Shown one piece after another: positions 1 through 64,000 of a stretch of DNA of 64,000 nt. Position numbers and translations under genes: made by a program. Position 1 is the first letter of the stretch. The number at the start of each line of letters is the position of its first letter. Source of the stretch: Bryum argenteum (lineage: Eukaryota > Streptophyta > Bryopsida > Bryales > Bryaceae); assembly GCA_037043015.1 (NCBI GenBank), contig CM073321.1, forward strand, positions 13,586,001 to 13,650,000, given 5' to 3'. The notes beneath the pieces were generated by a model, which saw nothing but the letters and a program-made list of their open reading frames with translations, was not told the DNA's origin and did no database searches.

Positions 1-1929
1 TGTAGTTCATGGCGAATGTACTGCTTGGTGTGTTTCTCAAGCGACTGAGACCAATGGAAGAAGCACGTCCTCTCTTGTCCTTCCATGGGCACGGTAGGGT
101 TGCCAGAACCGTATATGATCCGGACCGCATTCCAATTGGCTTGTGCACTATCAGCCATGAAACCTTGAAACTGAGGCTTAGGGACCCCATTTCTTGACAT
201 CACATGGTTCAGATTCTTCCAAAAAACAGTCTGAGCTTCTCTATCCTCGGACATAAAATCACAACAAGCAATTGTAAGTACTCGTTGGTAACTGGAGTCG
301 TACACGTGGCACGCCATGGTCGTCCAGTGGATAACACGTTTGACGTGATCAAACATCATCCAAGCATGCTCTAGATCACCACCAGGTTGCATCCGCCGGA
401 CCAGGTCCACTCCACTAGCAGAGCCAACTTCTGACATCTTGAAAATGAAGACTTTGTCCAAGTCGTCTCCTTGCCCTGGAAACATGTTACGCTGAACAAA
501 GGCCCAATTACTGAGCCCTCTGAGTTTGGTAATACCGTCCATGACTCCATAGCGCCTTAGATACCTGAACGTGTAGACACGGTTTCTAATACTTGGAGAG
601 TTAAGGTCTTTACAACTATCGAACACAGGCTCTGGTTGTTTCAAAGATAGGTGGGTATGAGGCTCGTCCTCTTGACGTAAAAGGTAGTTTCATAGAAGGT
701 CTCTGCTGGCCTCCATAACAATCTTAGAAACAGGAGCCTATGGATTGCGTTCGACATGTTCTTCAATCAACTCGTCAATCTTGCTCCGTGTACCTCTGTA
801 GTCCCCAACCTTGACAGGGTGGTCGTGATTGCCGATATGAACGCACGCACGCTCTTGGTTTTCATCACCAAAAATATAATAGATCTTAGCTTTACAAGTG
901 GCAACGCAAATAGGAGGTTCCTTACAAATCCTGCAGACGATCGTGGATGCGGAAAGAGGTGGTCCACCAACTCCAAATGGGTCTTTAGAGGATCCATCGA
1001 ACTCAACTTCGTTCACCTCTGCCGCACGCTTAGGTCTCTGCAAGAATGGACAATTCTGATTGCGACACTGGACATGACCAACACAATTAGAAGATCTGAA
1101 AGTCAAGCTCATGGTGTTGGAGATGTTAGTGGTCATGGTTTTAGTCCATAAGTGTCCGTCGTAACGTTTATCCATTCCATCCATGGATTTTGCATTTTTG
1201 TTAGCGGCAGAGATAGAAGAACGGGTGGAAGAATGAAGAGAATGTCACCATTGAAAGATGGTGGTAAACTAACTACACGGACTCGTCTGGGATGTTAGCA
1301 TAATCTAGTTTCTTCAGCATCGTCTTGCTACTGGGCATACTACCTAACTTGAGGAGGCAGGTGAGAATGTTTTTGGGTTTTGACGTTTGTGAGGAATGTT
1401 GTTGAGGGATAGGGGTAGACAATTGAGATGTAGTAGACGGGGATTGAAGCGGAAGAGGAGAACAATTACTTGGAACCGAAGTGTTGCGCTCGTCATCAGA
1501 TGACTCAGTAAGGTCTATGCTAACACGTTCACATGGTTCGACCTTTATACGACGTAGAACGGGAGTGATCGTTGACAGAGTAGAGGAACTACGGGGGGTC
1601 AGTAGGACAGTTGAAGCAGCCATTATAGATTCTGACAATCCGTATAGGCGGTACTTGCCGGTATTAAGATCCCAGCTTTGCTTCTCATTCACAAGCACTG
1701 GACTAGGTTCAACAACCATGGAATACATGACGTTCAAGGTGATAGGGTCTACAACGTCCTTCTCTAACCACAAAGACGACGAATCGAACCCGAATCTAAT
1801 TGATAACACTTGAGCAGTTACGCGAGCTACTCCTTGGGGGCCTGCTGGTATGCGTAGAGGAACTGGAGCACCGGGAGAGAGAATTTCGACAACGTTCGGA
1901 CAAGTAAGCTCTGAAGACGAGGATGCCAT
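1..1929 (-). pseudogene. MULE-like transposase, N-terminal and core part, decayed
   Basis: This is a DNA-transposon gene read right to left and running off the left edge. It starts at ATG 1927-1929 with a Ser/Pro-rich leader ending near 1273. A Cys-rich zinc block at 738-1184 follows (repeated CxxC and CxNC pairs, then GNHDHPVK). The core below 737 contains CHVYDSS, IACCD, FMADSAQANWNAV and an FFHW box. These match the plant MULE-like fold, with catalytic Asp candidates in YDSS and MADSAQ. The core aligns closely with the plus-strand copy at 18.8-19.4 kb (shared MADSAQANWNAVR and VPMxxxER), so the assignment rests on two copies. It is broken: a frameshift lies between the leader and the zinc block near 1220, and in-frame stops occur after VERNP (near 736) and about 20 codons later. 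The SWIM finger expected at the C terminus would be outside the window. Confidence 0.75.
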
Positions 1930-2039
1930 GATGATAGAACGAGGTACGACAATAGTAGAAAGGAGAATGGAAGTCTTTATGCAGAGTATATGTATTTTGA
2001 ATAGTTATTACCTCTAACCCTAGATTAGTATAAATAAAA

Positions 2040-2508
2040 CCATTTGTATACTCCACCTCCAAAGGCTGACAGAGTAAGTTTGAAAGTTTGCTACATGACA
2101 AAAAGTAAGTCACATTGAGTTAGAAATAGCCTTATTTGGATTTTTGCAGATCACACAATGGTGTTATGTAAACGTGTAAAGGTGCGGCGGCCGTCATTGT
2201 CAGGTAGACGCGTAGATATTCTTAGTGCTTTAAGCGTAAGATAGAATTTAGAATCCTATGTTAAGCCATCCTATGTTAAGCCATTTGTATACTCCACCTG
2301 TAAAGGCTGACAGAGTAGGTTTAAAAGTTTGCTACATGACTAAAAGTAAGTCACATTGAGTTAGAATTAGCCTTATTTGGTTTTTTGCAGATCACACAAT
2401 GGTGTTATGTAAACGTGTAAAGATGCGGCGACTGTCATTGTCAGGAAGACGCGTAGATATTCGTAGCGCTTTAAGCGTAAGATAGAATTTATAATCCTAT
2501 GTTCAGCC
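2040..2508. repeat. 241-bp direct tandem duplication
   Basis: Two head-to-tail copies start with CCATTTGTATACTCCACCT at 2040 and 2281 and stay alike to about 2508. Both contain AAGTCACATTGAGTTAGAA, a TTTTTTGCAGATCACACAATGG stretch split over the unit, and GACGCGTAGATATTC. The first copy ends with a 15-bp duplication of ATCCTATGTTAAGCC. The pyrimidine-rich tract before GCAG resembles a splice acceptor but no exon follows. It lies just upstream of the minus-strand MULE gene and may be its promoter or subterminal region. Confidence 0.85.
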
Positions 2509-2715
2509 GGTAACATAGAGGATGTCAGATGTTCAAGATTGGAATGACGGGTGCGCCGGCTGTAGATATATTTTATTATATTTTAAAATTGAATCTGAGT
2601 TCCGGGGACAAGGTATATAGTAAGAGTGGAGCAAGGAATCAAAATCATTTAATCTTGTTAGCTTAAGTAGTGGACATCGAGAGCTGTATTCTTGTTTTCT
2701 TGTGTTGTGTTCTCA

Positions 2716-3135
2716 GTTCTAGAGACTACATGAAGGACATAGTTGAAATACCTGAGAGTAGTGCAGACATTCAACAGAAACGGAAGAAGAAGAGAGGAGG
2801 TTTGAAGTTTAGTGGTTCTAAACAGCGCAGGCGGATGGCGTTGAGGCGGAAAGAGTCAATGTCTCAATCCAAATGCGATGGAACAAGAGAGGAGCGCGAA
2901 CTTGAAGGGAATGCGGAGCGGCCGGAGCCAACCCCATTCCAACTGAGGTGTATTAGACGAGCCACTAACTTAGAGAGTGTTTCAGAGGTCGATGAGTATG
3001 AAAAAGTAGAGGAAGATTGCGAGAACACTATAGACGAGGTCTTCTCTACTGCTTCAAAGTATTGCACTTCCCAGAGTGATTCTCACCGCGCCGAGAATGA
3101 CGATGAAGACGAAGGAGTTGATTCGGATGAATTGG
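2716..3135 (+). CDS. Unrecognised internal exon, basic then acidic
   Basis: An open stretch begins after a good acceptor (TTCTCAGTTCTAG before 2716) and ends at a donor (GAATTG/gtaatt at 3135). The first ATG is at 2730. The product starts with MKDIVEIPESSADIQQK, has a strongly basic patch (KRKKKRGG, KQRRRMALRRKE) and ends acidic (NDDEDEGVDSDEL). That composition suggests a nuclear, disordered polypeptide. I recognise no domain. No matching downstream exon was found before 3.7 kb, so it may be another orphan exon like the fragments that follow. Confidence 0.35.
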
Positions 3136-3766
3136 TAATTTTTCAATTGCACATTAACTTCTCTATTTGCCTAATCTAAGTACTTGGAAATTTGGATAAA
3201 GAAAACTTGATACTTTCTTTCCACATCCTTGTAGATTGTATAAAATCAATTTTGTTAAGTAAATAGACCATATTCTCCATCTCCCTGTAGATAAACCCTT
3301 ATGGTTGCTTCATAAAAATCATTTCATCTGAATCTCCATAAAGGTAAGAGTCACAAATCCAACAAACAAGATATGAATAATCTATAATCTAGTATATAAG
3401 CAGAGTGTAAAAGTGAACCGTTCTGCATTCTCTGAGGTGCCGAACAAATGAATATAAAGTAGCCTTCATACTCTTTCAGTAGTTCACAATCATTTAAACC
3501 AAAATTCTGTCCATTGATCACACAGACATCGATGCATACTGATACATCCATAGACTAGATTATGTACTTCAGTTTAGTACATCATAGACTACACTAAATT
3601 TGATAATTAGTGTTAGATTATTATAAGATTTGAAAATGATATAAGTTTTTACTTTTGTTTCTAAAAATTTACCATCGCAAACGGAGGTTCTCCAGAGCGT
3701 TCGGTAAGGTGCCTGGGGACATCCAACTGTGATCCTAGCATCTGAAACATAAGATGTGATAGTTAC

Positions 3767-3863
3767 CTCTTTGACTTCCTCAACAGCGTAGTAGGCTTTC
3801 GTTGGGATACCAAGCTCTCTCGGCTGTACATCGATGATCACCAGGACTGGATTTGGACAATAA
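3767..3863 (-). pseudogene. RPN8: Orphan exon of 26S proteasome subunit RPN8 (MPN domain)
   Basis: A 97-nt exon with intact splice signals (TTCATGCAG before 3863, GAG/GTAACT after 3767) encodes [18 protein letters not shown] followed by [14 protein letters not shown]. This is nearly identical to the corresponding part of plant RPN8, the MPN-domain lid subunit of the 26S proteasome regulatory particle. The flanking exons of RPN8 (WYSTGPKL... before, the HVPSEIGAEEAEE region after) are not found within several hundred bases on either side. It is therefore a single transplanted exon, not a working gene. A second short stretch with AG/GT borders (about 3670-3743 on the same strand) lies downstream; I could not assign it. 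The plant-type sequence also supports a green-lineage host. Confidence 0.85.
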
Positions 3864-4381
3864 CTGCATGAACAGCATCATAAGCACTTAGATACGTTAA
3901 ATGATGCCAGTATGTACTACTGGAAATGAAACATGATTCCGACACAACAGCCCACAGTCAATGCCTCAACCCAAGATGCAGGAATCGGAACCTCTAAAGG
4001 ACCAGATAGTCATGTTCTTCGAAGACTGTCAATACTTCCTCGGTGATAATTGCCGCATGTGTGCACAGGATCGAAGTTCATCTTAGTTGTATGTTTTCTT
4101 TCAATAGCATATTGCCAGCCGATGTGTTGCGGTTTAGGCCAATGAGAGGGGTCGGTCCCGAATCTGGCATGGTCGACTCTGGCTGCCAGCACGCCACCAT
4201 CGCGCCGAGTCTGCCACCATCGCGCCGAGTCTGGCGCCGAGTCTGGTTGTGAATTTTCTCATCCCTCCACCACCGCGCCGCGGGCCATCGCGCCGAGTCT
4301 GGCTATGTCTTTCTCGTCGCTGCAGGAAGTCTTTTTTCTCCGTTTTTTTGTTTTCTTCCGTTCCAAGTTATCCTCACAGAA

Positions 4382-4618
4382 ATGGCTGGGCAGATTGGAG
4401 GAGAGATTCACGTTGGAGAAGGAACCCGAGTCGGAGGGGAGATCACGATGTTGGAGCGCGGAAGGGAGGGTGCAGACGTCGACGTGGTGAGCATTCAGAC
4501 AGAGTATTCGTTTTGGGAGCATTTAAGAACTTGTGGGAAAAGTTTGCCCATTTCGATTGAGGTAGGAAGGGAGAGTTTCCTCGCCGAATTGGAGACCGAG
4601 ACAAACACACAAGAAGAG
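4382..4618 (+). CDS. Unrecognised open exon candidate
   Basis: An ATG at 4382 opens about 79 codons, starting MAGQIGGEIHVGEGTRVGGE and ending at a plausible donor (GAAGAG/gtatga). The only visible bias is a Gly/Glu-rich start. It sits between the RPN8 and GH32 fragments and could be one more captured piece. The antisense strand is also open here, so coding direction is uncertain. Confidence 0.25.
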
Positions 4619-4689
4619 GTATGATCGACCTATTCATACCTTTCTACATTCTGATGAGCCTAAACCCTCATGAACTGCTCTACGTGATC

Positions 4690-4790
4690 ATGTTCGTCGT
4701 GGTCCTGCTCAGTCTTCGTGATCCTGATCTTGGTAATCGTCGTGATCCTGTTCTTGGTAATCGTCGTGATCATGTTCTCTCCATGGCAGT
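4690..4790. repeat. Short tandem repeat, about 24 bp unit
   Basis: On the plus strand the phrase CTTGGTAATCGTCGTGATC recurs with related CGTGATCCTG and GATCATGTTC words. It directly abuts the GH32 fragment and probably marks a junction or slippage product. No coding function is apparent. Confidence 0.55.
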
Positions 4791-4819
4791 TTAGAGGTTT
4801 GGGTTCTCCTCGGCAGTGG

Positions 4820-5343
4820 GTGTAGAGTATGTGGTTCATGCCGGTGCTGTTAACGTAGGAGTCCGCCGTGCCAATGATGCCGACGACCTTGCCGATCGAG
4901 GCGCTCTGGAAGCGACCACCCTTCGGTGTTCCGATTTCATAGCTCTTCTTGGTGGAGCAGAGGACGTCGTCGTTGATCGTTCCTTTGACCAGCAACGAGC
5001 GGTCGTAGTCGTTCGGGAATGAGTCCAAACCAATTTTCAAATATCACACTTTCTCTGCTTACCCTCGTAGGGGATGGGATAGAAATCCACGCACTCCCAC
5101 AGGCCAGTACCGTTCACGTGGTGTAAGAAATGAGGGAGAACGTCCCACTTCGTGAAATCTGTGCTTGCATTCCTGTAACACAACGCCGTTCCCGTGCCGG
5201 AGCCTCCTGAGTGCTCTTTCGAGCCGATCAACATCATCCAGTAACCGTCGCTGTCCTTCCAGGCCGTCGTGGGATCGCGGAAGTCGAGTCGGTACACTCC
5301 CGCTGGTGGCCACAGAATCGGATTCTCCGATGCACTCATGTAC
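4820..5343 (-). pseudogene. Glycoside hydrolase family 32 (invertase-type) fragment
   Basis: Read from 5343 to about 5060, the peptide carries NPILWPPAGVYRLDFRDPTTAW, which should be read as two joined motifs: the NPxLxPP segment and the RDPTTAW box. GSKEHSGGSGTGTALCYRNA and GLWECVDFYPI follow. RDP and EC are the substrate-binding and acid/base motifs of GH32 beta-fructofuranosidases (sucrose or fructan cleavage in vacuole or cell wall). The acceptor at the 5' end is good (CCTCTGTCCCCAAG before 5343). From about 5030 to 4820 a second piece in another frame continues (GLDSFPNDYDRSLLVKG, then a YEIGT motif), as expected after DFYP in GH32. Only about 31 bases separate the two frames, too short for a normal intron, so a deletion or frameshift is likely. 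The N-terminal nucleophile exon (MNDPNG) and the C-terminal beta-sandwich are absent. Confidence 0.8.
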
Positions 5344-5429
5344 CTTGGGGACAGAGGAGGCACAAACAAAGTTGCAAGATGAGCTGTGATCAGCACAAGG
5401 GACAGGCTGCAGGAGCTTTAGGCCACCCA

Positions 5430-5700
5430 CCAGATATACATCTGAACGAGACATTTAATCCATTTTACAATGCCAGTGAATTTAGTGGAGCGTACGAGAT
5501 ACTTAAAACGATGCTCATGTCACCAGTGGCAGTGGTGCGGGTATTAGTATTTGTGACAACGCTTATATTAGGATATTTGATCACCAAATTAGCGCTGTAC
5601 AAAGCGGAGAACGTGTTGACAAAGCCGTTTCCTCAATGGCGTCGCTCACTGATGCTACCAGTTCGTCTATTCGCTCGAGTCAACCTCTTTGCTTGTGGGT
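5430..5700 (+). pseudogene. N-terminal fragment of an LPCAT/LPEAT lysophospholipid acyltransferase
   Basis: The peptide runs NETFNPFYNASEFSGAYEIL, then KTMLMSPVAVVRVLVFV, a hydrophobic span containing LGYLITKLALY, and PFPQWRRSLMLPVRLFARVN, ending LFACGF. The pattern NPF, a membrane span beginning PVAVVR, then P-x-WRR and LFxxGF is that of the N-terminal membrane region of eukaryotic lysophosphatidylcholine or -ethanolamine acyltransferases, which act at the ER in phospholipid remodelling. The catalytic HxxxxD part is missing because the sequence passes into the palindromic repeat array at 5697. On its left it abuts the antisense GH32 fragment with almost no spacer, making a chimera of two unrelated genes. 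Assignment to LPEAT rather than LPCAT is uncertain. Confidence 0.7.
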
Positions 5701-6200
5701 TCTAGTATTTCTGCCGCTACCTCGTGTACGAGGGATGCTTCGAGTCTGGTAAGATTCTATTTTTTGGTCAACCAGTTTCAACCAGTCGAAGACCAGTTCG
5801 AGGACTTCGTGATCAACCTGATCAAGTTAATCGTGTGTTACAGCGAATGAGGGGTGCCCTCGTGTACGAGGATGGGTATGATGTGGTCGTCATGTTTGAT
5901 CTAAACTCCGGGTTCTATTATTTCTGCCGCTACCCTCGTGTACGAGGGAGGCTTAGAGTCTGTTAAATTTCGATCTTTTGTCAACCAGTTTCAACCAGAC
6001 GAAAACCATTTCGAGGACTTCGTGATCAACTTGATCAAGTTAATCGTGTGTTACAGCGAATGAGAGTGCCCTCGTTTACGAGCAAGGGTATGCTGTGGTC
6101 GTCATGTTTGATCTGAACCCGGGTTCTAGAAATTCTACTTCTACCCTCGTGTACGAGGGAGGCTTGGAGTCTGTGAAATTTTGTTGATCTGGTCGTGAAA
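5697..6200. repeat. Tandem repeat, 211-213 bp unit, about 2.4 copies
   Basis: Copies begin with GGGTTCTA at 5697, 5910 and 6121. Each full unit holds two palindromic sites (one after GCCGCTAC, one after AGGGGTGCC or its variant) and the phrase GAGGACTTCGTGATCAAC. The third copy degenerates after about 80 bases. The array starts exactly where the acyltransferase fragment stops. Confidence 0.85.
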
Positions 6201-6804
6201 TTTTGTGGTAACTTCGAGTGAAGGGGTGCCCTCGCGTACGAGTGTGGGATCAAATGGATGCTGCTATGTGGGAAATCAGAATTTGAGGGCTCCCTCGTGT
6301 ACGAGGATGCCCACACATATGCTTGTAAATGTTTGTAAATTATGCTCTCAAAACCTTAAATCGTCTAAATTTAGGATATTCTTGTAGTTCTTTATGATTT
6401 AATTGACCATTCTTGCAAATTATTGTAGTTTTTGGTGCATTCATTTCGTTCCATTGTTTTTGAGGTAAGGTAGGCATTAAAATGTTTCTCTACTGAACCG
6501 ATTTTGATTATACTACGTTTACAAAGAAGGATAGCAAATAGAGTTTCGACGGGTGCCTCGTGCACGAGGTTGGGTAAAGAATTTGGTTGTTTATCATATT
6601 TTTGTTTATTCATTTGATTACATTTTGGGAATGGGCATTGTGCTTAAGCATCTCACCACTTGTGGTAGGGATCCTCGTATACGAGGGTGGGAGGGAGTCT
6701 AAACCAGTTGGATCAAAAGTTTGTAAATGTTGGAAATCATTTGAAACAATGGGCTTTGGAATTGGGCATCACTCCACTTGTGGTAGGTACCCTCGTATAC
6801 GAGG
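5721..6804. repeat. Cluster of ten palindromic CCTCGTNNACGAGG sites
   Basis: Sites lie at 5721, 5858, 5934, 6070, 6145, 6230, 6293, 6556, 6673 and 6791, each 14 bp. Seven are perfect CCTCGT/ACGAGG inverted arms around a two-base centre (GT, AT or GC) and the rest differ slightly. The two CCCTCGTATACGAGG sites are full palindromes. Sequence between sites is partly repeated (211-bp unit; a 118-bp unit around 6673 and 6791) and partly unrelated, so the palindrome is conserved better than its surroundings. An eleventh site is at 11274-11287, on the far side of the methyltransferase-like gene. Confidence 0.9.
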
Positions 6805-6849
6805 GTGGGCGTATACAGGAGAAAATTTCAGCCAACTTTGATCATTATA

Positions 6850-7520
6850 ATCTCACAAATGAAGAAAATTCAACGATTCATATTTGAGATGTGAGTAGAA
6901 TGTCAAGTTCAATTTGAGATCCTACGGTTAAATCTTCTAAATAATTCTTAGATTGGAATTTTTTAAGCCTAAAGTAGAAGAAGGTCAAATATTGTGTGTT
7001 AGATTGTTTTGCATCAAGAAAATTTTAGGGGCTAAACTAGTTATACTAAGAATTTGTAAATGAGGAAAATCGATTGAAATAATTGACATTAAATATCATA
7101 GGCTTGTATGGAAGTGGGTTTGCTAAACGGTTTATGGTTCAAGTAATGTGCATTTCAAATTGTCAAAGAAGGAACCTCAAACTCTTAATTGAAGCTCCAT
7201 TATTCTATTCGATGCTTGTTGATTTGGGTAGCTGGCATGTTTGGACAAGTGGGTAAAATCAGGTTTTTCTTGAGCTCAACTACACTTACAATGTTTCTAT
7301 AGTGGTTGAATGTTCCCTTGTCTGTAAAGGTGCCGGTAGTGTTTCAATCTTTGAGTCCTAAGAGAAAAGTTTAGTAGATATGTTACTCTTCATTCTTGAG
7401 CTCGAAATTCAACCATCTCTTTTTGTTTCAGTCTAAACATGTTTAATTTGTTCAGTGCCTTATTATTTTTTGCCAATGTGCACTCATGATTGTGACTAAA
7501 CCGCTATATTTTTTTTGGGT
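6850..7520. other. AT-rich stretch without recognisable gene
   Basis: No ORF with recognisable content is seen. The stretch may hold 5' untranslated or intron sequence of the following gene, since a strong acceptor (TTTTTTTTGGGTGCAG) ends it at 7524. Confidence 0.5.
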
Positions 7521-7524
7521 GCAG

Positions 7525-7851
7525 GAGTTCTCTGCGGATAGCATGGAGCATGTTATTGAGTCTGACACTGATAGTAGTGATTTTGATGGAATAAGTCACG
7601 GTGTTCAAAATTGGATTGGAGACCGTACCGTTGTCTTAGGTTTACCTGCCACGATCGTTCTCATGGCTGAGCCCTCTAATGGGGATTCTTTTCCCCGTTC
7701 CAATGTTGTATCATCCAATATTGTTGACAAGGAGGCTCATGCTCTATACATGAGAGAATGGCGGCGTCATACACGTGAGAAGAGACTAGAAGCTCGAGAT
7801 GCGGCCCGTTTAGCCCCTAGACGGTCTCCTAGGCTAGCAACTTTTACTTAA
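7525..7851 (+). CDS. Upstream small ORF or 5' exon of ParB/methyltransferase copy 1
   Basis: After the acceptor at 7524, an ATG at 7542 opens 103 codons: an acidic start (MEHVIESDTDSSDFDG), a basic stretch (MREWRRHTREKRLEARD) and the end RRSPRLATFT. A counterpart with the same ending motif (CCSPRLAAK) precedes copy 2 at 42179-42465, also about 170 bases before the ParB-like exon. The conserved order suggests it belongs to the same unit, either as a separate small protein or as a 5' exon. RRSPRLA-type basic motifs occur in many plant transposon proteins; function is unknown. Confidence 0.45.
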   Translation, partial: EFSADSMEHVIESDTDSSDFDGISHGVQNWIGDRTVVLGLPATIVLMAEPSNGDSFPRSNVVSSNIVDKEAHALYMREWRRHTREKRLEARDAARLAPRRSPRLATFT

Positions 7852-8029
7852 CTTGATTCATGATTTGACTCTCCATTTTGTATTGTCTTTGACAATACAA
7901 TGATTTATAATTTGTATTATCCATGGATGATAGTTTACTAATCATCATATTATTACTGTTATATATATATTGACATTTGTTGTTTGCATAAGTTTAATTT
8001 AGTGTTTTACCCTTTCAATTATCCAGCCA

Positions 8030-10940
8030 AGAGATGGCGATGACGATAATGAGAATGGCGAGCATACTCCCTTGAGTATTCCGGAGACCCAACCCATGGA
8101 AGAGGATCGCAGTCTGCCGAACGTCCCGACACCATCCACTCGACAAGACACCCCCCCGCGCCATCACGTAAGTGACATTGAGAATGGGGACGGGCCAGCG
8201 CTTACTCCGGATGAAGGGGCCCAAGCAGTGCTTCCTAGTGAGCATCTTGCTATTGTGCACGCATCGCACGCCCTTGGGCTTGCTTCACCGGAGAGAGCGC
8301 AACAAATGGACGGCCCGTCATCTCTTTCCGAGGATTCCGACGATGATGAGACCGCTAAACATCCTTCACATCTCAAGGATAAGGATATGAAGTTTAGCGA
8401 GCACGAGATTTGAGTTTGCACCACGACGGACTCCGTTAAGGCCATCAAAGGGATTCTCAACAAACCGGAAGATAAGTCCCGGTTTCGAATTCCTTTATGT
8501 CGCCTTCAATCTTACCCGGAGGTTAGACCTGTTCTTGAAGCCGACGTGCAGAGGCTTCAAAACGAGTTTGCCCGAGGTTATAGGGAGGGTGATCGCGTCA
8601 TGTACGTCTCGTTATATGACGAGGATAGTCGGGATCTTCTTGTTTCCCCGGAGATTGTCAGCACTTGGGATGAACATTGGGTGAATGAAAATAGACGATT
8701 CGAGGACGACCTGTCTAGTGACGTCCACCTCCATCAATTTCAAGGCAAAATGTTTTTTGTCTATGAAGGGAATCATCGTTTGGCTGCATGGATGCGAGAG
8801 ATTTCACCAAGATGATCCTTCTTGGAACATTCGGGTTGACTGCATCGTGCTTGATGCACGGGGAAGGAATGGCGTTCTCGTCAATGCCATGGCTGACGTC
8901 AATTGGTAAGTTGGTTGTCTTCCATGAAGTTCGATTTACAATTTTTTTCATTAAGCTTAACTTCTTACATCCTCATGCATATGGTTTGAATTGTAGGTCA
9001 ACCGAGATCGACTTCGTGAAGAGTAGTCTTCCAGCGAAGTTACAACGAATTCGGACGTTCGGATCCATGAAACTTGAGGCTTTCAGGGACTTGATTTCAG
9101 AAGAGGCATATGTTTTTTGCCAAAAAGAGAAATCAAGGCGTACCACTTGGTATTCTCTGACAGTTGACGTATTCGTAGCATTCTTGTTCAAGGTAATAAT
9201 TTTAAGTATTGATCTTCCAAATACTGCTTATGACTATCGTCAAATGTTATGTAATTTGTACTGTGTGATTTTCGTAACTCACAGAGAGAGGTTTCAAGAC
9301 TCGGGCTCAAGACCTTGCTGCAAAGATTTACAAGGAGACCACTGCTAAAGAGAAGCAAACCGGACACGGGGTGTGGTTGGCTATGCATCATGCGCAACAA
9401 AAGACCATCAAGATCTTAAAGGGTCGAAATTTTGAGAAATTTATTTCGAGCACGGAGACATGGGTGAGGTTTTGAACTTGAGCGACACTAATTCCCGCAT
9501 GGAACCTCAGGCTGTACGCATTATGCAGCATATTCGTAAGGTAAACCCATATTCTCATAATTTCATATTGTTTTCGATGTCCCTCTTTAATCGTGGTGAT
9601 TTTATGACAATAATAATTGTTATACTTTATCGTCCAGGTTGGGAAAGGTCGTGATAAGCCCATTCAAAACATGACTATGAAGCCCAAACATCCCCGCATT
9701 GACCTAATCATCGCTGATGCACCTGAAAACCTTACGGTGCCTCTCATCGAACCACACGTTGTACCCATGTGGAACATGCGAGATGACGATTATTTCGATA
9801 ACGTGTTCGCATTTGCTGATGCGAATCTAACGGATGATGGGGTTATACTTCTCATGCACCCAAGGGATAGGGCCATTGAACGAGAGTTGGACGAGTGCAC
9901 GATAGTTACCATTCAAGATTGTTCGTGATCGGTGGGGTTATAACCCACTTCGTTTGACGTCCGCTGTTGCACTCTGAGTAACGGTAAATCTACAAAGATT
10001 TATATTTCTATATTGTTTTCTCCGTTCAATTTGATAGATTGTAATGTGGTTTTCTAATCGCCCGATTGGATTGTGTAGACTCAGAACTTCCACATCAAGG
10101 TCTTTGCAAGAAAGGATGCAAAGTTTGAAATAAAGAGATCGAATGGTCTATGGGGCACTCGACATTCTCCCGGACGACAATGACAACTTAACCAACTTCA
10201 CCCACGCCGAAGACCAGATGTTACGCCCCGATGGGAAACCGTGGCGGTTCGCTCGGGAGAAGCATCCAGATTTCATCCAGTGTTTTATCGAGTGCTTGAC
10301 CGACGAGAAAGACATCGTGTTTGATTGGAGTGTTTCTACAGGTATGTGGTTTATGTCAAGATTGAGGATAAATGTGATCAAGTGATTTATACTAACACTT
10401 GCTCGAATTGTTTTTGTACAGAGCTTCATTATCGCATGCAAACGAACGAATCGTTTTCTCATCGGCTTGGAGCGAGATGAGGAAATCTTCGCGACAGTCT
10501 TGAAACCGATGTTAGAGCAATCGCAAAGTCGGCTTGATGCAAGCTCATCCAGAGATCTTACAGAGGATGTGGAGCCTAGGAGGAAGAAACCTGGCAAGTA
10601 CATGGGTGCGTTATATCTGCTCTTTGTATTTTAACTTTTATGACGCTTTTGTCAACGGGAATTTCTAAACTTCACTTTGGAATCTAGTCACGCAGGATTG
10701 ACTCGAAGATTATCACTCCATTTGGATCTCATTCGGAGTCCTCCATCGCCATTTGCGCTTCCCTCGTATGCTGAGCGACTTGCCGAGCAGTGGGTGGCAG
10801 CTCCATCTCCTATTCGTGCTCAAGCCCAGCGACCAAAGTTTCCTCAGAGTGTATTGCGCTTCATAGATTTTGAAGCTGACCAATGTGATGAAGAATTTGA
10901 CTCGCCCCACGATAGCGACCATTCTCTTGATTACTATTGA
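8030..10940 (+). pseudogene. ParB-like / DNA amino-methyltransferase-like protein, copy 1
   Basis: Exons read left to right. From 8030 to 8905: an acidic leader, then IPLCRLQSYPEVRP, FARGYREGDRVMYVSLYD and VYEGNHRLAAWM (GNHR codons 8768-8779), a ParB/sulfiredoxin-like signature, then VDCIVLDARG. Further exons are 8997-9192 and 9285-9540. From 9638: DLIIADAPENLTVP (DAPEN at 9716-9730), in the place of the DPPY motif IV of beta-class DNA amino-methyltransferases, then LTDDGVILLMHP. From about 10082 to 10341: DGKPWRF and IVFDWSVSTG. From 10422: RTNRFLIGLERDEEIF, resembling the FxGxG region and following acidic residue. A conserved tail (LPSYAERLAEQW, SVLRFIDFEADQC) ends at TGA 10940. Motif order IV then I fits the beta class. 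It is damaged: an in-frame TGA at 8411-8413 and frameshifts near 8800, 9400, 9900 and 10140. Catalytic activity is unproven, since DAPE is not a standard motif. Confidence 0.65.
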
Positions 10941-11550
10941 ACTTAGCCTCCCTATAGCTTTTGGCAACAATATTCGATATTTTTGAATTCGTATGTTTTC
11001 AACTCATTTATGAGTTACTATTACTTATTTATATATCTTGGCGTATTGGTGTTATATTAAACCGTTTTAATTCTAATTACCATGTCTAAACCGCTCTAAT
11101 ATTTTTTTGATCACTGCAAATCAAATTTGTTGTTAGAGTGAGTCGTTGTATATAAAACTCAGTTTGTATTAAGTAAGTTTATGAGGTAATTGGGATTTTG
11201 AAACCATAATATGTAAATCGAACAATTTTTTTCTTAAAAAAAAAAATCTATTTTTAGGGGTTCCCTCGTGTACGAGGAAGCCCCATACTTCTGACAATTA
11301 TGTCACCTTCTCTCGCCCTTCACGACTTTTACTTGAGCAAGAGAAACCCTAAACCACCTAAACCCCTAAAGTGATGACGTCTGTGATGACGTCAGCCCTA
11401 ACCTATTGTATAGTGTACCTAAAAACCTAAACAAATGTGACTTAAGTCCACGGGTTTGGGAGCATTTACTTCTAAACCCTATACCAATATTTCAGTTTTA
11501 TTTACCCTAAACCGTGGTAATAGGATACTTAATATTCGTAAACTCGGGGG
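10941..11550. other. AT-rich spacer with one palindromic site
   Basis: No gene is seen. The only notable element is the isolated CCTCGTGTACGAGG at 11274-11287, the same site as in the 5.7-6.8 kb array. Together they bracket the ParB/methyltransferase copy. Confidence 0.6.
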
Positions 11551-11946
11551 GATTTTTTTGGAAATTTTCTCACCGCTCACCGCTCACCGCTCACGCCTGT
11601 GCATTCCCCCCTTGAAATTGGCTACCCCTGCAGAAGTGAATTTGAAACGTACTAAGTGTTCCACCTTAGTGTGCTTTCGCCCCTTGTATATTATGAGAAT
11701 AAGTCTAGTCACATTTGTGCTGGAATCTTAATCGAATACAGTCACATGTTTTATTCCGGTGACTGTAAGTAGTCTTACTATTGACAACCTCTGATCAGTT
11801 GTTATCACATCTTGTCCGTTTTGTAACTAAGACTAGTCTATAGTCTGGTCGCACGACGACGCTTAATAGTCAGACTGCTAGATGACTAAACACAGTCACA
11901 GATACTAAAAAATGACTAAGACTCAGAAAATGGAATGAGTTACTTC

Positions 11947-12327
11947 CTAACTGTAGACCCGTATCATCGAAGTGGCGATGGGGGAACGCGGTCTATATCG
12001 CAACGACGCCTTCGGCCACAAAATTTCATGCACCCCCACCTCCTTTAGCAAAGTCTTTGGAGGAGTGCAATTCGTGTGTTGGTGATACAATGGGTACGAG
12101 TCGTCTAGACACTCGATAAGAAGGACCTTCTCAATGCCCTCCGGAATGGGCTGCCCATGGTGTTTGGCTCGAGGGCCTCCTAGATTGCGCACCTTCCCAT
12201 TTCTGACATGCTTCACAATGTCGTTCTCCACGCCCATGATGTACACTAAGTCATGTAGAGCCAACACATGATCCTGCTCACATGCCTTAGCGATAACATT
12301 AGTCATAGTGTTCTGCTTCAAACTCAA
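11947..12327 (-). pseudogene. DUF8039-like C-terminal domain of a CACTA tnpA-type protein
   Basis: About 125 codons include VLALHDLVYIMGVENDIVKH, then GQPIPEGIEKVLLIECLDD and LLKEVGVHEILWPKASL. The layout (G-x-P-L/I-P-x-G followed by a beta-rich stretch and a final WP motif) matches the DUF8039 domain found at the end of plant CACTA-associated proteins. There is no ATG at its upstream boundary, so it is probably an exon. The family call is from memory of the pattern and is moderate. Confidence 0.4.
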
Positions 12328-12577
12328 GGTATGGCAGATTCAGTCATAGTGTTCTTCAGTGAACTGACGACCTCGTGCCTAATCCACTATCGGCTACGCA
12401 CGTGCCCGAACGATCACCACCTAGACCTGCTGAGTCCTAGTCCTCTTGTAACTCCAGTGATTAGGATTAGTTGCATTTTTTATGACTAACAATTCGTGAC
12501 TGAGGCTAGTTACATTTGCAATGAAATGTGATTAATTTTAGTCACATAATCTAAATTCTCTGACAACATGTTGTCAC

Positions 12578-13917
12578 TTATTGATGCAAACCTACCTTTG
12601 GCGGATCGGTGGTTCTCCGGCTCGTCTTTGTTGTCGTTGCTGTTTTCTTCGTTGCCTTTGGAGGCGGATCCTTCGCACCAGACTTCTTTGGTGCATCCTT
12701 GTCTTCGGCATCAAACTCTGTGGTTGGCTCGTCCTCCTCCCCGTCTTCCTCCTCCTCGTCATCGTCATCCTCGTCCTCTTTGGCATGCTCTTCGTCTTCC
12801 ACCTCCTCTTCCTCAGCTTTCCTCTCGTCCTTCTCCTCCTTCTTGGCTCAGGTCCTTGGATTTTTGAAGGCCGCCACCTTTGCACGCGTTCGAGTTGCAG
12901 GAGCAGCGGGGGCTACCAACGCCCGGATAGCCTGCGTCTTCTCGACAGGCAGCTTCGCCTTAATGGAGCCAAGAACCTCTGTTGGTTGTACACGTTTCTT
13001 GCTCCTCGTGCTTGGCTCAGCACCCGCCTTCGGTATTGCCGTGGCTGTGCCCTTCCCTGCGGAGGTCGTTGTGCCCTTCCTTGCCGATGAGGCTGTGCAT
13101 TTCACTGCTGGACGTGTTGTGGTCTTCGCAGCTGTGGCCGTCGTGCCCTTTCCTGCTGTGCCCCCCTTCGCCGTAGCTTTCCCTTCTATCAACATAGCTT
13201 TCTTTTTAGCAGGTTTGGACGGGGACATTGATGGCAAAATAGTCTTCTTATTGGGTGCGTCCTCTTCTGTTAGCAGGCCTTTCTGTGGGTGCCTTGACTG
13301 TGGGCACGGCTTTCTCCATGGGGATGTTCGCCACTGCTGCTGTACCCGATGTGGCAAGCATAGCACTTGTTGTAGAGGTAAGGTCTGTTGCCGGTGCTGG
13401 TGTGACATGCGTAATCTCGCATGTCTCGGATTCTGCAATGCGCCTCTCTGCGATGCGTGTCTCTCCTTCGTGCGTAATGCAGATGAGGTCGTCAAGGTCA
13501 AGAGCCTTCCTCGTGCTCTTCATCGACGGTAAAGACTCCGTTGTGGCCGGTGTTTTCCCCTCGATTTCTGCCAAAAATCCCTCCTTCTCTAGTGAGAGAG
13601 CTAAATACGCAGTGCTCTTCTGTATAGTCTCCGCTGTCCGGCTTTTTCTTCGGGGTAGACTTCCAAGCTGCCTTTCCTTTACCCCTCTTCGGAGTCGATT
13701 CAGGGGTCGCCACTGCATTCTGTCCATGACCCCTTTTTGGGCTCCGTTCCGCGACCTCCTTTTCTTTCCCCTTCTTCGGAGTAGAAACATCGACCTCATG
13801 TCCTTTCGCCCTCTTCTTGGACTGGACATCCGGGAAATTTTCCACGACCTTCTTCCCTTCTGCAGGAAGTTCGGTGTCGTCCAACTCTGCGGATGCATCT
13901 ATCAAAGACACCTGCAC
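12578..13917 (-). pseudogene. Lysine/alanine-rich and acidic low-complexity tnpA-type ORF, broken
   Basis: The minus strand shows, from right to left, SPKRGHGQ- and STPKRGKGK-type repeats (13498-13917), a middle piece in another frame (about 13250-13520), a histone H1-like K/A/T-rich run (TAGKGTTATAAKTTTRPA, to 12848), an in-frame TGA at 12848, and then an acid tail DEDDDDEEEEDGEEDEP ending near 12578. Frame changes between blocks show decay. The opposite strand is open only as a mirror of this composition. The role is probably the DNA-binding or disordered part of the element's tnpA-type protein. Confidence 0.45.
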
Positions 13918-14294
13918 TCATTAAAACCCAGATTCAACCTCGGAGTCCGTAAGCATTTTTCTCCATTAACCTGAAGTCTAATAGTCTAACGCTGCGGGTC
14001 CGACACCTGACTTCTGTAAGTCATACAACCCAGAAAGTAGATGACTGATTCTAGTTATAAATTCAAAAAGCAAGACCGAAAATAGTCACCCACCAAGATA
14101 TTGTGACACAAACTTGTCACAAAAATATGACTTATTCTAGTCGCATTCTAGATCATGAAGTCAAAATTGTCCCCCGCCGTAGATTTCGTGAGTGATTCTA
14201 GTGACTGAATTAGACGACTAGTTTTAGTCACTATTTTGTGACTGATTTTAAATTTTGCGACTGATTTTGATCACTGATTTTAGTCACTATGTTT

Positions 14295-14702
14295 CTAAGT
14301 GCCACTGATACTACGGACAACATCGTTAATGTTTAAGGCCGGTTTAGGGTTGATGGAGGTTAATGAGTTCATTACATTCTGCTCTGTTGGAATGTCTTCT
14401 CCGTCGTTGTCGGTGGTCGCCTCCCCGGCTATGGCAGCGGTTGCCACCTGCACTGCTTGGCCGGGCGGCAAAGCTCCAAAGCGAGCGGCAAACATGCCCA
14501 CTAGTGACTGCATCAAAACCTCTAGGTTCTCAACTCGCGATCCCAAGGCGTCCCTCTTCCTTGAAGAAGGAGATTCGTCTTCAGGTTGCCATTCAGCTGC
14601 GGGTAATACGTTGGACACTGTCGACGAGTGATACTTTGGCTTCCTCGAGGATGCACCCTTTTCCCACTGTAATTCGGTCTCGAACTCCAAACGAAAGATC
14701 AC
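14295..14702 (-). CDS. Coiled-coil segment of CACTA tnpA-type protein
   Basis: This open exon contains SRKRDALGSRVENLEVLMQS followed by LVGMFAARFG, a leucine-heptad-like segment, then an Ala-rich and acidic linker. In plant CACTA tnpA-type proteins a coiled coil usually lies between the Transposase_24 domain and the C-terminal domain, which fits the order seen here. There is no clear start, so it is likely an internal exon. Confidence 0.4.
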   Translation of the reverse strand: MIFRLEFETELQWEKGASSRKPKYHSSTVSNVLPAAEWQPEDESPSSRKRDALGSRVENLEVLMQSLVGMFAARFGALPPGQAVQVATAAIAGEATTDNDGEDIPTEQNVMNSLTSINPKPALNINDVVRSISGT

Positions 14703-15189
14703 GCTCCAGCTCTAGTGCCTGGAACAACGGCAGCTTTCGGAGCATTGAATTGAGTCAAACAACAGAACTAGAACAGTTCTGAAAAAATCTCAGAAGTCTG
14801 TACTTGCACGAAACAACATGCCAGCAGAAGTTACAGGACCTAGTCACACCTTGCGACTGTGTTCGTGACTAATACTGGTCACATTCAACACATGTGAGAG
14901 CAGACATAATAGAACCAAGGGGGTCTTCCGAGGCAAGAACGCAAAAAGACCTGCCAACGCAAGAAGACCTGCCAGCGCAAGAAGACCTGGAATACATTTG
15001 AAAAGCTGAGATAATTGTGCACAAAAATTTCTCACCAAATTATCACGCACCTCTCCTTCTGATCGGCCTGCGTGGCTCTTCTTCTGCACCTTGCTGCGGC
15101 AGGATTGCTACGGTGCGTGCAGTGAGCAGATTTCTATGAGCGGTGAGCAGGCTTTTATGATCGGTGAGCAGATTTTCCTGAGCGATTTT

Positions 15190-15528
15190 CCATTTTTAGA
15201 GGGAAGTTCTGACTGAGTTTGGGCCAAATTATTTGGACCACTTATGAGGGTCCTTCAATTTACTTAGAATAAAGTAGACGTTGCTCCAATTTGAGTGGAT
15301 TATGTAACGATTTGATGACAAAGAGTTTTGGAGAAGGAGTGTGTATAACCGTGCTTTAGCCTATAGCCGTGAAATGTTACGGTTTTAAGTTGGAACATCC
15401 CTTACTATGTTTTCTGGAAATTAGGGCTGACGTCATATATATATCGTAAATAAGAAATTCAGGGCTGACTTCATTAATGTATAATATAATTTACGTAAAG
15501 GTGGGTCCCTAGAATCGCGACCTTAGTA
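15190..15528. other. AT-rich spacer, no gene seen
   Basis: No supported coding or RNA feature was found between the CACTA right end and the ParB-like copy 3 stop codon. Confidence 0.5.
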
Positions 15529-16995
15529 TTATGACTTGGGGCCCTGCTTCTCGATGAGCATCTCGGAGAGATGGAAGGTCTCGTAATGCTCCTTCACCTT
15601 CTCGATGAACTTACCTTCGTACTTCTCATCACAAATTGGAAGAAGCTTCTTCAGCTCCCGTTCTAAAGTACCTTTCTTGACTGTTACATGCTTGTGGATG
15701 TATTCGTTAATCCCGTGCCCTATCCATTCCTCCCTATTTGGAAACATCTTCTCAAAATTCTTTGCTACAGTATTAACAGCCTTTGATATATCACTCTGCA
15801 TTTCACAAGAAAGGTGTATTAGTGGCGTTACAAAAGTATATGTTGGCAGGGACTCATATGTGATAACTAACCCGGTAAAGGAAGTTTGTAAGCCCAGGAA
15901 TCGTAAGCGAAAACCAAGTCCGAACACTTTTGGTCTCTGCTTTGTTATAATCAGCCTCTGACACCAAGCCCTTGAAATATTCAAGAGGCTTTTTCCAACT
16001 GCATACAATTGATATATCTTATGCACAAGATTCTCCTTCACATGGCTGTTTTGATTGCGCCTGAAAATCCATCAACGACAAGCAATAAATGAGAAAACGG
16101 ATTGAGTTAAATTTCAAATTGAAATGGTTGAAAGGATTATGAAGGTAGAAACTTACTGATTTATGTCATACAAGATCATAAGCGTGTCCATAACTCTACC
16201 CCTGACGTCCAGAATGATGTAATCAACGGAAAAATGCCACTCAATGTCATGAGCGTGCTTTCTGTTGATGATTGGTAGCCAAGCCTGCAACCGGTGATTA
16301 CCATCCCAAACATCAAACACTTTGTTCGAGAACTGTTGCAAAACTGGACCATCTTTCAATTTCGCTTCAAACTCGTCGTTAACAGCATTCGAGTTGTCGC
16401 TCCACGACAGCATCTCCTTCTCAGTCACGTCATGGGACTTGGAGTTGTCGTCTTCTAATGCAACATAGAAGACAGTCGCGCCCTCAATGTATCCTTCATA
16501 TTCAAATCAACTTTGAAGTAGTTCGATATCATTCTTCATTGCTGGTCTTACAGCTGTCAGTACCTTCAGCCTGCAAAGAGAAATGTTCAGAGGTGAATTT
16601 TGTTTGGGCTTCAAACGAAGCGCGTCTATCCAGGATCCAGTGTGAACAGCCTCCTGGCTTACAAGACTGTCTAATCTCTCCTCGACCTCAGCCTCTATCA
16701 AGGGAATACTATCGTGATCCACCAAACTCTCCTCAGCTGGTTGGGGTCCTTCATCGGGATGTCCACCCTCAACCACTATCTGTTCAAAAGAGCGCAACTC
16801 CTCAGCAGGCCGTCCGTGTTCAACGATGCTCTCCTTAGTGGGACCTTTGCCCTTATCCAGCCTCGAGGTCAATGACATCTTCGCTAGTCGATCAACATCG
16901 TCCACGTCATTTGTATGCGTTGATCGAGTTGAAGGTCGATTCTCAGGTGTCGGTGTGGCGAAGGTTGTGTTCTTCAAAGCCGACTCCCCTTCCAA
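15529..16995 (-). pseudogene. ParB-like protein, copy 3, lacking the methyltransferase half
   Basis: Read right to left: an acidic leader, NISLCRLKVLTAVRPAMKND, an in-frame TGA at about 16510, then FEYEGYIEGATVFYVALEDD, VFDVWDGNHRLQAWLP (GNHR codons 16291-16302) and VDYIILDVRGRV. The exon ends at a donor (AATCA/GTAAGT) in the same place as in copies 1 and 2. Later exons include one from 15796 to 15529 (acceptor GAAATGCAG) encoding NREEWIGHGINEYIHKHVTV and ending in a TGA stop. The motifs PLCRL, VRP, GY-x-GD/A, GNHR and VDxIxLDxRG align with copies 1 and 2 throughout the ParB-like half, but no DAPE or STG region follows. It is either a truncated relative or a subfamily with another C terminus. 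One break is visible in the ParB-like half. Confidence 0.6.
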
Positions 16996-17199
16996 CTGAC
17001 TAAACTCATCTGTTTGAACACAGAAACGGAAGAATAGTCAAGAAAACTTATACAAAAAAGGAGTTACAAATCTTATCCTATATTGTCTGCCTTCATTTGA
17101 TGAAGCTCATTCCAGGGAGGGCAGACAATGGGAGCTGCTTCATAAGGTGATTAATAGTTCTTGGGCGCAATGTCAAAGTTGGGGTTTGATGTTGTCGCC

Positions 17200-18300
17200 T
17201 CGGTATGCTGTGTTGCGACGCGCCCTTCGCTTTGTCTCGACGCGTCCTTCGCTGCCTTCGACGGCTGGTAGGGGCATGGTAAAGCCCCAGCGTGGTAAAG
17301 TTCCTACGGGTCGCGGGACCTCATCAGGTGCCCGACCCCCCCACGCCAGCCGCGTGGGGGAGTAAGGATGCGGCCCAGAGCGGCGCTGGGGTCGGGGTAG
17401 GTGAGCGGGCCAGGGCCCCATCCGGCACCCGACCCCCACCTACATGGCCGATTATGGCTGGGAGGGGCGAACGTGTCCCCGAGGGGCGAACCCAGGCCTC
17501 TGGCGTTGAGGCTCCGCAGTGGGGCGAGTACGGGTCGCAAGACCCCATCGGCCACCCGACCCCCACCTGACTGCAACGCAGCCCTCACCTACCTCAAGCT
17601 GCGCCCACGCGCTGGGTTGCGGCAAATGAGGGTCCTTGGACACCAGCAAGCGCCAGACTCCTTCTCAGATTGCAAATTCACCTAGAAAAACTTCAAATTA
17701 TTATTAGAACCGCAACAAATCCAATAGAAATACCCTATCGGGTACCCGATGAGAAATACAGATTAATAGTTCTCCATTTAATTTTGACATTTATAAATAC
17801 AAGCACATTCAACAAAGGTTTTCGTTATCATATTTGAAGATTTAGCGAAAGTATTAGGCAAACTTACCTCGTTTGCATTGATGATCTTGTCCTAGCTATG
17901 AAGAAAAAATCAATCGAAAGTCTCCAACGGGTACGCGATGGGGTCAGAGTTGCCAAATAGTAGGCATGACAAGCGCGACAGAATACCATCGAGGAGATGT
18001 AAGATTCTTCTTCTTGACCCTGTCGGGTACCGGATGGGGTCTTAGGTGCCATTGGGTGTTGTGACTGGCGCTGCTTCAGTGGCGCTGCTTCAGTGCGCAA
18101 AACATCCATTTTATTCCCATTGAGTACCCGATGCAGTGTTTAGGGCTCCTCTGGAAGGCCTTGGTTACCATGTCAAAGTGGCAGAGAATTGGCTTCAATC
18201 GGTTCAACTCACTCTTTTGTGATGCGGTTTACATGATGCGGCATAAGTGAGTGTCAGAGGCTATGGTCCGGCACCGGATGGGGTAAGGGCTGTAAATCCA
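17200..18300. repeat. GC-rich region with dispersed CCCCATCNGGTACCCGA-type words
   Basis: Related words occur near 17320, 17417, 17545, 17735, 17925, 18020, 18120 and 18268, for example CATCCGGCACCCGACC, TATCGGGTACCCGATG and TGTCGGGTACCGGATGG. The clearest core, CGGGTACCCG at 17739-17748, is a perfect palindrome. Intervals of 90-190 bases suggest a degenerate tandem array. ORFs here overlap on both strands and follow the GC richness; none is convincing. Confidence 0.55.
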
Positions 18301-18824
18301 AGGCAACCACGCCGTAGATTATGTTGAGCCCATTCCAAAACGGTAAAGAACGTCATGATCGGACTTAAAACGGAGGAGTTATGGACGGATGAAGTTTTGA
18401 ATTTCCAAACTTCATCTGCAGATGGCTCCGTCTTACGTCTAAATCGCAAACTTGAGGTGGTTTCGGAATCCTTGCGCTGTACCCTACAGCGTGGTTGAGA
18501 TTTTTTTGCGTAATCGAGAGATCCTCTATGCGTCCACATGTGCAACTCCAAAGAAACGACTCTTGAATGAGGTGGAATTTGCTGATAAGGGTCCGTCCAC
18601 GGTGTTGCCCGGGACCTGTGGATTCCGGAATGGTTTGATCCGCTGCGATCGGACACCCCATGGATGCGATATTGACGGATGAGGTTTTTGACAAACCATG
18701 GGGTTTTAATGGTTTAGTGCTTAGGGTCACACTATCACACTTGCAGTGCACGGAGCTACACCGGTGTTATTAGAGAGGGCTGCACCGGTCTTACAAGGAT
18801 CATGGTCACACCAACACACCAATA

Positions 18825-20998
18825 GTGGACAGTGCTACAGCGGTGTTACAGGGCGGTTTACACTGTCAATACACCAAGGTGATGACAATTGCCATTTGCG
18901 ACATGCAATCTGAGACTAAGGACGCACAATCATACCTTTGGAGGATGCTTAACGAAGTTATGGCGCGTCATGGTGTCGTCAATGTCAATTTCAAAGCTTT
19001 TATGGCTGACAGCGCTCAAGCCAACTGGAACGCTGTTCGAGAGATTTACGGGACGGGAGACAAGACTGTGCCCATGAAAGAGAAGGAGAGATCGTGTCTA
19101 CTCCACTGGACAAAATGCATGCTTATAGTAACAAACTTATACGGAACTCCGGTGCTCCGCGATGAGCATAAGGGAATCTGTACACAGTATAAGGATGCAA
19201 TCAATATGGACGAGGCCGAGACACGCTACCTTGCAATTCGATCGTGGTGGGTGTCAAGTGAAGCTGTTACAGATTCAAATTTGCCAGCCATGGATTCCTG
19301 GCTGGCGCGGTGGCATTTCCGTTACAGGCAATGGGGAGCCTTCATGGATCTCGTAAGCATGCTTTAACTTTTGTTTCTGTGATATGCTTAAATATTTCTC
19401 TCGACGTACCATCCACCACGGCACTTTCCATTCTTCTCATACCTCTATTCTGTGGACATGCCTCCCTTGTACCGCCACTCCCATAATTCATTTTCCTACA
19501 CGATTCACATATTTTTGTACTCGCATTTGTTTAGATTTACGTAACAGTTGGTTTTCCATTTCCAACAGTCCAAATGACCTAATTTGACTTTGTGCAGGAC
19601 CTTACTGATGAAGAGAAAGCTGAAATGCCAATGTGCAATTTGGCTGAAACCATCCACACTGCGTGGTCAAAACAGTCCGGTAAACACATTCAGGATATTT
19701 TAAAAACATCGATGGACGATTATGTCAGGGCATTCATGCAATGCATACGTTACAACGCTTTTCTACACGGTAACCGCGGTGGAACTGGACCGGACAAGGA
19801 GGTGCTGCTCTTCAGGCTCGCACATCGAAGTAGGAATCTGAATACAATGTACAAAGCCATGGAAGCCATCCCCAGTGCTAAGGACTTCCTGGTTGCGGAC
19901 CCTAATTATGTTGGCGAGGAAGTTTTTGGATCAAGTGAAAGGCGTTTGGAAACGCAACCTGGTGCTGATGACGATTCCCATCGGTTCGACAAGGTTAACT
20001 TCTCTCAGCCAAAGCACTCCAAAAGGAGAACACGCTCTCAGGGATCTCCTTCTACTTCTATTCAATTAGATGACGAAGACGTGGATGATATTCCAGCGGC
20101 TGCGCCAGTTCCAACTGCACCCATTGTGCATGTCACTGAAGTCCAAGAAGATGATTGTGAGAAAGGAAAATTGCATAACCGTCGTGTTCCTGCAAATATC
20201 AATCCGACTTGTATTGGAAACCGGAGCACATCAAAGCAATGCCAACAGAAGATCAGTGGGCCAGCAGGCCCAGCACCTACATTCCATGGGACTCGTCACT
20301 ATCGCCCGAAGAACCTCGACGTCAAGCAATTTTTCTACTTCTGTCCAGATGATCTGAACAGGTGTGCTAAAGGCCCCCGCAGAAGGTGGATTACGGATCT
20401 AATTCTTGATGTCCAAACGGTTTGGCTTGTTCGTAAAGGAACAAATCTATCTATGCGTGAGGTCTTGGCACTTCAACAAGCGGGATTCCAGCTACAACAA
20501 AAACGACCAATGCCGATGGAGCGTCAGTTTGGATATAACGTTGCCATTGCGGATCAAATTGAAAGCATCCCAATCCCAACACAACCAGATAAGTACATGA
20601 CGGTGCGCAACGACAAATCCTGCAAGCATTTCGTCACTCGTAAGAACTCGGAGAAGCAGCTCGCAAGGTGGGAGTCGGCAACGCTTCTACACGCAGAGAT
20701 GGCCCGGATCACCCTTATTCCTAACCCAGGTATCGGAGCAGTCATTGATTTGAAATCAACCAGCGGGTCAGAGGCAGCGGAGTACAAGCTTACGATAGGA
20801 TCATTCTCTAGCTGCACTTGTATTGATTTCACAGATATGGCAGTGCACCACAAAGGGCGTGGAGGATGGTATAACTGCAAGCACCTATGCTACATTTTCC
20901 GCATGGTTTGTGGATTCCGACTCCAAGACGACCACCTCGTGACCGCCCCCACCTTAAGCTTCAACGAGATAAAGCGCGTACTGCTTGCAGGGATTTAG
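18825..20998 (+). pseudogene. MULE-like transposase with SWIM zinc finger, N-terminally truncated
   Basis: Exon 1 (homology from about 18865 to 19352) carries MTIAICDMQSETKDAQ, FKAFMADSAQANWNAV and a LLHW box, then a W-rich segment WHFRYRQWGAFMDL. The intron is 19353-19597 (gtaagc ... gtgcag). Exon 2 (19598-20998) is one long open frame of 466 codons with an NNxxLHGNR-like helical region, a basic/acidic linker with nuclear-localisation-like KRRTRSQ, and a C-terminal SWIM finger SCTCIDFTDM ... GWYNCKHLCY (CxC ... CxH). This is the order of plant MULE transposases. The zinc block and leader present in the 0-2 kb copy are missing here and replaced by unrelated sequence, so it is probably inactive despite the clean second exon. 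Confidence 0.75.
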
Positions 20999-21204
20999 GA
21001 TAAGATCTCGGTACGAAATTAGTAGTTCTTGTTCACGAAGGTCCACGTCAAAGCCTTTGGTGTCTAGACTACCAAAGTGGTTTAACCAACATCCCACTTT
21101 TAAAAGTAAATGTTGGACTTCAGATTTCCTTAATCATGAACATAGCTCACAAACATTTTGGATGCACCACCTTATCTTGAGTTTCGTTTTGTTGTTCAAC
21201 TTCA

Positions 21205-21330
21205 ACCCTCGCTCACTCTCACTTTCTTCACCCTCGCTCACTCTCACTTTGTTCACCCTCGCTCACTCTCACAGTCTCACTTTGTTCACCCTCTCTCACT
21301 CTCACTGTGTTCAACTTCTACCCTCGCTCT
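21205..21330. repeat. Microsatellite-like CACCCTCGCTCACTCTCACTTTGTT array
   Basis: Four to five imperfect copies of a roughly 25-bp unit (CCCTCGCTCACTCTCACTTT) follow the SWIM transposase gene. It has no coding value. Confidence 0.85.
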
Positions 21331-21713
21331 AACGACTAACGTCTCCGTGAGAAGCATGACCCCGTCACAGGTATCTTACCCCTTGCACACCCTCCTTGCA
21401 TGTCACGGCGCACCATGTCTAGCACGACGGGCGCGCTTGTGTGTGGAACGCGCCCCCGCCTGCACAGTGCACTCGCCCCCGCGTGAAGTGAGGACGAGCC
21501 ATACCATTCCAGTTCATCGGCGACCACCTCTACGGCCACAAACGATAAATTCTTCACACGGTCATGGGTTTATGCAATGAACCCACGACCCTATAGCCAT
21601 CGCCTTCTATATTGATGATTTCGATGTACTCTGCTTAATTTCCACTCAAAAATCTGATCATTGCTCTTGAAAATCTGCCCATTGCTCGTGAAAAACTGCT
21701 CACCGCTCACCAC

Positions 21714-22604
21714 TCACTGCTCACCGCACGCACCGACACCACCTTGCTTGCTGCGGCTCGCCTTCCGCGCCTCAGACTCCTTCTTCTTTCGGTCTTCGTT
21801 TATCAGTTTAGTCAAATTGTGTCGGAACGGAGGCGGACATCCGGGGGGGCACTGTCCACCTTTGAGGATTATCTGCTTGGTGTGGTACCGCTTCATCCGC
21901 AAGTGGTCCATCATGACCTTGTAGAAGCCTTCCTCCGATAGTCTTCCCAACCCCCCACGGTACTCGGTGATGGCATCGACTTGGGCTTTAATATCCAAGA
22001 GCATTGCCTAGTCGTGAAGTTTGTAGTTGTCGATGCTGAAGTCGATGTTCTTGCTCTATCCTCGCAGAGTTGTAAAAAACTTTGACTGGTGCAGCCTTAT
22101 GGGATTGTTTGTCGCATCCACCTCGACCCAGATGCGCTTGCCGGACTCTGTCGGCTTCACCTCGGCCCTCGCCCCACCCTTCCTCTTCTTGTCTCGGTCG
22201 TAGCCTGCAGACCCTCCGGATGAGGATGCCATGAAGGCATTAGGACCTCGCATCTTCAAGACCTCGAGGTCCTTCTTCGCAAGCTCCCTCTCAACCTCCA
22301 AAATTGCCAGTGCATGAGCATCTGCTGTAGGGGGCTCCTGGTCTTGGTCGTCCTCCTCTGCCACATCTTCGTCTCCCGACATCTGAGAAATGTCTTCAGT
22401 TCCGTATATGTCCTCGTCTGAGTACATCTCCTCGTCCTGTAGCTCTTCCGACATCTCGATAGACGTCCTTCTTGTTTGTGGCTTAGAAGCCGATGGTGGT
22501 TGAGGTGGTCTTCTAGGCTGTACACTCAGAAGCTTGCCGGAACGGTCCCGCTCAACAATCCCCCACTCCCGCATTTTACAGGATCTTTGTTTGCCCTGCA
22601 TCAC
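21714..22604 (-). pseudogene. CACTA tnpA-type protein, Transposase_24-like domain
   Basis: Two consecutive minus-strand frames (22604-22056 and 22004-21714). The first has an acidic linker, then GKRIWVEVDATNNPIRLHQS, typical of the entry to the plant Ptta/En-Spm (Transposase_24) domain. The second has GLGRLSEEGFYKVMMDHLR, CPPGCPPPFRHNLTKLINED and KKESEARKASRSKQGG, matching the end of that domain, where N/K-x-x-RSKQ is the usual mark. One or more breaks separate the pieces. The C-terminal end overlaps the subterminal GCTCACC repeats, so the protein is cut by the element end. Confidence 0.55.
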
Positions 22605-22860
22605 AACGTTGTGCAGACAACATGAATTACAACATGTATTTCAGCAAAACAACATGCCAGCAAAAGTTAGAGGACCTAGTCACACTGCGCGACTTTGTTT
22701 ATGACTAATACTAGTCACATTCAAAACAGGTGAGCAGAAGTGACACGACCTAGTCACACTGCGCGACTATGTGTGTGACTCATTTTAGTCACATTCAAAA
22801 CAGGTGAGTAGAAGTGAAAGGTGAGCAAAATTAGTCAGAGTGTGCACTCACCCTGGGTTG

Positions 22861-23439
22861 TTAAGAGGCTGCTGAAGCCCGATGCAACTCCTCTTCCGCC
22901 TCCTGATCGCTCTTTACCAACTGAGCTCCCCTACGCGGGGCTGAAACATCCCTGCTATCCTCAAACAACCCTGTTAGTAGCGTCGACGCGGAAGCGAGGA
23001 CCTCGGTTGTTATTTGCGAAAAGGTCGCAATTGTGCAGAAAACATCACGAATGCCATCGTCACTTAAATTTGCTACTCGTTGCACGACATCTGCTACAGC
23101 GTTTGCTGCGGATGGTGAAGGAATGGGAGAGGATGGCGGGGATACAAACCTCCCTGTCGCCTTTTGTTGTCGCGTCACTCGCTTGGAGGGGGGGTAAGAC
23201 AGGGACAGTGCACGCTTCTTCCCCACTAACTTCGATGCACGTTTGCGTGGAGGTGATGCTGCCTCTTCCTCACTCACAATCGATGGCTCCACAACATTAG
23301 CAACAGGGGTGAGACTTGGCAATCCCAACTCCTGCAGTTTTGCACGATTGATCGCCAAATTCTTCAACTTATTGATTTCAATTTGCACCAGCGGTGCGTC
23401 CTCTTCAGCTGCTAGACTCTTCTTCGCAATTTCAGCCAT
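22861..23439 (-). CDS. Basic, disordered ORF upstream of tnpA-type ORF
   Basis: An ATG at 23439 opens 192 codons: MAEIAKKSLAAEEDAPLVQI then NRAKLQELGLPSL, a KR-rich stretch (PPRKRASKLVGKKRAL, PPSKRVTRQQKATGR) and an Ala-rich helical end (DVVQRVANLSDDGIRDVFCT). The motif x-L-x-E-L-G-L-P-S-L followed by K/R-rich repeats is common in proteins encoded by plant DNA transposons. It is likely an exon of the same minus-strand transcript as the tnpA-type ORF. Confidence 0.4.
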   Translation of the reverse strand: MAEIAKKSLAAEEDAPLVQIEINKLKNLAINRAKLQELGLPSLTPVANVVEPSIVSEEEAASPPRKRASKLVGKKRALSLSYPPSKRVTRQQKATGRFVSPPSSPIPSPSAANAVADVVQRVANLSDDGIRDVFCTIATFSQITTEVLASASTLLTGLFEDSRDVSAPRRGAQLVKSDQEAEEELHRASAAS

Positions 23440-24187
23440 AGCCGCGATCGCCCTCCTTAGACAGTCACATCAACATCAATTTGGAGAAATGATTGTGAAA
23501 AGTTGGACCGCCGTTGTAGACCCCTTTTAACTCCGCTGCCATTAGTGCTAATTACGGTTGCCACCGCCATTAATGCTGCAATAATAGCGCGAGGCAGCCC
23601 ATACAGCGTGACTTGTCACAGTCAAAAATACTCGATGACACTCATTGCACTCACAAAATACTCGAGGTGACTCTACCCAATCACAGGTACTCATTGGCCT
23701 AAATTCACTGAATTCATTGCGTCGAATGATGATGGTGGATTTGAACACCCGTTTCAGCATAGAGTATCAAGTCTCCAATTTATTGCCTAATTTGGAGTCT
23801 AAAGTTCCAAATCATACCCTGATTGTCTTCCATTTGAGCTATTGGATGTTGTCCACATACTTCTAAATTGCAGGTACGTACTGGATCGAGGCATGCCGAT
23901 GACATGTGAGGAAAACTTATCATGAATTGTGCAATACATTAGACTTGATCTGACGAATTTTGTTATTCTGATACCCCTCACACTTGCAGATCAACAGTAC
24001 TGCGCGAAGGTATTCACAGTCTCCAACCTCCCTCCCTCTGTCACTTTTGGAGTTTAACTGTACAGTTTACAGTTACATGAACGATAAAGTTTATGTCGAT
24101 GAGATCAAATTAGATGTTGTCATATTTTGTTGATAATGTGATTTGTATGCGTGATCGAGCACATCTCAAGGCTCGAAGCCACTTTCA

Positions 24188-24385
24188 ATGGATGCTGCAT
24201 CTCAGCAATTACTCCGTGACCTACGGTTGTGGGAGATCGAAGAACAAATTGCCGACAGGCGGGCATTGACAAGGTACCCCTGTCCGTGTCGGATGTGCAT
24301 GGGAGGCAAGGTCCTTCTTCGACGGAGCCTTCAGGTTCACCTACGCAAGTTTGGCCGTGATCCAAACTTCACCAAGTCTATTTTG
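24188..24385 (+). CDS. CACTA tnp2 exon 1: transposase-associated zinc domain
   Basis: ATG 24188 starts MDAASQQLLRDLRLWEIEEQ; then RYPCPCRMCMGGKVLLRRS and LQVHLRKFGRDPNFTKSI. The PCxxC then HLxxxG pattern is the transposase-associated domain (PF13963 type) found at the start of plant tnp2 proteins. A donor follows at 24385 (TTTTG/gtaagc). It supports a plus-strand tnp2 transcript divergent from the tnpA-type ORF. Confidence 0.6.
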
Positions 24386-24456
24386 GTAAGCATCCATCTC
24401 TCATGCACGTACACATCATTTCTGCTCCAATATTTGCTGAAATCGTCGCCTTCTAG

Positions 24457-25034
24457 AATTCGAGGCGGCCCTTTGTACAGGCAGCAACCATGGCCTCATT
24501 GCGAGCCTTCCTCGGTACAGCAAGACCCCGCCCATCACTCGCTACTTCCGACCATGAGTCAAACATGATTGTGAAAGGAGAGTACGGGCAGTGGAGGCCC
24601 GGCCCCATTCCAAAGCTCCGCAAATTTATTTTTTGGGGTAGAGCCTCGGAAGTGAAAGTGTCACAATTTTTGTTTATGGGATGGGGTTTATTTGTTTAGA
24701 GGCAGCGAAGGCTGGAGATGAGCTTCTACCATTTGTCGGCCCAGAATTAGATGCACAAGAATTCCGAATAGCTCATTGTACCTCTCCACGTTTCCGGCGA
24801 TACGCGCTTGCTACAACCGAAGAAATGTTCCTGAATGGGGATGTCGAACTCGGGAATGTTGCTGGATTTATAAATAGCAGCGAGGGGCGATCGGAAATCC
24901 AAAACCGCCAGTGGGATTTCGTGCCTCTCCCGGCGCTTTGGAACCAGAGCTATCATGGTTACGTAATTACGATAGCATTAAGGAATATAGTTCCAGGGGA
25001 CGAGTTGTTTGCAGAATACAGGGTCGGGAAGTAA
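24457..25034 (+). pseudogene. SET-domain segment lodged between tnp2 exons
   Basis: After an acceptor (CGCCTTCTAG) at 24456 the reading starts with RRPFVQAATMASLRAFLG and reaches SQFLFMGWGLFV. A one-base frame change near 24690 follows, then LEAAKAGDELLPFVGPELDA, GDVELGNVAGFINSSEG and ITIALRNIVPGDELFAEYR, with a stop at 25032-25034. GWGLF, NVAGFIN and GDELFAEY correspond in order to the G-x-G-L-F entry, the NH-type pseudoknot strand and the final aromatic motif of SET lysine methyltransferases. The usual N-H-S-C is altered to I-N-S-S, so activity is doubtful. It lies in the intron position of tnp2, so it is either a captured host fragment or a domain acquired by this element. Confidence 0.6.
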
Positions 25035-25268
25035 ATATTTGTCTGTACACATGTTGCCGTTAAGACAAGCACTAACGCTTTGGAATGCTTGACCAATCAT
25101 TGTTAAATAATGACTAGTTCTAGTCACATATTTGTGATAAGTCACTCCTCATAGTCGCCGAGTTTGATTCTCCTCAATACTATGACTACACTCTGTCATA
25201 TCTATGAAAACAATGACTGATTCTAGTTTCAAGTCGTAAACTTCATTACTGTCTTGGATCCATTGTGA

Positions 25269-27777
25269 TTGAAAATAGCTGGTTTCTCTACTCAGGATTG
25301 TTATGACGATCCGGACCATCCTCCTGAGGCCGAGGCTGCAACAGCAATCGACGACCCTGCAGATGTCCTCCGCGGCCCTGCACCTATGATCCACAACCCT
25401 CCTCATGATGATTGTATAGAGGACTCGGAAGCTAGATTTGAGAACCCCCCTCCTGAGGCCGGGCCATCCAATGCAGCTGCCGCAGTACCCGAAGTGGATC
25501 TGATGCACATGATCACAGAGTGTTTTCAAAGATACGACTCACTTGCCGATGATTTATTGAACGACCTAGTCGGGTCGGTGCAGGAAGAGGAAGCGGCAGC
25601 AATTGGAGCCGAGTTTGAAGATGAACTAGATGAGGACTTTATGGCAGGAGCACAATCACCCCTATATCCAGGTTCATCGACGACATCACTACTTGCCACT
25701 TAATTGTTGCCGAACCTCTCTACTGCGTTTGGCATTTCAGCGAGCTGTACAAACAAGATACTTGTGCTACTAAAGGAGCTCCTTCCTCGAGGTAACACCC
25801 TACCAGAGTCTCTGTATGCAGGTACCCGGATGATGCGCAAGATGGGGTTGACATATGCTTTGATTCATGCTTGCACAAATAGGTGTGTGCTATTTCGTAG
25901 TGAACTAGCAGCAGCAACACACTGTCCCGTCTGCCAATCACCACGTTACATTCCAGGCTCAAAGCAGAGACCCAACAAGATCCTTCGTCACTTTCCTTTG
26001 ATTCCAAGGCTACGCAGGCTGTATCGCTGCAAACAATTGGCAACCATGTGCACTTGGCACACATCAAGGCCAACACAACCAGAGAAGATGGAGTGTGTTC
26101 CAGATTCTCCGGCATGGAGGCACGTAAATACATTATTCCCAGACATAGCCGGTGAAGGCTGCAACATTAGGCTGGGTTTGGCACTAGATGGGGTCCACCC
26201 CTACTCCAATCTCTCCCTCAACCATTCCACCTGGCCAATCGTTCTCTTGAACTACAACTTGCCTCCTTGGCTTGTGACAAAGACATTCTTTATCATGATG
26301 GTTTTGATCATCCCAGGAAAGGAGAGTGTCACGGCGAACAACATTGACGTGTACTTGGCGCCTTTGCTAGAAGAGTTGCTACAGCTGTGGGCTGGTGTGC
26401 AGGCATTCGACGCTTCGGCTCCTCTTGAACACATTTTGTTCACCCTGAAGGCCATACTCCTCTGGTGCATTCACGACTTTTCTGCGTATGGCCTCGTATC
26501 AGGGGAAGTTACGAAAGGGTATCGAGGATGCCGTGAATGTGGTTCATATGTGTCAAGTAGAAGGTCCTCCGCACTCGGGAAAAATTTGTATATGGGACAC
26601 CGGCGATATGCTGCACCCAATCATTCCTATCGGAGACAGAAAGCAGCATTTGATAGAAAATCGGAGACAAGACCCCCCCCTCCACAGTTCACAGCAAGGG
26701 AGATTCTGCAGTTTGGTCGGGACAGGGAGGCTTGGACGGCCACAACAATCCAGCGGAGGGGAGTTCGGCATGCAGACGATCCTGTGCAAGTTTCTGACGT
26801 GAAGCGAACGAGCAATCTCTACAGACTGCCGTATTGGGAGGTGAGCACAGTGTTGTGCTTTAGAATGCGTTACACTCTATCATGGCCATGCATCCATCGG
26901 GTTCTATTTTTACGTGCCGATTGTCTAACACATGCTGTGGGCTGCTGTATTTCAGTCCTTGATGATACGACATCTGCTGGACCCGATGCACTGCGAGAAG
27001 AATATTACGGAGAATGTGTTGCGAACCATCTGGAAGCAGAAAGATACATTGAAATCGCGGCTGGACTTACAGGAAGCCAAAATTTCGCCACATCTGCATC
27101 CACTACCAGGAAGGAAGCCAGGATCGATGATTCTACCGAAGGCACCCTATGTTCTGTCTGAGACAGAAAAGAAGGAGTTTGCGGACACCCTGCAGAAGCT
27201 ACGACCTCCATCATCGTAAGTAGGAAGTCTTCGATCGATGGTGACAACGGACGGGGACCTTAGAGGTCTAAAGTCGCATGACTACCACGTTTTGATGCAG
27301 CAGCTATTGCCGCTCTGCATTCGGACGCTCCTCGATCCAACTGTCAGGGTGGCTATCATCCGACTGAGCCGCTTGTTCTAGCGGCTATGTGCAAAGACTG
27401 TTGCATTGTCGACCCTTGACGCCCTGTACGATGAGAGCATAGTGACAATGTGCATGATGGGGAAGGTTTTTCCTCCTTCCTTCTTCGAAGTTATGTCACA
27501 TTTACCTATCCATCTAGTGCAGCAATTGCGGATTTGCGGCCCTGTGCACAACCGGTGGATGTACCCAATCGAACGGTTCCTGAAGACACTCAAGGGCTAT
27601 GTCAAGCAACGCGCTAGGCCAGAGGGATCCATGGCGCGAGGCTACATACAGACTGAGACTATGGGATTCTGCACCCAGTACTTGCAGGGCTGCACTCTTA
27701 GCGAGAGACGAATCTGGGATGGTAACCAAGAACCCAAGGTCAGCGGCGAGGTTATAAGCAGCAAAGGACGTCCCTGA
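25269..27777 (+). pseudogene. CACTA tnp2 transposase (Transposase_21) with DUF4218
   Basis: The acidic N-terminal linker ends DFMAGAQSPLYPGSS, the usual tnp2 PLYPG entry. An in-frame TAA lies at 25701-25703. Then LLPRGNTLPESLYAGTRMMR, a CPVC finger, RHFPLIPRLRRLYRCKQL, DSPAWRH, RLGLALDGVHPYSNLS, NLPPWL, LIPGKESVTANNIDVYLAPL and HDFSAYGLVSGEVTKGYRGC: the catalytic RNase H-fold core with conserved LALDG and IPGK. The intron is 26841-26955 (gtgagc ... tttcag). Next come LDPMHCEKNITENVL, an in-frame TAA at 27218 and LKSHDYHVLMQQLLPL. Another stop (TAG near 27379) precedes the DUF4218 domain, with HLPIHLVQQLRICGPVH, NRWMYPIERFLKTLKGYV and KQRARPEGSMARGY. Three stops in an otherwise readable frame indicate a fairly recent loss. 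Confidence 0.85.
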
Positions 27778-28570
27778 AAGTTAACCATTGCGTTACAAGC
27801 ATGGATTCACCACAGAGGGTCAGTAGATAAGGTAATTGAAGGCGTAGGAAGAATGCCACTTTCACATTGGCGACCATGCTTATTTTTGGACCATGTGGCT
27901 CTTGCTGCACACGCCAAAACACTACGACCGTGATTGTGTTGAAGCGGTGATAGGCATAGTGACCATATCGGGAGCGGCCAGGAGGACTTGTGGAATCGGA
28001 CACCTGTCTACTAAGTTTAGGCAGTTGGAGGCCAAAAAGTTGATACTGGACGTGGAGGTCTACACGAAGAGTTGAGGATAGCTCTGCAACGGAAAGGGGG
28101 ACCGATGGTTGCCTATTACTTTGGTAAGCTTTCATCTCTCACTCATTAATTTTGGATATTCTGCTAAGCAGGATTAGAAAAAGTTAAAAGGCATCCAAGG
28201 AAAGAACAAAAATATAAATATACAAATATTAGAGTTGGAAGAATTAGGGCTGAAACCACCAGTGAACTAACCACCAACACTGATAGTAAAAACTAGGGAA
28301 GCATAGGAATGTACCTAGAGACACTTGTAAGACTGAATTGCACTAGAATCTTGCAAGACTCCTAGACTTAAAACAACCTTAAAAACCTAATAGGAAGTAC
28401 GTCGGGTCCATACGCCGGGTCCTGCACTCTCACACCGTTCCGTCGAAAGGGCAATCGCTGTTTCTCAGGCTCGCTGGTACCTAATCGAGAGCGCTAAAGC
28501 CATCGGCATCACTTATGCAAGCACCTCCAGTGATAGCTCATGGAAGCCAGCGCTCAACCACCGGCATTGC

Positions 28571-30168
28571 TGTCGGAACCCATTTTCTTGATTGAATACT
28601 TCATAAGCGTAATGCGCATTAAGAAGAAGTATAGAGTCTAGAATCCGACCTAAGTATGTGCCAGGCCGTATACTATAAGGCAATTACGTTTTTACAAATA
28701 AGTGTTATAGTTAAAATCTAGTTTGTGATAATAAGGACGGATTTGCGAATCCGTACTCTGCTACCGTACGGCTAGGAAGGACTGTCAGAAGCCGGACAAG
28801 GGTTTTAAGTACGGCGGCCAAAGGACGAAGTCGCCGGAATACAACAATGACGGAAATGGCGAATGACAGCTCTGTACCAGACCAAGGTATGATGGCCGGA
28901 TTCAAATCCGTCCTCGAGAGGATCAAGGCCTTCCCAGACACACCAGCACAGACCCCGGTCGCTCGTCCTCTTCTAGTGGATACGCATCCATATGAAAGCG
29001 ACGAGAAGTACGAGGTGGCAATACAGACTTGGAATCCGGATTGAGAATCCGATCTAGAATTAGAAAGCCGGAAACGAATGTGGCCTAGAATTAGGAAGCC
29101 GGATTAGAATCCGGCCTAGGTTTGAGAAGCCGGATTAGAATCCAGCCTAGGTTTTGAGAAGCCGGATTAGAATCCGGCCTAGGTTTGAGAAGCCGGATTA
29201 GAATCCGGCCTAGGGTTAGAAATTCGAACTATGGCAGTAGGTAGGATCTTTTTGGAAAAGCGAGCCGCTTTCCGTAGTGTAGGCCTAGTAGGGCGGCCGC
29301 CGCTAAGTTTTTAGGTTTCTAAGTCGTTGACTTAGAAGTACTTATAGGTGGAAGTTTGGCCACCTAAAACATTCCTTGCTTGAGTGTTAATTGAACCTTC
29401 TTATGCGCATATTCGATGTGATCATTTCCATGTCTCTTTTTCAGCTGAGTGCTTGGAAAGCCGGATCTACTTTTGTGTGTTGTGAGTTGGGAGTTAGGAA
29501 TCCGGATTCTTTGCTAGATCGTTTCTGTGGAGTTGAAGTCGAGTTGGGCGTATTCTTGAGTGCCTTGTGTCTTGAACTGGTCTAGGTGTCTGAGAGAGGG
29601 AAACTGCTGTGGTAAACACTTATGGTCTGGGAGGGTCTGGGAGTAGAGTGTGCGAGGCCGGATTCCAATCCGACCTCCGGCTGCCACAGACTTGGGTTCC
29701 TCTATAGTCTCGGAAGACGGATCAAGCACAGTACGTGACCAGAATACGTGTAGACGTCTTCTAGCCGGATTCGGAGCTCTTGGAGTCTGTCATTGTAGTA
29801 AGTGTGATAGGGTAACCAGGACGGCCTGCGTGACCTGCTAGTTCGGACGGCTAGGACGGATTAGTTGTAAGGACGTAATGTGTGCCTTAGTATGTGTGTG
29901 TGTGTAAAGAGTCTAAATGTGGAAGTTTCCGCCACGGTAAACATAAGGGAAAGAGTCTTTGTGCATCCCCTCTTGCAAAGGGATACCCTTGCCATGCAAG
30001 GTTAAAATATAAGTTGGGACTAAAAACGTTTGTGGGTTTTGGTTGTTTTAGCACTACTTGTCTTGGTCACTTCACAGAATCCCTGGAACAATACACGAGT
30101 CACCTGAACACGGGTTTTACACCAATAAACGTGTAAGGGAAGATAAAGTGAATACATGGCAACCGACA
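28571..30168. mobile_element. Solo LTR A of a long-LTR retrotransposon family
   Basis: A 1598-bp element begins TGTCGGAACCCATTTTCTTG and ends CAACCGACA, flanked by a perfect 5-bp target duplication ATTGC (28566-28570 and 30169-30173). No second LTR, primer site or pol is present, so it is a solo LTR. It contains a short ORF near 28846-29044, the GCCGGATT minisatellite and, close to its end, CACTTCACAGAATCCCTGGA, shared with solo LTR B. It sits inside CACTA element 2. The perfect duplication suggests a moderately young insertion. Confidence 0.8.
29080..29225. repeat. Minisatellite of about 31 bp with internal hairpin GCCGGATT-AG-AATCCGGC
   Basis: Four to five copies of a unit reading GAAGCCGGATTAGAATCCGG followed by CCTAGGTTT. 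Each contains 8-bp inverted arms around AG. Single GCCGGATT words are scattered over the whole of solo LTR A, so the array probably expanded within the LTR. Confidence 0.85.
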
Positions 30169-30173
30169 ATTGC

Positions 30174-30848
30174 CATCGCTAACGCAGCTCCGCCGTTGCG
30201 CACCTCCACCGACCAGCAACCAGGTCCTTGGCTCAACCCTTATTTTAAATTTCTTAAATCTCGCACAATATCCTGTTGCGCTGCCAGAGCCCATCGTCGG
30301 CAGAGCCCTCCGCCAAGCCGCGCCGCGACCGACTTCGGTCGGGATTTTGCCATCAGAGGCCAGCTCTGCCGTGCTAGAATCGCACCGCTACCAACGCGGA
30401 TGAGGGCTGCACCACCGACATCTGAACCGCAAGTAGATTGTTTTTGTGCGGTTGTAATCGAATTTTCTTTGTTGGAGCAAACGTTCCACATTTCGGTAAG
30501 TCGGGGTATTTACAGGGCAATTGACTGCAAACGGTAGGTCGATGCATGCGATGTTTCCGTATCCGACCGCCGACGCCTCTGAAGAGTTTTGCACAGCCGC
30601 AGTGATTGCAGTGGATGATGACCTCCGTGTTGGTGTTACCTTCACTTCACGCTTCCCCGCAAAGAAATCTTGGCAAGCAAAATTGCTCGTCCTGCCATAA
30701 CCATCCATCCACATTCTAATCAGACCCCCACACAAAGTATGACCGGGGAATGGTGATCCGGAGTGGACCAATTGTAAGTGGATATTGCACCTTGGATTGG
30801 CCATAAACTGTGCGATACTGTTGACTTCATTGTAGGTCAAGATATGAC
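30174..30848. other. Remnant between solo LTR A and gypsy element 1
   Basis: Continuation of the sequence interrupted by solo LTR A, mostly GC-rich. A minus-strand open stretch of about 150 codons (30880-30430; contains HTLCGGLIRMWMDGYGRTSN) is not recognised. It is probably part of CACTA element 2 or something captured in it. Confidence 0.35.
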
Positions 30849-30849
30849 A

Positions 30850-33800
30850 TAGCAAAATGACAAACCGGACCACAAGAAAGTGGAAGCAATCAAGAAGGGG
30901 AGTCAACCTACTTCACAAAAGGAAGTGATGTCATTGCTTGGGTTGGCCTATTATCATGGGAGGTTCATAAAGAACTTCTCCAAGATTGCTAAGCCCATGT
31001 CCGGTTTGTTTAAGAAAAACTTGGCCTTGGATGGGACCGATTCATGTGTGCAAGCATTTCAAAAAAAAAAACTCAAGGAGAAGCTCTCCTCCCCGCCGGT
31101 ATTGAAGTTCCCGGAGTTTGATAAGCCTTTTGAGGTGCACACCGATGCAAGTGACTTTGCTATCGGGGGAGTGCTCATGTAAGAAGGAAGGCCAATTGCA
31201 TTTGAGAGCAAGAAATTGGATGGCACTGAAATCAATTGGCCAACGTATGAAAAGGAGATGTTTGGCATGGTGCATGGTTTGAAGACATGGCAACATTACC
31301 TTGATCTCTATGAGACCAAGATATTCACCAATAATGTTTCATTGAAGTACTTTGAAACATAAACCAAAGTTACACCCAAGTTACCTTAGTCCTTATAAAT
31401 GTGGAGTTGATTCACAAGCCGGGCCGAGTGAAAGGGCGCCGGATGCACTAGGTTGGAAGGTGAACATAAGTCAAATACCACGCAAGTCTTGAGGGTGATG
31501 TATGCGGGAGAAGGTGATTTGGAAAAACGGATAAGAGGGGCCTATGTGAAAGACCCCGAGGCTTAAAAGTTCTTAAGTGAACTTAGGTGTGGCATGAAGC
31601 CCAAAGGTATCCGGCTTCATCAATGTATGATCAAGTTAAAGCAAAATAGGGTGTGTGTTCCAAAGGGCATGTGGAAGTTGAGTGTGCTCAAGGAGGAGCA
31701 TGACAACCGCTTGGCCGGGCATAGGGGGGAGAAGTCCACCATATGTTTGGTTTCAAAGAGGTTCTATTGGCCCGAAATGAAGGAACACATTGCCCATTAT
31801 GTGAAGACTTGTATCACTTGAATGTGAAGCCAACCGGGCGTCATATCAAAAGCAAGTGGGTTTGTTACGGCCTTTGCCTATCCGGGATGGTCCATGGCAG
31901 TGTGTCTCCATGGATTTTATTACAAGCCTTCCGGAGTCACGAGGAAGTGACGCCATCTTTGTGGTGGTGGATAGCTTTTGTAAGTTGGCAAGGATGGAGC
32001 CAACAAAAGGAATGGCGACCGCCTTTGACAAGGTGGTGCTCTTTTTCAACGTTTGGTGGCGGCATCATGGGTTGCCAAAGACCAAAGTCATTGGAGTGAT
32101 TACCTGAGTTAGACGGTTGGTAGCCATAATGCATTGAAGCATGGTGCTATGAGTCAATCGCCGCCCAAGGTGGCTTATGTGTGAAGCCACTTATGCCTAA
32201 CGAGCTAGTTTTTGAAGGGATTGCAATCGGAGATGGAACAAAGCCAAGGTGCAAAAGACTTGGTAGCCATGTGATAGCAACTTATTGAAAAGGACCAAGA
32301 AAAACCTAGACAAGGCCCGAAGAGGTATATGAAACAAGTTAAGAAAGGGCGGCGCCATGAGGAGTATGAGGAGGGCTAAAAGGTGTGGTAGAATGTGAAG
32401 AACTTCACCTTACCGGATGGCTTGACTCCCATATCCATGGCAAAGTATGTGAGTCCATTTGTCATTGCAAAACGGTTGTTTGAGGATGTGTATAAGTTGG
32501 ACTTACCACCGGAGACCATGATTCATCCCACCTTCCATGTCTCATTGCTCAAGCCATATCACAAAGATAAGGTGAGGCCGGAACGCAAGCAAGTGTTGCG
32601 GCCTCCACCCGAACTACTTGATGATCACTTGGAGTTTGGAGTAAAAGGCATTATGAATTGACGGATCACCAAGAAAAAGGGCAAAGAATACTTGGTGAAG
32701 AGGTGGGGGTACCATGAGAAGGAAACAACATGGGTTGAGGGCAAGTACATGGCCAATGCAAACGAGATGGCGGAAAGGTATGAAAGCCAACGGAGATCCA
32801 AGACACCGAGAAAGCATTGATGAGGACATCAACCTTTGAAGTGGGGTGAATCACCACACTTGTGTATACTTCGCCTAAGTTTTGTCTAGCACTTGGTACA
32901 AATGGTGCAAATGGCGCATGTTGTAATACTTGGTTGACAATTAAGTTGCTGGCAAGTTCCTTGATTGCATGTTGGAAGTGAGATGAGTCCTAATCTCATT
33001 TTGGATTGCTAGGCTGGTTAGAAGAGGTTGAAGGATACGCGAAGCCAATACTTGGAATGCTGCAAAATAGGGACCTTGGCTTGGGAGTAGTGAGTGGGTG
33101 AACCTCCACGACTCTTAAGCTTAGGACTTGCTCGGGCGGGAGCGAGGTAGTGGCACGGGCTCATGAAAGTGCCCTTTGCGGGTTGACCATTGTCAACGCA
33201 TGGCTTGATCACCCATGTCTTGGTAGAGTGAAGCAAAGGCTAGGTCGGGCGGGACTTAGCATTACCCCTAGGCGAGCAAAGTTCACCACTTGAGAGCCTA
33301 AGTGTTTGAAAAGAGGGCTTGGTGTTGTGACCAAGAAAGTGTTGGTTAGCCTTGAATTCAATCCTAAGTCATGTGAGTATGATGGGCTAGTTGAGCCTAA
33401 CTTGGGGCCATTGGGGGCATTCCAAGTGAGTCGCAAAGTGGATAGGTCTAGTTTATGTGGGTCCTTCCAAGGAAAGTCCTTGGGTGGAAAGGACTTTAGA
33501 CCGATCGGGTGCCACCTTTGAGACTTAGCCATTTTCCAAGTAAAAGGATGCTTGGAGCATTGCGGGGCTAGCTACCCTGGAACGCAATGCAAGTGCCAAG
33601 GAGGAGGCTACCTCAAGAACTTGGTACTGCCGACAAGAAAGATTGTGGATGAGGGCATCAACGCTGTTCGGTGGGGGTGAGTGTCACATCCCTTTCCAAA
33701 GGATGCCCGAACACCGTGGTGAGCCACGAGGACCCCGCGAGTGATGCCCCGGGCTTGGCAAGAGACAAGGTGAGGTGACCAAGGAGAGTCCCGAGCAAAC

Positions 33801-35013
33801 AGCACGCAATAGCGTCGTGCTCGGGACAAACTTGGTGGTGTGCCTTACATGGTTGCAAACCTTGTTCAAGCACGCACCCATGGGTCCAAAGAACGCGCGA
33901 TTTGGAGTTGTGAGTCATGAGATATGGCTCTCCAAAGTTTGGGCGTGTTCCGGGACACTCCGAGACTCGGGAGTGTTGCCTTTCGGGACTCATTGTGTCG
34001 ACCTTCGTGGAGGGCGGCATGTTGCATGTTGCTGGAAAGCTAATGAAAAGGGCTTTCTAGAATGCTAAAGCTCATGATGAGCAAAGCAATAGTCCAGGAG
34101 ATATGGCTCCTCAAAGTGGTCGGGACTTCGGGACTCGTGAATGTTGCCTCCCCGGACACCGAATGTTCAGAGGGGCATATCTCCCTTAGAACAGACCCGA
34201 TTGAGGCAAGTAGGTAGTCCATCGGTATCTACTCAAAGAGTTAATGTCAAAAATGGGCTCGCACGTCCCAGTTGCATACCTGAGCTAGGAGCTAGCCCGA
34301 GGAGAAGTTACGGCCCGTTTTTGAGACTAAGGCAAAAACGGGTGGTCTTCCAAAAAGAAAGTGTGTCACGGAAGGCCCCTCAACACAAGAGGGGGGGGGG
34401 CGTACCGAAGACTCCAGAGAGTACTATGAGGAGGGGTGGTCTCCCTCCTCACTTGCACATGGTGCCATGAAGAGCCGGGGTGGCTCCAAGGGGTGAGGCT
34501 TGGGATGGAGCCTCACTCCCGCACGTTGTGGAAAATGGTGAGTGCTTTGGAGCATCTCTAAACATGGGGTTGGGAAGTGTCCCTCTCCAAGTTAGTCCCC
34601 GTGATAAGTAGTGTCAATTCCCGGGAGTAACGGGGACTGGCTCAAAAAGGAGAGGCATGAAAAAGAAGCATCACTCCCACACCTTGGGCATTGTGGGATG
34701 CTCTTGAGTATCCCTCAACATTGGGTTGGAAAGAATCCTGCTCCAAACCAGTCCCCGGGAAAACTAGTGCCGGATTCCGGGAGGATTTCCGGCAGAGTGC
34801 TGAATGAGGTGAGAAACAAGAGTGGAAGGGGACTAGTGGGAAGTTGGACAAATGGATAAGTGCAGTTAGCTCCGGGAGTGATTAGTAGCACCCTTGGGAG
34901 CTTGGACAGTTGTGGAAGGCCGCCCTGTGCCACCAAGTGGCATGCCCATGTGTTGGTGGGAGTTCCGGGTTGGCATGCTCATGTGTTGGTGAGAGTTCCG
35001 GGTTGGCATGCCC
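30850..35013 (+). mobile_element. Ty3/gypsy chromovirus 1, truncated at both ends
   Basis: Fossil retroelement. Parts from left to right: the end of reverse transcriptase and the RNase H region (30870-31400), the integrase zinc and core region (31590-32110), the integrase end and chromodomain (32400-32819), the 3' internal region to 33681 with a GGTGGGGGTGAG polypurine tract, and about 1.33 kb of a 3' LTR starting TGTCACATCCC at 33682. It is the same family as the element at 50.1-57.8 kb and visibly very similar to it. The pol region carries many breaks. The LTR is cut off at about 35013, where the CACTA 2 end sequence resumes. gag, primer site and 5' LTR are absent. Confidence 0.85.
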
Positions 35014-35089
35014 GGGGAATGCACGAGTGTGAGCGGAGAGCGGTGAGCGGTGAGCGGTGATTGGCAGATTTTTTTTTTTTTTTTTCATG

Positions 35090-36950
35090 ATAGATTAAGA
35101 CCCTATTACCACTCATTGCAAAAAATATTTAAAAGTTAATAGCCCTATTACCATGAAATGGGTGGTTCTGAATTTTTGAAATGGTCGTTTTTAGGCAAAA
35201 AAAAGAACCCAACACCGTGGATATAGGTCCTTTATTCATTTATTTTTATGGTACTGAGGTTATACAATATTTCATAAATTATCCACATTTGCAAGTTTAG
35301 ATAAAAGTTAATTAAATTATAGGCTGGCATCATCATGTCTAACCAATACGATTAAAATCATATACAAAATATAAACCATAATTTGGGATGGCCGTTTAGG
35401 TAATCAATAAGTTTCATTTATCAATATTAAGATTTAGAGACTAATTAGGGCTGACATCATCAATTTCCTACTACACCTGTCAGAATTATATGTAAATGCT
35501 TCGGTTCATATAATCTAAAATTTATAACTACAGGTCGTCTTCCCGTGTCACCTTGTAAGTTGTAAGGTGTACAGAAAGACATTCACGTGGCATTGTAGTG
35601 GTCCGAGTTCGATTCTCCTCGGCCTCGTTTGAGCGTTGCACCGCGTCCTAAAGTAGCTATCCTGAGCTATACAATTACTGGACTATAGCCCCTACCAACA
35701 TTGGCAAGCTTCAATCACTTCAATGGAAACAAAAAAACTTTTAGAGTGCAATGAGTTTAGTACTTAAACATTTACATACATCGTTGCATTGATATTGGAG
35801 TTCAAGAAGTTACATCAAAATTAGGGCTGATGTCACCGTCAAAGGCATGCATGGCTTACATTACACTGTACTGAGATACTTAGAGTAAACCTCAATTCCG
35901 TTAAAATAACACAATTCCTCTTGCCATATTACCAAAGCCATGTTGTGCCAATTTGGTCGCGTTTACGAAACGTGCCATTATACCGGCATATTTTTGAACT
36001 CAAAATCTCAAAGATTTATGCTTGCCAAATGGCACGTTTTTTAATATCACCCACATCTTCCATAATATCAACAAATTTCTGTAATATCATCAAAAATCCA
36101 TAGTATCACACTATTTGATGAATTTGACCTTCAAATGCCGGTGCTCCTGCTCATGCTCATGGTCAATGACGGTGCTCAATGTCGGTGCTCATGCTCATGC
36201 TCATGCTCAATGTCGGTGCTCATGCATTGTGATGTTGGACTTCATGACATTGGATGGGTTGTGTCAGAAGGAGTGTCGGTTTAGGGGTGAATACATTCCA
36301 TGAAGCTGTGCAGTGTCGGTGCTCATTGTGATGTGCTAGTAGAGATGGGAGAAAAGGATGCGGTAGTGATTCGATTACTCACGAGAATGTAAGAAAATTG
36401 CAATGATGGTATCTCTGAGAACTCACGTCCATTGGTCGGTGAGCAAAACGGCCCTTCCATTACAATAACAGATCAAAGTACAGCTTCGAAATTAGCTCCA
36501 TGAGCCGAAGTACAGCACCTCGTACCGGTCCCATGCGCAGGTGATGACAATGACATCGGCTAGATGTACAAGCAGGGAGTGACCAAAATTGGAGTCGAAG
36601 ACCTTCAAACGAGCACTGCGGTGGTAACAAAATGAATCAATCACAACTTCCATGGAACGAGGGAGAGGAAAGAACCAGCCCTATGGGCACCAAGATCAAG
36701 TAGGTGGTTAGCATGGCACCGACAAACTAGCAGGAGGGACCGACAAACTAGCAGGAGGGGCGAAGTGCAATGATGGTGTCCCTGAGAACTCACGTCCAAC
36801 GTCATGAGAGTGTAAGGGAATTGTGTCGATTCTTGATTCGTTGGAATGTCGGTGCCGGTATAGAGTTCAGAAAAGCTGCCTTGTCGGTGCCGATTCTGAC
36901 GGCGCTGCTGGTGTGCCGATTGCCGATACTGACTGCACTGCCGGTGCTGA
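35090..36950. other. AT-rich stretch, no gene seen, short TGCTCA repeats
   Basis: Mostly AT-rich with no supported ORF. At 36135-36230 a simple repeat of GGTGCTCATGCTCATGCTCA and AATGTC words appears. At 36845-36955 several GTCGGTGCCG and GCCGAT words precede the ADD gene and may be its 5' region. Confidence 0.5.
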
Positions 36951-37094
36951 TAAATCGGGTTGGTGAGGTTGGATGGGAAATCCAAAGTTCTCTCCTTATA
37001 TACAAGAACGGAGGAAACGGAAGCCAGCATCTCAGAGCAGTTCGTGGGCCATCTCTCTTTTGAAACTTCTCACTCTTGCACTGTTGTGGATCAA

Positions 37095-37532
37095 ATGGCG
37101 GGGCATTCGGCCGATTTCGATCCCTTGTATTTGTATTCTTGCACTGCTTGTGGGGAGAAAAAAATGCGTGCTTGTTTGTTGGAGCATCCTCGTCTCGGTG
37201 TTGGCATATGCATTTCGTGCAAATTTGTGTTGGACGACGTTGTATTCACGAAGAACGCCCAGTACGATGATGAGCAATGCAATTGGTGTGGGGGAATTCA
37301 GTTTGTGATCCCGTGTGATTATTGTAACAAGGCGTGGTGTGCATGGTGTATCGCACAGAACAAGGGAGACGACTACCTGAAGGACATGACGGGCAAGAAT
37401 TGGGGGTGCTTCAGCTGCAACAAGTATGAGATAGTGCCTCTCCAGACGATTTGGGAAGATTTCGTGGAATTCACTTCAGAAGCTGGTGATCGCAGCGGCG
37501 GTGATTCTGGAAGTGATTCCAACTACGACTAG
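37095..37532 (+). CDS. Small ADD-type (GATA-like plus PHD) zinc-finger protein
   Basis: ATG 37095 gives 145 codons without interruption. Six CxxC pairs occur in order: CTAC, CISC, CNWC, CDYC, CAWC and CFSC, with HPRLGVGICISC between the first two and W-G-C-F-S-C at the end. Twelve zinc-binding cysteines in a GATA-like finger followed by a PHD-like finger is the layout of the ADD domain of DNMT3, DNMT3L and ATRX, known to read the unmodified H3 tail (K4me0) or K9me3. An acidic tail (EFTSEAGDRSGGDSGSDSNY) follows, and no further domain. The frame is open upstream without ATG, so a longer first exon is possible. It is convergent with ParB/methyltransferase copy 2, 222 bases away. Confidence 0.7.
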   Translation: MAGHSADFDPLYLYSCTACGEKKMRACLLEHPRLGVGICISCKFVLDDVVFTKNAQYDDEQCNWCGGIQFVIPCDYCNKAWCAWCIAQNKGDDYLKDMTGKNWGCFSCNKYEIVPLQTIWEDFVEFTSEAGDRSGGDSGSDSNYD

Positions 37533-37753
37533 TTGATTGCTAGTTATAGTAGTTGTATGGCCACGAGTCACACTTGGTGTGAGAGTTGGCTTGAATGTGC
37601 TTGAATTTATTGAATACAAATTTCCGACTTATAAAAATATAAAACCGTATATATTTAAAAAAACATATAGATAGTATATAAGTAATAGATCATGGGAAAC
37701 TACGAATGTATGGCGCTACCATGTCCAGTACCTATCGGAAAACAAATCACACA

Positions 37754-40700
37754 CTAGGTAGACGGTGTAGTACCATTAAAGTGCTGATCACACTGATCTG
37801 CCTCAAAGTCTATAAACTTAAGCACACTCTTACTATAACGTCGACGTGGAGTGTCAGACAGAATGGGAGATGGAGCTTGAACAAACTCTTGAGCAAGTCG
37901 CTCAGCGTACGATGGTAGGGTGAATTTCGATGGAGGGCTCTTGTAGAGATGAGCGTTGCGAGTCAATCGCTCTTTTAGACCTGCGATCCTAAAATTGCAA
38001 AGAAAGTCAGTCCTACCGATTTGTAAGTGTGTAATTTAAAATTGAAAAAGAGAATACAAGATGGTAATACGCACCAATGAACTTTTGTGCTTTCTTCACG
38101 ACCGGTTCGTCAGAGTCATAGTCTGCGGGGGGGGGGGCTGATTCTCCACTTTCCTCATCACCGGAAGGTTCGTTCCTGTAATCCACGAGTATACCATCAA
38201 AGATCTCTTCGTCAGGTTCCATAGCGATGAGGTGTCGGTTGGAGCGCGCGCAAGCAATCACAGATGCACCTACAAAATCAGAAGCCCACGTTAAAAATGC
38301 GAAATGTAGAAACAAATTTTAATGTAGAGTCTACGGGAACTTTACCTGTACTTGCGCTCCAGTCGAAGACTATACCCCCCTCGTCCGTGGGACAATCGAC
38401 GAAACATTGAATGAAGGAAGGGTCCTTCTCTCATGAGCCTCGCCACGGCGTACCGTCCGGACGATATCGCAAAGTTTCTTTCTCTGCAAAGTTACAGAGG
38501 TGGTCTTCCTCATCAGGTACGATTGACACACCCGCATATGCGTGTGCGACTTGCCGAGTTTGGAACTTCGAAACAAACTCTTTGCGAACATACACTTTGA
38601 TATGGAAGCAGTGAGTCTGCAAAACACAAGTATAGATACATTAATATAGATGCAAAGAAGGCAATTACCATGAATTACGAAATTGAAAATTAGATTCTGA
38701 TACGTACCTCTTTGGGTTTAGGTACGGTAGATGCCATAGGAAGGGGATTATATCCCCACCAGTCTCGAACAAGACGAAAACTATATGTATGGGACTCGGC
38801 ATCGAGAGTACGCTCGATTCTGCGACATTTGGGATGCATCAGAAGAATGGCTCCAACGTCTGTCAAATGATACGCGGCAAACACGAAGAGGCTCTCAAAG
38901 TAGGTTTTGTCACGCCGGTTCCAAGATGGAATTTCTATTGGAGACACACCCGGTACAGGCAAGTTCTCGGGAGCATCTGCAAAAATGAGATCAGTCCCTG
39001 GATGCTTGGGTTCATACTCCATCGCCGAACACGGGTACTTGCGGTCTTTTCCAATCTGAGATACAAGTAAAAAATTAGAAAGTGGCTAATAGATTTAGAA
39101 GTACAAAACGTAAGAAGAAGTTCATGAAAGACAAAGGGAAGAAATAAAACCTTCTTGATGTGCTCGACGATATCGAGGATTTGCGAATCCCATTTTGCAG
39201 TCTTCGATGACTGGTGAACCAAATCACCAATGTTGCCCTTCTTGAGATACATAGGTAAAGTCACCGATATTTTAGACGACGAGCTGCTACAGATGTGATT
39301 GGGTTTTGGAAGAGGGCGTCTCGGGAATATTGGCTGGCTAAGGCGACGTGGGGACTGCTGCGAGTTGTGGTCAACAGTGAATGATTGAGGAGGGGACCCA
39401 GCATTCGTAAGTCCACCTGTTGAAAGTTGAGTCAATCTTGCACCGCGTCGAATTGTATTGATTGCGGCTCCCGCTGAAGCCTGAGTCAGATCAGCATCTT
39501 CAGGCCCTGCAATGTCTTCTCCGAGGTGAGCATTCTCTTCAGATTCTTGCTCAAGATCTACAACTGGCTCTGCAACAGCGTTGTGTCTCTTCTTGTTGGA
39601 CGAGACTTGGGCACTGCAACTGGTGAAGAAGGAGAAGAGATTGGATCAGGTGCGACTGGTAAAATGGAGAGGTCGTCATCGTCATCATCGTCAAAGTCCA
39701 TCGGTGTAGAGTCAGCTGGGTTAGACGCAAGGTTTCGAAGAAGATGCTTCTCCTCCTTGTGCACGTAGTTGTCGTCACACTCCAAAAACCATCCACCGGT
39801 CGTCAATTGGGAGTTGGTAAACCGCTCTTGTTGGGCTGTGGAGAAAAAGCTGCGGGGATCATTCGTGACTGAAATGTCCTCGAACTCCATTGGAATAGAG
39901 AACGAAGCTAACGCTCCCTTCGCAACGAGCTCTTGTTTCAAGTACCTACAAAAGTGTGAAAAAATCAGATTGTGTGAATTGAACAAGTTGTACCAAATTT
40001 AATAATTTTGAAGAGAAAATTAAAAACATACCGGAATAAAAGTCGCTTAATTGTAACTTTGCCCCCGGTAATCTTTTGAAGATCCGAGCCTTTGATGAAC
40101 TTTGGGCTTGCATTAGGACCAAGGTAGTTGTTGAATGCCTTGTCCCATAAGAGCAACCTCCACTTCTCTACATACTCAGATGGCTTTAGGACAACACTAG
40201 ACCACTCAATGGTGAGGTTTTCGTTGTCAATGAGGATTTGCAATTCAGTTTGAAGTGAATGCTCGAGCTGTAAAAAAAAAACAAGTTAATGATGAATATA
40301 TCATATGAACTCAAACTTTTTCAACACGTAAAGAAAATTGAAGATACCTGTGCCCAAAGAGATGCGCGATGCAGAAATGCCACCAGAGCTTTATCTTTCA
40401 TTGGACGTTCATCAGGGAAGCGAAAAGATCGTCGAACATCGTCAGATGAGTTCCACCATTGGAGCCACTTTCCCTTGAAATCGCAATGAACATTGCTAGT
40501 GGCAACCATTTGTAAACGATCTATTGTCATATCGGGTTTCAGGTTCTTGCTGTAATGGGAATAAATCTGCACATGTAATTTACAAGTAAGAATCGAGTGA
40601 TGAATCATGATCACAAATATAGTCATATGATACGTGAAAGGGGTGCATTTTCTACCTCCTTCGCAAATACTTTCCCAAGTTTATGGTTTGCTACAGCGAC

Positions 40701-42018
40701 CATCTTGTCGAAGTTTTTGCCACGAATGGCCTTAATTTCTGCTTTGATCGCATTATCCATCGCACTCCAAACTCTGGTCTTGTTTGTTTCTCCTTTGGGA
40801 CTCATTGCGTAGTAATTCGTCTCAAAGATCATCGGAAGCCTTTGCTAATCTCCTCTCGTACATAACATAAGAAGGATTAATAAAGAGGAAAACCCAAATA
40901 CAACGAATCACAGTACCAACCCATTACACTCAACTTACCGCATATAGGAATTTTACGAAAACGTCAATTGTTAAAGGATACCAAGTATCTTTTTTGGCTT
41001 TGGCGTTCTTGCATATTCTGTAATCTTCTGGAGATATCAGATCCTTGAAATCCTCAAGTTTCGATTTACATCAACTTCCTCATGCGCCGCAATTTTGCAC
41101 AAACCCGTCTTCGACATGGTCATGTTCGATTGACTCAGAGCGAACTCAAACATAAGAAACATTGAAGTTACTCAAAATACAAATAGAGCAAATAGGAAAA
41201 TCAGTAAAGTACTCACCAATTTATGTCGTTCATAGCGTCAAGCAGGAGGTTGCTTTCTCCTCGTGCATCAAGTACGATACAGTCCACGGAGATGTGCCAC
41301 GAAGCTTCCATCTTATGGTACCTCTCAATGTGACGCATCCACGCCGTAACTCGGTGGTTACCTTCGTACACGTAGAAGTACTTATCGCTCAAGTGTTGAA
41401 GATCCGGATCGATAGCAACGTCTTAAAAAACTCTTCATTTGCAGATTTCCAAAGTGGATTCGTCCCACACCGCATCATCTCGGCGTCAACAATTTTCTCT
41501 CTCCCTTTCCTATCGAAGAGAGAAACGTACATGACTCGGTCTCCTTCGCGATAGCCTTTGTTGAACTCATTCTCCAATTTCCGTACGTCTTGTTCGGAGA
41601 TAGGTCGAACCTTGGGATAACAAACAAGACGACACAATGGAATTAGCATGCGGGACTTTTTCACAGGTTTGTATCTCAACCTGTTGATGATCGCAATTGA
41701 ATCACTTTTGTGAATCATTCTCATCTCGTTTGCACACCAATCCGGATCTTTGTTTTCAAGATGAGGTGGCATGTGGACGATTCCAACGGTGACACCTCCA
41801 GGCAAAGGGGTGTCATCATCCTCGGAAGGATACTCGTGACCATCTGGACCTTGCGTTGCTTCAGCTTGGAGATCCATCATCGATGGAGTCTCTTCCGGTA
41901 CTGTATTCCGCAAGTCTCCAACAGATCCGCCACTATCAAGTAAGAGTTCGTCACCGTCGGGAGATACCGTTTATGGAAGATTAAGAAAAGGCCGGGTATC
42001 CACTGCATCTTGAAGAAG
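37754..42018 (-). pseudogene. ParB-like / DNA amino-methyltransferase-like protein, copy 2
   Basis: Exons read right to left. From about 42018: a leader with an in-frame TAA near 41970, then LIPLCRLVCYPKVRP, FNKGYREGDRVMYVSLFD and VYEGNHRVTAWM (GNHR codons 41352-41363), then VDCIVLDARG, ending at a donor at 41217 (AATTG/GTGAGT). Middle exons between 41100 and 39150 encode FKDLISPEDYRICKNAK, a W-rich stretch and KWRLLLWDKAFNNYLG. Exon 39055-38708 has DLIFADAPENLPVPG (DAPEN at 38963-38977), LTDVGAILLMHP and RDWWGYNPLP. The exon ending at 38346 has CFVDCPTDEGGIVFDWSAST. Exon 38270-38075 has ASVIACARSNRHLIAMEPDE. Exon 37988-37754 has LPSYAERLAQEF and SVLKFIDFEADQC. The order (motif IV-like DAPE, then a FxGxG-like segment, then an acidic residue) fits beta-class amino-methyltransferases. 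Breaks: the TAA above and frameshifts near 41400, 41060 and 38440. Confidence 0.65.
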
Positions 42019-42178
42019 TTCGACTTGATCAAGATTCATCTGGCAATTCAGAGAGCAAGTACAGCAGACCACAAAAAGAATAAGAATGTGTCAAAATAAC
42101 AATATAAGAAAGATAATATATCATAATCGCTTTATAAGTAAACATATGATAAACATATCATACACTATGAGGATACAA

Positions 42179-42465
42179 TTAAAAAAATATTAACTTTGCG
42201 GCAAGACGCGGAGAACAACATGGTGCACTACTAGCTACTGCTTTCTCTTGGATACGTCTAGCTTTGGCATCATTCTTTTTGATTTTCTTTGTAATCGCAA
42301 CCCGATCAAAGTCAACACGATAAGTGTGACTGACAGGGGTGAGAGGAGGCGGAGTTCCCGGAACCGAGCTCAAAGCTACTACTAATCGACGGGACTCAAC
42401 GTAAGCTAACACATCGTTTCTCAAAAAGGAGGTCGCTATCTGCATCGGATTCCTTTTCTGAATCA
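42179..42465 (-). CDS. Upstream small ORF or 5' exon of ParB/methyltransferase copy 2
   Basis: After an acceptor (CCAGTTGCAG) at 42466, an open stretch starts with an ATG, continues IQKRNPMQIATSFLRND and ends basic (ITKKIKKNDAKARRIQEKAV) with CCSPRLAAK before the stop. Position and ending match the ORF at 7542-7851 of copy 1, so it is part of the repeated unit. No domain is recognised. Confidence 0.4.
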
Positions 42466-42719
42466 TCTGCAACTGGCTTTAACTGATCCTCCAATACCAC
42501 GCAAAACCATTAGTAAGCCAACTCTAAGAGAGCGTTCAGGAACAGGAAACTAAACAAATAAAATTTAACTCCATTATTTAACAAGAATGTCAATCCCATT
42601 AGAAACTAGAGCACCGAGACGATCATAAGTACCACTTCAATGTCCGAAAGCTTGACAAAAATTTGCACGAAAATACAAAAAACACCAGTTCTGTTAAAAA
42701 ACACATCATCACACACAGA

Positions 42720-45700
42720 GGGTGCCGAGAACCTCCCAGACTTTCGTCCACGAAAGTCTAACAAAAAGCGTCAAGTACGCAAGATCCCAGACACACACTA
42801 GCCCACAAGGACGGCAGTCCAACTGCATTCGGAGGGTGTCGGCCCTTCGAGGCACAACATCTGCCATCCGAGGTCCACTATATTGGGAGGGTGCCGGCCC
42901 CTTCGAGGCACAACATTTGACATCACGAGGACCACAGCATCAGGAAGAGGCCAGCCCCTTCGAGGCACAACATCAGCCATCACGAGGGCCACAGCATTCG
43001 GAGGTACCAACCCCCTTCGAGGCACAACATCTGAACATCACGAGGACCACTGAGGTTCGGGGATTGAGCCGCCATTCAAAGGGAGAATGAAAGAGGAATT
43101 GAAAAAGAAAACAAATCAAACCTCCTGAGACCCTGCCAGACTTTCCTCCACGAAAGTCTAACACATCGAGGACCACTTCGGGAATTCGTGTCTCAAAAAG
43201 CTTAAGGTACGCATGATTACAGACACACAGAAGCTCACGAGGGTGCCAGTCACACTGCATTCGGAGGGTGTCGGCCATTCGAGGCACAACATCAGCCATC
43301 ACGAGGACCACAGCATTGGGAGGCACCAACCCCCTTTGTGGCACAACATCTGAACATCACGAGGACCTCTGAGGTTCGGGGATTGAGCCGCCATTCACAG
43401 CAAAAGATTGATAGAAGAATTGAAAGAGAAAAAAAAAACAAACCTCCCGAGACCCTGCCAGACTTTCCTCCACGAAAGTCTAACACAACGATGACCACTT
43501 CGGGAATTCGTGTCTCAAAAAGCTTAAGGAACGCAAGATCACAGACAGACAGAAGCCCACGAGGGTGCCAGTCACACTGCATTCGGAGGGTGTCGGCCAT
43601 TCGAGGCTCAACATCAGCCATCACGAGGACCACAGCATCGGGAAGAGGCCAGCCCCTTCGAGGCACAACATCAGCCATCACGAGGACCAGAGCATCAGGA
43701 AGACGCCATCCCCTTCGAGGCACAACATTAGCCATCACGAGGACCACACCATCGGAAAGAGGCCAGCCCCTTTGAGGCACAACATCAGCCATCACGAGGA
43801 CCACAGCATCGGGAGGTACCAACCTTCTTCGTGGCACAACATCTGAACATCACGAGGACCTCTGAGGTTCCGGGATTGAGCCGCCATTCACAGCGAAAGA
43901 TTGAAAGAAGAATTGAAAGTGAAAAACAAAACAAACCTCCCGAGACCCTGCCAGACTTTCCTCCACGAAAGTCTAACACACCGATGACCACTTCGGGAAT
44001 TCGTGTCTCAAAAAGCTTAAGGTAGGCAAGATTACACACACACAGAAGCCCACGAGAGTGCCAGTCACACTGCATTCGGAGGGTGTCGGCCATTCGAGGC
44101 ACAACATCAGCCATCACGAGGACCACAGCATTGGGAGGCACCAACCCCCTTTGTGGCACAACATCTGAACATCACGAGGACCTCTGAGGTTCGGGGATTG
44201 AGCCGCCATTCACAGCAAAAGATTGATAGAAGAATTGAAAGAGAAAAAAAAAACAAACCTCCCGAGACCCTGCCAGACTTTCCTCCACGAAAGTCTAACA
44301 CAACGATGACCACTTCGGGAATTCGTGTCTCAAAAAGCTTAAGGAACGCAAGATCACAGACAGACAGAAGCCCACGAGGGTGCCAGTCACGCTGCATTCC
44401 GAGGGTGTCGGCCATTCGAGGCACAACATGAGCCATCACGAGGACCAGAGCATTAGGAAGACGCCATCCCCTTCGAGGCACAACATTAGCCATCACGAGG
44501 ACCACACCATCGGGAAGAGGCCAGCCCCTTCGAGGCACAACATCAGCCATCACGAGGACCACAGCATCGGGAGGTACCAACCCTCTTCGTGGCACAACAT
44601 CTGAACATCACGAGGACCTCTGAGCTTCCGGGATTGAGCCGCCATTCACAGCAAAAGATTGAAAGAAGAATTGAAAGAGAAAAACAAAACAAACCTCCCG
44701 AGACCCTGCCAGACTTTCGTCCACGAAAGTCTAACACACCGATGACCACTTCGGGAATTCGTGTCTCAAAAAGCTTAAGGAACGCAAGATCACGATGCAC
44801 GTAAGCCCACGAGTGCGGTGCCAAATACACCGCATTCGGAGGGTGTCGGCCATTCGAGGCTCAACATCAGCCATCACGAGGACCACAGCATCGGGAAGAG
44901 GTCAGCCCCTTCGAGGCACAACATCAGCCATCACGAGGACCACAGCATTGGGAGGCACCAACCCCCTTTGTGGCACAACATTTGAACATCACGAGGACCT
45001 CTGAGGTTCGGGGATTGAGCCGCCATTCACAGCAAAAGATTGATAGAAGAATTGAAAGAGAAAAAAAAAACAAACCTCCCGAGACCCTGCCAGACTTTCC
45101 TCCACGAAAGTCTAACACACCGATGACCACTTCGGGAATTCGTGTCTCAAAAAGCTTAAGGAACGCAAGATCACAGACAGACAGAAGCCCACGAGGGTGC
45201 CAGTCACACTGCATTCGGAGGGTGTCGGCCATTCGAGGCACAACATCAGCCATCACGAGGACCACAGCATCGGGAAGAGGCCAGCCCCTTCGAGGCACAA
45301 CATCAGCCATCACGAGGACCAGAGCATGAGGAAGACGCCATCCCCTTCGAGCACAACATTAGCCATCAGGAGGACCACAGCATCGGGAAGAGGCCAGCCC
45401 CTTCCAGGCACAACATCAGCCATTACGAGGACCACAGCATCGGGAGGTACCAACCCTCTTCGTGGCACAACATCTGAACAATTCGAGGACCTCTGAGGTT
45501 CCGGGATTAAGCCGCCATTCACAGCGAAAGATTGAAAGAAGAATTGAAAGAGAAAAACAAAACAAACCTCTCGAGACCTTGCCAGACTTTCGTCCACGAA
45601 AGTCTAACACATCGAGGACCACTTCGGGAATTCGTGTCTCAAAAAGCTTAAGGTACGTAAAATCATAGACACACAGAAGCCCACGACGCTGCTAGTCACA

Positions 45701-45735
45701 CTGCATTCGGAGGGTGTCGGCCATTCGAGGCACAA
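42720..45735. repeat. Higher-order tandem array: 57-bp units and about 200-bp linker blocks
   Basis: The 57-bp unit begins CACAACATCAGCCATCACGA and ends CCCCTTCGAGG, in runs of one to four copies. Runs are separated by a conserved linker with TGAGGTTCGGGGATTGAGCC, an A-rich tract, a 22-bp near-palindrome and TTCGGGAATTCGTGTCTCAA. Linker starts fall near 43051, 43371, 43863, 44186, 44623, 45002 and 45494, so the higher-order period is 320-490 bp depending on unit number. Because 57 is a multiple of three, both strands stay open over long distances (19-residue peptide repeats), but this looks like a by-product. Confidence 0.9.
42738..45605. repeat. Eight copies of a 22-bp near-palindrome (arms AGACTTTCGT/ACGAAAGTCT)
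   Basis: Copies start at 42738, 43138, 43460, 43953, 44275, 44711, 45092 and 45584. Three (42738, 44711, 45584) have perfect 10-bp arms around CC, while the others carry TTTCCT in the left arm. The core TCGT-NN-ACGA is the same as in the sites of the 5.7-6.8 kb array. A 19/22 match occurs in the 254-bp repeats at 47.0-50.1 kb (GACATTCGTCGACGAAGGTC). Confidence 0.9.
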
Positions 45736-47028
45736 TGTCGCAACCCTTGCTAGCTCACCTTAGCTTACACCAACTCTTTCCCAACTCTAGCAAGTGTCAC
45801 GAGCGCTAACTCTGCACATCCCCCACATGCACAAAGTTAGCTCCCCATACCAACCACCAAGCTCACCGCTTGGTTATCAATCCCTCTTACTCATGCAACC
45901 GGGACTCAACCCCTTCATAGGTAGCCAATAGTTAGGTGTGGACTTCCACTTATGTCCAAGGCCCAACTTGGTGGCACTCCCATATCACGCGGCCTAACCG
46001 CACTTGGTGGTGTCTCCTCACCACCGCCCATGACCACCATGGCGACGCCAAGGCCACCAAGTAATCACAACGCCGGCGGTGAGACACCACCCCACATCGG
46101 TAGCACTCATGGTCCTCATTTTGCCTATATGAGTCCCCGTGGTGAAGCCCCAACACTAGCTCCCCCACCGGGACTCACCTTGTCCTTATGAGCCACCGTG
46201 GTGAAGCCCCAACACTAGCTCCACCCACCGTGCCTCATTTTGCACTTTGAGTCCCCATGGTGGAGCCCCAACACTAGCTCCACCCATTGGGACTCACCTT
46301 GGCTTGGGAGTCCCCATGGTGAGGCCCCAACACTAGCCACACCACTGGGACTCCCACCTTGGTCACCACCAAGGCACCATGGGAGTGGGGAGGGAGACCA
46401 GCCCTCCCATAGTATACTCTGTGGGATTCGGCAGCCCCTGGTCCTAGGTGAAGGGCTGGACCCTCACACCTCTAAAGTTTGGAAGACCACCCAATCTCCC
46501 AATGCCTTAGCCGCTGGAAGGCCCCGGGAGACTTCCCGAACCTTCCAGGGCTCGTATCTACCTCGTCCCGCATCCAAACGCGACGAGCGACCACTCTATC
46601 GACATCTACTCGTCAAGTAGATGCCGATAGACACCTTACTTGCCTCATTCCGACAAGTATTGAGGGAGTTATGCCCCTCTGAAGATTCGGGAGTCCCGGG
46701 CCAGCTTCCCAGTCCAGCACTGTCCCTGGACAGCACTCCCTTTAGTCCCACAATCTTCCAACTCCCATAACTTTTAGCTCACACCTCCAACTGAGGTGCT
46801 CCTTAGCATCCCGGAATCGTGGCAACATGAGCTTCCATAATCTCATGTCCATTCCGTCGTGGCTCCTAGTCTCCGTGGGTGAGAGGCGTCTCCAACGCCC
46901 GGGGTCCTCTCCCACACTAGGCCCACTTAGGTTCCCTTCACCTTGGCACCCCAAGGCCCGGGCGTCACTCCGGTGTCCCCCTTGGGCCCTTGGTGTTGCG
47001 GGCACTCCTCAAGGAGAGGTGCGCGACA
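45736..47028 (-). mobile_element. LTR R, copy 1 (solo, chromovirus family of the right edge)
   Basis: A 1293-bp LTR, reading TGTCGCAACCC to GTGCGCGACA on the plus strand. It is almost identical to the copies at 55131-56423 and 58483-59776; the last is attached to a minus-strand gypsy element, so the native direction is minus. The flanks (CACAA on the left, GTGGG on the right) do not form a target duplication, which suggests recombination or loss of flanking sequence after insertion. Age is probably young. Confidence 0.85.
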
Positions 47029-47451
47029 GTGGGGGCCCTAGACATTCGTCGACGAAGGTCTGATATGGACTCCAGCTCCCGCTCGAAAATGCAAGCTAGT
47101 GCCCGACGCAGGGGCCTCCTCATCAAGCCGCTGGATCTCAGCATGATGGCATTGCCTCAGCCCAAAACCATTTGCACACATGGGCTTCATCGGCGAGCAC
47201 GACGAAGGAGCACAGACCAGCCATGTTGAAAACAAGAGAGACCAGCAAATCAAGCAAGTGTGAAAAGAAAAGCAAAATCACGGTGGGGGCCCTAGACATT
47301 CTTCGACGAAGGTCTGATATGGACTCCAGCTCCCGCTTGAAAATGCAAGCTAGTGCCCGACGCAGGGGCCTCCTTATCAAGCCTCTGGATCTCAGCATGA
47401 TGGCATTGCCTCAGCCCAAAACCATCTGCACACATGGGCTTCATCGGCGAG

Positions 47452-49930
47452 TGTCAAACCTCATTTTTTCGTTTTTGCCCCACGTAAGTCCGGATAGCGG
47501 TTAGTTATAGCTAATTAGGAGAAATAAACGCCCATATCCTGGCCTACCCGGGTAATGACCGGGTAAGGTTAGCTCGGCCAGGAACCTGCCCACCCAGGAG
47601 CATCCTTAGGCTTAGTGGACAGGGTAGGGTAGCACTACCTTTTTGAATTTTCTTTTGCTTTGTATCTCCTGTTCTCGAGCCAGGATCCTGCCTAGTCGTA
47701 TCCAGTCGGCCCGCTGCGGACCCGGATAACGCGTAGCGGCTCTTCGCGGGTTGACTCCTACCCGGGAAAGGGCTGCCTCAACCGGGTATACCTCAACCGG
47801 GTACGGCCAGCCGGGTATGGCTCGACCGGTTGAGGCCCGGCCGGTTGTCGAAGACCGGGGAAGGCAGCGGCCGGGTCGTTAGCCACGGACGGGTCGGGCG
47901 GGGACAACCCTGGCGGCGGCGTACATGAAGAAGGCTGCAGAAAGGATGGAAGGAGCTCTCCAGGAGATGAGAGGCCTCATCGGGGAGATGGCCCGGACTT
48001 TTCCCGGGGAGGCACCTCCCCTTGCAGTTGTAGAGGATACCTGCACCCAGGGCAACCCCGAAGCGACCGAGGATGCCAGGGCCGAGGAGGAAGAGCCCAC
48101 CGACCTCGCGGCAATGGAGGAGCCGGTCCTGCCCACGAACCTGAGCCCGGAGAAGACCTCGAGGGAGACAGGGACTTTGCACCCCCTCAACAAGGACATA
48201 CCGGAGAGTGCTGAGGCAAGCCTGAAGGGCATACCCCCAGTCGAGGAGGAGGTTCCCCGGATAGTCAAAGAGGAGGTTTCCCGGGTAGCGGAGGAGGATA
48301 CCCGGGTAAGGAATCCCTCCCCCATTCCACCGGACCGGACTGTGGACCCCGCGGACAGGAGTCCTATTCCTGCCCTAGAGGCCACGATCCAACCAGGACA
48401 GGAAGGGGAGGCCGATACCCGGCCACCCGGACTGGTAACCGAGGAGCCGCGGACACCTCGCTGTCCGGGTTTAACCGTCCCACCGGAGCCCTCTGACAGC
48501 GAGGTCCTCCCCGAGAGGGCGCTGACCGCGGAAGCCGTCCCCCTCATCCCCGAGGACTTGATCGAGGTCCCGGAGATCGGGGAGGCACTCCCGGACACCT
48601 CAGCCCCGATGCCTTCAGGGGACACTGAGATCCTTGGGAGTGAAGAGACCGCTCCAGTGCTCCAGGAGACGGGGAACGAGGAGGAGGAGGTCACCTCCCA
48701 ACCCGGGTTGGGAGCGCAGAAGATTGAGACCGCCGAGACTGCCGAGGCTGCGAAGTAGGATGAGCGTGACAGGAAGGACTAGGGTCGAATGGGTTACTGG
48801 CGGATGCACCTGGCCGAGGATAGGGTTAGATTTTAGTGCCTTTATGGCGAGTAGGAGAATGACGGCGTTAGACTGACAAAGGCCGGATTTAGAAAGATTC
48901 CCTGGCGCAGGATTTTGTCCTCTTCTGGGATGCCAGGGAGGATCTGCTACTTAGCCGAGGGAAGGATACTCCCTCGGGGTCTTTTTGTGACTTTGCAATA
49001 CCCTAATCCAATGCAAGCACGCCTCTTTCTCATCTCCCTCGTGTGTGTGCGTGTGTGTCTGATTGTGTGTCCTTCTCCTTTTCCTGTCTTGTCTGCTGGG
49101 TCGGGGTGTTTGCAGAGTTCAGAGGACCCTTGCTATCCGGGCAAGAGAGAGAGCGGTTCCGTCCTTGAACGGAGAGTAGTACGGGAGGTAGAGAAGCTGA
49201 CAGGGGAGGAGTGCGGCTAGCGAACGGCACTTGCCACTTAGGGTTCGGTCCGGTCTGTCCGTGTAGCGTCTGGGATTACAGCGGCCAGGAAGGGATTCCG
49301 GCCGCTCAACCGACTCCCGAGAACACCATCGGTTGAGTCCCCCTAGATCGCTGAAGTCCGGGTAGACAGGTCTGTCTGTAGGTGATAGCGGTGAACTCCG
49401 GGCCAGTCGCACCATCCCCCAGTCCAGTAACCCGGAATCTACTAACCCGGGTAGTGAGTTGTGATAACCGGACCATAGGAGAACCGGATACCAACCTTTG
49501 TGACATGCGCGTGGATCTAGAGTCCGGGCGTAGAGGGAGGTATAAGGGAAGTTCCTAACAGGGTAAGGAGAGAGAACGTCTCGGTGACCTTTCCGGTCAT
49601 GTTAATCAACGGGAGCAGTGGTCTAACCCCTCCACTTATCTAAATCCGGGGAAACCCCTCTGAGGTGAATACAGAGGCTAAACTAAACCACAAAGACTAA
49701 AATCCCCTCCTTTCTCCTGTCCGGGTAGCTTCTTCCAGGACAGGATACGGGGTACGGGGGTGATAGGACAGTACCCGGATAGCACAAATCCGGGTTAGCT
49801 AACTGGTGGAAATTGTGTTCTTGCACTTCACAGATCTCCGTGGAACGAATACTCAGGTTCTTGTTTGGGAAACCTCTTTTACCACGAAAAAGGGTTATCC
49901 GGGCACGAATCGGGAAAGCACGTTACGACA
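47452..49930. mobile_element. Solo LTR B of the same long-LTR family as A
   Basis: A 2479-bp element begins TGTCAAACCTCATTTTTTCG and ends GTTACGACA, with a perfect 5-bp target duplication GCGAG (47447-47451 and 49931-49935). It shares its first bases and CACTTCACAGA followed by TGGAAC near its end with solo LTR A, but its body differs a lot in composition (GC-rich, CCGGGTA words). It lies inside a 254-bp repeat unit, so it inserted after that array formed. No internal retroelement genes are present. Confidence 0.8.
47925..48758 (+). CDS. Pro/Glu-rich ORF of 277 codons inside solo LTR B
   Basis: ATG 47925 starts MKKAAERMEGALQEMRGLIG, a short amphipathic helix, followed by a long disordered Pro/Glu/Thr-rich chain (PPVEEEVPRIVKEEVSRVAE and similar) to a stop at 48758. 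Low complexity and GC richness keep the antisense frame open too. A much shorter ORF stands at the matching place in solo LTR A (28846-29044), with no obvious similarity. Whether LTRs of this family really encode a protein is unknown. Confidence 0.3.
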   Translation: MKKAAERMEGALQEMRGLIGEMARTFPGEAPPLAVVEDTCTQGNPEATEDARAEEEEPTDLAAMEEPVLPTNLSPEKTSRETGTLHPLNKDIPESAEASLKGIPPVEEEVPRIVKEEVSRVAEEDTRVRNPSPIPPDRTVDPADRSPIPALEATIQPGQEGEADTRPPGLVTEEPRTPRCPGLTVPPEPSDSEVLPERALTAEAVPLIPEDLIEVPEIGEALPDTSAPMPSGDTEILGSEETAPVLQETGNEEEEVTSQPGLGAQKIETAETAEAAK

Positions 49931-50085
49931 GCGAGCACGACGAAGGAGCACAGACCAGCCATGTTCAAAACAAGAGAGACCATCAAATCAAGCAAGTGTG
50001 AAAAGAAAATTAAAATCACGGTGGGGGCCCTAGACATTCGTCGACGAAGGTCTGATATGGACTCCTGCTCATGCTCGAAAATGCT

Positions 50086-53000
50086 TGGGAGCTTGGACAT
50101 GTGTGGAAGGCCGCCCCGTGCCACCAAGTGGCACGCCCATGTGTTGGTGAGAGTTCCGGGTTGGCATACCCATGTGTTGGTGGGAGTTCCGAGTAATGAG
50201 TACCGGATAATGAGTTATGGAGTCAAGGTGGGTTGGACACCTTGACTTAGAATGGTGCTAACATTGTGTGTGTGGGGCACATGCAAGTGTTAACAAAGTC
50301 GTGGCCGGTTGCTACCAACTAAGTGAGCCGTGCTTCCGCTACCAAGTAAGGCTCACTAAGAAAAAGAAGAGTTGGAGTAATTAGGGTCGCGGCACTTGGT
50401 ATCAGAGCAGGCTACGTAACGGGATTCAATCAAGAGTAGGATGGCATTAGAGGCCGGAAGCTCGTGATGTGGCCCGAAGACACGTAGTTAAGCCTTTGTG
50501 GCCGGGGATGCCCCTCATGAGGAGTCTTCTTAAAGTCCATCGGAGGAGCCGGTGGAAATAAAAGGGGACCAAGGGGACCAAAGAGAAGTTGCTACTTGTG
50601 AGGAGGACACTCACCATGAGGAGGAAGAAAATCCCCAAGTCCCGTTCCCGGGAAACGAGGCCACAATCGGAAGGCACGAGATGATTGGTTCAATGAGCTT
50701 GTCAAAACTCTTCAAGTCTTGGAGGAAGAGATTAAGGAGCTCAAGAGAAGGGCATCATGACCTTCTTCGCGCAAGTTGTGCAAGACCAACTTGCCCTCTT
50801 CCTTCACGGGATTGGGCAAGGTAAACAAGGTCAAGGACTTCATTGTGGAACTTGAGCTCTACTTTGAAGCTCAAAGGGCTTGTGAAGAGGACAAGATCAC
50901 CATTCTCGTAACCTTCTTGAAAGAACATGCTCTTTTGCGGTGGACTCGTTACCGGGATGAGAACGCGGGAGTGGTGAGCAACTTGACTTGGACCGGTTTC
51001 AAGGGGATCCTAAGTGATCGCTTCACCGCGGAGTACCAAGAGATTCGGGATTGCATGGCCCTTGTGCAATTGAAGCAAATGGGCACTCTTCATGCCTATG
51101 TGAAGGATTTCAATGCACATTTGAATGTGCTCCCGAAGTTAGATGAATTGGCCAAATAGGTCATTTTCTTCAATGGACTCTAAGGTTAGGTGGAGCGGGC
51201 ATTATTCAAGATGCCGAGATTGCCGGAGACTTGTGCCGAGTTGCTCAAGTTGGCAAAAAGGATTGGTGATGATGAAGGTCACCAAAAGGCCTCTAAAGAG
51301 GAGGCCTCAACCGGAGAGCAAGGCAAATTACTATCCAAGAGCCAACATAAGAAAAATGGTTGGCAAAAGCTTTAGGGACAAGTCCAAAAAAAGAGACAAG
51401 TTACATTACTTGTTTGAATTGTGGTGAAGAAGGCCACATGGCAATGCATTGCTCCAAAAGAAAGGGGCAACCCACAAGTTCATAAGTCCCGAAGCATCGA
51501 AGAGGATGGACTTGCATTTGAGTAAGCAAGCTCATCCAAGTGAGGTTTGCAAAGAGGCAAGCCTCACCAAACGTTCCTTGTAGCAACAGAAGTAGAAGTG
51601 AAGTGCCAAAACTTCACCTTTGTGGAAAACTTCAAGGTTTGTGAAATGGATGGGATTGGTCTCATCTTATGTAAGACTTCTTTTGATACCTATGGGGTAA
51701 AGATAATGAGGTGGCCATTGAGAGTGGTTGCCAACCCCAAAGGCAAGGAGATTGAGTTGGAGTTCACCAAGGCTCCCAACATGTTAGGGAGTAGAATCAA
51801 CTTGGTGAACTTGGAGGAGTTAGAGGAAAACCGGTTCTAGATGATGCTAAGGACCGATTTGGGACTTGAAGGGAATAAGCCCACTTCTAACTCCACACCT
51901 CCCAAGTGTATTTGGGAGGTGGTAAAGGCTTTGATGATGCCTTTTGGGTTGTGCAACGTGTCATCAATGTTCACAACCCTCATGAATACGGTGTTCCATC
52001 AAGAGATGGATGTGTTGGTCATTGTCTACATCGATGACATATTGGTGTTCTCCAAAACGGCGGAGGAGCATGCACAACACCTTGCAATCGTGCTTGAAAA
52101 AACTTAGGGACAATAAGTTACATGCAAATGGGGAGAAGAGTGAGTTTGGCTTGCAAGAAATTAAGTTCTTGAGACTCATTATGACGGGGCAAAGTGTCAA
52201 ACCGAACCACAAGAAGGTAGAAGCAATCAAGAAGGGGAGCCAACCCACTTCACAAAGGGAATTGAGGTCATTGTTTCAGTTGGCCTATTATGATGCGAGG
52301 TTCATAAAGAACTTCTCGAAGATTGTTAAGCCCATGTCCGGTTTGCTTAAGAAAAACTTGGCCTTGGATGGGACCGATTCATGTGTGCAAGCATTTGAAA
52401 AAAAAAAACTCAAGGAGAAGCTCTCCTCCCCGCCGGTATTGAAGTTCCCGGAGTTTGATAAGCCTTTTTGAGGTGCACACCGATGCAGGAGACTTTGCCA
52501 TCGGGGAAGTACTCATGCAAGAAGGAAGGCCAATTGCATGTGAGAGCAAGAAATTTGATGGCACTTAAATCAATTGGCCAACGCATGAAAAAGAGATGGT
52601 TGCCATGGTGCATTGTTTGAAGACATGGCAACATTACCTTGGTCTCTATGAGATCAAGATATTCACCAATAATGTTTCATTGAAGTACTTTGAAACATAA
52701 GCCAAAGTTACACCCAAGCAATTGAGGTGGCATGTTACCTTAGTCCTTATAAATGTGGAGTTGATTCACAAGCCGGGCCGAGTGAAAGGGCGCCGGATGC
52801 ACTAGGTTGGAAGGTGAACATAAGTCAAATACCACGCAAGTCTTGAGAGTGATGTATGCGGGAGAAGGTGATTTGGCAAAACAGATAAGGGAGGCGTATA
52901 TAAAAGACCCCGAGGTTCAAAAGTTCTTAAGTGAACTTAGGTGAGGCATGAAGCCCAAAGGTATCCGGCTTCATCAATCTATGATCAAGTTAAAGCAAAA

Positions 53001-56000
53001 TAGGGTGTGTGTTCCAAAGGGCATGTGGAAGTTGAGTGTGCTCAAGGAGGAGCATGACAACCGCTTGGCCGGGCATAGGGGGGGGAAGTCCACCATATGC
53101 TCGGTTTCAAAGAGGTTCTATTGGCCCGAAATGAAGGAACACATTGCCCATTATGTGAAGACTTGTATCACTTGAATGTGAAGCCAACCGGGCGCCATAT
53201 CAAAAGCACGTGGGTTTGTTACGGCCTTTGCCTATCCGGGATGGTCCATGGGAGTGTGTCTCCATGGATTTTATTACAAGCCTTCCGGAGTCACGAAGAA
53301 GTGATGCCATCTTTGTGGTGGTGGATAGGTTTTGTAAGTTGGCAAGGATGGAGCCAACAAAATGGATGGCGACCGCCTTTGACAAGGTGGTGCTCCTTTT
53401 TCAGTGTTTGGTGTCGGCACCATGGGTTGCCAAAGACCAAAGTGATCGAAGTGATTACTTGGGTTTGGCGGTTGGTAGCGATAGTGCATTGAGGCATGGT
53501 GCTATGAGTCAATCGCCGCCCAAGGTGGCTTATGTGTGAAGCCACTTATGCCTAAGAACCTAGCTTTTGAATGGATTGCAATTGGAGATGGGACAAAGCC
53601 AAGGTGCAAAAGACTTGGTAGCCATATGATAGCAACTTATTGAAAAGGACCAAGAAAGGCCTAGGCAAGGCCCGAAGAGGTATGTGAAACAAGATAACAA
53701 AGGGCGGCGCCATGAGGAGTAGGAGGAGGGCAAAAAGGTATGGTAGAATGTGAAAATCTCACCTTACCGGATGGCTTGATTCCCATATCCATGGCAAAGT
53801 ATATGAGTCCATTTGTCATTGCAAAACGGTTGTGTGAGGATGTGTATAAGTTGGACTTACCACCGGAGACCATGATTCATCCCACCTTGCATGTCTCATT
53901 GCTCAAGCCATATCGCAAAGATAAGGTGAGGCCGGAACGCAAGCAAGTGTTGCGGCCTCCACCCGAACTTCTTGATGATCACTTGGAGTTTGGAGTAAAA
54001 GGCATTATGAATAGCCGGATCACCAAGAAAAAGGGCAAAGAATACTTGGTGAAGAGGCGGAGGTACCATGAGAAGGAAGCAACATGGGTTGAGGCCAAGT
54101 ACATGGCCGATGCAAAGGAGATGGTGGAAAGGTATGAAAGCCAACGGAGATCCAAGACACCGAGAAAGCATTGATGAGGACATCAACCTTTGAAGTGGGG
54201 GTGAATTACCACACTTGTGTACACTTGGCCTAAATTTTGTCTAGCATTTGGTGCAAATGACACATGTTCTAATACTTGGTTGACAATTAAGTTCCTGGCA
54301 AGTTCCTTGATTGCATGTTGGAAGTGAGATGAGTCCTAATCTCATTTTGGATTGCTAGGTTGGTTAGAAGAGGTTGAAGGATACGCAAAGCTAATACTTC
54401 GAATGCTGCAAAACAGGGACCTTGGCTTGGGAGTTGTGAGTGGGTGAACCCCCACGACTCTTAAGCTTAGGACTTGCTCGGGCGGGAGCAAGGTAGTGGC
54501 ACGGGCTCATAAAAGTGCCCTTTGCGGGTTGACCATCGTCAACGCATGGCTTGATCACCCATGTCTCGGTAGAGTGAAGCAAAGGCTAGGTCGGGCGGGA
54601 CTTAGCATTACCCCTAGGCGAGCAAAGTTCACCACTTTGAGAGCCTAAGTGTTTGAAAAGAGGGCTTGGTGTTGCGACCAAGAAAGTGTTGGTTAGCCTT
54701 GAATTCAATCCTAAGTCATGTGAGTATGATGGGCTAGTTGAGCCTAACTTGGGGCCATTGGGGGCATTCCAAGTGAGTCTCAAAGTGGATAGGTCTAGTT
54801 TATGTGGGTCCTTCCAAGGAAAGTCCTTGGGTGGAAAGGACTTTAGACCGATCGGGTGCCACCTTTGAGACTTAGCCATTTTCCAAGTAAAAGGATGCTT
54901 GGAGCATTGCGGGGCTAGCTACCCTGGAACGCAATGCAAGTGCCAAGGAGGAGGCTACCTCAAGAACTTGGTACTGCCGACAAGAGAGATTGTCGATGAG
55001 GGCATCGAAGCTGTTTGGTGGGGGTGAGTGTCACATCCCTTTCCAAAGGATGCCCGAACACCGCGGTGAGCCAAGAGGACCCCGGGAGTGACGTTCTGGG
55101 CTTGGCAAGAGACAAGGTGAAGTGACCAAGTGTCGCAACCCTTGCTAGCTCACCTTGGCTTACACCAACTTTTTCCCAACTCTAGCAAGTGTCACGAGCA
55201 CTAACTCTGCACATCCCCCACATACACAAAGTTAGCTCTCCATACCAACCACCAAGCTCACCGCTTGGTTATCAATCCCTCCTACTCATGCAACCGGGAC
55301 TCAACCCCTTCGTAGGTAGCCAATGGTTAGGTGCGGACTTCCACTTATGTCCAAGGCCCAACTTGGTGGCACTCCCATACCACGCGGCCTAACCGCACTT
55401 GGTGGTGTCTCCTCACCACCGCCCATGACCACCATGGTGACCCCAAGGCCACCAAGTAATCACAACGCCGGCGGTGAGACACCACCCCACATCGGTAGCA
55501 CTCATGGTCCTCATTTTGCCTATATGAGTCCCCGTGGTGAAGCCCCAACACTAGCTCCCCACCGGGACTCACCTTGTCCTTATGAGCCACCGTGGTGAAG
55601 CCCCAACACTAGCTCCACCCACCGTGCCTCATTTTGCACTTTGAGTCCCCATGGTGGAGCCCCAACACTAGCTCCACCCATTGGGACTCACCTTGGCTTG
55701 GGAGTCCCCATGGTGAGGCCCCAACACTAGCCACACCACTCGGGACTCCCACCTTGGACACCACCAAGGCACCATGGGAGTGGGGAGGAGACCAGCCCTC
55801 CCCATAGTATACTCTGTGGGATTCGGCAGCCCCTGGTCCTAGGTGAAGGGCTGGACCCTCACACCTCTAAAGTTTGGAAGACCACCCAATCTCCCAATGC
55901 CTTAGCCGCTGGAAGGCCCCGGGAGACTTCCCGAACCTTCCAGGGCTCGTATCTACCTCGTCCCGCATCCAAACGCGACGAGCGACCACTCTATCGACAT

Positions 56001-57838
56001 CTACTCGTCAAGTAGATGCCGATAGACACCTTACTTGCCTCATTCCGACAAGTATTGAGGGAGTTATGCCCCTCTGAAGATTCGGGAGTCCCGGGCCAGC
56101 TTCCCAGTCCAGCACTGTCCCTGGACAGCACTCACTTTAGTCCCACAATCTTCCAACTCCCATAACTTTTAGCTCACACCTCCAACTGAGGTGCTCCTTA
56201 GCATCCCGGAATCGTGGCAACATGAGCTTCCATAATCTCATGTCCATTCCCTCGTGGCTCCTAGTCTCCGTGGGTGAGAGGCGTCTCCAACGCCCGGGGT
56301 CCTCTCCCACACTAGGCCCACTTAGGTTCCCTTCACCTTGGCACCCCAAGGCCCGGGCGTCACTCCGGTGTCCCCCTTGGGCCCTTGGTGTTGCGGGCAC
56401 TCCTCAAGGAGAGGTGCGCGACACCAAGGGGAGTCCCGAGCAAACAACACGCAATAGCGTCGTGCTTGGCACAAACTGGGTGGTGTGCCTTACATGGTTG
56501 GAAACCTTGTTTGAGCACGCACCCGTGGGTCCTAAGAACGCGCAATTTGGAGTTGTGAGTCATGAGATATGACTCTCTAAAGTTGAAGCGCGTTCCGGGA
56601 CACTCCGGGACTTGGGAGTGTTGCCTTTCGGGACTCAAAATGTCGTCCTTCTTGGATGGCGGCATGTTGCATGTCTTTGGAAAGCTCTAAACAAGAGCTT
56701 TCCAAAATGCTAAGGCTCGTGAGGAGCAAAGCAATGCTTTGGGAGATATGGCTCTCCAAAGCATCGGGACTCCGGGACTGCTGCCTCCCGGGACTCCCGA
56801 ATGTTCAGAGGAGCATAGCTCCCACATTGAAGCTTCGATTGGGACAAGTGAGGAGTCCATCAACATCTACTCAAAGAGTAGATGTCGAAAATGGGCTCGC
56901 ACGTCCCATTTGGATCACTGAGCTACAAGTTAGCCCGAGGAGAAGATACGGCCCGTTTTTGAGGCTAAGGCTAAAACGGGTGGTCTTCCAAAACAAAAGT
57001 GTGTCACGGAAGGCCCCTCAACACAAGAGGAGGGGGCGTACCGAAGACTCCAGAGAGTACTATGAGGAGGGGTGGTCTCCCTCCTTACTTGCACATGGTG
57101 CCTTGAGGAGCCGGGGTGGCTCCAAGGGGTGAGGCTTGGGATGGGGCCTCACTCCCGCACCTTGTGGAAAATGGAGAGTGCTTTGGAGCATCTCTAAACA
57201 TGGGGTTGGGAAGTGTCCCTCTCCAAGTTAGTCCCCGTGATAAGTAGTGCCGGTTCCCGGGAGTAACCGGGAATGGCTCAAAAGGGTGAGGCATGGAAAT
57301 GAAGCCTCACTTCCACACCTTGGGCATTGTGGGATGCTTTTGAGCATCCCGCAACATTGGGTTGGAAAGAGTCCCGCTACAAACTAGTCCCCGGGAAAAC
57401 TAGTGCCGGATTCCGGGAGGATTTCCGGCAAAGTCCCGAATGGGGTGAGAAACAAGAGTGGAAGGGGACTAGTGGGAAGTTGGACAATGGATAAGGGCGG
57501 TTAGCTCCGGGGGTGATTAGTAGCACCCTTGGGAGCTTGGACATGTGTGGAAGGCCGCCCCGTGCCACCAAGTGGCACGCCCATGTGTTGGTGAGAGTTC
57601 CGGGTTGGCATACCCATGTGTTGGTGGGAGTTCCGAGTAATGAGTACCGGATAATGAGTTATGGAGTCAAGGTGGGTTGGACACCTTGACTTAGAATGGT
57701 GCTAACATTGTGTGTGTGGAGCACATGCAAGTGTTAGCGAAGTCGTGGCCGGTTGCTACCAACTAAGTGAGCCGTGATTCCGCTACCAAGTAAGGCTCAC
57801 TAAGAAAAAGAAGAGTTGGAGTAATTAGGGTCGCGACA
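50086..57838 (+). mobile_element. Ty3/gypsy chromovirus 2 with a nested LTR in its 3' LTR
   Basis: Fossil retroelement. Parts: 5' LTR remnant (50086-50394, its left part missing), primer site TGGTATCAGAGC (50397-50408, initiator-Met tRNA type), gag with capsid-like region (50776-51160), CCHC zinc knuckle (about 51405-51450), protease region (51560-51840), reverse transcriptase (51900-52330), RNase H (52440-52700), integrase (52940-53500), chromodomain (53985-54173), polypurine tract GGTGGGGGTGAG (55017-55028) and 3' LTR (55029-57838, about 1.51 kb once the inserted LTR is removed). Coding regions carry many breaks. It closely matches chromovirus 1 and is probably a geologically young family. 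Confidence 0.9.
55131..56423 (-). mobile_element. LTR R, copy 2, solo insertion inside the 3' LTR of chromovirus 2
   Basis: A 1293-bp LTR (TGTCGCAACCC to GCGCGACA on the plus strand) is flanked by the perfect target duplication CCAAG (55126-55130 and 56424-56428). The host LTR sequence continues on the other side exactly where it left off, as comparison with 33780-33790 of chromovirus 1 shows. It is therefore younger than chromovirus 2. Confidence 0.95.
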
Positions 57839-58482
57839 GCCTCGCCCTGTGCCTGCACTGTCTAAATTCCCAAAGAAAGCATATTTGAAATGCGGGTAGC
57901 AAAATTAGGGTTCCTATCTAAGGTTGCAAAACATACCAAGAATTTCTCGTAGTACCACCGCTCCATCTCCACCCTTGTTCTGATTGCTTCTCCAGGAGAA
58001 TGATAGTCCTTGTAATATTCTGTGTAAAATTCGGCGAAAAGACTTGAAGCTGAGGACTGAGAACTTACATTCTCTAAATCCTCTACAACCTCCGCACTTG
58101 CTCCTTGCACCGGCACCTCATTCTCTAGAAGATCCGCCATGACTTCTCCTTCCTGCAATATCTTGACAGCAATGGTGTGCAACTTTATTAAAAAACCTCC
58201 CTGTCACAACAAGACAGTATCAAATGTACTCCTCCCATCTTTGCAGAACGTTCAGATGCTTCTACTAAAAATAACTAACTTCCAAGCGCATCGGCGGTTC
58301 TTGCTTTTGGCTATTCAAAAATAGCACCAACTTTCATTGTAATCGAATCTTGATATTAAAGACGGAGACATTGGAATGAGGCAGATGCGGGCGACCCCTG
58401 GCGCAGGCAAGGGCCGGTGCGATCGAAGGTTCGGCGCGATTCAAAAAATTCAGGCGCTTCGGCGATATAATGACAGCAGGTG
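57839..58482 (-). CDS. Single exon of an unrecognised host gene between two retroelements
   Basis: On the minus strand an exon is framed by an acceptor (AAGATATTGCAG, before about 58153) and a donor (AAATTCTTG/GTATGT near 57943). ATG 58141 starts MADLLENEVPVQGASAEVVE, then SSLFAEFYTEYYKDYHSPGE and RVEMERWYYEKFL. The aromatic-rich helical end looks like genuine protein. I do not recognise the family. The gene cannot continue downstream for more than about 100 bases before the chromovirus 2 LTR, so it either contains that element in an intron or was broken by it. Confidence 0.4.
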
Positions 58483-61400
58483 TGTCGCAACCCTTGCTAG
58501 CTCACCTTAGCTTACACCAACTTTTTCCCAACTCTAGCAAGTGTCACGAGCGCTAACTCTGCACATCCCCCACATGCACAAAGTTAGCTCTCCATACCAA
58601 CCACCAAGCTCACCGCTTGGTTATCAATCCCTCCTACTCATGCAACCGGGACTCAACCCCTTCGTAGGTAGCCAATGGTTAGGTGCGGACTTCCACTTAT
58701 GTCCAAGGCCCAACTTGGTGGCACTCCCATACCACGCGGCCTAACCGCACTTGGTGGTGTCTCCTCACCACCGCCCATGACCACCATGGTGACCCCAAGG
58801 CCACCAAGTAATCACAACGCCGGCGGTGAGACACCACCCCACATCGGTAGCACTCATGGTCCTCATTTTGCCCATATGAGTCTCCCGTGGTGAAGCCCCA
58901 ACACTAGCTCCCCCACCGGGACTCACCTTGTCCTTATGAGCCACCGTGGTGAAGCCCCAACACTAGCTCCACCCACCGTGCCTCATTTTGCACTTTGAGT
59001 CCCCATGGTGGAGCCCCAACACTAGCTCCACCCATTGGGACTCACCTTGCTTGGGAGTCCCCATGGTGAGGCCCCAACACTAGCCACACCACTCGGGACT
59101 CCCACCTTGGTCACCACCAAGGCACCATGGGAGTGGGGAGGGAGACCAGCCCTCCCCATAGTATACTCTGTGGGATTCGGCAGCCCCCTGGTCCTAGGTG
59201 AAGGGCTGGACCCTCACACCTCTTAGTTTTGGAAGACCACCCAATCTCCCAATGCCTTAGCCGCTGGAAGGCCCGGAGACTTCCCGAACCTTCCAGGGCT
59301 CGTATCTACCTCGTCCCGCATCCAAACGCGACGAGCGACCACTCTATCGACATTTACTCGTCAAGTAGATGCCGATAGACACCTTACTTGCCTCATTCCT
59401 ACAAGTATTGAGGGAGTTATGCCCCTCTGAAGATTCGGGAGTCCCGGGCCAGCTTCCCAGTCCAGCACTGTCCCTGGACAGCACTCCCTTTAGTCCCACA
59501 ATCTTCCAACTCCCATAACTTTTAGCTCACACCTCCAAATGAGGTGCTCCTTAGCATCCCGGAATCGTGGCAACATGAGCTTCCATAATCTCATGTCCAT
59601 TCCCTCGTGGCTCCTAGTCTCCGTGGGTGAGAGGCGTCTCCAACGCCCGGGGTCCTCTCCCACACTAGGCCCACTTAGGTTCCCTTCACCTTGGCACCCC
59701 AAGGCCCGGGCGTCACTCCGGTGTCCCCCTTGGGCCCTTGGTGTTGCGGGCACTCCTCAAGGAGAGGTGCGCGACACTCACCCCCACCTAATGGAGTCGA
59801 TGCCCTCATCGACTATACTTGTAGTCGGTCACACCAACTCTTGGGTTGCCATCCCCATTGGTGCAAACATTGTGTTTCACCGGGCGCGACCCCCACAATG
59901 CACTCTCAAACTTTGGCAAAGTCTCAAAGGTGTCGTCACTAGGTGGTCGGTTTAGAACCCTGGACTTCTTCCAAGGCAACTAAACTACTCTAGACCCACC
60001 TACTTTGAGACCCTCTTGGATTGCCCTTACCTTGGCTCTCCAAGTTCGGCTCCACTAGCCTAACACTTCTTCCTTGACTACTAGGCTGGACCTCAATGCT
60101 TCCACCAAGTTGTCTTGGTTGCAAACCCAAGATGGCTTTTACACCACGACTCGATCGCACGGGGGTAATGCCAAGTTCCGCCCAACTCGGATCCCACTAT
60201 CTCTTTCAAGGCATGGGTTCATGACTCCCATGCACTAGCTTGCACTAGTTTGTGGGAGTGGCGCTTTTATGAGCACGCGCCATTACCTTGTCCCCGCCGG
60301 ACAAGCCCAAGGCCAAGGGACTTCATGGTTTTATCCACTCTTTCTCCTAGCCTTGGTCCCCATTACTCGGCCTTCCCAACTCGGTTTCACATCTCTATTC
60401 CCCTCTTCCACCAACTTAGCACAAGTACAAGACTAGGACTCCATCTCATACTCTTCTCTTTGCACACACCAAAGCCAAACTTTATTGCCAAATCCAAAGA
60501 ACAAGTACAAGTGTTGTGGATCTACGCCCAAGCTACAAGTCATCCTCCCCCACTACGGAGGTTGATGTCCTCATCAATGCCTACGTTGCTTCTTGTTGGA
60601 GCTCCTATTCTTCTCAAAGTTCTCCACCACCTCCTTAGCATTCACCATGTCCTTTGCCGCCACCCACGTTGCTTCTTTCTCGTGGTATCCTCGCCACTTC
60701 ACAAGGTATTCCTTGCTCTTGTTTTTGAGGTTCCTACTCTTGAGGATGGCCTCTACCTCATATTCCAAATGTTGTCCAACCAACTCACGGTGGTGGCCGA
60801 ATCACTTGCTTGCGATCCGGCCACAAGGTATCCTCCTTGAATGGCTTTAACAATGAAACATGGAATGTTGGATGCACTTTGATCTCGGGTGGTAGCTCCA
60901 ACTTATACACATCTTTGAACACCCGTTCCACAATGGGAAACGGACCCGCAAACTTGGACATGAACTTTGGAGTGAGGCCTTCGGGCATGGTGAAGTTCTT
61001 CACATTCAACAACACCTTTTGTCCCACCTCATACTCCACTTCACGTCTTCCGGCATTGACTTGCTTCTCATAGCGCCTTCTTGCCTTCTCCAACAACAAC
61101 TTGGTTTTTTCCAACATATGTTCCCGCTTCTTGGCCAAGTCTTCACCATCTTGGTTGAACTCTGGTGTTGAATGTGCCCCCTCGAGAGCTAAGTCGGCAG
61201 GTTGGAGTGGCTCCACTCCATAGGCCACTTTGAAAGGTGACTCCTTAGTCGCCGAGTGTGTGGCCGCATTGTAACTGAACTCCGCCAACCCCACATAGTC
61301 TACCCAATCACGTTGGTCCGCACTCACAAAGTTCCTCAAGTATTGGTTCAAGACCCCATTCACCCTTTCAGTTTGCCCATCTCTGTTTGGGGATGAAAGG

Positions 61401-64000
61401 CGTGCTAAATGTCAACTTGGTTCCCACCTTCCTAAAGAAGTGTCTCCAAAATGCACTTGTGAACTTTGGGTCTCGATCGACACAATCACTCTTGGCAACC
61501 CGTGATGCTTCCACCATGCATCGAGAAAGATCTTGGCGGTCTCAAGCGCGATTGCGATTCCTCTAGTTGGCACCATATGAGCCAACTTGCTAAACCGATC
61601 CACCATCACTAAGATGGCATCATACCCTTGCGACTCGGGAAGGCTTGTGATGAAGTCCATAGATACACTATGCCAAGGACCCGGCGGAATTGGCAATGGT
61701 TGCAACAAGCCCGCTTGCTTTTGATATGAAGCCCGGTTAAGTTGGCACTTCACACAAGTCTTCACAAAGTGGGTTATGTCATCTTTCATCCCCGGCCAAT
61801 AGTACCTCCTTGACACCGTTGCAATGGTAGCCTTTTCTCCCTATGGCGGCTATGGGACTATCATGTTCCTCCTTCAAAACCAACAATCTAAGCTTGCCTT
61901 GAGGAACATACACCCTACTTTGCTTATACTTGAGCAATCCATTCACCAACTTGATCTCCTTGAGCTTCTTGCCCTTCCTAAGATCACCAAGCATTTGTTG
62001 TGCCTCGGGGTCCTTCATGTACCCCTCTCTTATCCGCCGTTCCCAATTGCCTTCACCCTTATATACATGAGCCGCAAGACTTGGGTGGTGCTCATGGCAT
62101 GAAACTCTTCCTTTCTACTTAGCGCATCCGGCACCACATTGTCACGGCCCGGTTTGTGGATCAAGTCCACATTCATGAGCGCCAAAGCATCATGCCACCT
62201 CAATTGTTTGGCACTCATTTGTGCTTGTGTCTCAAAATACTTCAAAGACACATTATCGGTGTAGACCTTAGTCTTGTGCAACCCCAAGTAATGTTGCCAT
62301 GTCTTCAAACAATGCACCACCGCAAAGAGCTCCTTCTCGTGAGTTGGCCATCTCCTTTGACACCCATCCAACTTCTTGCTCTCATAGGCAATTGGCCTAC
62401 CATCTTGCATCAAGACGCCTCCAATGGCAAAGTCACTTGCATCTGTGTGGACCTCAAAGGGCTTATCAAACTCGGGGAACTTCAACACCGGTGGAGATGA
62501 CAACTTGTTCTTGAGTTCCTCAAAGGCTTGGTAGCAAAATTCATCCCATACTTGGTTCACCCCTTTTTCAACAAGTCGGACAAAGGCTTGGCAATCTTAG
62601 AGAAGTTGCGTATGAAGCGGCGATAGTAGTTTGCTAGGCCAAGGAATGACCTAAGTCCCTTTTGTGTAGAAGGCCGCTTCCACTCTTGAATTGCCTTCAC
62701 CTTCTTCATGTCCGGCTTGATTCCATCTCCGGTAACCACATGGCCCAAGAACTCCATCTCAAGTTGTGCAAACTCACTCTTTTCCCCGTTAGCATAAAGC
62801 TTGTTGTCTCTAAGCTTCATGAGTACCTCAAGGTGCCTTGCATGTTCCTCGGCCGTCTTGGAAAACACCAAGATGTCATCGATGTAGACAATCACAAAGT
62901 CATCCATTTCCTCTCGAAAGATGGTGTTCATAAGGGTTGTGAATGTTGAGGGTGCATTGCACAACCCAAAGGGCATCACAAGGAACTCATAAGACCCATA
63001 CCTTGTGCGGCACGCGGTCTTTTCCACATCCGCATCCGCAATGCGGATTTGGTAGTAACCCGACTTCAAGTCTATGCGACTAAAGTACTTAGCTCCCGCC
63101 AATCTATCAAAGAGATCATCAATTCGAGGCAAAGGGTAGTTGTTCTTGATGGTCACCTTATTCAAGGCCCTATAATCAATGCACATCCTAAGCTTGCCAT
63201 CCTTCTTGTCCACAAAGAGGACCGGTGCACCATATGGTGACTTGCTTGGTCTCACATAACCCCTTTCCAACAAGTCGTTTAGTTGCTTCTTTAGCTCCAT
63301 CAACTCTTTTTGGTTTAACCGATAAGGTGCCTTAGAAGGTGGCTCGGCTCCGGTAGCACCTCGATCTTGTGATCCACTTCTCTTCTTGGGGTAGCTCTTT
63401 GGGTAACTCATTGGTAAGCACATCCTTGTACTTGGCCAACACCTCTTGAATTTCTTTGGGAAGTGGTTGTTGCACCCCTTCCCCTCATGCCCAAGTTGCT
63501 CTTCACGAGCCATCACCACAAATTGATGTTCCAACATTTGGTCTAAAGAGACCAAGTTTAATTTGCCCCCGCTATTGAAGGGCCACGAGTTAACTTCAAC
63601 ACTAACTCCTTGCCATCACGGCGCACCACTAACCGTCTTGGCTTGCGCCTCACATCCACCGTGTGTGCGCCTCAAAGAAGGTATCCCCTAAGATGAGGTC
63701 TACCTCATCCATCTCACATAATGTGAAATTCTCAACAAACTCCAATGTCCCACACTTCAAGGTCACTTGCAACGCCACTTCCTCCGTCTTGTGCGGTTCG
63801 CCCTTTGCAAAACGCACATTGATGGGCTTGCTTGCCTTTGCAAAGTGGCAAGCCCAACTCCCTTGCTAGTTTGGGACTCATGAAGGAGTGCGTTGCCCCG
63901 TATCAACCAAACATGAGACATCTTTGTCCTTCACTTGGGCCTCAAGAAACAAGAGGCCCGGCCTTGGCTTGAGGCTACTTGCCTTGGCCACAAAACCTCC
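58483..64000 (-). mobile_element. Ty3/gypsy chromovirus 3 (minus), running off the right edge
   Basis: Fossil retroelement read right to left. Parts: gag-protease border region (about 63960-63560), reverse transcriptase (63300-62700, including a [10 protein letters not shown] active-site motif near 62880), RNase H (62520-62100), integrase with HHCC zinc and catalytic core (61990-61300), integrase end (61200-60850), chromodomain (60783-60574, YLVKWRGYHEKEATW), polypurine tract GGTGGGGGTGAG (59777-59790) and a 3' LTR of R type (58483-59776). It looks nearly whole within the window, with only a few breaks. The 5' LTR, primer site and most of gag lie beyond 64000. It is a different, better-preserved chromovirus family from 1 and 2 and is the likely source of the R LTRs. 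Confidence 0.9.

Follow-up and report, generated by a model that had tools for sequence, protein, structure and literature searches.

Three copies of a transposon family were found in the window, the 64-kb stretch of Bryum argenteum DNA that was analysed. Copy 1 includes the gene at 8027–10940, copy 2 runs on the minus strand from 35014 to beyond 42,500, and copy 3 occupies 15101–21746. The gene in copy 1 is a decayed fragment: it belongs to a repetitive DNA transposon, as its second gene, and is not a lone captured gene. The features of copy 1 are:

1–1199, minus strand: divergent transposase-like gene with a zinc-finger-like part and the start of a presumed catalytic part; two in-frame stops; extends past the window edge
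4233–4640, plus strand: 5′ region common to other copies, with a donor-like GT at 4619; putative start of a long intron that would hold the palindromes
5720–6804, plus strand: eight CCTCGTRYACGAGG palindromes (starts 5720, 5858, 5934, 6145, 6293, 6556, 6673 and 6791)
7525–7851, plus strand: upstream exon, a short reading frame with its own stop (EFSAD...RSPRLATFT, then stop), present in most young copies
8027–8905, plus strand: exon A, an acidic N-terminal part followed by a ParB/Srx-like domain; ParB fold predicted from the homologue P0002
8997–9192, plus strand: exon B, after the ParB region, no function assigned
9285–9444, plus strand: exon C, start only, preceded by AG and truncated by an internal deletion of ~1.3 kb at 9444/9446
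9446–9540, plus strand: linker-exon remnant, 3′ of the deletion
9638–9983, plus strand: exon F, encoding the half of the methylase-like domain with motif IV (DLIIADAPEN)
10079–10341, plus strand: exon G, with FDWSVSTG (motif-I region) at its end
10422–10605, plus strand: exon H, remainder of the motif-I region, with ERDEEIF
10696–10940, plus strand: exon I, C-terminal tail ending in a TGA stop
11264–11277, plus strand: ninth CCTCGTRYACGAGG palindrome, near the methylase-side end
11569–11609, plus strand: methylase-side terminus, (CTCACCG)n repeats ending in CACGCCTGTGCATTCCCC; flanks diverge beyond

The original prediction described a ParB-like domain fused to a beta-class DNA amino-methyltransferase-like domain, recognised from four peptides and a series of GT–AG exons. 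Both were found between 8027 and 10940: GNHRLAAW (8768–8791), DLIIADAPEN (9701–9730), FDWSVSTG (10320–10343) and ERDEEIF (10470–10490) all lie on the plus strand, and the inferred exons A, B, F, G, H and I each have AG on their 5′ side and, except for I, GT on their 3′ side. The series goes beyond chance, since the same exons occur in the fetched copies, and the claim that the gene has introns is supported. Copy 1 itself is disrupted. Exon A contains a TGA at 8411–8413 and a frameshift after GNHRLAAWMREIS, past ~8810; exon F has a frameshift near 9900; and, relative to other copies, ~1.3 kb of the middle of the gene is absent.

We searched the genome (258.8 Mb, 25 contigs) and compared 20 regions, each no longer than 10 kb, that surround copies; as the protein and DNA searches score the best candidates (150 or 40), the copy numbers given here are lower bounds. 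The best 150 of 881 candidates were scored for the methylase exon, at least 27 of them having 90% identity or more, and the best 150 of 1159 for the ParB exon. Among the 150 ParB matches listed, 58 had a methylase match on the same strand 1.4–3.0 kb apart; in the remaining pairs it lay farther downstream (2), upstream on the same strand (3) or on the opposite strand (1). The same exon borders and reading frames are seen from copy to copy; most copies contain stops or frameshifts. At L041, splicing of exons A, B and C gives a single 427-codon open frame, and the later exons were joined by eye at GT–AG borders with one mid-gene frameshift. Counted from exon A onward, the predicted protein has ~1140 residues: an acidic N-terminus and the ParB-like domain come first, then a middle part of ~380 residues, and a linker leads to the methylase-like domain, encoded by three exons, and the final tail. 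Exon A is under purifying selection (dN/dS 0.32–0.48 against L046). The full-length protein had no match at E ≤ 1 among 6419 protein-database candidates; exon-sized queries recovered 18 relatives (from 204 candidates) and 6 (from 304). Many of these relatives are single exons or read-through pieces, mostly from short contigs and without a precomputed Pfam domain.

For the ParB half, a fairly confident model was obtained from the homologue P0002, which aligns with 73% of the query at 69% identity. ParB, Noc, PadC or sulfiredoxin proteins accounted for almost all of the top structural matches to this model, with modest scores, and at rank 22 (E = 0.036) stood a protein of phage Vincenzo named as a DNA methylase. 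The P-motif, GxxR before a helix, is present as EGNHR in all 17 aligned sequences. There was no NCBIfam match at E ≤ 10, Pfam ParBc matched none of 17 members, and no helix-turn-helix match was found in the middle part of the protein; judged by these models and motifs, the protein does not appear to be a canonical partition ParB. Phage proteins matched the ParB half weakly: compared with two phage ParB-like proteins, the ParB profile aligned over 45 columns at 39.8% probability, StAugustine gave E = 9e-3, and the relative P0011 used as query retrieved no ParB among phages. The ParB assignment is thus drawn from the fold search and the P-motif. The ParB/sulfiredoxin fold that had been proposed around GNHR was returned by structure prediction of P0002, and the model supports such a fold for the exon A domain.

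The methylase half was compared with several collections. On the spliced L041 domain, PF01555 (N6_N4_Mtase) matched the motif-I half at 3.6e-5, with 24.3 bits against a cut-off of 26.7, or 2.4 below. Three PHROG DNA methylases matched at 7e-7 to 1e-5, phrog_67 spanning nearly the whole domain. In a single-sequence search of the PDB, DpnA was found at E = 0.0024, with DIVFDWSVSTGASVIACKR aligned over DIVLDPFMGSGTTGLACKN; its motif-IV segment, IDLIIADAPENLTV over VDAIITDPPYNISV, was without significance when taken alone. Against phages, tblastn yielded 363 records at E ≤ 10, five of them covering at least 80% of the query, as exemplified by a Brochothrix phage methylase (3e-5 over 88% of the query). 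Using hhalign, three phage methylases aligned at 96.8% (E = 2e-10) over 190 columns. The exon order and the phrog_67 and hhalign alignments place motif IV before motif I, as had been predicted.

We considered that this likeness might be chance or a very remote Rossmann similarity, with no N6/N4 homology. The subthreshold PF01555 score, confined to the motif-I half, and the DpnA motif-IV result are consistent with that explanation, as are three further observations: PF01555 had no match in the older copy L050 (two of three exons) or in P0019–P0022; a profile of the methylase half returned chance matches and no methylase from PDB sequences; and the structural model reached a pLDDT of 39 and a pTM of 0.22, probably owing to an alignment of 7 rows and to the read-through introns of the homologue used, P0019. 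Since this model is not usable, support for the methylase half comes from sequence comparison. Against a chance resemblance, several related searches concur on the motif-I half, and phrog_67, the phage tblastn matches and hhalign span both halves with the motifs in register. We therefore regard chance similarity as very improbable and accept that the second half is homologous to beta-class N6/N4 DNA methylases as far as such comparison can tell.

Whether this domain still methylates DNA is a separate matter. Motif IV was recovered as 34 matches in 33 sequences, reading DAPE (26), DAHE (2), NAPE (2), DALE, DVPG, DAPK and DVPE (1 each), so that the catalytic pattern [DNS]PP[YFW] is absent, and metagenome relatives that display the motif have DAPE, DAPS, DAPD or DTPS. 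The SAM motif reads WS[VAIP]STG in 31 of 31 matches and is also present in P0019 and P0020; in place of FxGxG it has SxSxG, the final G alone being retained. An active DNA methyltransferase with an altered active site could mark the DNA of the element with 6mA, 4mC or another modification and so time or protect its transposition, much as retrotransposon DNMTs methylate CG sites. Such an enzyme would agree with the retention of the motif IV D in 32 of the 34 matches and of the last P in 31, with the slow change of exons F and G (dN 0.02 and 0.04 versus dS 0.11 and 0.12, one comparison each), and with the occurrence of transposon-borne 5mC methylases in charophytes and dinoflagellates (PMC5890265). 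It is hard to reconcile with the fourth position of motif IV, which is aromatic in 0 of 34 matches and in none of the metagenome relatives that display the motif, and with the SxSxG replacement, and we consider it unlikely. With both the DPPY and FxGxG signatures replaced, classical DNA methylation by the protein appears doubtful. Of the "modification gene" put forward in the original prediction, the similarity to methylases stands; a role in modification is doubtful because both signatures are replaced in every copy examined.

The boundaries and neighbours of the gene identify it as part of a transposon. CACGCCTGTGCATTCCCC or a close variant follows (CTCACCG)n at 19 of 20 methylase-bearing loci (it is absent from L047), with differing flanks, and with up to two mismatches this end was counted at least 132 times in the genome (control, 0). 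No inverted copy of the CATTCCCC end turned up in the window or upstream of the gene in the 20 loci. Window positions 2600–4640, 5′ of the gene, were found again, in pieces, beside other copies. The zinc-finger-like part of the divergent gene (window 738–1181) and its presumed catalytic part (homologous to 18825–19364) share long open frames elsewhere, as at C6:18114651 and 18115539, which both fall within one frame of 764 residues. No Pfam match to a MULE transposase domain was found in this transposase-like gene; SWIM-like and zinc-finger-like motifs were recognised by eye.

The arrangement of the two genes is fixed. Within 15 kb, 47 of the 150 ParB matches listed have a transposase match upstream and on the opposite strand; a transposase match lies downstream on the opposite strand in 0, upstream on the same strand in 0 and downstream on the same strand in 2. 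Shifting the positions and randomising the strands gave a mean of 0.7 and a maximum of 4 in 200 trials. Among the methylase matches listed, 12 of 31 younger and 27 of 119 older ones had a transposase match within 20 kb in the upstream, opposite-strand position, and 3 of 31 and 2 of 119, respectively, had it elsewhere. The ParB–methylase-like gene is the second gene of a DNA transposon, divergent from the transposase-like gene.

A phage or bacterial ParB–methylase gene might instead have been amplified as an ordinary host family, independent of neighbouring transposons, and the frequency of ParB–N6/N4 fusions in phages (PMC12704722) is compatible with such a source. A host family without a transposon was rejected on the sharp terminus at 19 of 20 loci, the recurrence of adjoining sequence beside other copies and the orientation towards the transposase gene relative to the shifted control. 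The near-identical gene copies present on several contigs also speak against host amplification, which we deem extremely unlikely. The gene was correctly said to have multiplied in that it recurs at least 150 times; these are, however, copies of a DNA transposon, and the one in the window is decayed.

Copy 3 is a complete related element, with the following features:

15090–15100: left target-site duplication CTTGCTGCGGC, 11 bp
15101–21746: element with ParB and transposase genes, no methylase found; inverted ends of ~99 bp, 73% alike
15872–16602, minus strand: divergent ParB-like gene, with GNHRL at 16288–16302; E = 4e-32 to P0013
18825–20998, plus strand: transposase-like gene; by eye, a SWIM-like motif (C-x-C-x(n)-C-x-H) close to the C-terminus
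21747–21757: right target-site duplication CTTGCTGCGGC, 11 bp

The flanks of copy 3 were compared with other copies of the repeat that it invaded, which serve as empty sites. There they matched as overlapping pieces. The overlap was 11 bp in ten cases (two each on C1, C2 and C7, one each on C4, C6, C8 and C11) and 9 bp in one, on C3. Mutator-like elements duplicate 8–11 bp of target (PMC6446971), and copy 3, from which this class assignment is drawn, has both the 11-bp duplication and terminal inverted repeats. No methylase-like exon was found when sought within copy 3.

Copy 2 belongs to a different subfamily, and its features are:

35014–35036, minus strand: methylase-side terminus
36960–37532, plus strand: convergent gene with an ATRX-type ADD domain
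37772–39085, minus strand: methylase-like exons I, H, G and F, with DLIFADAPEN at 38963–38992 and FDWSASTG at 38344–38367
39741–41061, minus strand: middle exons E2, E, D, C and B
41216–41970, minus strand: ParB-like exon A in two frame-shifted pieces, with GNHRVTAW at 41339–41362
42843–45474: 57-bp repeat array, 5′ of the gene

The open reading frame at 36960–37532, which faces the methylase gene of copy 2, matched the ATRX ADD domain at 4e-14. The best 150 of 299 genome candidates for this gene were scored, and using the first 63 of these 150, opposite-strand ADD matches lay 1.3–3.0 kb beyond the methylase exon for 10 of the 119 older methylase matches and for none of the 31 younger. Five more ADD matches lay 8–10 kb upstream. 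One subfamily thus carries a convergent gene for an ATRX-type ADD histone reader. Rfam and tRNA scans of the window were empty. The genome is plant-like, in that an invertase fragment in the window has its best matches among structures of cell-wall invertases, which are plant enzymes.

The two subfamilies also differ in their repeats. CCTCGTRYACGAGG occurs 313 times in the genome, compared with 1 for the reversed control. The matches listed represent 50 distinct places, all on C1; six young methylase copies lie nearby, at a distance of at most 36 kb, and of at most 21 kb for 49 of the places. It was present in 19 of 20 fetched loci and missing from the older L050. The core of the 57-bp unit occurs 93 times (control, 0) and forms 8 clusters on C1, each with a listed ADD match, checked by eye, within 8 kb of its nearest site. 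With the palindrome in the young subfamily and the 57-bp array in the ADD subfamily, two different private arrays lie upstream of the ParB exon. VANDAL elements are Mutator-like, carry an extra gene and have a short subfamily-private motif in tandem repeats of introns or upstream regions; in Arabidopsis, VANC binds this private motif and removes silencing (PMC5735166; PMC10398659). Private motif arrays in noncoding parts, as in VANDAL elements, were found here in two subfamilies.

Palindromes near the methylase-side end, in the middle of the element and sometimes beside the transposase gene (for example C1:3737367, adjoining the transposase match at 3735858) could alternatively point to an accessory factor in transposition, in which a ParB-like clamp on internal and end-near palindromes would aid end pairing or target choice by the transposase. 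The ParB and transposase pair of copy 3, where no methylase was found, also fits such a factor. Most palindromes in the fetched copies, however, lie in the central noncoding region, where the ADD subfamily carries its 57-bp array instead, and ADD readers point to chromatin; we think a role of this kind improbable.

We favour, with a probability of about one half, the reading that the gene is the decayed second gene of a Mutator-like transposon family whose protein would be a VANC-like factor that targets its own element through subfamily-specific repeats. VANC-like anti-silencing is the preferred function by analogy, and is unproven. Under this VANC-like reading, a gene that may derive from a phage would encode a protein that may act as a nucleotide-gated ParB clamp and would be directed to its own element by binding CCTCGTRYACGAGG or the 57-bp array, the noncoding repeats that adjoin the gene. 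The methylase-like domain might now bind DNA or SAM instead of carrying out classical methylation, and the outcome would be that chromatin of the element stays open and expression of the transposase is permitted. The ParB target parS is a palindrome. ParB-fold domains can bind NTPs, and true ParB loads at parS as a clamp and spreads (PMC12704722). A palindromic private motif would suit ParB-type clamp loading for this reason. A more elaborate proposal is a prokaryote-derived, self-contained epigenetic targeting system, in which a ParB clamp would spread from private palindromes, the methylase-derived domain would write a non-5mC mark or block marking by the host, an ADD reader would have been added in one subfamily, and motif and protein would change together between subfamilies; we regard it as speculative and rather unlikely.

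Dam-like domains exist in DIRS-type retrotransposons, and a 4mC methylase exists in Marchantia sperm. Several other systems share parts of what is described here. Fusions of a ParB-CTPase fold with an N6_N4 methyltransferase (PF01555) in phages and prophages contain the same two folds and are listed as frequent in phages in a survey whose main text uses "plant" and "transpos" 0 times and whose tree includes eukaryotes (PMC12704722). Unlike those fusions, the gene here encodes ~1140 residues from exon A with a long middle part, has many introns, lacks DPPY and resides on a eukaryotic transposon. The VANDAL likeness consists of a Mutator-like element, an extra gene and subfamily-private noncoding repeats; it is one of arrangement, and the protein here is a ParB–methylase fusion. 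Retrotransposons of charophytes and Symbiodinium carry DNMT genes with demonstrated activity (PMC5890265) and are likewise transposons with a captured DNA-methylase-type gene; those are 5-cytosine DNMTs, whereas here a prokaryote-type N6/N4-like domain is fused to ParB on a DNA transposon. Bdelloid rotifers possess a bacterial N4-methylcytosine methylase, with 4mC reported as an epigenetic mark (PMC8885841). That enzyme is also a prokaryote-type amino-methylase in a eukaryotic genome, but the present gene belongs to a transposon and has a changed active site.

The top-ranked papers of our literature searches, with few subscription journals and preprints among the sources, included no report of a ParB–methylase gene in plants or eukaryotic transposons. 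Transposons with methylase genes or anti-silencing genes are already known, and the ParB–methylase combination in a eukaryotic transposon is a new variant. Annotations of "ParB" or "N6/N4 methylase" in such genomes should be read with caution, as they may denote transposon genes and not active modification enzymes. If the VANC-like reading is true, a eukaryotic mobile element would carry the ParB clamp fold, for which no report was found in the literature searched, and CCTCGTRYACGAGG would be a DNA target open to immediate testing. Plant transposons would then have built a VANC-like self-protection from a phage-type ParB–methylase fusion, an independent solution made from other parts.

The family is unevenly distributed over the assembly. 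One contig, C1, makes up 17% of the genome and carries 68 of the best 150 methylase matches (out of 881 genome candidates), 35 of the first 63 ADD matches (150 listed) and all eight clusters of the 57-bp tandem array that is private to the ADD-bearing subfamily; this contig may be a repeat-rich or a sex chromosome. In 3 of the 20 fetched copies (L037, L044 and L048), a second family member lies on the same strand no more than ~1.3 kb past the terminus, a pairing that may reflect either chance nesting or a target preference.

Five of the first 63 listed ADD matches were found 8–10 kb upstream of older methylase matches and on the opposite strand, close to the expected site of the transposase gene. 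Among the matches listed there was also a second, weaker group of ADD-like matches (32–45% identity), ~2 kb from some ADD genes.

Two further features were located in the window:
5037-5454, - strand: GH32 invertase fragment, within the presumed long intron of the copy 1 element
24681-27161, + strand: SET-domain ORF and tnp2-type transposase ORF, from domain matches

The stretch holding the invertase fragment is unmatched in copy L044, and the fragment may have been either captured or inserted. The SET-domain ORF (4.7e-5, score above cut-off) lies immediately 5' of the tnp2-type transposase ORF (1.4e-64), and the pair is perhaps a CACTA-like element with its own chromatin gene.

When copy 3 (15101-21746), a complete related element, was searched for the methylase, none was detectable there. 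Since this copy has both ParB and the transposase, the methylase part may have been gained or lost later in the history of the family.
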